64,000 nt of DNA from Cheilinus undulatus (Eukaryota; Chordata; Actinopteri; Labriformes; Labridae), in NCBI RefSeq assembly GCF_018320785.1, contig NC_054867.1:54043776-54107775 (forward strand). The letters run 5' to 3'. The notes beneath the pieces are model-generated. The model saw nothing but the letters and a program-made list of their open reading frames with translations, was not told the origin of the DNA and did no database searches. Shown here piece after piece: positions 1 to 64,000 of the stretch (the stretch's first letter is position 1; every line of letters begins with the position of its first letter). A program made the position numbers and the translations under genes.

Positions 1-1120
1 TATCAATATTGTTATTATTTTATTTTATTATCATTTTTGGACGTAGGAGTAATTATCATTATCATTATTATCCAAATGGGTAACATGAGACGTACTAGTA
101 TTTATCGTAGTAGTGTTACTATGTTTATATGATCTTTTTAAAAAATTATTTTCTAATTGTTAGTAATATAAATAGAAGCAGTAGTTGTTGTAGTACTATT
201 ACTATGTTTCTCTAATATAATAATAATTATTGTCTATGCTTTTATTATAATTATATTTTATTGTTAGTGTAAAAAAATAGTAGTAGTTATTGTAGTAGTA
301 TTACTATGTTTATTTTTTTATTGTTGTTATTATTATTATTATAATAATAAGAAAAAGTAATAGTTGAAGTAGTATTACTATGTTTATTATTATTATTATT
401 TATTATTATTATTATTATTACTATTAATATTATTATTATTATTATTGTTATTATAGGAAAAAGTAATAGTTGTAGTAGTGTAACTATGTTTATTATTATT
501 ATTATTACTATATTTATTATTATTATTATTATTACTATGTTTATTATTATTATTATTATTAGAAAAAGCAATAGTTGTAGTAGTATTACTATGTTTATTA
601 TTATTATTATTATTGTTATTATTATTATTATTATTACTATTACTATTATTATTATTATTATTATTATTAGAAAAAGTAATAGTTGTAGTAGTATTACTAT
701 GTTTATTATTATTATTGTTATTATTATTATTATTAGAAAAAGTAATAGCTGTAGTAGTATTACTATGTTTATTATTATTATTTTATTACTATTATTATTA
801 TTATTATCATTATTTTTATTATTATTATTTGTAATAGTTGTAGTAGTGATACTATGTTTATTATTATTATTATTTTTATTATTATTATTTTATTATTATT
901 AGAAAAAGTAATAGTCGTAGAAGTGTTACTATGTTTATTATTATTCTTATTACTATTACTATTATCATTATTATTATTATTATTAGAAAAAGTAATAGTT
1001 GTAGTAGTGTTACTATGTTTATTTTAATTGTTTTTTTAATTGTTTTTATCAGAATCAGAATTAGTAGATGTTGTAGTAGTTTTACTATGTTTATTATTAT
1101 TATTTCTAATTTTTATTATT
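1..1120. repeat. ATT-rich compound microsatellite / minisatellite
   Basis: Runs of ATT trinucleotides are punctuated about every 45-110 bases by a recurring segment containing GAAAAAGTAATAGTTGTAG then TAGTATTACTATG. The recurring segment makes this a compound minisatellite rather than a pure trinucleotide repeat. The Ile/Leu-rich open frames on both strands are by-products of the repeat. Confidence 0.9.
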
Positions 1121-1290
1121 AACTCAACTCAACTCAACTTTATTTATTTGTATAGCACCTTTCACACATAGACATGTAGCCCAAAGTGCTTTACAAAGGA
1201 ATAGACTGACAGCAATGATCAATAAAAACCAAAGAGAGCAAGAGACATTAAGGAATAGAATAAGACAAACTGAAGAAATAGAGAAAAGAA
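1121..1290 (-). mobile_element. LINE/SINE 3' tail fragment
   Basis: The segment begins with repeated CAACT and reads TTTATTTGTATAGCACCTTT, then CCCAAAGTGCTTTACA. In fish this is the hallmark of the 3' end of L2/CR1-type retroposons read on the opposite strand. A related tail occurs at 32043. It interrupts the ATT-rich repeat, which resumes near 1300. Confidence 0.6.
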
Positions 1291-1299
1291 AAAAAAGGA

Positions 1300-1482
1300 A
1301 AAAATTAGAAAAAGTAGTTGTTGTAATAGTATTACTATGTTTATTATTATTATTATATTTATTGTTATTATTAAGAGAAGTAGTTGTTGTTGTAGTAGTA
1401 TTACTATGTTTATTATTATTATTATATTTATTGTTATTATTAAGAGAAGTAGTTGTTGTTGTAGTAGTATTACTATGTTTTC
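1300..1482. repeat. continuation of the ATT/GTAGT minisatellite
   Basis: Two and a half copies of a unit of about 72 bp (GAAGTAGTTGTTGTTGTAG, TATTACTATG, then ATT repeats). It matches the 1-1120 array and shows that the LINE tail landed inside it. Confidence 0.8.
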
Positions 1483-2330
1483 TTGGTTCTGCACACAGTA
1501 TCTGATCACTAGGCCTTTGAGAGTTATTTCTGTTTAGTCAACGCTTCATTGCCATCACTCTCTAACCTACAGGTAAGACTCACTGCTCAGGCATTGTGTT
1601 TGTTGATGTAACACAGATGAGTTAACCCTGTCATCATGTTTCCACAGCTCCAAACAGGCCCATTGATCACTGAACGATTGCGATCACACAGAGCCGTGGA
1701 AATCCCCAACATTTGGTAACATGTCCGAATAATAATGAGAGCGCAGAAAGACGCAGCAGAAATTAAAAGTGATGAAATGGTTTGTCTTTTATTCTCTGCG
1801 CCATGAGAGCTGTACGAGGCCGCATACCTGCAGAGCCACATTCCACCCTCAAATTTCCCCGACACGCAGTGGAAACTGAGCCAGCATAGCCCCCGCATGT
1901 TTTCTCCGAAATTTCACAACATCGCTCACGCCCAAAGACATTCCTGAGGACAACGCTGAATGGGATTATGGGAAACAGTTTCCTGACATCGCCATTACAC
2001 CACACCCACTTCTTCACCTTAATCCTGTAAACATCAGCGGAGGAGCTTTTCTCTGCAGTTAGAGCAGTAAAATCTGCTGATAGCAATGTTTAGCTTTAGT
2101 GCTGATACCTGCTGCTTTTTTAGACTTTAAAGATGAAATAGTTAAAAAAAATGAATGAATGCATTCATGTCTGCTGATAAGCTTTAATACTGTTTAACCT
2201 GCTGCTAAAACTACACAACTTTATCTAATATGTTACTCTTTAACAAGACGTTTGTTATTGATACCTGCTGCTAAAATGAACATTACAGAGATGAACCTTT
2301 ACCAAAGTGATGGAAAGGCTAAGAATTAGA
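1483..2330. other. unassigned spacer
   Basis: No gene recognised. ORFs on the minus strand at 1587-1898 and 1763-2086 have no recognisable motif. A phrase like 'gatacctgctgct' recurs near 2104 and 2258, suggesting a short local duplication. Confidence 0.4.
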
Positions 2331-2675
2331 GAAAGAAAGGATCTACTCATGATCCTAAACATACAAACTCATCTGTGAAACACAGTGGAGGTAATGTCAT
2401 GGCTTGGGCTGCATGGCTTCTTCTGGGACAGGCTCATTGATCTTCATTGATGATGTAGCACATGATGGTAGCAGAATGAACTCAGAAGTCTACAGAAACA
2501 TTCTGTCTCTCAATTTGAGGAAAGATGCAACTAAACTGATATGGAGCTCCTTCATGCTGCAGCAAGATAATGGCCCAAAACACACTGGCAAAACAACAAA
2601 GGAGTTCATCAGGGGTGAGAGTTTTAGACTGGCCAAGTCAATCTACAGGCTTGAACCCTATAGAGCATGCATTTA
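2330..2675 (+). pseudogene. Tc1/mariner transposase fragment (relic)
   Basis: Translation of 2404-2676 gives a transposase-like stretch ending in a catalytic-core motif, LQQDNGPKHTGKTTKEF. In the Tc1 family this surrounds the second Asp of the DDE triad. Residues upstream (around HGLGCMASSGTGSL) fit the preceding strand of the fold. The N-terminal helix-turn-helix domains are missing and frames are broken, so this is a dead fragment. It runs directly into tandem copies of its own downstream portion. Confidence 0.75.
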
Positions 2676-4255
2676 ACCTGCTAAAGAGGTGACTGAAGGG
2701 AGAAAAACCCCTAAAACTAACAACAAAGGAGTTAATCCAGGGCAAGATGTAGAAGGATTTAGACTGGCCAAGTCAGTCTCCAGACTTGAACCCGATAGAG
2801 TATTTTACCGGCTGTGAGGAGACTGAAGGGAGGAACCCCCAAAAACAAATAACAAAGGAGTTCATCCGGGGCAATAAATGGAGAGTTTTAGACTGGCAAA
2901 GTCAATCTCCAGCTTTAAACCCTATAGAGCATTTTACCTGCTAAAGAGGAGACTGAAGGGAGTAACCCCCAAAACCAAACAACAAAGGAGGTCATCAGGG
3001 CCAAGAAGTGGAGAGTTCTAGACTGGCAAAGTCAATCTCCAGCTTTAAACCCTATGAAACATGCATTTAACCTGCTAAAGCGGTGACTGAAGGGAGAAAA
3101 ACCCCTAAAACTAACAACAAAGGAGTTCATCCGGGGCAAGATGTGGAAGGATTTAGACTGGCAAAGTCAATCTCTAGACTTGAACCCTATAGAGCATTTT
3201 ACCGGCTGAGAGGAGACTGAGGGGAGAAACCCCAAAAAACAAACTAGAAAAGCCCTCGGAGATCACAGACCTCTGCCGTCAGCCATTAATAGTGAAGAAC
3301 CCTTCAAAAAATTCCTCGATCCGCCCCCATGTGCTCCCCCACCACGGCATTTGCTGACACCCCCCCCATTTGGGTTGGAAATGGGATGGAAACATGGTGA
3401 GGCAAAGCATCGGCTTTGCTACGTGTGCCAACAGATGCACCCATGGTCTCACTGGATGACTGGAAGTCATGGCAGAGGGTGAATATTACTCTATTCCTCC
3501 CAGCATTGTGAGTATTCTCACTACAATTCACCGTCTTTCTCTCTGAGACGCTCCGACTCGTCTCCTCGACCAAGTGTGCGTCTTTCAAACTCTGTAAACT
3601 CCAAAACTTTGAATAGAAACACACCCAAAAATGCTGCTGGGATTGAAGTTACTCATGCCCGCCATCTCCTGGTGAAAAGTGGTAACAGCGCAGACCTCCA
3701 TCATTTTCCCTATCTCCCAATAGTACAGAATCCTCAAAAAAAAGTCTTTGACAGTGATCCCGATCACTCCCAAAATCTAATCAGTTCTTCCTTATGCCAT
3801 TTCTGACATTTCCTGAAAATTTCATCAAAATCCGTCTACAACTTTTTGAGTTATGTTGCTAACAAACGAAAAAACAAACAAACCAACCCACCCAATCACA
3901 TATCCTCCTCGGCAGAGGTAATAACAAAAGAGTTCATCTGGGGCAATAAAGGGAGAGTTTTAGACTGTCAAAGTCAATCTCCAGATTTAAACTCTTTAGA
4001 GCTTTTAACCTGCTAAAGAGGAGACTGAAGGGAGGTACTCCCAAAAACAAACAACAAAGGAGTTCATCCGGGGCAAGATGTGGAAAGATTTAGACTGTCA
4101 AAGTCAATCTCCAGATTTAAACTCTTTAGAGCTTTTAACCTGCTAAAGAGGAGACTGAAGGGAGGTACCCCCAAAAACAAACAACAAAGGAGTTCATCCG
4201 GGGCAAGATGTGGAAGGATTTAGGCTGGCAAAGTCAATCTCCAGACTTGAACCCT
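2590..4255 (+). repeat. tandem amplification (~8 copies) of a Tc1 transposase C-terminal segment
   Basis: A unit of about 126-137 bp recurs with starts near 2597, 2723, 2849, 2981, 3117, 3925, 4055 and 4183. It contains ACAAAGGAGTTCATCCGGGG, then TTTAGACTGGC.AAGTCAATC, TCCAGACTTGAACCC and GAGGAGACTGAAGGGAG. Translated, it matches the DW..QSPDLNPIE and LLKRRLKG region that follows the QDN motif of Tc1 transposases, so a coding fragment of a transposon has become a minisatellite. Copies 5 and 6 are separated by an inserted repeat at 3243-3919. Confidence 0.8.
3243..3919 (-). mobile_element. dispersed composite repeat, copy 1
   Basis: This segment is the reverse complement, with small differences, of 5952-6690. 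Shared landmarks are CTAGAAAAGC at one edge, ATGACTTCCAGTCATC, a block beginning AATCCCAGCAGCAT, and the edge CCTCCTCGGCAGAGGT. It interrupts the tandem Tc1-derived units. No coding capacity was recognised and the class is unknown to me. The short ORFs on both strands are not convincing genes. Confidence 0.7.
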
Positions 4256-4261
4256 AGTTTG

Positions 4262-4440
4262 TTAGTTTGGCTGGGCCATTTCCCCCCCCACTAATGGGCG
4301 GCCTTGTCTCCACATGACTACTCGTGAATGTTCATGGCTATGTTCAGCCTCATTCAGGTACGTTGGGGTCCCCGGTCTCTGGCACCTTTATTTTGGGGGT
4401 CGTCGGCTGAAAAGATTGAGAACCCCTGCCTTGGAGGTCC
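4262..4440. mobile_element. possible hAT-type element end
   Basis: The segment ends in AAAAGATTGAGAACCCCTG. This resembles the terminal inverted repeat of a common fish hAT MITE family (CAGGGGTTCTCAA on the other strand). No matching opposite end was identified, so this is probably a truncated copy. Confidence 0.35.
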
Positions 4441-4468
4441 ACTATTTTGCCATTTTGTTGATTTTCTT

Positions 4469-4511
4469 TAGACAAAAACAAACAAACAAACAAACAAACA
4501 AACAAAAACAC
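4469..4511. repeat. (AAAC)n microsatellite
   Basis: About nine consecutive AAAC units. Confidence 0.9.
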
Positions 4512-4963
4512 TAAGAAAATGTCAACCATGCTCATGTTTGGTCTGATCTTTTTCAGCACTACCTCATCTTTATGAAATGAAAACGATATATTTCTTAAGT
4601 TTAATTTACTGTATTGGATATCAGGCTTCCAAAAAACACAACACCTCACAAAAATAGATTTTTAGAAATTGCTATTTAAAAAAATATATATTATTATTTT
4701 TAAAAATAAATTAACATTATGCTGAAATAATGAAAAAATACCAAGGCCAGTCCTGTAGAGCATGGTCCTCTGTGTAACATTCATTTCCAGAACAATATGA
4801 TCATATTTCCTGTTTTATTGACATCAAACAAAAACTGAAAGAAAGTTTAAAGATCATTCTTTCCACACGAAATAAGTGCAATGCAAAATGTGACTTTGTT
4901 TTCATGCTGTCATGTGACAAAAGAAGCGTATGATGAAATCACGCCAGCCTGATCGTGGAACCC

Positions 4964-5545
4964 TAAAGGTCTTGACACACTGGGTCTGTTATTTTCGGAT
5001 GCGTTTTTATCGGATCCATTATCCGAGTAAAAGTCACGCACTCAGACCTTGCATACTGGGTCTGATGTGTTTTTAATTTGCCTTCACTGCGAAAATTCGT
5101 AGAATGTGGAAAATTGTTTCATACTGTGAGCCTGTATCTCGGTCACCCCTATAAAATCCCGCTGGATCCATCCTGACAGAGAGCTTCATTCAGCACACGC
5201 TCATGCCTCATAGTGCTGAGACAAGTTGGAGAAATGGAGAGCAACTTTATAATTCAGTCTCTGTTTTGACCTGTGAGTAGGCTACAACTATTACCTTTAT
5301 CTGTCATATTTCCATGGCTGATATCCACATAATATACTGGCAAACTACGGTGTTTGCAGTGAAGTTTCGGGCACCGTTTTGAATCAACAGTCACCCATTT
5401 AAATGACTTGAACTGATGTGAAATTTCGCATAAAATCGAGCCTGATCCGACAAAATATATGACGGATGAAAATTTCTCAATTTTATTTTTTAATTGTGTG
5501 ATAAATTCGGACCAAATATATGAACCCAGTGTGCAAAGGCCTTTA
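4964..5545. mobile_element. MITE family A, short copy
   Basis: Ends are inverted repeats: CTAAAGGTCTTGACACACTG on the left, and CAGTGTGCAAAGGCCTTTAG on the right. The interior shares phrases with 53100-54217 in inverted order, including GGATCCATCCTGACAGAGAG, GCTGATATCCACATAATA and CCCATTTAAATGACTTG. It is non-autonomous, with no transposase. The 147-codon minus ORF at 5254-5697 lies mostly within it and is not credible as a gene. Confidence 0.75.
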
Positions 5546-5559
5546 GAGCTATGATAGGG

Positions 5560-5830
5560 TGTAAGAAACCACACAATCAGATGTGGAATGATAAAATGGA
5601 TATGATTCAATGAGAAACAGTACAACCAATAAGATATGGTACAATTTATATAATACGATATAGTATGATACGATAAGGTAAGAAATGGTTCAACCATTTA
5701 CGATATGATAGGATATTATACTTTATGATATGATATTGTATGGTATGATAGGGAAATAAACAGCACAAACCAATACGATATGGTACAATAAGATATGATA
5801 TGGTTTGATGCAATATGACATTAAAAAAAA
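5560..5830. repeat. degenerate TATGATA/ACGATATG tandem repeat
   Basis: Repeated GATATGGTA, ATGATA and ACGATATG words without a fixed period. It is low-complexity and AT-rich, with no gene content. Confidence 0.7.
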
Positions 5831-5951
5831 TGTCTAAAATACTTTGACTGAAATGAAGACTTAAGTTCTAATGCAGGGGTGTCAAACTCAAGGCCTGGGG
5901 GCTAAATCCGGCCCATTGTACAGTGATACCCGGCCCGCAGGATCATATATT

Positions 5952-6690
5952 TTTACCCCAGCCAAGGAGGTTATGTGATCGTCAGGGTTTGTTAGTTAGT
6001 TTGTTCGTTTGTTTGTTTTTTAACAACATATCTCAAAAAGATATGGACGGACTTTGATGAAATTTTCAGGAAATGTCAGAAATGGCATAAGGAAAAACTG
6101 ATTTGATTTTGGGAGTGATCTGCATCACCGTCTGGATCCAGGATTTGTTTTTTTTTAAGGCTTCTTTACTATTGGGAGATAGGGCTAATGGTGGAGGTCT
6201 GTGCTGTTACCACTTTTCACAAGGAGATGGCGGACATGAGTAACTTCAATCCCAGCAGCATTTTGGGTGTGTTTCTATTCAAAGTTTTGGAGTTTATAGA
6301 GTCTGAAAGACGCACGCCCGGTCGAGGAGACAAGTCGGAGCATAACAGAGAGAAAGACAGTGAATTATAGTGAGAATACTCACAATGCTGGGAGGAATAG
6401 AGGAATATTCACCCTCTGCCATGACTTCCAGTCATCTGGTGAGACCATGGGTGAGGCTGTCAGTGCATCTGTTGGCACCAGCAGGCAATGCTTCCACCAT
6501 GACAGTCCACACGTAGCAAAGCCAATGCTTTGCCTCACCATGTTTCCACCCCAGCGGGGAGGGAGATATCAATGAATGCTGTGTTGGGGGCACATGGGGA
6601 CGGATCCAGGAATTTTTTTAAAGGACTCGTCACTACTGGGAGATAGGGCTAATGGCAAAGGTCTGCACTCTCCCAGTGCTTTTCTAGTTA
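5952..6690 (+). mobile_element. dispersed composite repeat, copy 2
   Basis: This is the plus-oriented counterpart of 3243-3919, running from ACCCCAGCCAAGGAGGTTAT to GTGCTTTTCTAGTT. It contains an internal echo: GGATCCAGGA, then GGGAGATAGGGCTAATGG, appears near 6134-6200 and again near 6604-6660, bracketing a core of about 420 bp. This suggests a core inserted with duplication of the surrounding sequence. No protein is recognised. Confidence 0.7.
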
Positions 6691-7135
6691 TTATAAGGGG
6701 CCCACTAAGGTCTGCAGATTTCCAGTAAAAAAATTTAAACTTAACCATGATGATTTAAAGAATCCTCTTAAAAGTAATAAAAAATTAAAAACACAAAGGC
6801 TAACAATAATTACATAAAAAGTCAGGATGAGGTAAAGAAGTTGTGTATTCATTTCATTATTTTCAATTTTGCATCTCACAATAATGATTTAAACTTATTA
6901 TTTTCATTTAAGTTCTCATATTTTGCCTTTTCAAATTTATAGTTCTGATGTATGTCATTCTTTTTACCTTTTAGGCAACAATTTTAAATTTGAAGTCATA
7001 TTTAAATTTTTTCTACTCATTATTTTTTAATTTTATGTCACATTTTGACCTTTACAACATAATTCTGACTTTCTTTTCATATTTTCCCTTTTTAAAACAT
7101 TATTCGGCACTTAGTTTTGTGTTTTGACCTTTTAA

Positions 7136-8043
7136 CCCTTTACCTACTGAGCCGGCGCTGTGTTTTATATGTCCGGAGTATTTTTACCGTAACTCTGTCA
7201 AAGTTTGTCCGATCAGAAAAATTCCAACAGCGTTAGAAAGCTGAGAATTGTGGACATGTGCAGATATATGCTTCATTACAGTACTTGCAACCATATGACA
7301 TGGGCATTCATAGCAAAACACCAGAAGTATCGCAGGACCACCACACAGATTCTCAATGCTGTTACTCCTTGAACGTTTGCTCAACCTAAAAAATTCCAAT
7401 GCTGACAGAGAGCTGAGAATCTGTGTTTTCCGGCAATATATGATGTGTGGTATATATATTATGGTAATGTCGAACAGTACCGTGAAAACAGCAGCTTTGG
7501 CAGAAGACGAGTGAGAAAGGAGAGTGAAGGAAGAGAGTAAAAGGAGAGCGAGCGAGAGTGGTGTTTTGTTTTCAGAAAATAGCGTTAGATAGTGGTATTT
7601 GTGCGTGTCTGTCATGTGCAATAACAATATGTTACTGAGAATGTTGAGAATGCATTTTTCCACCTTTATTATTATGTATATAGTTATCTTTTGCACTGTG
7701 TTTTGCACACCCAGAGTCCTAGACTCCAAAAATGACTGGTGATTGTTCTAAACATGTATAGGTTCACATTTCAAATGTCAAATCAAAACTTCATGAGCAA
7801 TAACAACATTCCTTCTCATAAAAGCCATGAAAAACAAATCAGTTTTTGTGTTTTTCTTCTTTTAAACTGCTCACAATTCCATATAATGTGCAATAATCAT
7901 TAACCAGAGGTTGAAAAGTCAAGTTCAAGTACTCCTGGGAAAAGGGACCAAAGCTCTCAGACTTAGGGCATTTCCTGACTATTTTACAGCCATAATAACA
8001 AAATATGTCCAAATCACCATTTTAAGACTCAGTATGTAAAGGG
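7136..8043. mobile_element. piggyBac-type MITE nested in the hAT element
   Basis: The element is bounded by TTAA at 7132-7135 and 8044-8047. Termini are inverted repeats, CCCTTTACCTACTGAG and CTCAGTATGTAAAGGG (one mismatch). TTAA target duplication plus a CCC start is the piggyBac signature. The interior has two related phrases, each ending GAGCTGAGAAT or AAGCTGAGAAT (around 7215-7252 and 7387-7425). A 181-codon minus ORF (7184-7729) lies within it but shows no transposase motif. Confidence 0.85.
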
Positions 8044-8270
8044 TTAAACTAATGCGTTTGACTATTTATCTCAGATTTTGAGTCTTTAAACTTATCATTT
8101 TGACTTCTTTTAATCTCAGAATCATTATCATCAGTGCTAATTTTCCCTTATATTTTATTACTGTTGAGAATAAGGTTGACAGTTTATGGTTAAATGTTGA
8201 CCCCGTCAGACTCTAGAATTAGACAGAATCCGCCCCTGCTGAGATTGAGTTTGACACCCCTGCTCTAATT

Positions 8271-9240
8271 AATCAAAAACAGGTACTTAAATTAAAATAA
8301 TGAATATATTTTAAATGTGTCTTCCTGAAGAATTAGAATAATCCCGTTTTTCAGGCGAGTATATCTCTACATGGACAATAACAGTCAGTTGAGATGGTAA
8401 ACTGAAAACAGCAGTAACTCTGTGTCAGAGTTCATCCTTTATCCTCATGGTGGCAGCAGTGAGTCCGCTGAGGGTTAACGCAACACGACACCTGAACGCA
8501 CCTTAAACACTGTGGTTCTCCCTCCAGTCTCTCCGTTAGTCAACAAGAGTCTCAACAATCCTCCAGGCGACCTTTGACCCCAGCTGTCTGTCTGAGTGAG
8601 TGCTGGGTTATTTTTAGAAACCATTAACCCCCACCCCACCCTTGTCTTTGTCATGGAAACACGGCTAATGACCTGTTTGAGTCTGGGACAATTAAATCAG
8701 CTTGTTTATCTATTTTATTTCTTAATTGATTTTTTCTTATTTTAATTAAATCATTATTCCTATTAACTTAAATGGATTTTTCTTATTTTGATTAATTGAT
8801 TTTATTCACTGAGGTCTGGGGTTAGGGTTTTGGGAGCTGATTTAGAGTTTATTAGAGACAAACCTGAGCGTTTACCTGGTCTAGATCCTGATCTGATCCT
8901 TGAATTAAAGGTTTAAGATGACGGTTTCTGATTTATTTACACAAAGACAGATTTGTCTGAATAGTTCTGACTAAACTTTCATGTCAGTAACGACTGATCT
9001 TACAGCAGCGCTCTCTCTGACCTCACCACCACATTTAAATGAAGCACTGATGTGAACTTTTTTTTATCAATAAAGATTAAAAATTAAATATAAAAAGCCA
9101 CCACGGCCGCTGGCGTGTCGAACGAAGGTTTCAGAGCAGAGAGGGGGCTGTTATGTTTGTTTGATAGAGTTCTCAGGAAGAGGAGGAAGGACGGAGGTGT
9201 GGTTATCTTCAGGTGGAATTCCCCTGAACTTACCTGCCCA
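8271..9240. other. elf3 upstream region, no gene seen
   Basis: No coding potential recognised. It contains AT-rich TTTTCTTATTTTAATTAA words near 8730 and, closer to elf3, mixed sequence that may hold regulatory sites not assignable by eye. Confidence 0.4.
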
Positions 9241-9255
9241 ACCCCCCCACAGGGG

Positions 9256-9261
9256 TATAAA
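9256..9261 (+). promoter_or_regulatory. elf3: TATA box of elf3
   Basis: TATAAA lies about 130 bp upstream of the inferred donor of a non-coding first exon (AACAG|GTAAAG at 9392/9393). Transcription would start about 9285-9290, giving a 5' UTR exon of roughly 105 bp. The TATA box is preceded by a C-run and CACAGGGG. Confidence 0.6.
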
Positions 9262-9693
9262 GGTGCGCAGGTGTTAAAAGCAGAAACAGGTGCACACAGT
9301 TACACGCTGGTGAGAGAACAGAGGAGATAAACGAGGATTCACACCAAGCCCCGTTTCTACTTGCTACGCTTAGAGGCTCATGCTGTAAACAGGTAAAGAT
9401 GGAGGTTTAATTCTATTTATTATCTATCATAAAGACTGATAATAGTTAAATATACAGAAACCATAAAGATGCTCTTTATATTTAAATCTACATACACCTA
9501 ACAACTCTATAACAAACTTTTTCTGTACTTCTTCCTGTGATGAGTTCAGACAGAAAATGAGTTTAAAATCCTGAAATGTTTAGTAGATCTGTTCATGGGT
9601 GGAGACAGGGTTTCGTTTAAAGCTTTATTAAACATGTTTGTACCTGACACAACAACCAAACTAAACTGATCCGCTCCGTCTCTCAGAGGCTTC

Positions 9694-12600
9694 ATGTCAT
9701 CACCGTGCCTCAGCAGCGTTCTGACCAGTGCCAACCTCGCCATGTACCAGACGGGCGACGTCCTGCTGCAACAGACTGCCGTGCTGCCCAGTATAAACAC
9801 TCTGCAGACCAGTAGCATCCTGCAGACCAGTAACGGCATCCTGCAGACCAGTAACGGCGCCCTGCAGACCAGTAGCGGCGCCCTGCAGAACAATAACTCA
9901 GCGTACAGCTCCAGCCTGAGAGGTAAGACAAACCCACAGTGATGGATCGCAGCTGTCTTTATGGTCTTTACTGTAGGATGGTCCCAGTAGGATGGTCCCA
10001 GTAGGACAGGGATGTCAAACTCAATCCCAGAAGGGACTGGAATCTGAATTAAGGTCTGACTTTGGGGCCTTTGGGGTCAACCTCATTTTTTGCCAGTAAT
10101 AAATTATGGGGAAAAAAGTTAGCAATGATGATAAATGATTTTGAGATTTAAAAAGCCAAAATGTTAAGTTAAAAAACTCAAAATCTGAGATAAAGTCAAA
10201 ACATATTTGTTCAAAAAGTCAAAACACGAAATTAGATGTTAAAATAATGCTTTGAAAAGACAAATACATAAAAAAAGGCACAATCATGTTTTTAAGCCAA
10301 AAATATGGTTTAAATTGTAAAATGGAGCACCTAAAACGTCAAAATATGATATCAAGGCTGAAATAATAAATTAAAAAGGTCAAAATACTAGATAAACACG
10401 AAGATAACAAATGTAAAGTTTAAAATATGGGATAAAAAGTCAAAATCATAAATTGAAAAAGGTCAAAATATTTTTAAAAAGTCAAAATTATAAGTTGAAA
10501 AGATCGAAATATGAGACAAAAGTCAAAATAATAAATGGAAAATGATGAAAATATGAACTTAAAGTCCAAATATTAGACTGAAGTCATAACTGTAAAAGGC
10601 AAAATTGAAAATATGAAATGAAAACTCAAATGAACTTGTTTTCCCACATTTCTTTTGAGCTAGTTATTTTTACTCTTTTTTTATTTTATTTTTATTTTCA
10701 TGACTTAAGGATATTTTAAATCATCAAGTTTAAGTGTACATTTTTATACTAAAAAAATCTGCAGACCTCATATTTTAACGCCCGTTATAATACGAATATG
10801 ATGTGACCTTGTGGGCCGAGTGAAACTGTACCACGGGCTGGATTTGGACCCCGGGCCTTGAGTTTGCCACCCCTGTAGGATCGTCCTTGTAGGCTGTGGA
10901 ACCATTCTATTCCGTTTGAGGTCCAGTCCTTTATTAGACCTGGACTACCCTGGACATGAGGAACTCTTTGGCGTGGTCCATGTTTATTATTTGACAGTCT
11001 TCCATGTAACATAAATCTCTTCCCTCCATCTCTGTGATCCTAACTGACTCAGTGTTTGATTGGAATGTTTTTGATGCGTGCTGAGTTTCGTGTTGAGTTT
11101 CAGCTGAAGTCTAATCCCTCAGTAAACACGAGTCATTGTTTCTAACGTCAGCGGCACCATCAGCTTTGACCTCATTCAGTCTCCGCGGGTTGAATCATTG
11201 ACAAGGTGGTTAAACGTTAACTCGATTTAACGGTCAGACAGAAGAATGCAGCCACCTCGGAGACCAGGAACCTCAGAGACCAGACCAGATCTAGTTGAAC
11301 TCTTAATGTAGTAGAAATATTGCCTGTTTTAACTCTTTGTTTCGTACAGTTTCATATAAATTCCAGCTGTTCTCTCCCTGATGGTCTAAAATCCCTCCCT
11401 CTGTTGTCTGTGTGCAGGTCAGTGGTACGGACATGTCAGTCCTCACTGCTGGTCCACAGAGAACGTTCTGGAGTGGATCAGCGATCACGTGGAGTCTTCC
11501 AAGTTTGACGCCAGGACGCTGAGTCTAGCCTGCTGCACCATGGACGGTCCCACCCTCTGCCAGATGAGTCGGGACCAGATGATATCTGACTTTGGACCAC
11601 AGCTTGGACAACAGCTGCACCAGAGTCTGCAGGAACACAAGACCAAATATGGTATATGCCCAAATATGGTTTCTGTAAAGATTTTGATAGCCAGGTTAAG
11701 AATAAATGGGCAGAGCATCATCCAGACATTTCTATTATATTATTATTATTATTATTAAGTATCTTGCAAACATTTTAAACTAATTTCCGCTCCTTCTGCT
11801 CTCAGAGCTGCAGATGTTTTTGGGATCAGAACTGAACGAGACGTGTCAGCTGCTCGACCGCTTCCTGGACAACCTGGACAACTTCCCGTTGCTCAGCACC
11901 ATCAAAATCGGCCAAAGTAGGTTATCCACCAACTATCTTTACTCTACAGCACACATGACTTTGATTGGTTGAGACTAACTGATTATCTACCGACAGCAGC
12001 GGAAGGAGATGCTGGAAGGAGAGAGCCTGACTTTAAGGACGAGTACGATCTAAGCGGCCTGACTCTGGAGCCGATGACGCCGTGGGCGGACTCAGAATAT
12101 CAGTCTGACAGCGAGTTGAGCTCCTCGTCCAACAGTCAGTGTTTTTATCACTCACGTTTCTGATTTAAACCCCGCCTTCTGGTCATTACTCCTCCTTTAC
12201 TAACTCCTCTTTCTGTCCTGTTCAGGCTGCGTGTTTGGATTCTCCTCCCTCGGCTCCCCAGAGTCCGGCAGCGGTGAATCGGACCCCGAGTTCTCCCTCC
12301 CCAGTATTTCTAGTGAGTAAAGAAGATTAACTAGTTTGGAGCTTCTCTAGCTTTCTGCAGGATGGATATGTGACATATTTATCTGGTTTTGACAGAGGTT
12401 CACATCAAAACAGAGAAAGGAGAGTGTCGTCTGAAGCGACCCCGGGGCCGGCCTCCTAAAGCCAGCAGGGATCACAGCAGCAGCTTTTATGAGAATCCAA
12501 AGAAGAACAAACATGGTGAGGAGCTGTTTGGGTTCTGCATGGTTCTTTCTTTGAATCAGAGGTTGAAATGCCGACACTTTACTGAGCCGATTGTTTGTGT

Positions 12601-13848
12601 GCAGCTCCGCGCGGTATCCACCTTTGGGAGTTCATCAGAGACATCCTCATCCATCCCGACAGGAACCAGGGGCTCATGAAGTGGGAGGACCGCCGTGAAG
12701 GTGTCTTCAAGTTCATCAAGTCTGAGGCTGTGGCGCAGATGTGGGGCCAGAAGAAGAAGAACAGCAGCATGACTTATGAGAAGCTCAGCCGTGCCATGAG
12801 GTCAGTTTAACTCAGGGTCAGGGTTTGGGTTGGTCAGTCTACTCTTTAGCCAATAAAATTCTCCCAGTATTAACAAACAGAGAAAAACAGAGACTGCAAG
12901 AGTCAGAGGTCAAAGATCAAAACAGCTCCGAGATTAACAGACAACAGCTTTAAGCAAATGGGATCAGATTCTATTCAAGTTTATGTCAAAGTAAGCACCA
13001 GCAGGTTGGGGCTTCATATCTAACACCAAAACTAGTGAAGCCGCCACTCAGGTTAGGGTTAAGACTCCCCCATTAAGGATAGGGTTAAGTAGAAACTCAC
13101 CCATTAAGGTGAGGATTAGATAAGGACTCCCAAAGTCAGATAAGAATTTAGTATGGACCCCCAGTAAGGTTAGAGTTAAGTAAAGACTTCCCCAGTAATA
13201 TTAGGGTGAAGTTAAGGACTCCACAAGTAATGTTAGGGTCGAGAAAATACTCCCCCATTAAAGTTAAGGGTTAAGTAAAGACTCCCCCATTAAAGTTAAG
13301 GGTTTAGTAAAGCCTCCCCCATTAAAGTTAAGGGTTAAGTAAAGACTCCCCCATTAAAGTTAAGGGTTTAGTAAAGCCTCCCTCATTAAAGTTAAGGGTT
13401 AAGTAAAGACTCCCTCATTAAAGTTAAGGGTTAAGTAAAGACTCCCTCATTAAAGTTAAGGGTTAAGTAAAGACTCCCCCATTAAAGTTAAGGGTTAAGT
13501 AAAGACTCCCCTCCGTTAAAGTTAAGGATCAAGTAAAGACTTACCAAGTAGGGTTAGGTTTAGTTTAATATTCCTACATTAAGTTAAGGGTTAAGTAAAT
13601 GGTTGGAGTAAATTCACGGACTAGATTATAATGTTTTAGATTAAATGAGATTAGATCAGGGTGACTATGTATTACATTAATGTCTGATCAGATTAAGTGT
13701 TTGTCTGTTAAATGTAACTTGATTTATGCCCCTCCCCCCCAGGTATTACTATAAAAGGGACATCCTGGAGCGCGTTGACGGCAGGAGACTCGTCTATAAA
13801 TTCGGAAAGAACTCCAGCGGCTGGAAGATGGAGGAGGTCGGCATGTGA
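9694..13848 (+). CDS. elf3: ETS transcription factor Elf3 (ESE-1), 8 coding exons
   Basis: This is an epithelium-associated ETS-family nuclear transcription factor. Coding exons: 9694-9922, 11418-11651, 11806-11916, 11997-12134, 12226-12312, 12396-12515, 12605-12800 and 13743-13848. All have GT-AG borders and phases that join to 1221 bp, or 406 aa. A 5' UTR exon ends at 9392. In order the protein shows: a Q/S/N-rich N-terminus with LQTSNG-type repeats (about residues 36-66); a Pointed/SAM domain (about 78-160; [21 protein letters not shown]); an acidic Ser-rich activation region (about 195-275); an AT-hook (KRPRGRPPK, about 280-290); and a C-terminal ETS domain from [11 protein letters not shown] through [12 protein letters not shown] to the end. 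The order Pointed, acidic region, AT-hook, ETS is diagnostic of ELF3 and excludes EHF and ELF5, which lack the AT-hook. It is slightly longer than the mammalian protein (about 371 aa). The start is the first ATG of exon 2, 7 nt after the acceptor. Exon 5 has a CAGCAG tandem acceptor. Confidence 0.93.
10007..10875. mobile_element. hAT-type MITE in elf3 intron 2
   Basis: Termini CAGGGATGTCAAACTC and GAGTTTGCCACCCCTG match the ends of the 5874-8262 element. The interior is dominated by recurring AAAGTCAAAATAT-type phrases. Flanking bases share TAGGA. The landing site is a short GTAGGATGGTCCCA tandem duplication, so the exact target duplication is ambiguous. Confidence 0.8.
13057..13605. repeat. 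32-bp minisatellite in the last elf3 intron
   Basis: The unit runs ATTAAAGTTAAGGGTTAAGT then AAAGACTCCCCC. Spacing between successive ATTAAAG starts is 32 bp (for example 13257 and 13289). The edges are degenerate; the best-preserved copies lie at 13257-13520. Confidence 0.9.
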
Positions 13849-14455
13849 AAGAAGAACGTTTGTGATTGGTCAGAAACAGAACTCTTTAAGACACAAACTT
13901 CCTGTCAGAGGGAAGGTGTTGCAGAAACTGTAAGCCAGTGTTTTTGGCTCTAGTAGGTTTTATGAACCATTATTAATGTTGAAATGTTCAGCTCTGTTTT
14001 TTATAACTACAGAAAAGAAAACGTATATATTTAAGAAGTTTGAATCACGATTAAACAGAATTTAACTTGTTAATTCTGGAGCTTTAAATTAGGATCCAAC
14101 AGAAATGAAACTGTTTTTTCAAGTTTTTAAATCAGGAGTAGTGGACAGTTTATAATGTCATGTGACATTAATTTAATCTTTTTTTTAATTTTTTGTGTCA
14201 GTTGTGTAAAAATATCAAATCCAGCTTGATGTGAATGATGGACAAAGTGTTGGTGTTTAAGTGAAGGACAAAGAGAATGATGTCACTGATTCTTTATCAC
14301 CTATAATCAATAACGATGGTCCCTCCATGTCTACAAGTATCACTTATTTTAAAGTGTTTATCACATTTTACATATCATCACTGTTTGTATGAATCAACAA
14401 TCTGTAGCACGTTTGTTTGTGCCAATTTTTTGTGATTTGCTGACTTTGTTGGTGA

Positions 14456-14461
14456 AATAAA
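14456..14461 (+). promoter_or_regulatory. elf3: polyadenylation signal of elf3
   Basis: AATAAA lies 608 bp after the elf3 stop, at the end of an AT-rich 3' UTR, followed by a T-run. Confidence 0.6.
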
Positions 14462-14589
14462 TATTTTTTTTATGAAATTTACTGCTTTCTTTATTAATAG
14501 TTGATCAATAAATTAATCAATAACAGAAGTTTGTGACTTAATAATAATAACAAAAATAATAATGATAATATTTTATTATTATTATTATT

Positions 14590-16540
14590 ATTGATATTAC
14601 TCTGGTTTCATTAGTAGACGGCTTCGTGCAGATAAAGACATAATGAGGAAGGTTTCTGACAGACAAATTCATCAGATTAAGAGAGCAGATGCTAAAATGT
14701 CATTACAAAGCAGCAAACAGGTATTTGAAGCTGCTGGTGCCTCTGGAGTCCCATCAACCTCAAGGTGTAGGATCCTCCAGAGGCTTGCAGTCGTGTATAA
14801 ACCTACTGTTCAGCCCCCCCTAACCAATGCTCTCAGGCAGAAACAGTTGCAGAGGGCCCAGAAATACATGAAGACTCGTTTTCAAAGTCTTGTTGACTGA
14901 TGAGTGCCGTGCAACCCTGGATGGTCCAGATGGAGGAGTAGTGGACGGTTGGTGGGTGGCCACCATGTCCCAACAAAGCTGTGACGTCAGCAAGGAGGGG
15001 GCGGAGTCATGTTTTGGGCTGGAATGATGGGGAGAGAGCTTGTAGGCCCCTTAAGTTGTGTTTCCATCAGGGGGGTCTACATTTAACTACATTTTAATGA
15101 TGTTAACCGCTGTCAGTACAGATCCTCAGCTGATGGAATACGTGTACAGAGACGGTTTGAGTCGTAACACTACTTTTATATGTGAATATATCTAGTCTAG
15201 AACAGTTTATACGACAAAATATGAAAGTTTAGAGCTGTACTGTGAGAATTCACCGCATTAAACATAAAGTAAAAGTTCAGCTGGTGTTAAAATCAAACTA
15301 GATTAAGTCAGAAATCCAGGGTGTGCTGATCTGGTTTTAAAATAGTCTGCAGCCTGAAGTTTTACAAACACATTCAACAACCACAGAGCGATGTTTTCAC
15401 AGGTTACCTGACATAAGAAGTAGGTTAATAATTAGTTACAGTACAGAAAGGCTTCGTACTCACAAACTTCAGCATTAATTTAGTTTCTCATCCATCACTG
15501 ATGGATCAGGCTGATGTGAGCCTTTGGGCTCTGCTTTGTGTTCTTAAAATCAGGTCCAGCTAAACGTCAGGAAACTTGATTTGTGGCCAGATATCAGTAT
15601 TCATAGACTAGGAAACAGTTTGGATCTCCATCGAGTCCAAATATTTCCCATTTAGGCAGATAATAGTCCGCTTGACTCCCATTTTTGCCCGCTTCTCACA
15701 GTGCAGACTTGAAGCCCAGAGGTGAGCAGCTGAGTCGCGTGCTGACATGATGTCAGTGCAGCCCCTATTGTTGTGTGTAGCTCCACCTTTTTGGTACGGG
15801 TAGGTAAGATTGGTACCCCTACGCAAGGGTGCCGAAAAGTGGGACAGTAGGGGTCGTTTTTTGGGACCCTTTCCAACTTTTGCTCTATGGAAACCCAAAA
15901 AAATGTGTGCCATTCCGCACCGAACTGAGCCGGACCTTGGTGGAGACAACCTATTAGGGTCCCTGAAGGTGTGAAAATGACCTCGGCAAAGTATATAGAG
16001 TTTCTGACTGACCACTTTCTTCCATGGTACAAAAAGAAGAACAGCGCCTTCTGTAACAAAATGATCTTCATGCATGACAATGCTCCATCTCATGCTGCAA
16101 AGAATCTCTGTGTCTCTCACCTCTGTGTCATTGGCTGCTATGGGCATAAAAGGAGAGAAACTCATGGTGTGGCCCCCATCCTCCCCTGACCTTTAACCCT
16201 GCTGAGAACCTTTGGAGCATCCTCAAGCTAAAGATCTATGAGGGTGGGAGGCAGTTCACATCAAAACAGCAGCTCTGGGAGGATATTCTGACATCCTGCA
16301 AAGAAATTCAAGCAGAAACTCTCCAAAAACTCACAAGTTCAATGGATGAAGAATAGTGAAGGTGATATCAGAGAAGGGCTCCTATGTTAACATGGAACTT
16401 GGCCTGTTAAGATGTTTTTGATTGAAATAGCTTTGATTTCGGTAAATATGACCTCCTAATGCTGTAAATTCAATACATGACCATTGTCAGTTCTTTACAA
16501 CCTATAAAATCTTTAAAACTCTGTTGTGTTCAGAGATGTT
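14590..16540 (+). pseudogene. Tc1/mariner element relic, split by a MITE
   Basis: Residues at 14643-14900 form the N-terminal paired-like DNA-binding half (VSDRQIHQIKRADAKMS, STSRCRILQRL). After a break, 15965-16330 resumes with the catalytic half: TSAKYIEFLTDHFLPWY, then MHDNAPSHAAKN around the second catalytic Asp. Stops and frameshifts occur at 14898 and after 16187. The 3' flank (TTGGCCTGTTAAGATG, ATGACCTCCTAATGCTG) is the non-coding end typical of this Tc1 lineage. The element is not functional. Confidence 0.85.
15052..15956. mobile_element. MITE inserted into the Tc1 relic
   Basis: The insert separates the two halves of the transposase. Its ends are imperfect inverted repeats: AAGTTGTGTTTCCATCAGGG on the left, and CCTTGGTGGAGACAACCTA on the right. 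GGCCCCT and GGTCCCT flank the junctions and may be a diverged target duplication. The right part (TATGGAAACCC, ATTCCGCACCGAACTGAGCC) is typical of a fish non-autonomous hAT family. ORFs at 15608-16165 (-) are incidental. Confidence 0.7.
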
Positions 16541-16544
16541 ATCC

Positions 16545-16975
16545 TGACATGAAACTGAGCTCGCTGCTGTGTTGCCAATGGAACCAGTAGAACTGGCCCA
16601 TTCCACTGGTTTCACTGCCAGCCTTACACAACATCACCTTCTACCTGGCACAATGGTAACTGCACACCTGAGTGAAAAATTATGCAATGCTACACCTGCA
16701 TGCACACTTCTAAATGAACCGCGTAACATCACGCAGCGTGTAAAATTCAACACGCATGAAGGGGAGAGGACAATCAGACGAACCTGAGTTAGTGCATGCA
16801 GAGGTGCCGGTTCATGATTACGCTGCTGGAAACCCAGGAAACAAATAGACTTGTTTTAAACGCAGGCATGAACACAGGAAGTAATAACAATGGATCAGAA
16901 TCAATAATAAAAAAAAAAAAACAAACAAAAAAAAAAACAAGGCTATAACATCACTGATAATGTAGAAAACTATTT
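16545..16975. other. unassigned spacer with A-rich tract
   Basis: No gene recognised. An A-rich run at about 16908-16945, interrupted by C's, could be a retroposon tail. The 72-codon plus ORF at 16569-16787 has no motif support. Confidence 0.35.
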
Positions 16976-16977
16976 CT

Positions 16978-17950
16978 GTCAGGTCTGAGCCAGTCCTGAC
17001 TATAACCTTTATCAGAGAGGAACGTTTTAAGACTCTAGCAGACTATCTAAGATCTGGTCCAGGTCTGATCCAGTCCTGACTATAAGCTTTATCAGAGAGG
17101 AACGTTTTAAGACTCTAGCAGACTATCTAAGATCTGGTCCAGGTCTGATCCAGTCCTGACTATAAGCTTCATCAAAGAGGAACATTTTAAGACTCTAGCA
17201 GACTAACTAAGACCTGGTCCAGGTCTGAGTCAGTCTTAACTATATGCATTATCAGAGGGAAGTTTGAAGACTAGCAGACTATCTAAGACCTGGTCCAGGT
17301 CTGAGCAAGACCTATCTACAAGCTTGATCAAAGAGGAAATTTTTATGACTCTAGCAGACTCACTAAGACCTGGTCCAGGTCTGATGCAGTCCCAACTATA
17401 CGCTTTATCAGAGGGAAGTTTGAAGACTCTAGCAGACTCACTAAGACCTGGTCCAGGTCTGATCCAGTCCCAACTATATGCTTTATGAAAGAGGAAAGTT
17501 TTAAGACTCTAGCAGACTAACTAAGACCTCATCCAGGTCTGATCCTGTCCTTTCTCTAAGCTTTATCAAAGAGGAAAGTTTGAAGACTCTAGCAGACTCA
17601 CTAAGACCTGGTCCAGGTCTGATGCAGTCCCAACTATAAGCTTTATCAGAGAGGAAAGTTTCAAGCCTATAGCAGACTAACTAATACCTGGTCCAGGTCT
17701 GACCCAGCCCTTACTTTAAGCTTTATCAAAGAGGAAAGTTTTAAGTCTATAGCAGACTCACTAAGACCTGGTCCAGGTCTGATCCAGTCCCAACTATATG
17801 CTCTATGAAAGAGGAAAGTTTTAAGTCTATAGCAGACTCACTAAGACCTGGTCCAGGTCTGATCCAGTCCCAACTATATGCTCTATGAAAGAGGAAAGTT
17901 TTAAGTCTATAGCAGACTAACTAAGACCTGGTCCAGGTCTGATCCAGTGC
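16978..17950. repeat. 80-bp minisatellite, about 12 copies
   Basis: The unit contains GACTCTAGCAGACTAACTAA, GACCTGGTCCAGGTCTGATC, CAGTCC.AACTATA.GCTTTAT and GAGAGGAA.GTTTTAA. The exact spacing of the first copies is 80 bp (17041 to 17121). GGTCCAGGTC within each unit is near-palindromic. Confidence 0.92.
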
Positions 17951-18099
17951 TAACTGGAGTCCATGAGGACAGCCCAGTGTGATCTAAACTGGGCTCTGGA
18001 GTCTCTGTGAAATCTCTCAGTAATCTGTGACTGCAGCTACGTGTAAAACCTGATCTGATAGTCACACATCGGTATGGTCAGACAAGCAGAGCACTCACA

Positions 18100-18172
18100 A
18101 AGCACACACACACCTACACACCCTCACACACACACCTACACACGCACACACATTCACACACACACACACATC
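18100..18172. repeat. (CA)n microsatellite
   Basis: CACACA runs interrupted by CCTA and ATT. Confidence 0.85.
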
Positions 18173-18494
18173 AGGTCAATCTACCTGTTGAGCAGGTAAG
18201 TTTGGCCTCAGGCCAGAGTTTGAAGCACGTAGTTTACTGGAAACGTCTCCATGTGTGCCAGAAATAATTCCATGGAGGGAGGAGCAGGTTTTTACTGTCA
18301 TTGTAGCCTCAGTTAATCATTAAACTGTCAGCTCACACTTTCGGTTTGTTCACCTCACAGGCATAAACACTGAGAACTGGTTCTTTTACTGTGGTCTCAA
18401 TTAGGATGTTTAGAACAATCAGCAACGTGACAAAGAGGTGACTGAGAAACAAATGAGTTACTCCCGGAGAGACGGTCTGAAAAATCTGAACTTT

Positions 18495-18660
18495 ATCTAG
18501 GTTAGCAGCATAAGAAGGAGCCTAAAATCCAGAAACTTTATCTTAGACTCTAGCTGCATAAGAAGGAGCCTGAAATCTAAGTTAGAAGCTTTATTCAAGA
18601 GTTTAGCAGCATAAAACAAAGCTGGTTCAGGCCTGGTCCAGCCAGACTATAGGCTTTATC
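18495..18660. repeat. short degenerate tandem repeat
   Basis: Two to three copies of GCAGCATAAGAAGGAGCCT-type sequence followed by an 'aaactttatc' or 'gctttattc' phrase. It resembles the 80-bp array upstream in wording (CAGGCCTGGTCCAG, GGCTTTATC). Confidence 0.5.
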
Positions 18661-19165
18661 TTGAAATGTTTTACAGCTGTATTAAACGGTAAAGAAGGTT
18701 TGTGGTTAAAAGGTCCAGTCCTCCTCTGATGGCGTGCTGTCAGAGTCACAGACAGATCCATAAATCTAGTAAAGTCATAAAGATAGAGCAGTAAAGAACT
18801 TCCCGTCAGGAGCTGAGATAAAAAAAAGATCAAGCAAGGAGTGTCACATCACCTGATTACATGACCTCCATATCAGCTGTTATCACTCTGCAGGGAAACA
18901 ACGAACGGTGGGGGGTGGGGGTGGGGGGGTCGGTGTTAAGGTTGGTCATGTTTTATGGTTGGGTTATTTTATTCATGCAGAAGGAAAACAAAGAAAGGAT
19001 GACTTTATGTTACCAAAGTTCAGAATTTAACACAACAAGGACCAGGCCGATACCAGGCCCTGAAATGTGAAAAATATCATACTCTTCCTGAAGTGGTCTG
19101 CAGTGATGTTCAGGCCTGGCAAACTGAGATACACGACAGAAGACAAAACTAGGTTGTTGTGTCAG
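18661..19165. other. unassigned spacer with a G-rich tract
   Basis: No gene recognised. A tract of G-runs at 18909-18931 is the only striking feature. Confidence 0.4.
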
Positions 19166-19174
19166 TATCCTCCC

Positions 19175-22100
19175 GGTCAATAAATAACAGCACCATTACA
19201 TCTGAACCCTCACCCATGAATAACAGTACTGTCACACCTGAACCCTAACCCATGAATAACAGTACTGTTACACCTGAACACTCACCCATTAATAACAGTA
19301 CTGTCACACCTGAACACTCACCCATGAAGAACAGTGCTGTTACACCTGAACCCTCACCCATGAATAACAGTACTGTCACACCTGAACACTCACCCATGAA
19401 GAACAGTGCTGTTACACCTGAACCCTCACCCATGAATAACAGTACTGTTACACCTGAACCCTCACCCACTAATAACAGTGCTGTTACACCTGAACCCTCA
19501 CCCACTAATAACAGTGCTGTTACACCTGAACACTCACCCATGAATAACAGTACTGTTACACCTGAACCCTCACCCATGAAGAACAGTGCTGTTACACCTG
19601 AACACTCACCCATGAATAACAGTACTGTTACACCTGAACCCTCACCCATGAAGAACAGTGCTGTTACACCTGAACCCTCACCCACTAATAACAGTACTGC
19701 TACACCTGAACCCTCACCCACTAATAACAGTACTGTTACACCTGAACCCTCACCCATGAAGAACAGTGCTGTTACACCTGAACCCTCACCCACTAATAAC
19801 AGTACTGTTACACCTGAACCCTCACCCATGAAGAACAGTGCTGTTACACCTGAACCCTCACCCACTAATAACAGTACTGTTACACCTGAACCCTCACCCA
19901 TGAATAACAGTGCTGTTACACCTGAACCCTCACCCATGAAGAACAGTACTGCTACACCTGAACCCTCACCCATGAATAACAGTGCTGTTACACCTGAACC
20001 CTCACCCATGAATAACAGTGCTGTTACACCTGAACCCTCACCCATGAATAACAGTGCTGTTACACCTGAACACTCACCCATGAATAACAGTGCTGTTACA
20101 CCTGAACCCTCACCCATGAATAACAGTACTGCTACACCTGAACCCTCACCCATGAATAACAGTGCTGTTACACCTGAACCCTCACCCATGAATAACAGTG
20201 CTGTTACACCTGAACCCTCACCCACTAATAACAGTAGTTACACCTGAACACTCACCCATGAATAACAGTGCTGTTACACCTGAACCCTCATCCACTAATA
20301 ACAGTAGTTACACCTGAACACTCACCCATGAATAACAGTACTGTTACACCTGAACCCTCACCCACTAATAACAGTAGTTACACCTGAACCCTCACCCACT
20401 AATAACAGTACTGTTACACCTGAACCCTCACCCACTAATAACAGTACTGTTACACCTGAACCCTCACCCATGAAGAACAGTGCTGTTACACCTGAACCCT
20501 CACCCATGAATAACAGTACTGCTACACCTGAACCCTCACCCACTAATAACAGTACTGTTACACCTGAACCCTCACCCATGAAGAACAGTGCTGTTACACC
20601 TGAACCCTCACCCACTAATAACAGTACTGTTACACCCTCACCCTCACCCATGAAGAACAGTGCTGTTACACCTGAACCCTCACCCATGAATAACAGTGCT
20701 GTTACACCTGAACCCTCACCCATGAAGAACAGTACTGCTACACCTGAACCCTCACCCATGAAGAACAGTGCTGTTACACCTGAACACTCACCCATGAATA
20801 ACAGTGCTGTTACACCTGAACCCTCACCCATGAAGAACAGTGCTGTTACACCTGAACCCTCACTCATGAATAACAGTGCTGTTACACCTGAACCCTCACC
20901 CATGAAGAACAGTGCTGTTACACCTGAACCCTCACCCATGAAGAACAGTGCTGTTACACCTGAACCCTCACCCATGAAGAACAGTGCTGTTACACCTGAA
21001 CCCTCACCCATGAATAACAGTACTGTTACACCTGAACCCTCACCCATGAAGAACAGTGCTGTTACACCTGAACCCTCACCCATGAATAACAGTGCTGTTA
21101 CACCTGAACCCTCACCCATGAAGAACAGTACTGCTACACCTGAACCCTCACCCATGAATAACAGTGCTGTTACACCTGAACCCTCACCCATGAATAACAG
21201 TGCTGTTACACCTGAACCCTCACCCATGAATAACAGTGCTGTTACACCTGAACACTCACCCATGAATAACAGTGCTGTTACACCTGAACCCTCACCCATG
21301 AATAACAGTACTGCTACACCTGAACCCTCACCCATGAATAACAGTGCTGTTACACCTGAACCCTCACCCATGAATAACAGTGCTGTTACACCCTCACCCT
21401 CACCCACTAATAACAGTAGTTACACCTGAACACTCACCCATGAATAACAGTGCTGTTACACCTGAACCCTCACCCACTAATAACAGTAGTTACACCTGAA
21501 CACTCACCCATGAATAACAGTACTGTTACACCTGAACCCTCACCCACTAATAACAGTAGTTACACCTGAACACTCACCCATGAATAACAGTGCTGTTACA
21601 CCTGAACCCTCACCCATGAAGAACAGTACTGCTACACCCTCACCCTCACCCATGAATAACAGTGCTGTTACACCTGAACCCTCACCCATGAATAACAGTG
21701 CTGTTACACCTGAACCCTCACCCATGAATAACAGTGCTGTTACACCTGAACCCTCACCCACTAATAACAGTAGTTACACCTGAACACTCACCCATGAATA
21801 ACAGTACTGTTACACCTGAACCCTCACCCATGAATAACAGTGCTGTTACACCTGAACCCTCACCCACTAATAACAGTAGTTACACCTGAACACTCACCCA
21901 TGAATAACAGTGCTGTTACACCTGAACCCTCATCCACTAATAACAGTAGTTACACCTGAACACTCACCCATGAATAACAGTACTGTTACACCTGAACCCT
22001 CACCCACTAATAACAGTAGTTACACCTGAACCCTCACCCACTAATAACAGTACTGTTACACCTGAACCCTCACCCACTAATAACAGTACTGTTACACCTG

Positions 22101-25100
22101 AACCCTCACCCATGAAGAACAGTGCTGTTACACCTGAACCCTCACCCATGAATAACAGTACTGCTACACCTGAACCCTCACCCACTAATAACAGTACTGT
22201 TACACCTGAACCCTCACCCATGAAGAACAGTGCTGTTACACCTGAACCCTCACCCACTAATAACAGTACTGTTACACCCTCACCCTCACCCATGAAGAAC
22301 AGTGCTGTTACACCTGAACCCTCACCCATGAATAACAGTGCTGTTACACCTGAACCCTCACCCATGAAGAACAGTACTGCTACACCTGAACCCTCACCCA
22401 TGAAGAACAGTGCTGTTACACCTGAACACTCACCCATGAATAACAGTGCTGTTACACCTGAACCCTCACCCATGAAGAACAGTGCTGTTACACCTGAACC
22501 CTCACCCATGAATAACAGTGCTGTTACACCTGAACCCTCACCCATGAAGAACAGTGCTGTTACACCTGAACCCTCACCCATGAATAACAGTGCTGTTACA
22601 CCTGAACCCTCACCCATGAAGAACAGTGCTGTTACACCTGAACCCTCACCCATGAAGAACAGTGCTGTTACACCTGAACACTCACCCATGAATAACAGTA
22701 CTGTTACACCTGAACCCTCACCCATGAAGAACAGTGCTGTTACACCTGAACCCTCACCCATGAATAACAGTGCTGTTACACCTGAACCCTCACCCATGAA
22801 GAACAGTACTGCTACACCTGAACCCTCACCCATGAATAACAGTGCTGTTACACCTGAACCCTCACCCATGAATAACAGTGCTGTTACACCTGAACCCTCA
22901 CCCATGAATAACAGTGCTGTTACACCTGAACCCTCACCCATGAATAACAGTGCTGTTACACCTGAACCCTCACCCATGAATAACAGTACTGCTACACCTG
23001 AACCCTCACCCATGAATAACAGTGCTGTTACACCTGAACCCTCACCCATGAATAACAGTGCTGTTACACCTGAACCCTCACCCACTAATAACAGTAGTTA
23101 CACCTGAACACTCACCCATGAATAACAGTGCTGTTACACCTGAACCCTCACCCACTAATAACAGTAGTTACACCTGAACACTCACCCATGAATAACAGTA
23201 CTGTTACACCTGAACCCTCACCCACTAATAACAGTAGTTACACCTGAACCCTCACCCACTAATAACAGTGCTGTTACACCTGAACACTCACCCATGAATA
23301 ACAGTACTGTTACACCTGAACCCTCACCCACTAATAACAGTACTGTTACACCCTCACCCTCACCCATGAAGAACAGTGCTGTTACACCTGAACCCTCACC
23401 CATGAATAACAGTACTGCTACACCTGAACCCTCACCCACTAATAACAGTACTGTTACACCTGAACCCTCACCCATGATGAACAGTGCTGTTACACCTGAA
23501 CCCTCACCCACTAATAACAGTACTGTTACACCTGAACCCTCACCCATGAAGAACAGTGCTGTTACACCTGAACCCTCACCCATGAATAACAGTGCTGTTA
23601 CACCTGAACCCTCACCCATGAAGAACAGTACTGCTACACCTGAACCCTCACCCATGAATAACAGTGCTGTTACACCTGAACACTCACCCATGAATAACAG
23701 TGCTGTTACACCTGAACCCTCACCCATGAATAACAGTGCTGTTACACCCTCACCCTCACCCACTAATAACAGTAGTTACACCTGAACACTCACCCATGAA
23801 TAACAGTGCTGTTACACCTGAATCCTCACCCACTAATAACAGTAGTTACACCTGAACACTCACCCATGAATAACAGTACTGTTACACCTGAACCCTCACC
23901 CACTAATAACAGTAGTTACACCTGAACACTCACCCATGAATAACAGTACTGTTACACCTGAACCCTCACCCACTAATAACAGTAGTTGCACCTGAACACT
24001 CACCCATGAATAACAGTACTGTTACACCTGAACCCTCACCCACTAATAACAGTAGTTACACCTGAACACTCACCCATGAATAACAGTGCTGTTACACCTG
24101 AACCCTCACCCACTAATAACAGTAGTTACACCTGAACACTCACCCATGAATAACAGTGCTGTTACACCTGAACCCTCACCCATGAATAACAGTGCTGTTA
24201 CACCTGAACCCTCACCCACTAATAACAGTAGTTACACCTGAACACTCACCCATGAATAACAGTGCTGTTACACCTGAACCCTCACCCGTTAATAACAGCT
24301 CTGTAACACCTGTTACACCTTTACTGATGATTTTTCCACCAATGGTTCTAATTTTTCTTAAGGTCTATATGATCATCATTGATGAATAACAGTGCTGTTA
24401 CACCTGAACCCTCACCCATGAATAACAGTGCTGTTACACCTGAACCCTCACCCACTAATAACAGTAGTTACACCTGAACACTCACCCATGAATAACAGTG
24501 CTGTTACACCTGAACCCTCACCCATGAATAACAGTACTGCTACACCTGAACCCTCACCCATGAATAACAGTGCTGTTACACCTGAACCCTCACCCATGAA
24601 TAACAGTGCTGTTACACCTGAACCCTCACCCACTAATAACAGTAGTTACACCTGAACACTCACCCATGAATAACAGTACTGTTACACCTGAACCCTCACC
24701 CATGAATAACAGTGCTGTTACACCTGAACCCTCACCCATGAATAACAGTGCTGTTACACCTGAACCCTCACCCACTAATAACAGTAGTTACACCTGAACA
24801 CTCACCCACTAATAACAGTAGTTACACCTGAACACTCACCCATGAATAACAGTGCTGTTACACCTGAACCCTCACCCACTAATAACAGTAGTTACACCTG
24901 AACACTCACCCATGAATAACAGTACTGTTACACCTGAACCCTCACCCACTAATAACAGTAGTTACACCTGAACACTCACCCATGAATAACAGTGCTGTTA
25001 CACCTGAACCCTCACCCATGAAGAACAGTACTGCTACACCTGAACCCTCACCCATGAATAACAGTGCTGTTACACCTGAACCCTCACCCATGAATAACAG

Positions 25101-28100
25101 TGCTGTTACACCTGAACCCTCACCCATGAATAACAGTGCTGTTACACCTGAACACTCACCCATGAATAACAGTGCTGTTACACCTGAACCCTCACCCATG
25201 AATAACAGTACTGCTACACCTGAACCCTCACCCATGAATAACAGTGCTGTTACACCTGAACCCTCACCCATGAATAACAGTAGTTACACCTGAACACTCA
25301 CCCATGAATAACAGTGCTGTTACACCTGAACCCTCATCCACTAATAACAGTAGTTACACCTGAACACTCACCCATGAATAACAGTACTGTTACACCTGAA
25401 CCCTCACCCACTAATAACAGTAGTTACACCTGAACCCTCACCCACTAATAACAGTACTGTTACACCTGAACCCTCACCCACTAATAACAGTACTGTTACA
25501 CCTGAACCCTCACCCATGAAGAACAGTGCTGTTACACCTGAACCCTCACCCATGAATAACAGTACTGCTACACCTGAACCCTCACCCACTAATAACAGTA
25601 CTGTTACACCTGAACCCTCACCCATGAAGAACAGTGCTGTTACACCTGAACCCTCACCCACTAATAACAGTACTGTTACACCCTCACCCTCACCCATGAA
25701 GAACAGTGCTGTTACACCTGAACCCTCACCCATGAATAACAGTGCTGTTACACCTGAACCCTCACCCATGAAGAACAGTACTGCTACACCTGAACCCTCA
25801 CCCATGAAGAACAGTGCTGTTACACCTGAACACTCACCCATGAATAACAGTGCTGTTACACCTGAACCCTCACCCATGAAGAACAGTGCTGTTACACCTG
25901 AACCCTCACCCACTAATAACAGTACTGTTACACCCTCACCCTCACCCATGAAGAACAGTGCTGTTACACCTGAACCCTCACCCATGAATAACAGTACTGC
26001 TACACCTGAACCCTCACCCATGAAGAACAGTGCTGTTACACCTGAACACTCACCCATGAATAACAGTGCTGTTACACCTGAACCCTCACCCATGAAGAAC
26101 AGTGCTGTTACACCTGAACCCTCACCCATGAATAACAGTGCTGTTACACCTGAACCCTCACCCATGAAGAACAGTGCTGTTACACCTGAACCCTCACCCA
26201 TGAATAACAGTGCTGTTACACCTGAACCCTCACCCATGAAGAACAGTGCTGTTACACCTGAACCCTCACCCATGAAGAACAGTGCTGTTACACCTGAACA
26301 CTCACCCATGAATAACAGTACTGTTACACCTGAACCCTCACCCATGAAGAACAGTGCTGTTACACCTGAACCCTCACCCATGAATAACAGTGCTGTTACA
26401 CCTGAACCCTCACCCATGAAGAACAGTACTGCTACACCTGAACCCTCACCCATGAATAACAGTGCTGTTACACCTGAACCCTCACCCATGAATAACAGTG
26501 CTGTTACACCTGAACCCTCACCCATGAATAACAGTGCTGTTACACCTGAACACTCACCCATGAATAACAGTGCTGTTACACCTGAACCCTCACCCATGAA
26601 TAACAGTACTGCTACACCTGAACCCTCACCCATGAATAACAGTGCTGTTACACCTGAACCCTCACCCATGAATAACAGTGCTGTTACACCTGAACCCTCA
26701 CCCACTAATAACAGTAGTTACACCTGAACACTCACCCATGAATAACAGTGCTGTTACACCTGAACCCTCACCCACTAATAACAGTAGTTACACCTGAACA
26801 CTCACCCATGAATAACAGTACTGTTACACCTGAACCCTCACCCACTAATAACAGTAGTTACACCTGAACCCTCACCCACTAATAACAGTGCTGTTACACC
26901 TGAACACTCACCCATGAATAACAGTACTGTTACACCTGAACCCTCACCCACTAATAACAGTACTGTTACACCCTCACCCTCACCCATGAAGAACAGTGCT
27001 GTTACACCTGAACCCTCACCCATGAATAACAGTACTGCTACACCTGAACCCTCACCCACTAATAACAGTACTGTTACACCTGAACCCTCACCCATGATGA
27101 ACAGTGCTGTTACACCTGAACCCTCACCCACTAATAACAGTACTGTTACACCTGAACCCTCACCCATGAAGAACAGTGCTGTTACACCTGAACCCTCACC
27201 CATGAATAACAGTGCTGTTACACCTGAACCTCACCCATGAAGAACAGTACTGCTACACCTGAACCCTCACCCATGAATAACAGTGCTGTTACACCTGAAC
27301 ACTCACCCATGAATAACAGTGCTGTTACACCTGAACCCTCACCCATGAATAACAGTGCTGTTACACCCTCACCCTCACCCACTAATAACAGTAGTTACAC
27401 CTGAACACTCACCCATGAATAACAGTGCTGTTACACCTGAACCCTCACCCACTAATAACAGTAGTTACACCTGAACACTCACCCATGAATAACAGTACTG
27501 TTACACCTGAACCCTCACCCACTAATAACAGTAGTTACACCTGAACACTCACCCATGAATAACAGTACTGTTACACCTGAACCCTCACCCACTAATAACA
27601 GTAGTTGCACCTGAACACTCACCCATGAATAACAGTACTGTTACACCTGAACCCTCACCCACTAATAACAGTAGTTACACCTGAACACTCACCCATGAAT
27701 AACAGTGCTGTTACACCTGAACCCTCACCCACTAATAACAGTAGTTACACCTGAACACTCACCCATGAATAACAGTGCTGTTACACCTGAACCCTCACCC
27801 ATGAATAACAGTGCTGTTACACCTGAACCCTCACCCACTAATAACAGTAGTTACACCTGAACACTCACCCATGAATAACAGTGCTGTTACACCTGAACCC
27901 TCACCCATGAATAACAGTACTGCTACACCTGAACCCTCACCCATGAATAACAGTGCTGTTACACCTGAACCCTCACCCATGAATAACAGTGCTGTTACAC
28001 CTGAACCCTCACCCACTAATAACAGTAGTTACACCTGAACACTCACCCATGAATAACAGTACTGTTACACCTGAACCCTCACCCACTAATAACAGTAGTT

Positions 28101-28640
28101 ACACCTGAACACTCACCCATGAATAACAGTGCTGTTACACCTGAACCCTCACCCACTAATAACAGTACTGTTACACCTGAACACTCACCCATGAATAACA
28201 GTACTGTTACACCTGAACCCTCACCCACTAATAACAGTAGTTACACCTGAACACTCACCCATGAATAACAGTACTGTTACACCTGAACCCTCACCCACTA
28301 ATAACAGTAGTTGCACCTGAACACTCACCCATGAATAACAGTACTGTTACACCTGAACCCTCACCCACTAATAACAGTAGTTACACCTGAACACTCACCC
28401 ATGAATAACAGTGCTGTTACACCTGAACCCTCACCCACTAATAACAGTAGTTACACCTGAACACTCACCCATGAATAACAGTGCTGTTACACCTGAACCC
28501 TCACCCATGAATAACAGTGCTGTTACACCTGAACCCTCACCCACTAATAACAGTAGTTACACCTGAACACTCACCCATGAATAACAGTGCTGTTACACCT
28601 GAACCCTCACCCGTTAATAACAGCTCTGTAACACCTGTTA
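19175..28640. repeat. 9.4-kb minisatellite array of a 36-bp unit (array 1)
   Basis: The unit is AATAACAGTGCTGTTACACC followed by TGAACCCTCACCCATG (36 bp), roughly 260 copies. Recurrent variants are GTGCTG/GTACTG, GTTACA/GCTACA, CATGAATAAC/CATGAAGAAC/CACTAATAAC, and CCCTCACCC/CACTCACCC. A 34-bp variant (AGTAGTTACACC) lacks two bases and shifts frame. Read on the + strand, the 36-bp unit gives a 12-residue NNSAVTPEPSPM period; the minus strand gives MGEGSGVTALLF. Because all copies are near-identical, long ORFs appear on both strands and end only where 34-bp variants occur. No promoter, splice context or non-repeat coding sequence adjoins it, so it is annotated as repeat DNA only. Confidence 0.95.
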
Positions 28641-29850
28641 CACCTTTACTGATGATTTTTCCACCAATGGTTCTAATTTTTCTTAAGGTCTATATGATCA
28701 TCATTGATTATTATGTAACGGGTTGTGTATTGATCAGGGGTCATAGTGATATTCAGAGGAATTTATTAATGATTTTCCACTATTAGTTCTAAATATTATT
28801 TAAGTCTCTATATGGTCATCATTGATTATTATGTAATGGGTTGATTATTGGTCATGGGTCATAGTGATATTCAGAGGGATTTCTCGGTGAAGGATGAGTT
28901 TAGATCTTCGTCTCTCAGACACAGACGCACAGACAGAAACTGAAGCCTTCAGCACAGAACAATGGTCTAAAGACAAAAGCATTCCTTCCTGTCCATTACA
29001 TCATTTTGTGTCTAACAAACTCCATTACAGCTCATCTGAGGGACCTGAGCCGTCACATTAACACAATGGAGGCATTATGGGAGGACAACTAGGGATTCAA
29101 GTGTCGCTTTACTGCAGGGAACAATGGACGGACCGGTTTAAACGCTGGACCGGTTTAAACAATAGACCGGTTTAAACGCTGACTGACAACTTTACCGACA
29201 ACAGTTAGAGGACTAAAAACACATCATCAGTGTTGATTATTTAATTTTTAGTAATTTTGATTTAATCACCAGCATGGATTTCTGCTAATCATTAGTATTG
29301 ATTATGTAATCATTGATAGAGGAAGTCTGACTGTTGTTCATAGTTAATTTGAACTGTACGAACGTCTGTTTTGTTCCCGAAGCAGTCAGAGACAAAAGTA
29401 AACTATCATCTATTTCCAGACTGGGGATGGGGGTGTTTAACTAGTTAAACTGGTTTTTCTGGTAGAGAGTCTGGTGTTTAGTGTTTGGTTTTAATTTCAG
29501 CACTCTGATGACTAATCTATTTACAGCAGGATGGTTTTATTAAAGGGTTGGGGTTAGGACGAATAAAAATATATGTTGGTCTAAAATCAAAACAATAAAA
29601 ACACTGACTGTCATCCCTGTGTTGTTGTTTGATTATTATTGATTTTGTTGATTGATTGGTTGGTTGGTTGGTTTATTGATTGGATGATTGATATTCTAAC
29701 TGTATAGTGTCGCAGTTGTTCCTGCTGTCACCTAACACTACAAGTTCCTGGATTGTGTCTTTCTGAAGATAAGGGTCTGGCATGGATTAAATCTAAACCT
29801 GTGTTAAAAACCTAGGGAAGGTTTGACCCTAAACCTAACACTGTGGTTTC
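28641..29850. other. unique sequence downstream of array 1
   Basis: No gene recognised. The first ~75 bp is the original of a flank copy embedded in the array at 24300-24382. The phrase TATATGGTCATCATTGATTA near 28810 echoes it. A triplet of ACCGGTTTAAAC occurs at 29130-29180. Confidence 0.5.
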
Positions 29851-29854
29851 ATTA

Positions 29855-30330
29855 AACCTAGCCCTAACCTTGTTTTTCAGTGAAATGATTGGGTTAAACC
29901 TAGCCCTAACTCTGTGTTTAAAGGAATGATTGGGTTAAACCTAGCCCTAACTCTGTGTTTTATTGGCATGGTTTGGGTTAAACCTAGCCCTAACTCTGTG
30001 TTTAAAGGAATGATTGGGTTAAACCTAGCCCTAACTCTGTGTTTTATTGGCATGGTTTGGGTTAAACCTAGCCCTAACTCTGTGTTTTATTGGCATGGTT
30101 TGGGTTAAACCTAGCCCTAACTCTGTGTTTAAAGGAATGATTGGGTTAAACCTAGCCCTAACTCTGTGTTTTATTGGCATGGTTTGGGTTAAACCTAGCC
30201 CTAACTCTGTGTTTTATTGGCATGGTTTGGGTTAAACCTAGCCCTAACTCTGTGTTTTATTGGCATGGTTTGGGTTAAACCTAGCCCTAACTCTGTGTTT
30301 TATTGGCATGGTTTGGGTTAAACCTGACCA
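29855..30330. repeat. 41-43-bp minisatellite with CCCTAAC core
   Basis: About 11 units of GGGTTAAACCTAGCCCTAAC followed by TCTGTGTTT, in two alternating forms ending TATTGGCATGGTTT (43 bp) or AAAGGAATGATT (41 bp). The telomere-like CCCTAAC appears once per unit, but this is not a telomeric array. Confidence 0.9.
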
Positions 30331-30610
30331 TGTGTTTTTTTATTTGCAGAGTCAGAGTGAAGGACTCTAGACGTTCTCTGATGTTCTCAGGGTTAGATCC
30401 GTTTTTTTCCAACAGTCAAAGACAAGCTTCACTGGGCTATAAAAGAATTAACTAAAAATATATATTTTTTAAACAATCTAGTTGGATTTCTAGTTACAGT
30501 TATATTTCTAAGGAAGGCCAGTAATGAGCATATTAACCTGTTTTTCACCAATAACCAAGATAAACGATGATGCATAGAAACAACATTTGCTCTGAGCCCA
30601 CAGTAAAGTA

Positions 30611-31100
30611 TAGTCCGTGCTGCCGTGTTTATACTAACTGTAGTTCTTCAGGTTTATCCACTGTAACACTGGACCACACTGCTGGACAATAATCCAGATG
30701 TGACGGTATAAAAGCTTTGATTACTAGTCCTCTTGATTCTGGTGTTAAGAACTTTGCACATCTCTTAATAACTGAAACACTGTAACCCATTTCCACTGCT
30801 ATCTTATCCAAGTGACTTTTCCATGACAGTTTACAGTCTAAGATAACACCTCAGAGCTTTGCCTCCTGTGCTCGGTTGATAGCTGTGTCATTTATACGCA
30901 GACTCAGTTCAGTTTGAGTGGAGAGAGTGTGAGTTGAACCCACAACCATACTCTTTGTTTTAGCGATATTCAAAACTAATTTATTTTGCTCAATCCACTT
31001 AAGCACTGATTTTAAATTAGGATTTGATTCTTCCTTTAACTCTCTCTGTGCTAATGCAGACTTATATACGGTACAATCATCAGCAAACATGGCCGTCTGC
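30611..31100 (-). pseudogene. L2/CR1-type LINE reverse transcriptase relic, catalytic motif C to thumb
   Basis: Minus-strand frames give MFADDCTVYKSALAQRELK, in which FADD is RT motif C with the catalytic Asp pair. QNKLVLNIAKTKSMVVGS follows, and then in a shifted frame DKIAVEMGYSVSVIKRCAKF and SHLDYCPAVWSSVT. These match the RT/thumb of fish non-LTR retrotransposons. It is broken by at least one frameshift near 30830. The upstream RT part is displaced to 33055-33400. Confidence 0.85.
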
Positions 31101-31139
31101 CATTTTTAGAACTAAAGGCAGATCATAAGTGAAAAATGT

Positions 31140-31314
31140 GTACATTAATGCAGTGGCTCTCAACCTTGGGGTCGGGACCTATTGGGGTCATGACACACTG
31201 AGAAGGGGTCTCCAGATGCCCTTAAAAAAAAAAAAAAAAAAAAAACAGAATATTTTAAAAATTACATTGTTGCCACTTTACACTAATTTTATCTTTTTTT
31301 TTTACCCCGTTTCA

Positions 31315-31345
<31 letters not shown>

Positions 31346-33050
31346 AAACACATTTTTGTCATTCAAAGCCTATTTTTGTCACCTTTGAACTCTTTCCACC
31401 ACTTTTCTTCTGCCTGTTTTTGCCAGTTCTAAACCATTTACCTCTGTTGACCCAGTACTGCCACTACTAAACCTTTTTTATGTCCAATGTTTTCCCATTT
31501 TAACCACATTTCACCATTTGATATGCCCAATTTTGGTAGTTTAACCAGTTTCTGTGAATATCTGTCTACTTTTTCTTTCTCAGTTAACCCTTTATTGCCA
31601 TTTCATATCAATTTTCCATCAGTGTTATTTTGGCAGCTATTCTTTTTTACTTTAGTTTTAGTCTTTAAATTAAATGTATTTTAGTTTTAGTCACATTTTA
31701 TTCATTTCTATCCTTTTTAGTTTTAGTCTGGGTCAGTGGTTCTCAGATGGTGTGGCAAGGTACACTAGTGTCCCTTGAGACAAGTCAGAATCCCAGAGAC
31801 TGGACCCTCCCCAGTTGTGATTTAGTGATGAGTGTGTGTTGGATCAATAGCATTGGTGCTAACATCCTGGCTAACTGTTACCTCATTTGGCAAGCTATGA
31901 TTGAACTGAAATTGGTGTTGAAATTATCATTATTCATGCTACTTTTAACCAAGTTAACCAATGTTTCTAATGTTTCTGCCACTAATTTTGTCAACTTAAA
32001 TCATTTTTGCTGTTTTTTTTTTTTCAATTTTGCAACTTTTTAAAAATCAATCAATCAATCAACTTTTATTTGTAGAGCCCTTTACAACACATAAAGTGAC
32101 CAATGTGCTTTTTCAACAAAATCAAAACAGTAGGAATACTAAAACAATATAAAACAATATAAAACCAATAAAAACTACAATAAAACAAATACAAGTAATG
32201 TGTCATGACTGAATGTTAAAAGCCAGTTTGAAAAAATAGGTTTTAAGTCTGGATTTAAAAAGGCCAAGTCGGTTAGGCCCGGTCTCCCCAGTGTTTATAT
32301 CTGGCTCTGGGCACTTCCAGCAAGAGCTGGTCGGCTGACCTTAAGGCCCTGTTTGGGTTGTGAACGGACAAAAGTTCACACAGTTATGAAGGAGCAAGGC
32401 CATTAAGAGCTTTAAAAACAAAAATTAAAATTTTAAAATCAATCCCAAAAGAAACTGGAAGCCAGTGGAGAGAGTAAAGGACAGGGGCGATGTGCCGACG
32501 TCTGGAGGTGTTTGTTAAAAAACGTGCTGCAGCGTTCTGCACCAGCTGGAGGCGACTGAGAGAGGACTGGGAGACACCAACATAAAGTGCATTTCAGTAA
32601 TCAATTCTAAAAATTCTAAAAATACTTTTGAACCATTTTTTTGCTAGTTTTTTTGGAACTTTTTGCCACTTTAACCCATTCTTGCTACCTGTTTGATGGT
32701 CTTTGCCTACTTTTGCTATTATTTGGACATTTTTTGCTAATTTTTTCACCACTTTTTACACGTTTTAGAAACTTTAACCCTTTTCTGCCACTTGTCTGCC
32801 ACTTGTAACCTATTTTGTCACCTTTTTGACACTTTAAACCCATTTTTTGCCACCTTCTTTCTAATTTTCACTCACTCTGCCTTTGTTTGGCCACTTTTTT
32901 TTGACTAAAATGTGAGGACTTTTTTATTTTTTTTGCCACTTCTAACCCATTTTTGCTACTTTGAATATCCATTTCACCACCTTTTTCAACATTTTTTGGC
33001 CATTATTACTCCATTTTGACATTTTTAACCTTTTTTTTTTAACAAAAGGG
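31140..33050. mobile_element. insertion block splitting the LINE (hAT-type end plus AT-rich phrase repeats)
   Basis: The left edge, GCAGTGGCTCTCAACCTTGG then GGTCGGGACC, is the terminal repeat of a widespread fish hAT MITE. The rest is degenerate CCACTTTTAACCCATTTTTG-type phrases plus poly-A and poly-T tracts at 31207-31225 and 31315-31338. The matching right terminus was not located. A further LINE fragment is nested at 32043-32610. Confidence 0.6.
32043..32610 (-). mobile_element. L2-type LINE 3' end, nested
   Basis: Read on the minus strand this begins with LQLVQNAAAR-like coding sequence (in frames around 32540-32610), continues HWLPVSFGIDFKIL, FVFKALNGLAPS and LRSADQLLLEVP, then GLFKSRLKTYFFKLAF, and ends in the 3' tail ACAAATAAAAGTTGATTGAT. 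These are landmark residues of the C-terminus of fish L2-like ORF2. It is frameshifted and truncated at the 5' end, as usual for LINE insertions. Confidence 0.8.
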
Positions 33051-33054
33051 ATTA

Positions 33055-33400
33055 ACATTTTTAAGAATGATATCGAACGCTGCTGTGAAGTCTAGCCAGA
33101 CTGTGCCGACAATTTTCCTCTCTTCAATGACTCTCAGCCAATCGTCTGAGTGTCCCTCTCTGTACGCATGTTGAATATCAGTGATTAAATTACAACAGTA
33201 GTTTCTAACTTGTTCATACAGCCATTATTTTACTCAGTATAGGTAACAAACTAACTGGACAACTCTTTGGTCCAGAGAAAGGTAATTTACCATTTTTAGG
33301 AATTGGAATAATTTGAGCAATTCTCCACTCTTGTGGACACAAACCTTCATGGAAATCTGATGTGTTTTAGTGTCTGAAGTGTTAAACAGAGACGTTCACA
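33055..33400 (-). pseudogene. LINE reverse transcriptase relic, motifs 1-A
   Basis: The minus strand reads HEGLCPQEWRIAQIIPIP, then KLPFSGPKSCPVSLLP-like residues, DIQHAYREGHS, DDWLRVIEERKIVGTVWLDF and TAAFDII (RT motif A with its catalytic Asp). It lies upstream, in minus-strand sense, of 30611-31100 with motif B missing between, so both pieces are probably one LINE copy separated by later insertions. Confidence 0.75.
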
Positions 33401-33439
33401 GTCATCTAAAGTCATGTTCTTTGCAATCAGATTCTGTGG

Positions 33440-34310
33440 ATAAGCAACATTTTAAAGGTAAGTGTATCGATTCCTCTGTATTTCCACCTACATGTCTCTT
33501 ACTGATTCATCATTAAAATTAAAGCTTGACTTGGTCAACTTTAATTTTCTCTCAGGATCCAGGAATCCTGATAGAAAAAAAAAATCCATAAATGAGTTGA
33601 TAAATAACATCTTTGGGGAAACACAAAAAAATGATCTGATTATGTTTTTGAGCCTTAACGAATTAGGGAGTAGGAATTTATTAAAACATATTTACAAGTT
33701 TGCTTGTTTAAGGATTAAAATATTCAGATTCATGAAGAGTACTCTGATATTTTTAGACTAATGTAATTAGGAAAATCTCAAGGATAAAAAAATTCAATAA
33801 GATAAAATAAAAAACATTAAATGATAGATGCAATAAAATCTTGTCAATAAAATAAAATCTACTTAAATATCACTAAATGACTTATAAAATTGAAAAATTC
33901 AGTATAAGAAAATCTAATAAAATAAAACTAAATGACTGATATAATAAAACTCAATATAACATTCTAATGATTAAGAAACAAACTATATATTTAATTTAAT
34001 TTCACCTGAAACTGTTTTGTTATTTTCACAAGCCGAGACGAGGTTTTCTGAAGGTTTTATTTTCTCAGAATAAATTTAAGTTTTCTCAAAGGTTAAAAGT
34101 CATCTTGATGATTACGTGGCTGCACAGCGCCCCTCAGTGGTGGCTGTATTTATCATCTTTATGTTCACAGGGAGGGTCAAATAGACAGACAGCGCCCCTC
34201 AGTGGCGGTTGGTTGTAATGACATCACATACATACTGTATGTAACAGCATGAGGGCTGCACTGTTTTCACTGTAAAGCCTCAGATGTTCTACATGATTGG
34301 TGTTTTCTTT
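33440..34310. other. AT-rich spacer, no gene seen
   Basis: Mostly AATAAAATAAAA-type low-complexity sequence. The phrase ACAGCGCCCCTCAGTGG occurs twice, about 64 bp apart, near 34125 and 34189. The 99-codon plus ORF at 33462-33761 has no recognisable domain. Confidence 0.4.
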
Positions 34311-34312
34311 AA

Positions 34313-35286
34313 CCCTTAGAGCTCACTGCTATGTTTCCACCATCATGTCTCCTCTGGACTTTTTGTATTAAAAACATTGTAAAACATCAACCCTGTGGTG
34401 CACAGCCAAGCTCTATACATCTTTTTCTTCAGGACAACCTGGGCTTTAAGAATATATCTACTACAGTAATGTCACTTGAATTTTTAAAAAGTTGTAGGAC
34501 TCTAAAGACAAGAAAAAAAATCAGAATTTGAAACTCACTGTTGGAAACACAGTAAACATTAGTGACTAAGCTTTTTCTTTGCACAGACTTGTTCTCCATC
34601 TCTTTGGGACACAACAGTGAAAAATAAATATTCTGAGACTAACAGTTTTTAAAATATCTACATATATACATAGAAGTCCATGCGCTTTTTTGCAGTTAAA
34701 TTCATTTTTGCCATTCCTTTGAGCAGTAGAGAAGCAACACCGTGCAACTGGAGGACAGCCCCTCCCACAATGCATTGCATGTAAACATTGCCCTGCACAA
34801 ATATGGCACTACCCACCGAAGAAAGTCAAAGCAAATGATCGAAAATGGATTAAAAATGAACAAAAGATGCGTATTATCTGATCTAACACTGTGGATTAAT
34901 CCTTATAGACCCTGAAAAGCCAAAGTCTGGGCTTGTTAGAACGATGTCCTTAAGAGCTACAGAGACATGACGGTATCATACGAACGAAAAAATGTCAGCT
35001 TTCAGGGGAAAAAAGAGTGTCTGTGACTTATGGTTCAAAAGTAATAAACGTTTTTCTAAACTGTGTCACTTCTTGTTTTATATCACAATGCTGTCCTCAG
35101 AAACACAGGGAAGTCAGCCGAGTTTCAGGCTCACTGGAAAATGTTCTGTAAGAGCTACAAATGCATGAAGAACATATGTAGAAAGGTGAAACACAGAGCT
35201 TTCACTGGAAAAAACAAGTTAGTGTTTACAACTCACGGTTCAAATGTCACCAAGCAATTTACAAAGGGGTGTGCCTGAGCTCAGGG
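34313..35286. mobile_element. piggyBac-type MITE
   Basis: Flanked by TTAA at 34309-34312 and 35287-35290. Ends are CCCTTAGAGCTCA and TGAGCTCAGGG, inverted repeats with a one-base length difference. No transposase. Its right end plus downstream flank reappears at 60300. Confidence 0.75.
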
Positions 35287-35431
35287 TTAAATGTAGAGAT
35301 TCAATGACTGAATGTGGACATTAAAGATCTTAAAGTGTCTGAGTAAAATATCAGACCCCTGGTTTTAAACAGACTGTATGTGATGACAGTAAGATTATTG
35401 TTTCAATAAAAATGTAAAACCTTATTAATAT

Positions 35432-35454
35432 ACATGTATATATATATATATATA

Positions 35455-35488
<34 letters not shown>
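35432..35488. repeat. (TA)n microsatellite
   Basis: Nearly uninterrupted TA repeats with one TTTTT interruption. A typical landing or expansion site for TA-targeting elements. Confidence 0.9.
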
Positions 35489-35491
<3 letters not shown>

Positions 35492-35925
35492 TGCTTAACA
35501 AATGTATTAGATATGTCATATTTGTCTCAGAAACCATCCAGCATCATGAAGTGCTTTAATGCGGACTCTTTCATCTTCAGTCAGCTCTCCACGTTTTACC
35601 ATTTTGAACAGGAATGAGGGATTTCAAACTGAATTCACCTTTTTATACCCAAATTTGAGCCGGCTCACTGGGCTTCTCTGAGAAGTCAGAAACGAATCAA
35701 GCATAACATTCAACCACTAAAACTCATTTTTCTGTTCAGGAATGACAGTAAATAACTATAATTTGACATACTAATCAAGAAATATTAATGAGCTTTACTA
35801 TTTTTTCAGTTTTTTGTAAATCAGTAAATTTGAAAATCATGGATAACAAAAATAATTCTATTTTAGCATAAAAATATCATTTGGGTCAAAGAGCTTCTAC
35901 ATATTGGTGTATTAACCATTGCAGA
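35489..35925. mobile_element. probable Tc1/mariner-derived short element
   Basis: It starts at the end of the TA tract with ACAGTGCTTAACAAATGTAT, a terminal motif resembling fish Tc1 elements, and is absent from the paralogous block at 60.4 kb. The right edge near ATTGGTGTATTAACC is uncertain and no clear inverted partner was found. Confidence 0.45.
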
Positions 35926-36866
35926 AACATAAAACATCAGACCTCTGGTTTTAAACAGTCTCGATTTGATGACAGATAATTGTTTTAATAAAAATGTAAA
36001 ACCTTATTAAAATCCTTCTATATTTTAAAATCAAACCTCTTGTATTAAGCAGTCCTGCTTTGATGATAATAAAGATTATTGTTATGTGATCACATTTTAA
36101 GAAGTTTACGTTTTTTTAATGATTACTAAAAACCTTCTGTCATTGGTTAGGATGAATATGTACACTTTCATATTCTGCTATCAATCTAAGGATAATCCAC
36201 GCTGGTCTGTTACTGATGTCACAGAGATAAGGTTTTTAAATTTAAACAGCGAATCCCAACAAAAAATGATGAATCAAACTAGAAACATAAAGTTTTCATT
36301 TTTTTAAATTAATTTTCCAACAGTGAGCAGATCTGAGGGTGGAAAACAGACAGTAAAAAAGACTTATCATTTTATATCAACAGATTTAAACGTCAGCATA
36401 AATATAGACAGATAAATATATACTGAACAGGTCATTATTCATTCTATTATGGCATTTAAAATAATAATAACATGAATTATATTAACTTTCTTTATTTTAA
36501 TTCACTTTTTAAATGAGAAGAAACACAAACTGCTACCATCAACAAATGACTGGGTGAAAAAATGAAATAAAATGAAGTAAAATAGAATAAAATAAAATAA
36601 AAAACTAAAATTGATTAAAATGAAATAAAATTAAACAAAATGAAAATAAAAAACGTGAAGCTCTGTGTTGTGAGGACAAAACTGATTTACAGAATTCAGA
36701 AATAAAACCAGTGAAAATTTAAATAAAGTCCTTTAAGCGATCATCACTAAGCTCTTTTCTCTGGTTTTAATTTCAATAATACTCATTTGAATATCCTAAT
36801 AATTTTTTAATAAATAACTAAGAGTCCTCTTCGAAGACGCAATGTGACGACTGACGGTCCAATCCT

Positions 36867-36903
<37 letters not shown>
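36867..36903. repeat. (GA)n microsatellite
   Basis: About 18 GA units just downstream (in gene sense) of apobec2. Confidence 0.9.
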
Positions 36904-36905
<2 letters not shown>

Positions 36906-37623
36906 TAGTGAGTCTCCCATGGTGAGCCAACATTAATATCAGCGAGTCTCTTTATGTCACTGATTTTCAAAACTGTTTTTACCTCCATGTTTGAATCTGT
37001 TGATAAATCTCCTCTACAACTCTGTCAGAGTAATCAGAGTTTTGTAGGTTTGTAGGAATAGTGTTTGGTTGTAAAAACTCCCTGGGCACACCTCGGTCTT
37101 CCTCAAGGCACACCAGTCTGGGATCTACTAGTTTAGTCGGACATGAGTGTCCCAGATATGAACCTAATCCTGGTTCAGATGAGGTCAAGGGTCATGGGGT
37201 TCCTTTGTGACACTGGATCTCTAAGTGAAGAGACTATCTCTCCACCCCAGTATATAACCTCTGCAGGGTAACTCTAAGACACCTGAGGGGACCAGGCTGA
37301 CTCCGATCTAGTATACCAATGTGGATTACCCCCATGCCAACCAGGCCAAGGCCCAGCAGGAACCAAGTCCACACCTGAGAAGCTGAAGACCTACAGAAGT
37401 CAATCTGCAAGGCACAAAATAAACCCAGAAACAGGGTCGTAGGCCATTATCAAGGTTGTTAACGGGGGTCAACCTGCAGCTACTCACCAGAGGACGGTTT
37501 ATGGTAAAACTCTTGTCAACCTTTTCAATGTCAGCTGTTCTTTAAATAATAAAACTCTACATCCTCAAACTAAAAGTTAGCTTGATTTATATATTTAGTA
37601 GATTCCTGTATTTCTCACCATTT

Positions 37624-40600
37624 TCACTGTAAAATGTCAGCCAGCCTCTCTTGATAATACTCGTAGTTTTCTTTACAGTCCTCCCACAGGTTCAGAGGTT
37701 GGTCTTCGTTCTCCACAAACGTGTCCCACATGTAGGAGAAGTCCAACGGTTTCATCACCCTCAGCTTACAGCCGGCAGCGTTCAGCATCTTCAGTCCGTC
37801 CTGTATTTCCAATTCCTCCCACTCAAACAGACGAGCAGAAAAGATGGTGAGTTTGATGTTTTTCTTCCCCTTCAAGAATTCAGCGATCTTTGCTGCACAG
37901 GCGGAGCAGGGACTGGATGACACATACCTGCAGGAACAGAAAGAAATGGTTGTGTTGGTCACCTGAATGGAAAAATACTCATGTAGAGCTAGAGATGTCA
38001 GTTCAACAGAGGATAAAGTAGACCTGTATTTACACCTACAGTAGTCCTACAGTAGACCTGTATTTACACCTACAGTAGTCCTACAGTAGACCTGTATTTA
38101 CACCTACAGTAGTGCTACAGTAGACCTGTATTTACACCTACAGTAGTCCTACAGTAGACCTATACTTACACCTACAGTAGACCTGTATTTACACCTACAG
38201 TAGTCCTACAGTAGACCTGTATTTACACCTACAGTAGTCCTACAGTAGACCTGTATTTACACCTACAGTAGTACTAGAGTAGATCTGTAGTTACACCAAA
38301 AGTAATACTACAGTAGACCTGTATTTACACCTACAGTAGTACTACAGTAGACCTGTATTTACACCTACAGTAGTCCTACAGTAGACCTGTATTTACACCT
38401 ACAGTAGTCCTAGAGTAGACCTGTATTTACACCTACAGTAGTCCTACAGTAGACCTGTATTTACACCTACAGTAGTCCTAGAGTAGACCTGTATTTACAC
38501 CTACAGTAGTCCTACAGTAGACCTGTATTTATGCCTACAGTAGAGCTATATGTGAACCTATAGTAGACCTGTATTTACACCTACAGTAGTCCTACAGTAA
38601 ACCAGTATTTACACCTAAAGTAATACTACAGTAGACCTGTATTTACACCTACAGTAGTACTCCAGTAGACCTGTATTTACACCTAAGGTAGTCCTTCAGT
38701 AGACCTGTATCTAAATCTACAGAAGAGCTATGTGTGGACCAACAATGGACCTATATTTACACCTACAGTAGAGCTACATGTGGACCTAAACTAGACCTGT
38801 ATTTACACCTACAGTAGACCTATATGTGGACCTAAAGTAGACCTGTATTTATACCTACAGTAGTCCTATGGTAGTCCTACAGTAGACCTGTATTTACACC
38901 TACAGTAGTGCTGCAGTAGAGACAACTGTGTTTAGACCTACAGTTGACCTAGAATTGACCTACAGTAAGACTGTATTTAGAACTACAATAGACCTACAGT
39001 AGGACTGTATTTAGACCTACAATTGACCTACAGTAAGACTGTATTTAGAACTAAAATAGACCTGCAGTAGGACTGTATTTAGACCTACAATAGACCTACA
39101 GTAGGACTGTATCTAGACGTACAATAGACCTACAGTAGGACTGTATCTAGACCTACAATAGACCTGCAGTAGGACTGTATTTAGACCTACAATAGACCTA
39201 CAGTAGGACTGTATCTAGACCTACAATAGACCTGCAGTAGGACTGTATCTAGACCTACAATAGACCTGCAGTAGGACTGTATTTAGACTTACAATAGACC
39301 TACAGTAAGACTGTATTTAGACACACAGTAGGCTTACATCTAGTGTAGAACAGCTCAGTACCATGTGATGGTGTATTTTAGGGCAGGGTCGTAGTCTGGC
39401 AGGCACTGGGTGAAGAAGGCCTCCTCCACATGGGCCCCGGTGTGTTCATCCTCCAGGTATCCTCTCAGCAGGCTATTGACTATGTTCCCTCGGTCCACCA
39501 GGTAACACAGGAAAGTCTTATTACGACCTGACGAGTACTCCACATTCTTATACTGGAACTTAAAAACAAATGGGTCGATCCGGTCTCTGTGGAGAAGACA
39601 GGATATTAGTTATCGTTATAATTTGGGCTATTATTATGAAAAAGTAATGGTAATAAAAAAGATAAATACACATGGAACCAGAGAACACAGCAAGAACATA
39701 CAAACACAAGGAACCAGAGAAAACACGAGGACATACAAACGCTAGGAACCAAAGAGAACAGGAGGAACAACAAACAAAAAGAAACCAGAGAACATAGGAG
39801 GAACATACAAACACAAGGAAACCAGACAACACAGGAGGAACATACAAACACAAGGAACCGGTGAACACAGGAGGAACATACAAACACAAGGAAACAGAGA
39901 ACACAGGAGGAACATACAAACACAAGGAACCAGAGAACACAGGAGGAACATACAAACACAAGGAACCAGAGAACACAGGAGGAACATACAAACACAAGGA
40001 ACCAGAGAACACAGGAGGAACATACAAACACAAGGAAACCAGAGAACACAGGAGGAACATACAAACACAAGGAACCGGAGAACACAGGAGGAACATACAA
40101 ACACAAGGAACCAGAGAACACAGGAGGAACATACAAACACAAGGAACCAGAGAACACAGGAGGAACATACAAACACAAGGAAACCAGAGAACACAGGAGG
40201 AACATACAAACACAAGGAACCGGAGAACACAGGAGGAACATACAAACACAAGGAAACAGAGAACACGGGAGGAACATACAAACACAAGGAAACCAGAGAA
40301 CACAGGAGGAACATACAAACACAAGGAACCAGAGAACACAGGAGGAACATACAAACACAAGGAACCAGAGAACACAGGAGGAACATACAAACACAAGGAA
40401 CCAGAGAACACGGGAGGAACATACAAACACAAGGAAACCAGAGAACACAGGAGGAACATACAAACACAAGGAACCAGAGAACACAGGAGGAACATACAAA
40501 CACAAGGAACCAGAGAACACAGGAGGAACATACAAACACAAGGAAACAGAGAACATGGGAGGAACATACAAACACAAGGAAACCAGAGAACACAGGAGGA

Positions 40601-43600
40601 ACATACAAACACAAGGAAACAGAGAACATGGGAGGAACATACAAACACAAGGAAACCAGAGAACACAGGAGGAACATACAAACACAAGGAACCAGAGAAC
40701 ACAGGAGGAACATACAAACACAAGGAACCAGAGAACACAGGAGGAACATACAAACACAAGGAAACAGAGAACATGGGAGGAACATACAAACACAAGGAAA
40801 CCAGAGAACACAGGAGGAACATACAAACACAAGGAACCAGAGAACACAGGAGGAACATACAAACACAAGGAACCAGAGAACACAGGAGGAACATACAAAC
40901 ACAAGGAACCAGAGAACACAGGAGGAACATACAAACACAAGGAAACAGAGAACATGGGAGATACATACAAACACAAGGAAACCAGAGAACACAGGAGGAA
41001 CATACAAACACAAGGAACCAGAGAACACAGGAGGAACATACAAACACAAGGAAACCAGAGAACACAGGAGGAACATACAAACACAAGGAACCGGAGAACA
41101 CAGGAGGAACATACAAACACAAGGAAACAGAGAACATGGGAGGAACATACAAACACAAGGAAACCAGAGAACACAGGAGGAACATACAAACACAAGGAAC
41201 CAGAGAACACAGGAGGAACATACAAACACAAGGAACCAGAGAACACAGGAGGAACATACAAACACAAGGAACCAGAGAACACAGCAGGAACATACAAACA
41301 CAAGGAACCAGAGAACACAGGAGGAACATACAAACACAAGGAACCAGAGAACACAGGAGGAACATACAAACACAAGGAACCAGAGAACACAGGAGGAACA
41401 TACAAACACAAGGAACCAGAGAACACAGCAGGAACATACAAACACAAGGAACCAGAGAACACAGGAGGAACATACAAACACAAGGAACCAGAGAACACAG
41501 CAGGAACATACAAACACAAGGAACCAGAGAACACAGCAGGAACATACAAACACAAGGAAACCAGAGAACACAGGAGGAACATACAAACACAAGGAACCAG
41601 AGAACACAGGAGGAACATACAAACACAAGGAACCAGAGAACACAGGAGGAACATACAAACACAAGGAACCAGAGAACACAGGAGGAACATACAAACACAA
41701 GGAACCGGAGAACACAGGAGGAACATACAAACACAAGGAACCAGAGATCACAGGATGAACATACAAACACAAGGAAACCAGAGAACACAGGAGGAACATA
41801 CAAACACAAGGAACCAGAGAACACAGGAGGAACATACAAACACAAGGAACCAGAGAACACAGCAGGAACATACAAACACAAGGAACCAGAGAACACAGCA
41901 GGAACATACAAACACAAGGAACCAGAGAACACAGCAGGAACATACAAACACAAGGAACCAGAGAACACAGCAGGAACATACAAACACAAGGAACCAGAGA
42001 ACACAGGAGGAACATACAAACACAAGGAACCAGAGAACACAGCAGGAACATACAAACACAAGGAAACCAGAGAACACAGGAGGAACATACAAACACAAGG
42101 AACCAGAGAACACAGGAGGAACATACAAACACAAGGAAACAGAGAACATGGGAGGAACATACAAACACAAGGAAACCAGAGAACACAGGAGGAACATACA
42201 AACACAAGGAACCAGAGAACACAGGAGGAACATACAAACACAAGGAACCAGAGAACACAGGAGGAACATACAAACACAAGGAAACCAGAGAACACAGGAG
42301 GAACATACAAACACAAGGAACCAGAGAACACAGGAGGAACATACAAACACAAGGAACCAGAGAACACAGCAGGAACATACAAACACAAGGAACCAGAGAA
42401 CACAGCAGGAACATACAAACACAAGGAACCAGAGAACACAGCAGGAACATACAAACACAAGGAACCAGAGAACACAGCAGGAACATACAAACACAAGGAA
42501 CCAGAGAACACAGGAGGAACATACAAACACAAGGAACCAGAGAACACAGCAGGAACATACAAACACAAGGAAACCAGAGAACACAGGAGGAACATACAAA
42601 CACAAGGAACCAGAGAACACAGGAGGAACATACAAACACAAGGAAACAGAGAACAACGGATGAACATACAAACACAAGGAAACCAGAGAACACAGGAGGA
42701 ACATACAAACACAAGGAACCAGAGAACACAGGAGGAACATACAAACACAAGGAACCAGAGAACACAGGAGGAACATACAAACACAAGGAACCAGAGAACA
42801 CAGGAGGAACATACAAACACAAGGAAACCAGAGAACACAGGAGGAACATACAAACACAAGGAACCGGAGAACACAGGAGGAACATACAAACACAAGGAAA
42901 CAGAGAACATGGGAGGAACATACAAACACAAGGAAACCAGAGAACACAGGAGGAACATACAAACACAAGGAACCAGAGAACACAGGAGGAACATACAAAC
43001 ACAAGGAAACAGAGAACATGGGAGGAACATACAAACACAAGGAAACCAGAGAACACAGGAGGAACATACAAACACAAGGAACCAGAGAACACAGGAGGAA
43101 CATACAAACACAAGGAACCAGAGAACACAGCAGGAACATACAAACACAAGGAACCAGAGAACACAGCAGGAACATACAAACACAAGGAACCAGAGAACAC
43201 AGCAGGAACATACAAACACAAGGAACCAGAGAACACAGGAGGAACATACAAACACAAGGAACCAGAGAACACAGGAGGAACATACAAACACAAGGAACCA
43301 GAGAACACAGGAGGAACATACAAACACAAGGAACCAGAGAACACAGCAGGAACATACAAACACAAGGAACCAGAGAACACAGCAGGAACATACAAACACA
43401 AGGAAACCAGAGAACACAGGAGGAACATACAAACACAAGGAACCAGAGAACACAGGAGGAACATACAAACACAAGGAACCAGAGAACACAGGAGGAACAT
43501 ACAAACACAAGGAACCGGAGAACACAGGAGGAACATACAAACACAAGGAAACAGAGAACATGGGAGGAACATACAAACACAAGGAAACCAGAGAACACAG

Positions 43601-45326
43601 GAGGAACATACAAACACAAGGAACCAGAGAACACAGGAGGAACATACAAACACAAGGAACCAGAGAACACAGCAGGAACATACAAACACAAGGAACCAGA
43701 GAACACAGCAGGAACATACAAACACAAGGAACCAGAGAACACAGCAGGAACATACAAACACAAGGAACCAGAGAACACAGCAGGAACATACAAACACAAG
43801 GAACCAGAGAACACAGGAGGAACATACAAACACAAGGAACCAGAGAACACAGCAGGAACATACAAACACAAGGAAACCAGAGAACACAGGAGGAACATAC
43901 AAACACAAGGAACCAGAGAACACAGGAGGAACATACAAACACAAGGAAACAGAGAACACGGGAGGAACATACAAACACAAGGAAACCAGAGAACACAGGA
44001 GGAACATACAAACACAAGGAACCAGAGAACACAGGAGGAACATACAAACACAAGGAACCAGAGAACACAGGAGGAACATACAAACACAAGGAAACCAGAG
44101 AACACAGGAGGAACATACAAACACAAGGAACCAGAGAACACAGGAGGAACATACAAACACAAGGAACCAGAGAACACAGCAGGAACATACAAACACAAGG
44201 AACCAGAGAACACAGCAGGAACATACAAACACAAGGAACCAGAGAACACAGCAGGAACATACAAACACAAGGAACCAGAGAACACAGCAGGAACATACAA
44301 ACACAAGGAACCAGAGAACACAGGAGGAACATACAAACACAAGGAACCAGAGAACACAGCAGGAACATACAAACACAAGGAAACCAGAGAACACAGGAGG
44401 AACATACAAACACAAGGAACCGGAGAACACAGGAGGAACATACAAACACAAGGAAACAGAGAACATGGGAGGAACATACAAACACAAGGAAACCAGAGAA
44501 CACAGGAGGAACATACAAACACAAGGAACCAGAGAACACAGGAGGAACATACAAACACAAGGAACCAGAGAACACAGGAGGAACATACAAACACAAGGAA
44601 CCAGAGAACACAGGAGGAACATACAAACCCAAGGAAACCAGAGAACACAGGAGGAACATACAAACACAAGGAACCGGAGAACACAGGAGGAACATACAAA
44701 CACAAGGAAACAGAGAACATGGGAGGAACATACAAACACAAGGAAACCAGAGAACACAGGAGGAACATACAAACACAAGGAACCAGAGGATACAGCAGGA
44801 ACATGCACACACAAGGAACAAGAGAACACGGGAGGAACATACAAACACAAGGAACCAGAGAACACATCAGAAACATACAAACACAAGGAACCAGAGTACA
44901 CAGGAGGAACATACAAACACAAGGAAACCAGAGAACATGGGAGGAACATACAAACACAAGGAACCAGAGTACACAGGAAGAACATACAAACACAAGGTAC
45001 AGAAGGACTATGACACAAACAAGATTTCGACCCCTAATTGTTGATTAATAATTGATCTTGACTCATCATATCGGCCTTTAAAGTATTGATCAAATATTGA
45101 TGTTAACTCACCCAGCAATGATTTCAAATGGAGGCAGTTCCATGGGTTCTACCTGAGGCTCTCCATTCTGTTCAGATTCTTTTGCAGCCTCGTCTCCTTT
45201 CTCCTTCTCTCCTCTCTCCTTTTCTCCTTTCTCCTTTTCTCCTTGATTCTTAGTCTCCTTAGTCACTTCGGCTGACTCCTTCTCTTTCCTCTCCTTCCTT
45301 CTTCCAGAATGACTTTTATCAGCCAT
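37624..45326 (-). CDS. apobec2: APOBEC2 cytidine-deaminase-family protein, 3 coding exons
   Basis: This belongs to the AID/APOBEC zinc-dependent deaminase fold; vertebrate APOBEC2 is expressed mainly in heart and skeletal muscle, and its enzymatic activity is disputed. Exons on the minus strand are 45326-45112 (215 bp), 39586-39362 (225 bp) and 37927-37624 (304 bp), joining in phase to 247 aa. The N-terminus is Lys/Glu-rich and low-complexity (about residues 8-50). The fold starts near LPPFEIIAG. The zinc site is visible: His and catalytic Glu in AHVEEAFF (exon 2), and the two Cys in SSSPCSACAAK (start of exon 3). The C-terminus is NYEYYQERLADILQ. Length, an acidic/charged N-terminal extension and the single deaminase domain fit APOBEC2 better than AID, which is shorter and lacks the extension. 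Fish often have two paralogs (2a/2b); which one this is cannot be decided. Both introns consist mostly of minisatellite DNA, and the exon 2 donor (GTACTG) is weak. Confidence 0.92.
37995..39345. repeat. 34-bp minisatellites filling apobec2 intron 2
   Basis: Two related 34-bp units lie end to end. From about 38028 to 38940 the unit is ACCTACAGTAGTCCTACAGT then AGACCTGTATTTAC. From about 38940 to 39340 it is ACCTACAATAGACCTACAGT then AGGACTGTATTTAG. The intron spans 37928-39361, so the arrays occupy over 90% of it. Confidence 0.95.
39660..45005. repeat. 5.3-kb minisatellite array of a 36-bp unit in apobec2 intron 1 (array 2)
   Basis: The + strand unit is AACACAGGAGGAACATACAA then ACACAAGGAACCAGAG (36 bp; 19 A, 8 C, 8 G, 1 T), about 148 copies. 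Variants: GCAGG for GGAGG; GAACATGGG; AACCGGAG; and a 37-bp form with GGAAACCAGAG. Order is not random: a block of one 37-mer, two GGAGG units, four GCAGG units, one GGAGG, one GCAGG and another 37-mer recurs near 41774, 42282, 43582 and 44088, a spacing of about 507 bp. Since no variant contains a stop in most frames, ORFs over 1700 codons appear on both strands; they are not genes. The array fills almost the entire intron (39587-45111). Confidence 0.96.
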
Positions 45327-45329
45327 TGT

Positions 45330-46595
45330 GGCGCCAACGAGATCAGAACAGATTCAAACTGAAATAAGGAGGAGAAAAGAGGAGAGACACCAAGCTGCAG
45401 AGAGGAGAGACACAGAGAGACGCAGGGAGACAGCTGAGGCTAAACCTGAGCAGAGAGGGGGAGGACGGGAGGATGGGGGGGACAGCTGAAGTGGTGAGAG
45501 AGTTGGGGAGGGGAGATAACTGGTGAAGTGAGGGGTGAGAGAGAGAGATTACACTGTAAAACCTACTGTTAGTGACTTTGAAATTATTTAAGTTTTTTAA
45601 ACAAAGTTTTCTGGAAAGGATGGAAAACTAATGTCCAAAACACCTGCAAAAAGTCACTCAGGTCCAGCCACTAAAGATGGTTTAAAGAAAATGTAAAAGG
45701 CCTTTAATTCACAGGGTGACAAACATAAAAAATACACTGGCATGCCTTCTTCAGGGTGTAGAGATGCACTGAAACAAAGAGAGTTATTATGGCTGCAGCC
45801 TCCACAGGGGGAGACAGAATTAACTTGACCTACAGGGTTAGGGTTTTACAGTGTAGAGGAGAGAGAGAGGGGGAGGGAGGGGAGAGAGAGAGGGGGGAGG
45901 GAGGGGAGGTAGAAGGGGATTTAATCTGACATAATTCAATCTTCAAACTTTAAAGCTGATCTTTGAATCATTAAAACTAATGTATATATATATCAGTTTT
46001 CTGTTAAATCCTCTCTATCAGACTAAACTGCTGTAATATGAATTAAATTATTAATCATTTTTGCTAATTACTTGAACTTACATGATCGAATATTTCTATA
46101 ATAATTAATTTAATTTTATTTATTTATTAAATTTCATCCAAACTGTCCTTTCTTTAATTGTTTTTTTCCTTCACTTTTGGTCTATAAAAACCAGGCTCTA
46201 CAGGCTGAATAGTTTTATATTTTTATTTATTTAAATTCAATGTTGAAAAGTTTCTTTCTTTCTTCTGTGTTGTTCAGTCTCAGTCTATAAATAAGACGAA
46301 CTGCAGCACCTTTAAAGGCCGCCGTAGGTCAACCATGCAGACGCAGTCAGGCAGCTGCAGCTCTATTTACAGACTGGGGGAGGGGGAGGGGGTGAATGTA
46401 GGTCAAATACGAATAAAAGTAGTAAAAATAATTCAGTATTAGTGATTTCTAAAATATAAACTGATTTTGCATTTCTAAATAGGGATCGAGAAAAATCAAA
46501 AATCATATCCATTGATTTTAAGTGTTAAAGAAAAATAAAAATGATTTAAAGTCATTGAATGAAGAAGACAGACAAACACAAATCGACATATTTAC
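45330..46595. other. apobec2 upstream region
   Basis: Contains the presumed 5' UTR/promoter of apobec2 (minus sense). GA/GGGAG-rich low-complexity tracts occur at 45385-45560 and 45850-45912. No TATA box can be confidently chosen and no other gene is recognised. Confidence 0.4.
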
Positions 46596-46599
46596 CTCT

Positions 46600-47215
46600 A
46601 AGGTGCAAGGGCTACAGGTGTTAGGGGTACAGGTTTAAGTGTTACAGGTGTAATGGTTACCATGTTAGTGTTACAGCATTAAGGGTTACAGGTGTTCTTG
46701 TTACAGGTGAGAGGGTCACAGGTGCTGGGGCTACAGGTACTAGGGTTACAGGTGTAAGTGTTACAGGTGTAATGGTTACCATGTTAGTGTTACAGCATTA
46801 AGGGTTATAGGTGCAAGGATTACAGGTGATAAGGTTATGGGTGTTAGCTTTGCATGTGCAAGGGGTTACCATGTTAGCTACAGGTGTTAGGGTCACAGGT
46901 GCAAGGGCTACAGGTGTTAGGGTTACAGGTGTAAAGGTCGCAGGTGTAATGGTTACCATTTTAGCTTTACAGCATTAAGGGTTACAGGTGATAGAGTTAC
47001 AGGTGTTCATGTAATAGGTGCAAGGGCTACAGGTGTTACGGGCTACAGGTGTTAGTGTTACAGCTGTAAGAACTACAGGTGTTAGCATTACAGGTCAAGA
47101 ACTACAGGTGCAAAAGCTACAGGTGTTAGTGTTACAGCTATAGCTACAGGTGTTTGTGTTACAGGTGTAAGTGTTACAGGTGTAATGGTTACCATGTTAG
47201 CATTACAACTGCAGT
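46600..47215. repeat. degenerate ACAGGTG minisatellite
   Basis: Irregular repeats of GGGTTACAGGTGT, GTGTTACAGGTGTAA and TGGTTACCATGTTAGTG, roughly 18-bp half-units forming longer composite units (for example 46632-46690 and 46752-46805 are near copies). Confidence 0.85.
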
Positions 47216-47931
47216 AAAAGTCAAAAATCCAATACTGAAGGTTTTTTTCAGCAACAAACTTCACAGGCATGTTTTGAGGACCTCTGAGAAGAATATCAAC
47301 TTGTCTTAAAGGGGTAAAATATGTGACCTTTAACTCTTCCTTTTATCATTATTACTTGTTTGACTGCTGCATATTATATTTCATTCTCCAATGCCTTATA
47401 ACAGCCTCTAGGCTAACTCGGGTGAATTTACATCTGTTTGAATGTTGATTAATGTACTCTGTCCCTTTTCAAATAATAAAATGAATTAAACAAAAAAGAG
47501 CTCCTCACAGGAATGAACTGAGTGGTTGCAGACCAAGAAAAACTCAACTTCTGCAGAAGAGACCCCTTCAAGCCAGACTGAAGTGTGCTAAGGATAACCT
47601 GGAGAAGGATTATGAGTACTGGAAGTAGGGCTGCAACAACGAATCGATAAAATCAATAAAAAATCGATGAGTTAAAAAGTTCGCAACTAATTTATGTGTC
47701 GATTTGTTGTGTCATGAGATTATGGTGTCACTCGGCGAAAAAATAAGGAGATATATTCATCATCAACTGTGTCTCATGATGGAGATGAGACTCTACCGAT
47801 CTAAAAATATCTTGCTGTTGTAAAAACTCCGGTGCAGCTTAAGTTTAGTTTCTGTTACTATAAGAGACTGGATAAAAACAATTGCACTGGACTGTCAGGT
47901 GTTCATGTAATCCCTGATATTTGCCTCAGTA

Positions 47932-48526
47932 GCTGGGTCTCCATTACATTACATCAAAATAGTGCAATAAAAAACTAGTAATGGAAACACTTGAATTTCG
48001 AAAAAACCCTAAAACATCGCTAAAAAGTTTTGACGCTTTCATGAGGAGGTTTTTCAGGCGTTTCAATATAGAAATATATTGCAAAAGTGTAATGGAAACA
48101 CGCATTTACAAGTCATGGGACGTGACGTATGGTGTCACATGACCAGTCACTCCGAGACAACATGGCAAAGTACATGTGGACAGAAGGAGAGACAAGACTT
48201 TTCTTAACATCATACTTATACCCTTTTACATGGCTTTTGCCACACATACAGACTTTACCTCTGAACTATCATCCGTTGCCTTCATCTTTTCTTCAAAATT
48301 ATCAAGGCAACCGCCGTAGATTTAACCAAAACCGTACCAACACGCAGCAGGTTTTGAGCGTCAAGCTTCTCTGCAGGGGATTCATGAGAAACTAGATTTT
48401 ACGAGAATTGCAAGGCCTATGCCCAAAACGCCCTTCAATGGAAATGCATTCAAAGCGCAATTGTACTGAATAGAAATTTAAGAAATATCGCTTTTATTTT
48501 GTGAAAAACTGCAATGGAAACCCAGC
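47932..48526. mobile_element. TA-flanked MITE nested in the hAT element
   Basis: Inverted ends GCTGGGTCTCCATTACA and TGCAATGGAAACCCAGC, flanked by TA at 47930-47931 and 48527-48528. Internal phrases 'gtaatggaaacac' are repeated in both orientations. The TA target suggests Tc1/mariner mobilisation. The 88-codon ORF at 48129-48395 lies inside it and is not supported. Confidence 0.8.
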
Positions 48527-49375
48527 TACTTTGTGTTCGCTAAAACAGGAGAGAGGAGGAAAAGCTTGAACTGCAGACACATGGCTGTTGGATGTGTGTG
48601 TCTGTGTGACAGAGAGAGGTTGTGTGACCGTCCGTGAGTACGGGTCGGTCTGACAACAAGCATCAACAAACTTACGTTAGCTTGTTGAATACGAGAGTGA
48701 TAAATGTTTATAAGTTATCATGATATCAATAACTTTAAGAGGCTGAGGCTGACCTGTGGCTTCTCTGGGATAAAATAATTGCAAGAGGACGTAATAAAAG
48801 CAGAATCCCTCTATTATAGTCTATAATTCTAATCAGGCTGTTGTCATTAGTATGATCTTAAAGTGTTTATGCATGTTTGTAAGGAGGGAGGCAAAGTAAT
48901 AACATAGAAAATATCATTTTATTTTATAAATAATTTATTATATTTTTTGTGTTTATTCTGTGGAATGTTCAAATTATTTAATTTAACAGAACTCAAAAAA
49001 TGTTTTGTTTTAGTTTTAGAATAAAGACATTTAAACTCAAACCTTACCCAGACAGCAGACAAGCAAGCCATCGATTTATAGTTGACCAGGAAAATGCATG
49101 TTGCCTGGGAAATATGATCAGAAATTAGATGATGTATGGTTGACCGGGAGATCATCACGTGGTGGACTCATCCATTGTGTCTCATTCTGAAGCCAAGCAC
49201 CCAGGTAAGTACACAATCTTTTATCTATTGTTCAAAATCTGGTATTCTTGCTTGATAATATGCACAGGCCAAGGTTGGTAACACATCCTTGAACCATTCA
49301 TTCTTTGGACATTCTGTTTCAAATTAAAATTAAAAAACAAGCCAAAAAAATCTGTGGAGTTTTTAGTTTTTTCTG

Positions 49376-49565
49376 TTTTAAATTCAATGCAGGTGTGTCA
49401 GTATGCAAGGCTGCAACCATTACCCAATCAGTTTCTGGTTCTTACTCTCTGATTGGGTAATGGTTGCAGCCTTGCATACTGACACACCTGCATTGGATTT
49501 AAAACAGGTGTGTCAGTATGCAAGACTGCAACCATTACACAATCAGAGAGTAAGAACCAGAAACT
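49376..49565. repeat. overlapping inverted repeats (A, A', A arrangement)
   Basis: Arm 49376-49431 is the reverse complement of 49449-49504 (55 of 56 match, 17-bp loop). Arm 49430-49490 is the reverse complement of 49505-49565 (59 of 61 match, 14-bp loop). The central copy can therefore pair with either neighbour. Confidence 0.93.
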
Positions 49566-50929
49566 GACAGGATTCTGCATCAAGTCACATTTTCACTCTA
49601 GGTTTCCTGCTGCTGCGAAAGTATAAACTAAGCTTAACGTTGCACTTTGTTTGTATTTTCTATTTAGATGCTCTTATGCTGCAGGGGGGAACCGGAACAG
49701 TCACCCAATTCGTGTTTGCCCAGCAGGTGCAGAAGTGGCTGCGGCATGCACCAGACAGGGCAGGGAGGATTGGACGCCAACACCTGGAAATGGGTCACTA
49801 AATGCGATTAAATTTTAATAAAAATGTGCTTATATGTACTTTAAAGTTGTCAGTTGTAGTCCTTTCTTGCTTACTCTAAAAGGTTTTCATCACTTTTTCA
49901 CATCCTGGCTGTAGATAAAGCAGGGTTTTTAGGGCCTGGATATTCAGCTTATTACAGTTGAAATGGAATTGAAACAATGTTGTTTCAATATTAAAAAATG
50001 GTGCAACATGATGTAGAATCTTGCTTGCTGTCTGTGTATTTTGACAGCTTTGGAATATCCATGTTAAATTTTTAAATAAGGGACCCCGCCCCCTTGGAAA
50101 CATCCGATTCATCGATTAATCAAGAAAATAATCATCCGAATTATTGATGATTGAAATCATCATTTGTTGAAACTCTAACTGGAAGCGTGACCTTTGGTCA
50201 GATGAAACTAAACTAGAGCTCTTTGACCACAGAGACGTTGGTGATGTTTGGAGAAAGGAGGGAGAGGCGTATCACCCAGAGAACAGCGTCCCCACAGTGA
50301 AACATGGTGGTGGGAGGATTATGCTGTGGGGATGCTTCAGTGAGTCTGGAACTGGAAACCTTGTCAAGGTGGAAGGATCCATGAAGAAAGAAGGAACCTG
50401 GGTTGTCGCTTTTTCTTCCAACACGACAACGACAAAAAACATTTGTCACTTCTGGTGAAGAACTACCTTCGGAATACCAAAGTGAGTATTATTGAGTGTC
50501 CTGCACAAAGCCCTGACTTAAATCCCACTGAAAACCTGTGGGGTGAACTGAAGACCAAGGTCCATGCCAGAAGACCATCAGATCTGGAGGAGCCAGAGAG
50601 ATTGGTCAAAGAAGAATGTGCTGGGATTCCTCAGGAGACTGTCAGACACTAAAACTAGAATAAACAACTGCAGGATGTTACCCAGCAACAACAGGACACT
50701 ACTGTTGACTGTTAGCACCGGGGGGGTAGTAATTTTGACCCTTGTGGTTTTTGTTTTTTTGTTGAATATTTTCATTTCTGTGTGCAACGTAAAATAATGT
50801 CAGCATCCAAAATAAAACTAGAATGTTTGAAAAGCTGTGTTGAAAATTTGTTGCTTTTTTTTAACAGCATACATTTAAATCAATGCAATTGTCATGGGGG
50901 GCTAATAATTTTGTCCTCATGTGTTTGTT

Positions 50930-51900
50930 TACAAAGCTGATACGGGAAATGACAGAAAAATCTCCACAAACCTTACCACACCTCGCTGGTTGAGACATGC
51001 CCACAACAGATGTTCTGCCCTAACATGAGTCACGCTCAACTGTGAGCCAAGGGTGGATGCTGGAGTGGAAAAAGGGGAAGTTACAGCTTAGAGACTTTTC
51101 CAGGGAATTCATAATTCTCTGAAATCAGACCACGAGTGTTGTCAACATTTGACAGGCTGAATAAGTTTATGTGAGAAAACAACGGTGCAAAGACACAGGA
51201 CCAGAGCAAACCCTTTTTCTTCTACCCCGGACTCTTTTGGAGCAGGATCAAGACTGCGAGGAGAAGTACATGATCACTTCTCTACAGTTTTCCTGTTCTG
51301 CTTTCTTCTGGGACTGAGTTTGGAGAGTGCTGCAGGAAAAGGACTCTTACCACCACTGGTGGATTGTTTCCCTGAGGACTGCCATCTTGGGGTGGATAAG
51401 CATTCTTTCCAACTGTGGATTTTTGTTTGGGACAGAGTTGTTTTTACTCTCCAGCCACAGAGGGCTAGGATTATTTCTAAGGATTTTGTACAAGATTGTG
51501 ACATTTGACTTTATCTTTAAGTTCTCTGATCCTACAAGTTTAGTGTAGTTTACATCCAAGGTTCCTATAGTTTATTCTAGCCAACAAATATAAGAGACTC
51601 TTGGGATTTTCTTTTTTTTTTTTAGTATAAATCTCTAAAATTGTTTCCTAACACATTCACCAAGAGCAAAGGTTCATAGAGGAGAGCTGCTGTTAACTGA
51701 TGCATCTAATGTTAGTATTCAGCCCAAGGCTGCTGGATTGAGTGCTGCATTACTGGAAGTAGAGTAGACAACAGGACGGGGGCAGTCGGGAAGTAAGACA
51801 AGTCTCTTCGCCACCAGCTTACAAAAAAATCAATTCCCTGCATCAGTAATACCGATAGTGACCCTAGCTGATGGTCTTACCTGGGAGATAGAGAGCCTCA
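50930..51900. other. region upstream of the MS4A-like gene
   Basis: Probably holds the promoter and 5' UTR exon(s) of the downstream gene, but no TATA box or donor can be fixed. A 107-codon plus ORF (51185-51508) with a hydrophobic stretch (VFLFCFLLGLSLESAAG) is open but has no recognised family. Confidence 0.35.
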
Positions 51901-51906
51901 GTCACG

Positions 51907-54900
51907 ATGTCATCGGCAGTTGAAACCACATCAGGTGGCCTGGTGGTGGTCACCCAGGTGTTACCATCTAATCAACCCCATGCCCAGGACGTTCAGCAGG
52001 GGGGTCTGAGGACGCAGCAGTTCATCCGGACATACCCGATGGCTGTCGGGGTGAGTTAATTTATTGTTGTTATTGTTTTTTTCTTTTGTTTTTTTTGTGA
52101 AAATTTTATTTTTTTGTGACAACTGACTTTCAGGAGTTTGCTTATATTTTATGTGACATTGGTTTGAATTTTTCTGTTTGACGTTAGAGAATTAAAAATG
52201 AAATGATCAGAGTCTACGGTAGACGATCACATGATGGATCTGTTCATCACTAGAGTCATATCAGCTGATTGGAGCAGGAAGTCTAATTAAAATCATCTTG
52301 AAAGATCATGTGACAGTCACCTGATTTACTAAGGAAATCAACAATATCAGATGAAATAGTTTTCTATCACAGTTTGAGTCTGTTTCATGAGCAGCTCCAT
52401 CCTCTTTGTTAAGGCCCATTTCTACTCCCTTTACATACGAAAATGTATACGTCCTTTTCAATGTTACTCTCACTGCTCACATACTTCCATGCGTCCTTTA
52501 CGTTGGCATGGATGTTAACCATTACATCCACGGGGGGGGGGGGCAGCCCAGAGTCAAAAGTTTATGACAACAACAAACTCAAAAACAAACATGGCGACTG
52601 TGGAGGAGGTATTGATAATGTAGCTCTTGAATAAAAGACAAAAACAGAGGCAACGTTTCTAACCATCTCGCACAACTTTTCCTCAAAAAGTTCCACCGTT
52701 GTTATTTCTTCTTCGTGTCTCACTAGAGCTACGTATTGGGTAGTGACAGCAACACTGACACACGGTTTCCGGTGGTACTGCTCTGTTTGGCCCGTATCCG
52801 TAAGCTTTATGGAAACGTGCAGAAATACGGACGAAATGAGCACGGACAGATGGCTCCGTCAGGATCCGTATTTAACGTTGAGCATAAACGGGCCTTAATA
52901 ATGATCCTCTTTCTCCCTATAAACCTGTTTTAAATTTTTTAAGTAACAGTGTTTAAATAACTAGACTCATACTAAATACTCTTAAACCCTGTAGAACTTC
53001 GTCTTTTACATCCTTACATGTCATTACTTCTTCTGTTTCTACTTCTCCGTGAAACTTAGATCGGTTCATTCTACTCCATCATAAATTAGAAAAGTTCCCT
53101 TAAAGGCCTTTGCACACTTCGTCGTTTTTTTCATCCAAATTTTTCACACATTGGCAAAAAACAAAATCGAGCTCATGTTCTAATGACGTTTGCAGACTGA
53201 CGCCGAAATTTCTGTCCGCCATATTTTTTTTTTTGGAGAAAGTTCGATTTTATGCAAAATTTCACATCTGTCCAAGTCATTTAAATGGGTGATGGATGAT
53301 TCAAAACAGTGCCCGCTGCTTCCTTCTCGCTTGCTCACTCCCGCCAGACCCCTCCTCCCTCTCTCTCTCCTTCTCTTTCGCACTAACCTCACTTTAAACA
53401 CCAAAGTTTGCTCATTTATTCTGTGGATATAGACCATTGAACTATAACAGATAGATGGGTGATTCATGATTCAGATCAGCGCCCATTGCTTTATTCTCTC
53501 TCGCTCACTCACCCCAGTCCAACTCCTCCCTCTCTCCCACTCCTGAAATCTCGCTGCAAACACCGTAGTTTTCCGGTGTATTATGTGGATATCAGCTATG
53601 GAAATATAACAGATAAAGGCATACGTTTGTAGCCGACTCACAGCTCATAACAAAGACAGAATAATACACCGCTTCCACATTATGAAGCAAATGACATTTT
53701 TCTCTTATTTTCCGAAATATTAAAGCAAATGACAGTCAGAGTATTTTTCAAGTCATCAGCTGTTAGAGCATAATTCAAATGTTTTTGAACAAACTTCATA
53801 ATGATAACCATTATTATTTTTTTTAAATAAAAACCTCAAAATGCACTGTTCCACATTATTAAACACAACAGAGTTTTAAAGATTTTAAAGGTTGTAAAGA
53901 ACTGAAAATAATAATGTGGAAAGCGGTGTAAAGTTGCTCTCTCTTTGTCTCCAACGTGGCTCAGCGCTATGAGGCATGAATGGGTGCTGAATGAAGCTCT
54001 CTGTCAGGATGGATCCAGCGAGATTTTAAAGGAGTGACAGAGACGTAGACTCGCAATACGCAACTATTTGCCACATTCTCCAAATTTTCACAGTTAATGC
54101 GATAAAAAGGAATCGGATCCAGTGTGCGAGGTCTGAGTGCATGACGTTTTTTTCAGATTATGGATCCGAAAAAAAATGCATCAGAAAATAACGGACCCAG
54201 AGTGTAAAGACCTTTAGGTTCTAAATTATAAAACACAATTTTAATGTAATATTACACAACTGACATGTCTGATCAGATGTTTAACACTGTAGAAAATTCA
54301 TTTCAGCTGTCTCATTCTAGCAAGTCTAAACTTGTAAAAACTCTAAAACGTGAACATACAAGAAATAATTCTAGGGGGAATTTTTTTTTTCTGATTTTTT
54401 CTTTGTTGTTAAAAATTATGTTGGCTGACATTTTATCTATCACAGTATTCAGTTTACATGACAGTATAAAGTATTTACTTTACACAACAGAGTATACAGC
54501 ATTTAGTTTACATGATAGAGTATAGAGTATTTAGTTAACATGTTAGAGTACACAGTATTTAGTTTACATGACAGAGTATACAGCATTTAGTTTACATGAT
54601 AGAGTATAGAGTATTTAGTTAACATGTTAGAGTACACAGTATTTAGTTTACATGACAGAGTATACAGTATTTAGTTTACATGATAGAGTAGACAGCATTT
54701 AGTTTACATGATAGAGTATACAGTATTTAGTTTACATGATAGAGTATACAGTATTTAGTTTACATGATAGAGTAGACAGTATTTACTTTACATGATAGAG
54801 TAGACAGTATTTAGTTTACATGATAGAGTAGACAGTATTTAGTTTACATGATAGAGTCTACAGCATTTAGTTTACATGATAGAGTATACAGTATTTAGTT

Positions 54901-57492
54901 TACATGATAGAGTATACAGCATTTAGTTTACATGATAGAGTAGACAGTATTTAGTTTACATGATAGAGTAGACAGTATTTAGTTTACATGATAGAGTATA
55001 CAGCATTTAGTTTACATGATAGAGTCTACAGTATTAATTATAAGTAACAGCATTTCATATTTAGTATATTCTGTTTTCAGCTGTGCTATGATGTACACAT
55101 TTGAACAACAGCATTAATTGTGTATTTTTCATCCTCTATGGTGTCTGCAGACAGTTCAGATCATGATCGGTGTCTTGGTCCTCTTGTCTGGTATCGTCAT
55201 GGCGATGGGAGCCATCAGTCTTGGAGCGTTCAGCGGTTTCTTTGTGTGGGGTGCTGGCTTTGTGAGTATTCTTTATTTTTTCTTGACTAATCATAAAGTC
55301 ATAATAATTGACTTAATAAATCAAAAAAAGATGACAAAATATTTGCCCTGTAAAATTCTTTCAATATAAAAAACATTACCAAATATCGTTAACTAAACAC
55401 ATCATTATTTAAACATGTCATTAAAAGTTCTATTAAATTACAAATGACTTTCTCTGAGAATGTGATAAATGAAGTTAACTGATATTTTGAAATGTTGCAA
55501 AAAAATCTATTTGTTAATGTGTTCAATATACTGAAATAGTAAATAAGTCTTGATTTAAAAAATGCCACAAATTACACGTTTTAACAACAAAAATTAGGTT
55601 AAGGTTGTTGATGATAAATATTTAACATAAAAAATGTTAAAAGATATTTCATAATTATTGAGAATGTTGGGAGCTATCTCTTAAACATTTTATTCATGTG
55701 CTATTTTTATTTAAATTTTTTTTTTTTTTTTTTTTAATGTTCCATAAATTTAGGAGCAGTAAATTGATTCAGATATTGATACTTAGCTTTTTCAAATGTT
55801 TAATAACATGCTTTAGAGTATTTTTCTGATTGAACATCTATCTATTAAACTAAAAAGAGGTTTGTTTATATTCTGACATATCTGACATTTGTATATTTCA
55901 GAGGAATATTCTGTCTAAATAATCATCTTTTCAACAATCAAACTAATTCTGTGTTAAAGTTCATCATTTATTCAATGTTGTTTTGTGTCTCGTTCTCAGT
56001 ACATCACCTCCGGCGCGCTCACAGTGGCTGCTGGGAAATCTCTCCGTCCCTGTCTGGTGAGTGACTTCCTGTTGTCCAGAATCCTGTTACTTCCTGTGTG
56101 TGTTGCTGTCATGTTATTGTTAAAATCATGAGAATCAGTGTAGGTTTCCCAGCATGCTTTATTTCATGTCATCTATATAAACAAACTTCTTTCATTTATT
56201 TCTGGCCTGTATTTGGCATGTCTCTCTGTCTGATTCTTAATCAGATATTCTCATCCTGTCCTGTGCTGTCTGACCTTCATTTAGCCGTCTGTGACCTCTA
56301 ATATAGATATTATTGTTGTACCTGTCTGGCTCTGTCTTTCCTCTCATGTGTCTCTTCTCTCCCAGATCAACACTGCTTTGGGTTTCAACGTGATTTCCTC
56401 CGTAGCAGCAGTTTCCGCCATCTTACTGTACACTTCTGATGTTTTATTAGTGGACCTTTTCAGTCGGGGTTATGACACCAAGGTAATTTCTATAAATGAT
56501 ATTTATTACATCTGCAGGATAATCTGAGCTGAAATGCCTAAAAAACATGAACAAGTAAAACACAGCTATCATCTCTGCATGGTTCCTCTAAATTTCACAC
56601 ACACCTCTGATCAAAGTGATGTTTAACATAAAACAACAACACAAAGAAAACTGGAGGAGGAATAACATCAATGAAACAACAGAAGAGTCAGACAGAGAGC
56701 AGGGAAGAGGACCAGAGGAGGACAAGAAGATCCAGAATTATCATCAAGATCAACAGCTGCTGCAACCATATCAACATTTATACCATCTTCATCTTCAACA
56801 GCATAATCATCACTACATTTAACTTTATCATCATCATCTTCTTCATCATCTTCATCATTTTAATCAGTCTCATTTAGGTGTTCAGCAGAGCTTTGTTGTC
56901 AGCTTCTTGATTATCTAAACAGATTCTGCAGGTCAAACTGGTTTTGTTAAATCTTTCCTAGACCTCCATCAGGTAATGAGGTGGATTACAGGTCAGTATA
57001 TTTTCTGGCAGATCCATTTCCTGGTTGAAACCAGACTCAAAATTGGAGAGAGTCTCGTTATGCTGATTTTTTGTTTTTGACCATTAATGGAAATAACACA
57101 AAAATTACCCTTTGTTGCTTTTTTTTGTTTGTTTGTTTTGTTTGTTTTTTTTTTTTTATGTTTTTGACCATGACTGGAAAAAAAACTGAAAAACAAGTCA
57201 TTTTTCCATTTTTTCATTTTTATCACAAACAGAAAACAATCACCATTTAAAAATTTTGTTTGCTTCATTTAATGAAATACTTGAGGAAAAGGAAATCATG
57301 TGACCCATTGTAAAAGGTGAGCTTTTCAAAGTAAAAGCCTCCATGTCAAAACAAGAGCCTTTCATTAAATTTTACAGTATGAAAACAGGTAAACATGCTC
57401 TATATACAATATTAATATTGTAAATTGTTAATGTTTTGGCCATTTCATGGACTGTAATGTTATTACCTTTTATAAAATATTTTTTTCTCATT

Positions 57493-57545
<53 letters not shown>

Positions 57546-59773
57546 TGGCTCTTGTTTCAACATGGAGGCTTTTACTTTGAAATGCTCAACTTTCCCAGAG
57601 GTTACATGTTGTCATTTTCCTCCAGAATTCCATTAAATGAAGAAAACAAAGTAATGGAATTGAAACAAACCAAAACTGCACCCTGTTTATTAAAACATTG
57701 TGATTTGTTTTTCCATTTTTGTGACCAAAACTAATAAAATTGTTTTTCCATTTTTCTTATTTGTGGTGAGAAACGACAAAACTGAATTATGGCTCGTTTA
57801 TTTTATTTTTTTTCCATTTTTGGTAAAAAAAAAAAAAAAATAGACAAAACAGAGTAACAAGAGTTTCTCCCATTTTGTGAGTCTGGTTTCAACCAGGAAA
57901 TGGATCTACCAGAAAATATATTGATCATTACAGGTGAATCAGGTTCAGCATCTCAAAGTCTGAGGTCCTGGTTTTCTGCTGTCTGTAGTGGATTAGTCCC
58001 CCTGGTGAGGAGTGAGTCAGAACCTCATGTGAAGGAGGTAAAGCATCTGGATGTTAGGGTTAAGTTTGTTCACTGAAAGGCTAAAAAAAACACGAGATTA
58101 TCTGGAGGACTGATTAAACATCAGTAGTGACATGTCTCACTGATGCTCAGGAAATTTAAGTCTATGGTGAGAATTGTTACATCTATGGTCAAGATCTCTG
58201 GGTGTTTTGTCAGGATATCTGAGTCTTTAGTCAGGAGCTTTAGATTAAAGCTCAAAATCTTAGGGACTATGGTCAAGATCTCAGTCCATGGTTATCAGCA
58301 TTAGGTTGATGGTCATGATCTTTGGGTGTGTGGTCAGGAACATTATGTTTGTGGTTATTATCTCTGGGTCCGTGGTCAGGAGCATTAGGGCTGTACTCAT
58401 AAGCTTTTATGTCTGTTGTCATGATTTTAGGGTCCTGACTTAAAGACTGAGGTCATAGTTACAAGTCAATGAAATTACATTCGGGAGGGTTTTGGTTCAG
58501 ACTCTGAGAGAGTGGAGCTTAGTGATCTGCTCCTGTACATGTTAAGTGGTCAGCTGAGGTGGTTCTGGTGTTTTATCAGGGTCCTCCTGGTGTCCACCCT
58601 TGTGAGGTCTTCAGGGTACATCAAACAGGGAGGAGACCTCAGGGTAGAGACATAAAAAAAACTGAATTACATTTTAGTCTTGCTTTGGTCATCTTGATGA
58701 AAATTAAACTGAATTTTAGTCAGTTTTAGTCATCAAATATCTTTTTTTGGGTTAGTCCAGTCTTTCTCATGGGAATAAAGGCTGTGGCTGAACATTCTTA
58801 CTCATAGTTGTACTTGATTAAATGAGCACTGGTACTATGCCCTGCCTCTGCACAGACTGACTACCACTCTGTAACAGTGCTGGTCTAATGTCAGAGTTCT
58901 CTGTGCAACTGAAACGTTTATGACACGACACCAAAACTGGAGATTCATGTGGCCATACTGGGGTCTGACAGATCAATCCATGTAGAGATCCGACTGTTGA
59001 TGAGATTAGGGAGGGCTCACTGCCCCGTCATCAGCTCTAGATGCGTCCTCAAACGGGTAGCTCAGTTGTGGTGGACAGCAAATCCCAGCAAAATCGAAAA
59101 GCCCAGCAACAGATCTCTGATGGGTTAGAACAGAGGGCATGGTCTAGACCTGCCCCCTTTGGACAGGCTCTGATAGGTCTGCTTAAAAATGAAAACTGAC
59201 TGATTAATTTAATTGCCGTGTTGGTCTGTCCGTTACAGATTCTGATTTCGGGTTCTTCAGGGGTCCTGTTGGTGTTCCATGTCTTGGAGTTTGCTGTTTC
59301 CATCACCGTCTCTATCTATGCCTGTAGAGCTACCTGTAACTGCTGTGACAACCAGGTGAGTTCATACTGACAGGTACCTGGTAGGTCTACCTGTAGCTGT
59401 GAATATTTATTCATGAAAACACTGAAAATGAAAACTGATGGTTGTTCTGTGTGTGGCTGTTTAAAGTTTGTTGATGATGATGATGTGTGTCGTTGTGTAG
59501 CAACATCCATATGTCTACTTCACACCTGCCCAGGCCCCACCACATACTGGACCTGCCACCATGGCTGTACCTCCACAACAGGTAGCACCCCCCCATAATT
59601 ATAAGAGTGGACCACAATGGTCACATGATCAGTCTCTGTGGTTCTGATTGTAGTTAAATCATCATTAATGTATTCTTCTCTTTGTATTTGTGGTTTTACA
59701 GATTCCCAGCTCCTCTAAACCAGCAGAGGACAAGGACCAGGTCCTCCCTGGACTCAATGAACCTCCGGCCTAA
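51907..59773 (+). CDS. MS4A (CD20-like) four-span membrane protein, 7 coding exons
   Basis: Exons 51907-52050, 55151-55261, 56000-56056, 56366-56482, 59239-59355, 59501-59581 and 59702-59773 are all phase 0 with GT-AG borders, giving 232 aa. The N-terminal 48 residues are polar and probably cytosolic. Hydrophobic segments: about 50-70 (VQIMIGVLVLLSGIVMAMGA), 77-98 (FFVWGAGFYITSGALTVAAG), 109-131 (LGFNVISSVAAVSAILLYT) and 148-174 (SSGVLLVFHVLEFAVSITV). A Cys-rich juxtamembrane stretch (CRATCNCC) and a Pro-rich tail (FTPAQAPPHTGP) follow. YITSGALTVAAGK at the second span and the N-x-x-S of the third fit the CD20/MS4A family, whose members sit in plasma or endosomal membranes, often on immune or epithelial cells. 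The start is the first ATG before this reading frame, but exons further upstream are possible. The exact member cannot be named. Confidence 0.88.
52413..52894. mobile_element. TTAA-flanked MITE in intron 1 of the MS4A-like gene
   Basis: Ends GGCCCATTTCTACTCCC and GCTCAACG-type inverted partner (read +: CGTTGAGCATAAACGGGCC), flanked by TTAA at 52409-52412 and 52895-52898. No transposase. The ORFs at 52443-52634 and 52562-52843 are incidental. Confidence 0.7.
53100..54217. mobile_element. MITE family A, long copy
   Basis: Inverted ends CTTTGCACAC (53108) and GTGTAAAGACCTTTAG match the 4964-5545 element. It contains an internal duplication of about 180 bp: CATTTAAATGGGTGATG, a CTC-rich tract, then TGTGGATAT.AGC, present at 53279-53460 and again at 53455-53620. 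That explains much of its extra length over the short copy. Confidence 0.75.
54441..55035. repeat. 28-bp minisatellite in intron 1 of the MS4A-like gene
   Basis: The unit is ATTTAGTTTACATGATAGAG then TATACAGT (28 bp), about 21 copies. Variants: GTAGACAG, GTATAGAGT and AACATGTTAGAG. It ends about 115 bp before the exon 2 acceptor. Confidence 0.94.
55262..55999. other. intron 2 of the MS4A-like gene
   Basis: AT-rich, with a T-run at 55716-55735; no embedded element recognised. Confidence 0.6.
56600..56880. repeat. low-complexity CATCATCTT tract in intron 4
   Basis: Purine-rich sequence (GAGGACAAGAAG) passes into CATCATCTTCTTCATCATC trinucleotide-like sequence near 56825-56865. Confidence 0.6.
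56997..57920. mobile_element. long-hairpin MITE in intron 4 of the MS4A-like gene
   Basis: Outer inverted repeats of about 55 bp: TATATTTTCTGGCAGATCCA then TTTCCTGGTTGAAACCAGAC on the left, mirrored at 57860-57920. A second inverted pair lies further in: AAAGTAAAAGCCTCCATGTC (57330) against AACATGGAGGCTTTTACTTT (57559). A (TA)n tract sits near the centre. Confidence 0.85.
57496..57543. repeat. (TA)n microsatellite at the MITE centre
   Basis: About 24 uninterrupted TA units. Tyr/Ile ORFs here are artefacts. Confidence 0.95.
57940..58680 (+). pseudogene. possible degraded LINE C-terminal relic
   Basis: Fragments such as SGQLRWFW near 58545 and phrases around 57985-58075 recall the LRWFGH region at the end of some fish non-LTR retrotransposon ORFs. 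Between them lie degenerate ATGGTCA(A/T)GATCT-type repeats (58170-58450). Heavily decayed, and the assignment is tentative. Confidence 0.3.
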
Positions 59774-59786
59774 AGACCTGCTTTAA

Positions 59787-59792
59787 AATAAA
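59787..59792 (+). promoter_or_regulatory. polyadenylation signal of the MS4A-like gene
   Basis: AATAAA lies 14 bp after the stop codon. That is very close, giving a minimal 3' UTR if used; other sites further downstream are possible. Confidence 0.4.
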
Positions 59793-59865
59793 ATCACATG
59801 ATGACAACGTGCAATGAACACAGCCATAGAGAGTCACCATCCTATCATTTGTTTAAACATATTGT

Positions 59866-60290
59866 TAAAGGGATACTTCAACATTTTGGCAAATTAGCCC
59901 ATTGTCAGAATTCCTATAGTCTTAGTAGTAGATTTGTTTCCTTTTGTTGTCAGTGCTAGCTGTTCTAGATCTGGGGGGACCGTTAAACCAGCTGCACCGC
60001 TAACGCTATGTTAGCAGACGGAATTTTTGCTTTCCCTGCACATGCTCCGAGTAACAGTTCTCTGTCCCTAGGTCTGCCCGAATCCTGTTTTTACGGGATA
60101 ATATCTCATAAAAACAGGAAAATCAAAAATAAGTGAAAAAAATCCTGTTTCTGTTAGATAGTTATGTCGTAAAAATAGGAGGATTTGTTTTGTTCTCAAG
60201 TGAATGCAATATGCCACCGTAATTTGACACTTAGGGTCGGAAGTTGGTAAAACAAGTCAGAATATGGGTTACGATGAAAAAGGAACACAG
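59866..60290. repeat. dispersed repeat B, copy 1
   Basis: Begins TTAAAGGGATACTTCAACAT then TTTGGCAAAT. The first ~190 bp, through a TAGCAGACGG phrase and GCTTTCCCT, is repeated in the same orientation at 61192. It probably belongs to a TTAA-targeting non-autonomous element, but the right end was not defined. Confidence 0.6.
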
Positions 60291-60299
60291 CATTACAGT

Positions 60300-61193
60300 T
60301 AAAACGTCACCAAGCAATTAACAAAGGGGTGTGCCTGAGCTCTAAGGGTTAAATGTAGAGATTCAATAACTGAATGTGGACATTAAAGATCATTAAAGTG
60401 TGTGAGTAAAATATAAAACCTTTGGTATTCAGTCTATGTGATGACAGTAATTATTGTTTTAATAAAAATGTAAAACCTTATTAAAATCCTTCTATATTTT
60501 AAAATCCAACCTCTTGTATTAAGCAGTCCTGCTTTGATGATAATAAAGATTATTGTAATGTGATCACATTTTAAGAAGTTTATGTTTTTTTAATGACTAC
60601 TAAAAACCTGTTACTGGTTCGAAAGAATATCAACACTTTTATATTCTGTTATCAATCTAAGGATAATCCACGCTGGTCTGTTACTGATGTCACAGAGATT
60701 GGGTTTTTAAATTTAAACATCGAATCCCAACAAAAAATGATGAATCAAACTAGAAACATAAAGTTTTCATTTTTTTAAAAATTAATTTTCCAACAGTGAG
60801 CAGATCTGAGGGTGGAAAACAGACAGTAAAAAAGACTTTTATAGTTTTATATCAACAGATTTAAACATCAGCATAAATATAGACAGATAAATATATACTG
60901 AACAGGTCATTATTCATTCTATTACAGCATTTAAAATAATAACATGAATTATATTAACTTTCATTATTTTAATTCACTTTTTAAATGAGAAGAAACACAA
61001 ACTGCTACCATCAACAAATGACTGGGTGAAAAAATGAAATAAAATGAAGTAAAATAGAATAAAATAAAAAATAGAATTGATTAAAATGAAATAAAACAAA
61101 ATGAAAATAAAAAATGTGAAGCTCTGCGTTGTGAGGACAAAACTGATCTACAGAATTCAGAAATGAAACCAGTGAAAATTTAAATAGAGTCCT
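60300..61193. repeat. duplicated block, copy 2 (partner at 35230-36735)
   Basis: Direct-orientation counterpart of the block near apobec2, including the right end of the piggyBac-type MITE (GAGCTCTAAGGGTTAA at 60337). It lacks the ~585-bp middle segment. It is bracketed by the two copies of dispersed repeat B. Confidence 0.85.
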
Positions 61194-61615
61194 TTAAAGG
61201 GACACTTCAACATTTTGGCAAATTCGTCCATTGCCATAATTCCTATCGTCTTAGTAATAGGGTTGTTACCTTCAGTTGTCGGTACAAGCTATTTTTAGAT
61301 CGGCGCTGCAGAGTTTGGACCTGCTGTACCAACTCAATGTAAGCAGACGGTGTTCCGGCTTTCCCTCATCAAACTCATCAAATACACAATCCAACAACTC
61401 CAAAATGCTCTCATGGACAAGTTGTGACCTGTGCATTCACCACGCTATGAAATAATCATGGAACATTATGAGACGGAGATGTTTTAAAGCTAAATGCAAA
61501 GCCGGAACTACATTCCAGACATGGCTGCTGCACTGTGTCACTTCGCCCAGTGGTTTACTCAAGAAATAGTTCCGAGTATTTGCTTCATGTGTCGTAATGT
61601 TACATAATTATACAT
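61192..61615. repeat. dispersed repeat B, copy 2
   Basis: TTTAAAGGGACACTTCAACA then TTTTGGCAAATTC, CATAATTCCTATCGTCTTAG and AAGCAGACGGTGTTCCGGC parallel copy 1. After about 190 bp the two copies diverge. Confidence 0.6.
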
Positions 61616-61621
61616 TATTAT

Positions 61622-61700
61622 TGCAGGCTAAACAACAGTGGACCAAGAACTGATCCTTGTGGCACCCCACAGTCCAGACCAGCAGTCCTCCAGCCATTTA
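61622..61700 (-). pseudogene. LINE reverse transcriptase motif B fragment
   Basis: The minus strand reads LDCGVPQGSVLGPLLFSL, the conserved motif-B region of L2/CR1-type reverse transcriptases. Only this short piece is recognisable. The 78-codon minus ORF at 61772-62008 is not clearly part of it. Confidence 0.7.
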
Positions 61701-62159
61701 GAACAACTACCAGAATTTTGCCTTAACATTATTTTGCTGCATTAACAGCAGCATTAACAGCAGCCTCTCCATTACTCACAGCGATGACACAAAATTCCCT
61801 CCATTCTGCTGATGATATTAAACCTTTGGTTAAACAGGAAAACCTCACTTAGATTAAAATTCTGCTGTAAGAGAAAGCTCTGGTCAAACTTTCCCACTTT
61901 CCCTGCATAGTCTCCAGCAGTACTGAGCACGCGCAGAGAGATAGCTTTGCTTGATGTCATTGTGAATACATAATTAGCCATGTGCTCACCTTCTGAGGAG
62001 ATAAACAACCAGGACAGTAGTTGTAGTAAGATTAGGTAACTTTTAGTTTATATTAATACATTCTCGCAACATATCTTCAAGGTTACACAACATATGATAT
62101 GCAGGTATTCAGTATTAACTTGTCTGGTAATTTGCATGTTTTCTGCTGGACATTTTTAA

Positions 62160-62700
62160 CGGTTATACAGAAACACAGCCTTCAACTCAGGCTGAAGTCT
62201 AGTAGGGACAACCTGGAGAAGGATTATGAAGACTGAAAGTGTGTCCTTTAGTCAGGTGAAACTAAACTAGAGCTCTTTGACCACAGAGATGTTGGAGATG
62301 TTTGGAGAAAGAAGGGAGAGGCGTATCACCCAGAGAACAGCGTCCCCACAGTGAAACGTGGTGGTGGGAGGATTTTGCTGTGGGGATGCTTCAGTGAGTC
62401 TGGAACTGGAAACCTTGTCAAGATGTAAGGAACCATGAAGAAATAAGGAACCTGGGTTGTCGCTTTTTCTTCCAACATGACAACAACACAAAACATTTGT
62501 CACTTCTGGTGAAGAACTACCTTCGGAATACCAAAGTGAGCGTTACTGAACGGCCTGCACAAAGCCAACTGAAAACCTGTGGGGTGAACCGAAGACCAAA
62601 GTCCATGCCAGAAGACCATCAGATCTGGAGGAGCTGGAGAGATTGGTCAAAGAAGAATGTGCTGGGATTCCTCAGGAGACTGTCAGAGACTAAAACTACA
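62160..62700 (+). pseudogene. Tc1 transposon relic, second copy
   Basis: Closely related to the 47.5-50.9-kb copy (shared GAGCTCTTTGACCACAGAGA, CGTATCACCCAGAGAACAGC, GTGGTGGTGGGAGGATT). Residues TENLWGE and KTKVHARRPSDLEELERL near 62570-62640 mark the C-terminal catalytic end. Several frameshifts and a small deletion (DLNP region absent) inactivate it. The 3' end is cut by the LTR element. Confidence 0.85.
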
Positions 62701-62708
62701 AAAAACGT

Positions 62709-63355
62709 GATGAAACGCCTGGCTCTGCATGTTTCCTCTCTCCCTGCTCTCTCTGATCTCCCTCCTCCCCCTACCTGTGTGGCTTCAGCACACCTGTGTG
62801 CTGTTAGCACTCAGGGTGGAGGAGGGGGAGAGGAACATGGCAGAGCAGAGCTGAGCCAGGCACCGTGACACTCATGGACAAGCGAGTGAGGAGGTTTGAT
62901 TTGATTTCATTAACCTTCTCTTTTCGTTGAGTATTAGTTAATTCAGTTTATCCTAGTGTTTTGGTTATCCCGTTCTTTCTTTTCCCCCATACATGTTTAG
63001 ATTGTTGGGTTTTGTTATTTTAGTTTGGCTGTAGTCGTTGGTAGTCCTGTTTTCCTGTGTTTTCTTTTCTTGATTAAATAGTTTGTTCTTTTGGGTTAGG
63101 TAGTTTAAGTTAGGGGTGGTGGCTGGTCCAATGGCCCATTGCGTGGTTAGCCAGTCCACCACCCCTCTTTTGTTCTTTTTGGCTGCAGCCCTTTTGATTT
63201 CATTGATTTAGTTAATGTTTAGTTAATTAATTAATTGTTGCCCAATTAAATAAAGTTTGGATTGTTGTTTTGAAACTCAAATCTTTTGTCTGTGTCTCTT
63301 TTGGTGCGAGCCGTATTTTTTCCTGGTTAAAATTCATTTTTAAGAGGCTGTAACA
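62709..63355 (+). mobile_element. probable 5' LTR of a Gypsy-type retrotransposon
   Basis: A 647-bp segment beginning TGATGAAACGCC and ending GGCTGTAACA, immediately after Tc1 sequence. It contains ATTAAATAAAGTTTGG (polyadenylation signal near 63249) in its last 110 bp. Directly after the proposed end, TATATGAAGGCTCGCC resembles the leader/primer-binding region of fish Gypsy elements. The start is inferred; the 3' LTR lies outside the window. Confidence 0.5.
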
Positions 63356-63816
63356 TATATGAAGGCTCGCCAAAAATGTGTGTTTTTCATATTTTTGTGA
63401 CGTTTTTGTAGGCTTTGTTTAAGCACCTAAGTATCATCAGTATCAGTATTTGTTAGTTGCTTTGCGTGTTTTTTTGGTAAACTGTATCATTTGTAGTTGC
63501 AGTTTTTGCTCCATGTTAATTTGTGTTTTATTTAACTGGAGATTTAATGTAACCGTTACTTTGATACTTCGATTGTTTACCTTTGTGTTAAGCACGTTTC
63601 GCCTACTTTTTTGTAACTTTGTTTCCGTGTATTTTTTTAGTCATTTTTTGGACGCGTATCGTTGGACACAGCTTCCGTGTTTGTCTCAGAATTTTTGAGT
63701 GTGTGCTCTGCCATCTCTGCTCTCATTAGATTTTTTTTGTGTAGCGGCTAAATTTTCTCTGGCTGTAGAGAAAGTTGTAAACTTGTTCTCATTTGCAAAA
63801 ACTTGTTAAACTTAAA

Positions 63817-64000
63817 ATGGAGTTTAATATTGATGAGTTTGTGGCTCATCTGAGCCTTGATATATAAAACCGTTTTAAAAAAGAACAGTTATTTACTCTT
63901 GCTAATCATTTTGGTGTTAATATTTCAAAACAAAGTAAGAAGCAAGTGTTAAAATCTGAGATAATTGCCGCTTTGTCTAAAAAGGGAGCGCTGAATATTG
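63817..64000 (+). pseudogene. start of a Gypsy-type gag-like frame, interrupted and truncated by the window end
   Basis: An ATG after about 460 bp of leader opens MEFNIDEFVAHLSLDI followed by a stop (63865-63867), then the same frame continues with Lys-rich residues KKEQLFTLANHFGVNI and SEIIAALSKKG. A short acidic/hydrophobic opening followed by a SAP-like helix pair is typical of the gag N-terminus in fish Gypsy elements. The stop suggests a defective copy. The rest lies beyond the window. Confidence 0.5.

Follow-up and report, generated by a model that had tools for sequence, protein, structure and literature searches.

In the 64-kb window (the whole stretch of DNA that we analysed), the first intron of apobec2 is filled almost completely by a tandem array, which raises the question of whether this array is a passive insert removed by splicing or an RNA platform able to influence a muscle gene. 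The host gene lies on the minus strand and is intact, with an uninterrupted joined reading frame in which the motifs HVEEAFF and PCSAC, which we take to be parts of the APOBEC2 zinc site, are both preserved. The protein matched the Pfam family APOBEC2 (PF18772; 5.1e-61, 206.2 bits for a cut-off of 26.8) and, as a whole, PDB 2nyt (1.2e-67). Along the minus strand, the joined frame runs from a lysine/glutamate-rich coding exon 1 of 215 nt (45112..45326), through exon 2 with HVEEAFF (39362..39586), to the coding part of exon 3, which contains PCSAC and extends through the stop (37624..37927). Intron 1 (39587..45111, 5,525 bp) is a GT-AG intron with borders GTGAGT...CTCCACAG, and 92.2% of intron 2 (37928..39361, 1,434 bp) consists of an unrelated 34-bp minisatellite (38017-39338, detected by TRF). 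The Pfam match, the splice borders and the joined frame bear out the apobec2 identity, the opposite-strand transcription and the intron borders that the sequence-only reading had proposed.

The array itself (39668..44997), delimited by TRF and characterised by unit parsing and a genome pattern search, spans 5,330 bp with a period of 36, 147.2 copies, 95% matches and 1% indels. It takes up 96.5% of intron 1, in agreement with the initial description of this intron as almost wholly one minisatellite. The 195 bp of unique sequence left in the intron comprise 114 bp at the 5' end (44998..45111), with the GTGAGT donor, and 81 bp at the 3' end (39587..39667), with a CTAAT branch-like site (read by eye), a pyrimidine tract and a CAG acceptor, all of them outside the array. 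A kilobase-long head-to-tail arrangement with a unit within the 6-99 bp size range of minisatellites (PMC2688266), together with unit variants, a homogenised core and diverged edges, identifies the array as a minisatellite of the VNTR kind. Units of the core have a mean score distance of 0.83, whereas those of both edges are more diverged, up to 4 (145 parsed pieces minus 2 left out, of 72 bp each). Not every unit is the same 36 bp: 28 exact copies belong to a 37-bp variant, and several 36-bp variants also occur, which corrects the initial description. A tandem run of 147 copies cannot be put down to chance. Because assemblies are prone to errors in long arrays, this one might be real and still have a wrong length or merge two haplotypes. 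We consider this very unlikely, since the window contains no N, many distinct variant units follow one another in irregular order between unique flanks on both sides, and the 1.17-Gb genome is assembled in 46 contigs, which suggests long reads.

The sense strand of the array is U-rich and almost devoid of A (A 3.2%, U 52.8%, C 21.8%, G 22.2%), and the RNA of the whole intron, with 4.2% A and 52% U, is as A-poor and U-rich as had been anticipated. Strand asymmetry is confined to A/T (AT skew of 0.89 across the array, GC skew of ~0), and the single T noticed in the + strand unit is true of the consensus. Because a single unit has been copied head to tail, this one-sided composition counts as one draw and not as 148. 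Among 26 arrays, each 100 bp or longer, chosen without regard to similarity (14 from the window, itself chosen for the apobec2 intron 1 array, and 6 each from the 5-Mb and 2-Mb samples described below), two had an absolute AT skew of at least 0.7, namely this array and one other (0.77); values reached 0.95 among arrays chosen by similarity to it. AG dinucleotides number 1 on the sense strand and 703 on the opposite strand. In its present orientation the sense RNA is therefore nearly without AG acceptors and a long array would be easily tolerated, although AG depletion is no independent evidence for such tolerance because the unit has one A. Poly(A) signals do not separate the two orientations, since neither AATAAA nor ATTAAA is present on either strand of the array. 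Very long open frames run through the array on both strands because the single-T unit (single-A on the other strand) forms no stop codon in this context, and we rejected a protein-coding role for them.

A pattern search of the 1.17-Gb genome for the 36-bp unit with up to three substitutions (substitutions only, length variants being uncounted) yielded 110 matches, all 110 inside the array and 0 on the reverse strand. This confinement points to a local birth of the unit, and a dispersed satellite family was rejected on the same count. Similarity searches gave at least 49 matches, 31 of them elsewhere in the genome at 65-75% identity, and the eight of these loci that we retrieved have unit lengths different from that of the array. 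Units from six loci beat most shuffles (1 to 17 of 300 were equally good), a likeness that we set aside because the loci had been chosen by similarity. In collections without fish, the exact 36-mer had 0 matches among viral contigs and a 22-base stretch of the unit had 0 matches among genome contigs. We also rejected a common origin with the 36-bp array at 19196-28637, for which 263 of 300 shuffles scored equally, and with the intron 2 array (138 of 300). The apobec2 paralogue, on C11, has an intron 1 of 818 bp at the same position and phase, a correspondence shown for intron 1, and no TRF array was found within the 9,500 bp retrieved at this locus. The surroundings of apobec2 are repeat-rich: minisatellites make up 32.7% of the window, and 2,159 of 44,000 and 5,193 of 35,800 bases in comparison samples taken, respectively, 5 Mb and 2 Mb from contig starts and covering 12 of the 46 contigs.

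We therefore favour, with a probability of roughly 0.75, a locally born intronic minisatellite of the VNTR kind that is passively spliced out via signals outside it. The 36-bp unit would have arisen within a compact intron of a repeat-rich distal chromosome region and multiplied head to tail through slippage or unequal exchange, leaving a homogenised core and worn edges and, presumably, a polymorphic length. The extreme A/T asymmetry would reflect the composition of the founder unit, preserved by head-to-tail copying. Transcribed within the apobec2 pre-mRNA, the array would be removed by ordinary splicing, with donor, branch site and acceptor all lying outside. Normal-looking splice signals beside an array that fills the intron count in favour of this reading, as does the presence of arrays with unrelated units in both apobec2 introns. 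No conserved function is seen, as intron 1 of the paralogue has neither the array nor a tight triple-UGU motif. If passive, the array is a clear example of tandem repeats that have taken over the two introns of a seemingly intact gene and spared its splice signals, and a warning against treating motif counts inside an array as independent evidence.

The growth hormone (GH) gene of seabream offers the closest fish comparison. Almuly 2000 and Almuly 2008 are cited for the repressive character of its first intron, and the latter reportedly found that the minisatellite there represses the gene. According to PMC3045353, introns 1 and 3 of this gene both contain minisatellites, a precedent for our preferred reading, and the first intron of the gilthead gene is partly filled by units whose copy number is polymorphic. 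The likeness spans different genes, and the polymorphism and the effect belong to the seabream case. The repression reported for the seabream minisatellite, and that of reporter genes ascribed to the long intron in forward orientation (both as given in PMC4848999), mean that the passivity of the apobec2 array is not assured. UGU content above that of shuffles (P 0.006-0.01) also counts, marginally, against a purely passive array.

This UGU content bears on the earlier proposal that the intron RNA could bind CELF-type or pyrimidine-binding proteins through words repeated about 148 times. That figure is nearly right for UGUGUUUGU, with 143 occurrences, but not for UUCCUCC, which occurs just 110 times because CCUGCUG replaces it in ~30 units. 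The array contains 874 UGU words on the sense strand and 0 on the opposite strand, and each transcript carries 143 UGU-N-UGU-N-UGU clusters (x=1, y=1), which by sequence match are candidate sites of the CELF1 GU-rich element pattern UGU-Nx-UGU-Ny-UGU. They resemble the element UGUUUGUUUGU, one spacer letter apart, although the examples cited in PMC3737555 are mRNA elements whereas those of apobec2 are intronic and repeated 143 times. The same source gives single-nucleotide spacers a Kd of 2.2 uM and the best spacing one of 0.11 uM, 20-fold stronger; the high-affinity spacing x=2, y=4 has 0 occurrences in the array. The excess over composition-matched shuffles (UGU, P 0.01; UGUU, P 0.08; triple UGU, P 0.006) concerns motifs chosen after seeing the sequence, among nine features tested. 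It is not special to the array, since UGU also exceeds the base-composition expectation in apobec2 intron 2 (85 vs 34) and in paralogue intron 1 (28 vs 17), the latter with 0 tight and 4 looser triple-UGU clusters. The CELF-type clusters have a weak-class spacing and a marginal, post hoc enrichment, and CELF binding of the intron 1 RNA is weakly supported.

One possible consequence of such binding is that ~143 CELF-type sites on the nascent apobec2 RNA slow or tune splicing or transcription in muscle to a degree that scales with array length, perhaps also involving weak U1-like GUAUGU sites, of which the array has 145. The strand-specific UGU clusters and the little structure predicted for the sense units (-2.8 kcal/mol for three units, 108 nt) speak for this, as does the fish GH first intron described as repressive (PMC4848999). 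The human ABCA7 VNTR, a long tandem array also lying within an intron, tracks splicing and expression: its length correlates with exon skipping and expression, as stated in PMC5954066, and an ABCA7 VNTR of 10,000 bp is mentioned in PMC6857246, the correlation with length being a feature of the ABCA7 array in this comparison. However, the UGU spacing is of the weak class, the real donor scores 4.4 on a hand-entered splice matrix where the GUAUGU decoys reach -1.2, and the paralogue introns have no such tight UGU cluster, so that we judge a length-dependent effect in cis unlikely. Given the weak fold and 0 Rfam matches at gathering score in 36000-47500, a structured RNA role was rejected.

The proposal of pyrimidine-binding proteins fared worse: the whole array has 5 UCUU words, and each unit has one YUCUYY/YYUCUY match, compared with 1.71 in shuffles (P 0.69), so that we rejected a PTB sponge. 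In muscle nuclei, a stable intron RNA might more generally sequester proteins of the CELF or pyrimidine-binding type, a situation paralleled by the sequestering CCUG expansion of myotonic dystrophy 2. Excised introns are normally degraded, which counts against such a role. The many candidate sites per molecule recall PNCTR, a tandem-repeat RNA that bears hundreds of candidate protein-binding words, binds an estimated 7-27% of PTBP1 at ~36 copies per cell and is also precipitated by a CELF1 antibody (PMC6224606). PNCTR is, however, a PTBP1-motif-rich pol I transcript of >10 kb, whereas the apobec2 array is an intron without PTB enrichment. For an equally abundant protein and 143 sites per intron, equalling PNCTR would take ~140-540 copies of a stable intron per cell, ~140 corresponding to the low end of that case. 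As the CELF sites are also of the weak class, sequestration in trans appears very improbable.

A broader proposal, which we regard as quite improbable, is that the array serves on nascent apobec2 RNA as a CELF-binding platform dependent on length and reached 5 kb by virtue of its orientation, the sense strand being nearly AG-free and the opposite strand carrying 703 AG; such intronic arrays would then be mostly U-rich in sense genome-wide, some of them tuning muscle genes by copy number. Should array length alter apobec2 output in muscle, a muscle gene would have a natural, inherited control of its level, and whether CELF-type sites work through their number could be tested simply.

The fine structure of the array shows an exact 462-bp stretch present twice and, with no unit lag matching above 0.5, no regular higher-order repeats. 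Unit types recur in strings of up to 12, a weak departure from the 10 reached at most in 300 shuffles. Within the unit, ACACA..AGGAAC appears twice, so that it may derive from an old dimer; this signal is weak, with 13 of 500 shuffles equally good.

Three minus-strand exons (45326-45112, 39586-39362 and 37927-37624), once joined, form a single 247-residue open frame that closes with a stop codon. The predicted apobec2 protein matched Pfam APOBEC2 (5.1e-61) and the APOBEC-2 structure 2nyt (1.2e-67), and it contains HVEEAFF and PCSAC. Intron 1 (39587-45111, minus strand; 5,525 bp, GTGAGT...CTCCACAG) is 96.5% minisatellite, which bears out the sequence-only reading that an array takes up nearly all of it. 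Its unique sequence is limited to 114 bp on the donor side and 81 bp on the acceptor side, and its splice donor and acceptor, together with a CTAAT branch-like site, all lie within these ends. Intron 2 (37928-39361, minus strand; 1,434 bp), which that reading had not mentioned, consists to 92.2% of a 34-bp minisatellite, so that both introns of the predicted apobec2 coding sequence are almost wholly arrays, with unrelated units. Exon 1 also carries a short coding tandem repeat (45193-45244; period 15, KGEKE-type).

The intron-1 array (39668-44997, sense strand minus) comprises 147.2 copies according to TRF, with 95% matches and 1% indels. Its period of 36 agrees with the single 36-bp unit proposed earlier, but cutting the array at ACATACAA gave 145 pieces plus an 8-base end, and 28 of these pieces are a 37-bp variant with an additional A. 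The consensus unit accounts for 52 pieces and a variant with C replacing one G for 29; two other variants account for 10 and 8, the remaining types are rarer, and two pieces measure 72 bp. The prediction of a U-rich, nearly A-free intron RNA held for the array, whose sense strand contains 52.8% U, 3.2% A, 21.8% C and 22.2% G; the strand skew concerns A/T only, with a GC skew of ~0. The core of the array is uniform (mean score distance of 0.83 per unit) and its edges are worn (up to 4), and one stretch of 462 bp is present in two exact copies, 1,810 bp apart. Uniform cores with worn edges are established minisatellite behaviour under unequal exchange or slippage, and repeated rounds of either process would yield this core, these edges and the duplicated stretch. 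Since the array would have grown by copying of a founder unit, the composition of that unit would suffice as the single cause of the strand asymmetry.

It had also been proposed that the intron RNA might sequester CELF-type or pyrimidine-binding proteins. Each consensus unit contains UGU six times, UGUU three times and UGU-N-UGU-N-UGU (the tight triple) once. When the unit was shuffled 20,000 times, the tight triple gave a P value of 0.0062, compared with 0.0105 for UGU, 0.030 for triples with looser spacing and 0.083 for UGUU; the motif was picked post hoc, with nine features tested. The array sense strand holds 874 UGU and 143 tight triples, the opposite strand none. These triples lend CELF-type binding modest support, but their spacing belongs to a weak class: in the CELF1 data of PMC3737555, one-nucleotide spacers have a Kd of 2.2 uM and the best spacing, absent from the array, 0.11 uM. 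Intron 2 shows a UGU excess (85 vs 34 expected) and no triple. The proposal finds no support for PTB as pyrimidine binder, as PTB words are not enriched in the array and UCUU is nearly absent. CUGCUG, a possible MBNL word, occurs 30 times. The array RNA is predicted to be open because three units fold at only -2.8 kcal/mol. AG dinucleotides number 1 on the sense strand vs 703 on the opposite one, and neither array strand contains AATAAA or ATTAAA. The 145 GUAUGU in the array are weak donor look-alikes, scoring -1.2 vs 4.4 for the real donor with a donor-site matrix.

For the sponge PNCTR, PMC6224606 reports that ~36 copies per cell are estimated to hold ~7% of 286,000 PTBP1 through 565 non-overlapping sites, or 27% on a count of all 2,178 sites. 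With 143 UGU triples per molecule instead of 565 (or 2,178) PTBP1 sites, we computed that the apobec2 intron would have to persist at ~140 copies per cell to reach 7% and at 540 to reach 27%, on a scale taken from PTBP1 in HeLa cells, which is not a measure of fish CELF.

A second apobec2-like gene lies on contig C11 (two exon matches, 57% and 60% identity); a fifth match was found on C8 (42%). The C11 paralogue has an intron 1 identical in position and phase, of 818 bp; TRF detected no array in the 9,500 bp fetched, so the array is not common to both genes. This intron lacks the UGU-N-UGU-N-UGU cluster and has four looser UGU clusters (28 UGU vs 17 expected by composition). A regulatory role of the array is possible and cheap to test, but it is made less likely by the weak-affinity spacing, the paralogue's lack of the array and the sponge arithmetic. 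In the window gene (39361/37927) intron 2 interrupts the W codon of ...TITW, and in the C11 gene (L036:4790-8644) it follows ...EEAFFQQ; because these sites differ by ~13-15 codons, an intron gain or loss has probably taken place. Exon 1 of the paralogue is likewise rich in lysine/glutamate.

Minisatellites in fish introns are known. PMC3045353 describes minisatellites in seabream GH introns 1 and 3, and a ~150-bp repeated block in the first intron of seabream myostatin-2 with no clear growth-rate link; a second-hand account in PMC4848999 has the long forward-oriented seabream GH intron repressing reporters. Other papers report a C. elegans minisatellite that is over-represented close to multiple alternative splicing decisions (PMC4039745), a human intronic VNTR that tracks exon skipping (PMC5954066) and one fish genome with a high load of minisatellites (PMC2688266). 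Among the papers listed in literature searches, none by title concerned an apobec2 intron array, which is not proof of absence.

The window (C3:54043776-54107775) belongs to an assembly of 1.17 Gb in 46 contigs, and the array lies ~3 Mb before the end of C3 (57,165,722 bases). Minisatellites of >=100 bp make up 32.7% of the window. At fixed coordinates in 12 of the 46 contigs, they covered 2,159 of 44,000 bases 5 Mb from contig starts (11 of 12 stretches, one all-N stretch dropped) and 5,193 of 35,800 bases at 2 Mb (all 12 stretches, after removal of N). Two contig starts, picked because their contigs carry similarity matches, are denser still (L017, ~38%; L018, ~61%; summed array lists). Repeat density seems higher nearer contig ends in these small samples. 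The array is a real intronic minisatellite of an ordinary kind, with unusual composition, in a repeat-rich region.

Across the genome, the unit pattern with <=3 substitutions gave 110 forward and 0 reverse matches, a count identical to that of the window array; scanning the viral and prokaryote collections, which hold no fish, for exact matches gave none. A looser similarity search, whose counts are lower bounds and which skips very common words, gave at least 49 matches, 18 in the window and 31 on seven other contigs (65-75% identity). Since the eight fetched loci are arrays with other unit lengths and similarly A-rich or T-rich strands, their resemblance is best read as common composition, with one possible exception. 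Kilobase arrays of an almost identical 10-bp unit (CCAGAGAACA and kin), present once within the 36-bp unit, occur near the starts of C10 (~38-41 kb; L010:3147-6098) and C19 (~159-164 kb; L014:8-5207), and might form an exchange family near chromosome ends.

The window contains a larger second 36-bp minisatellite (19196-28637; 264 copies, 9.4 kb) with more GC than AT skew; kinship of its unit with the intron-1 unit was rejected, their similarity being no better than that of shuffles. Pfam matched families in two of ten window pieces scanned. A transposase fragment lies at 50344-50649 (DDE_3, 1.8e-8), with a second, resembling copy lacking a Pfam match at 62398-62865. An open frame with a SAM/Pointed domain (11390-11755; 4.8e-13) may be an exon belonging to an ETS-type gene.
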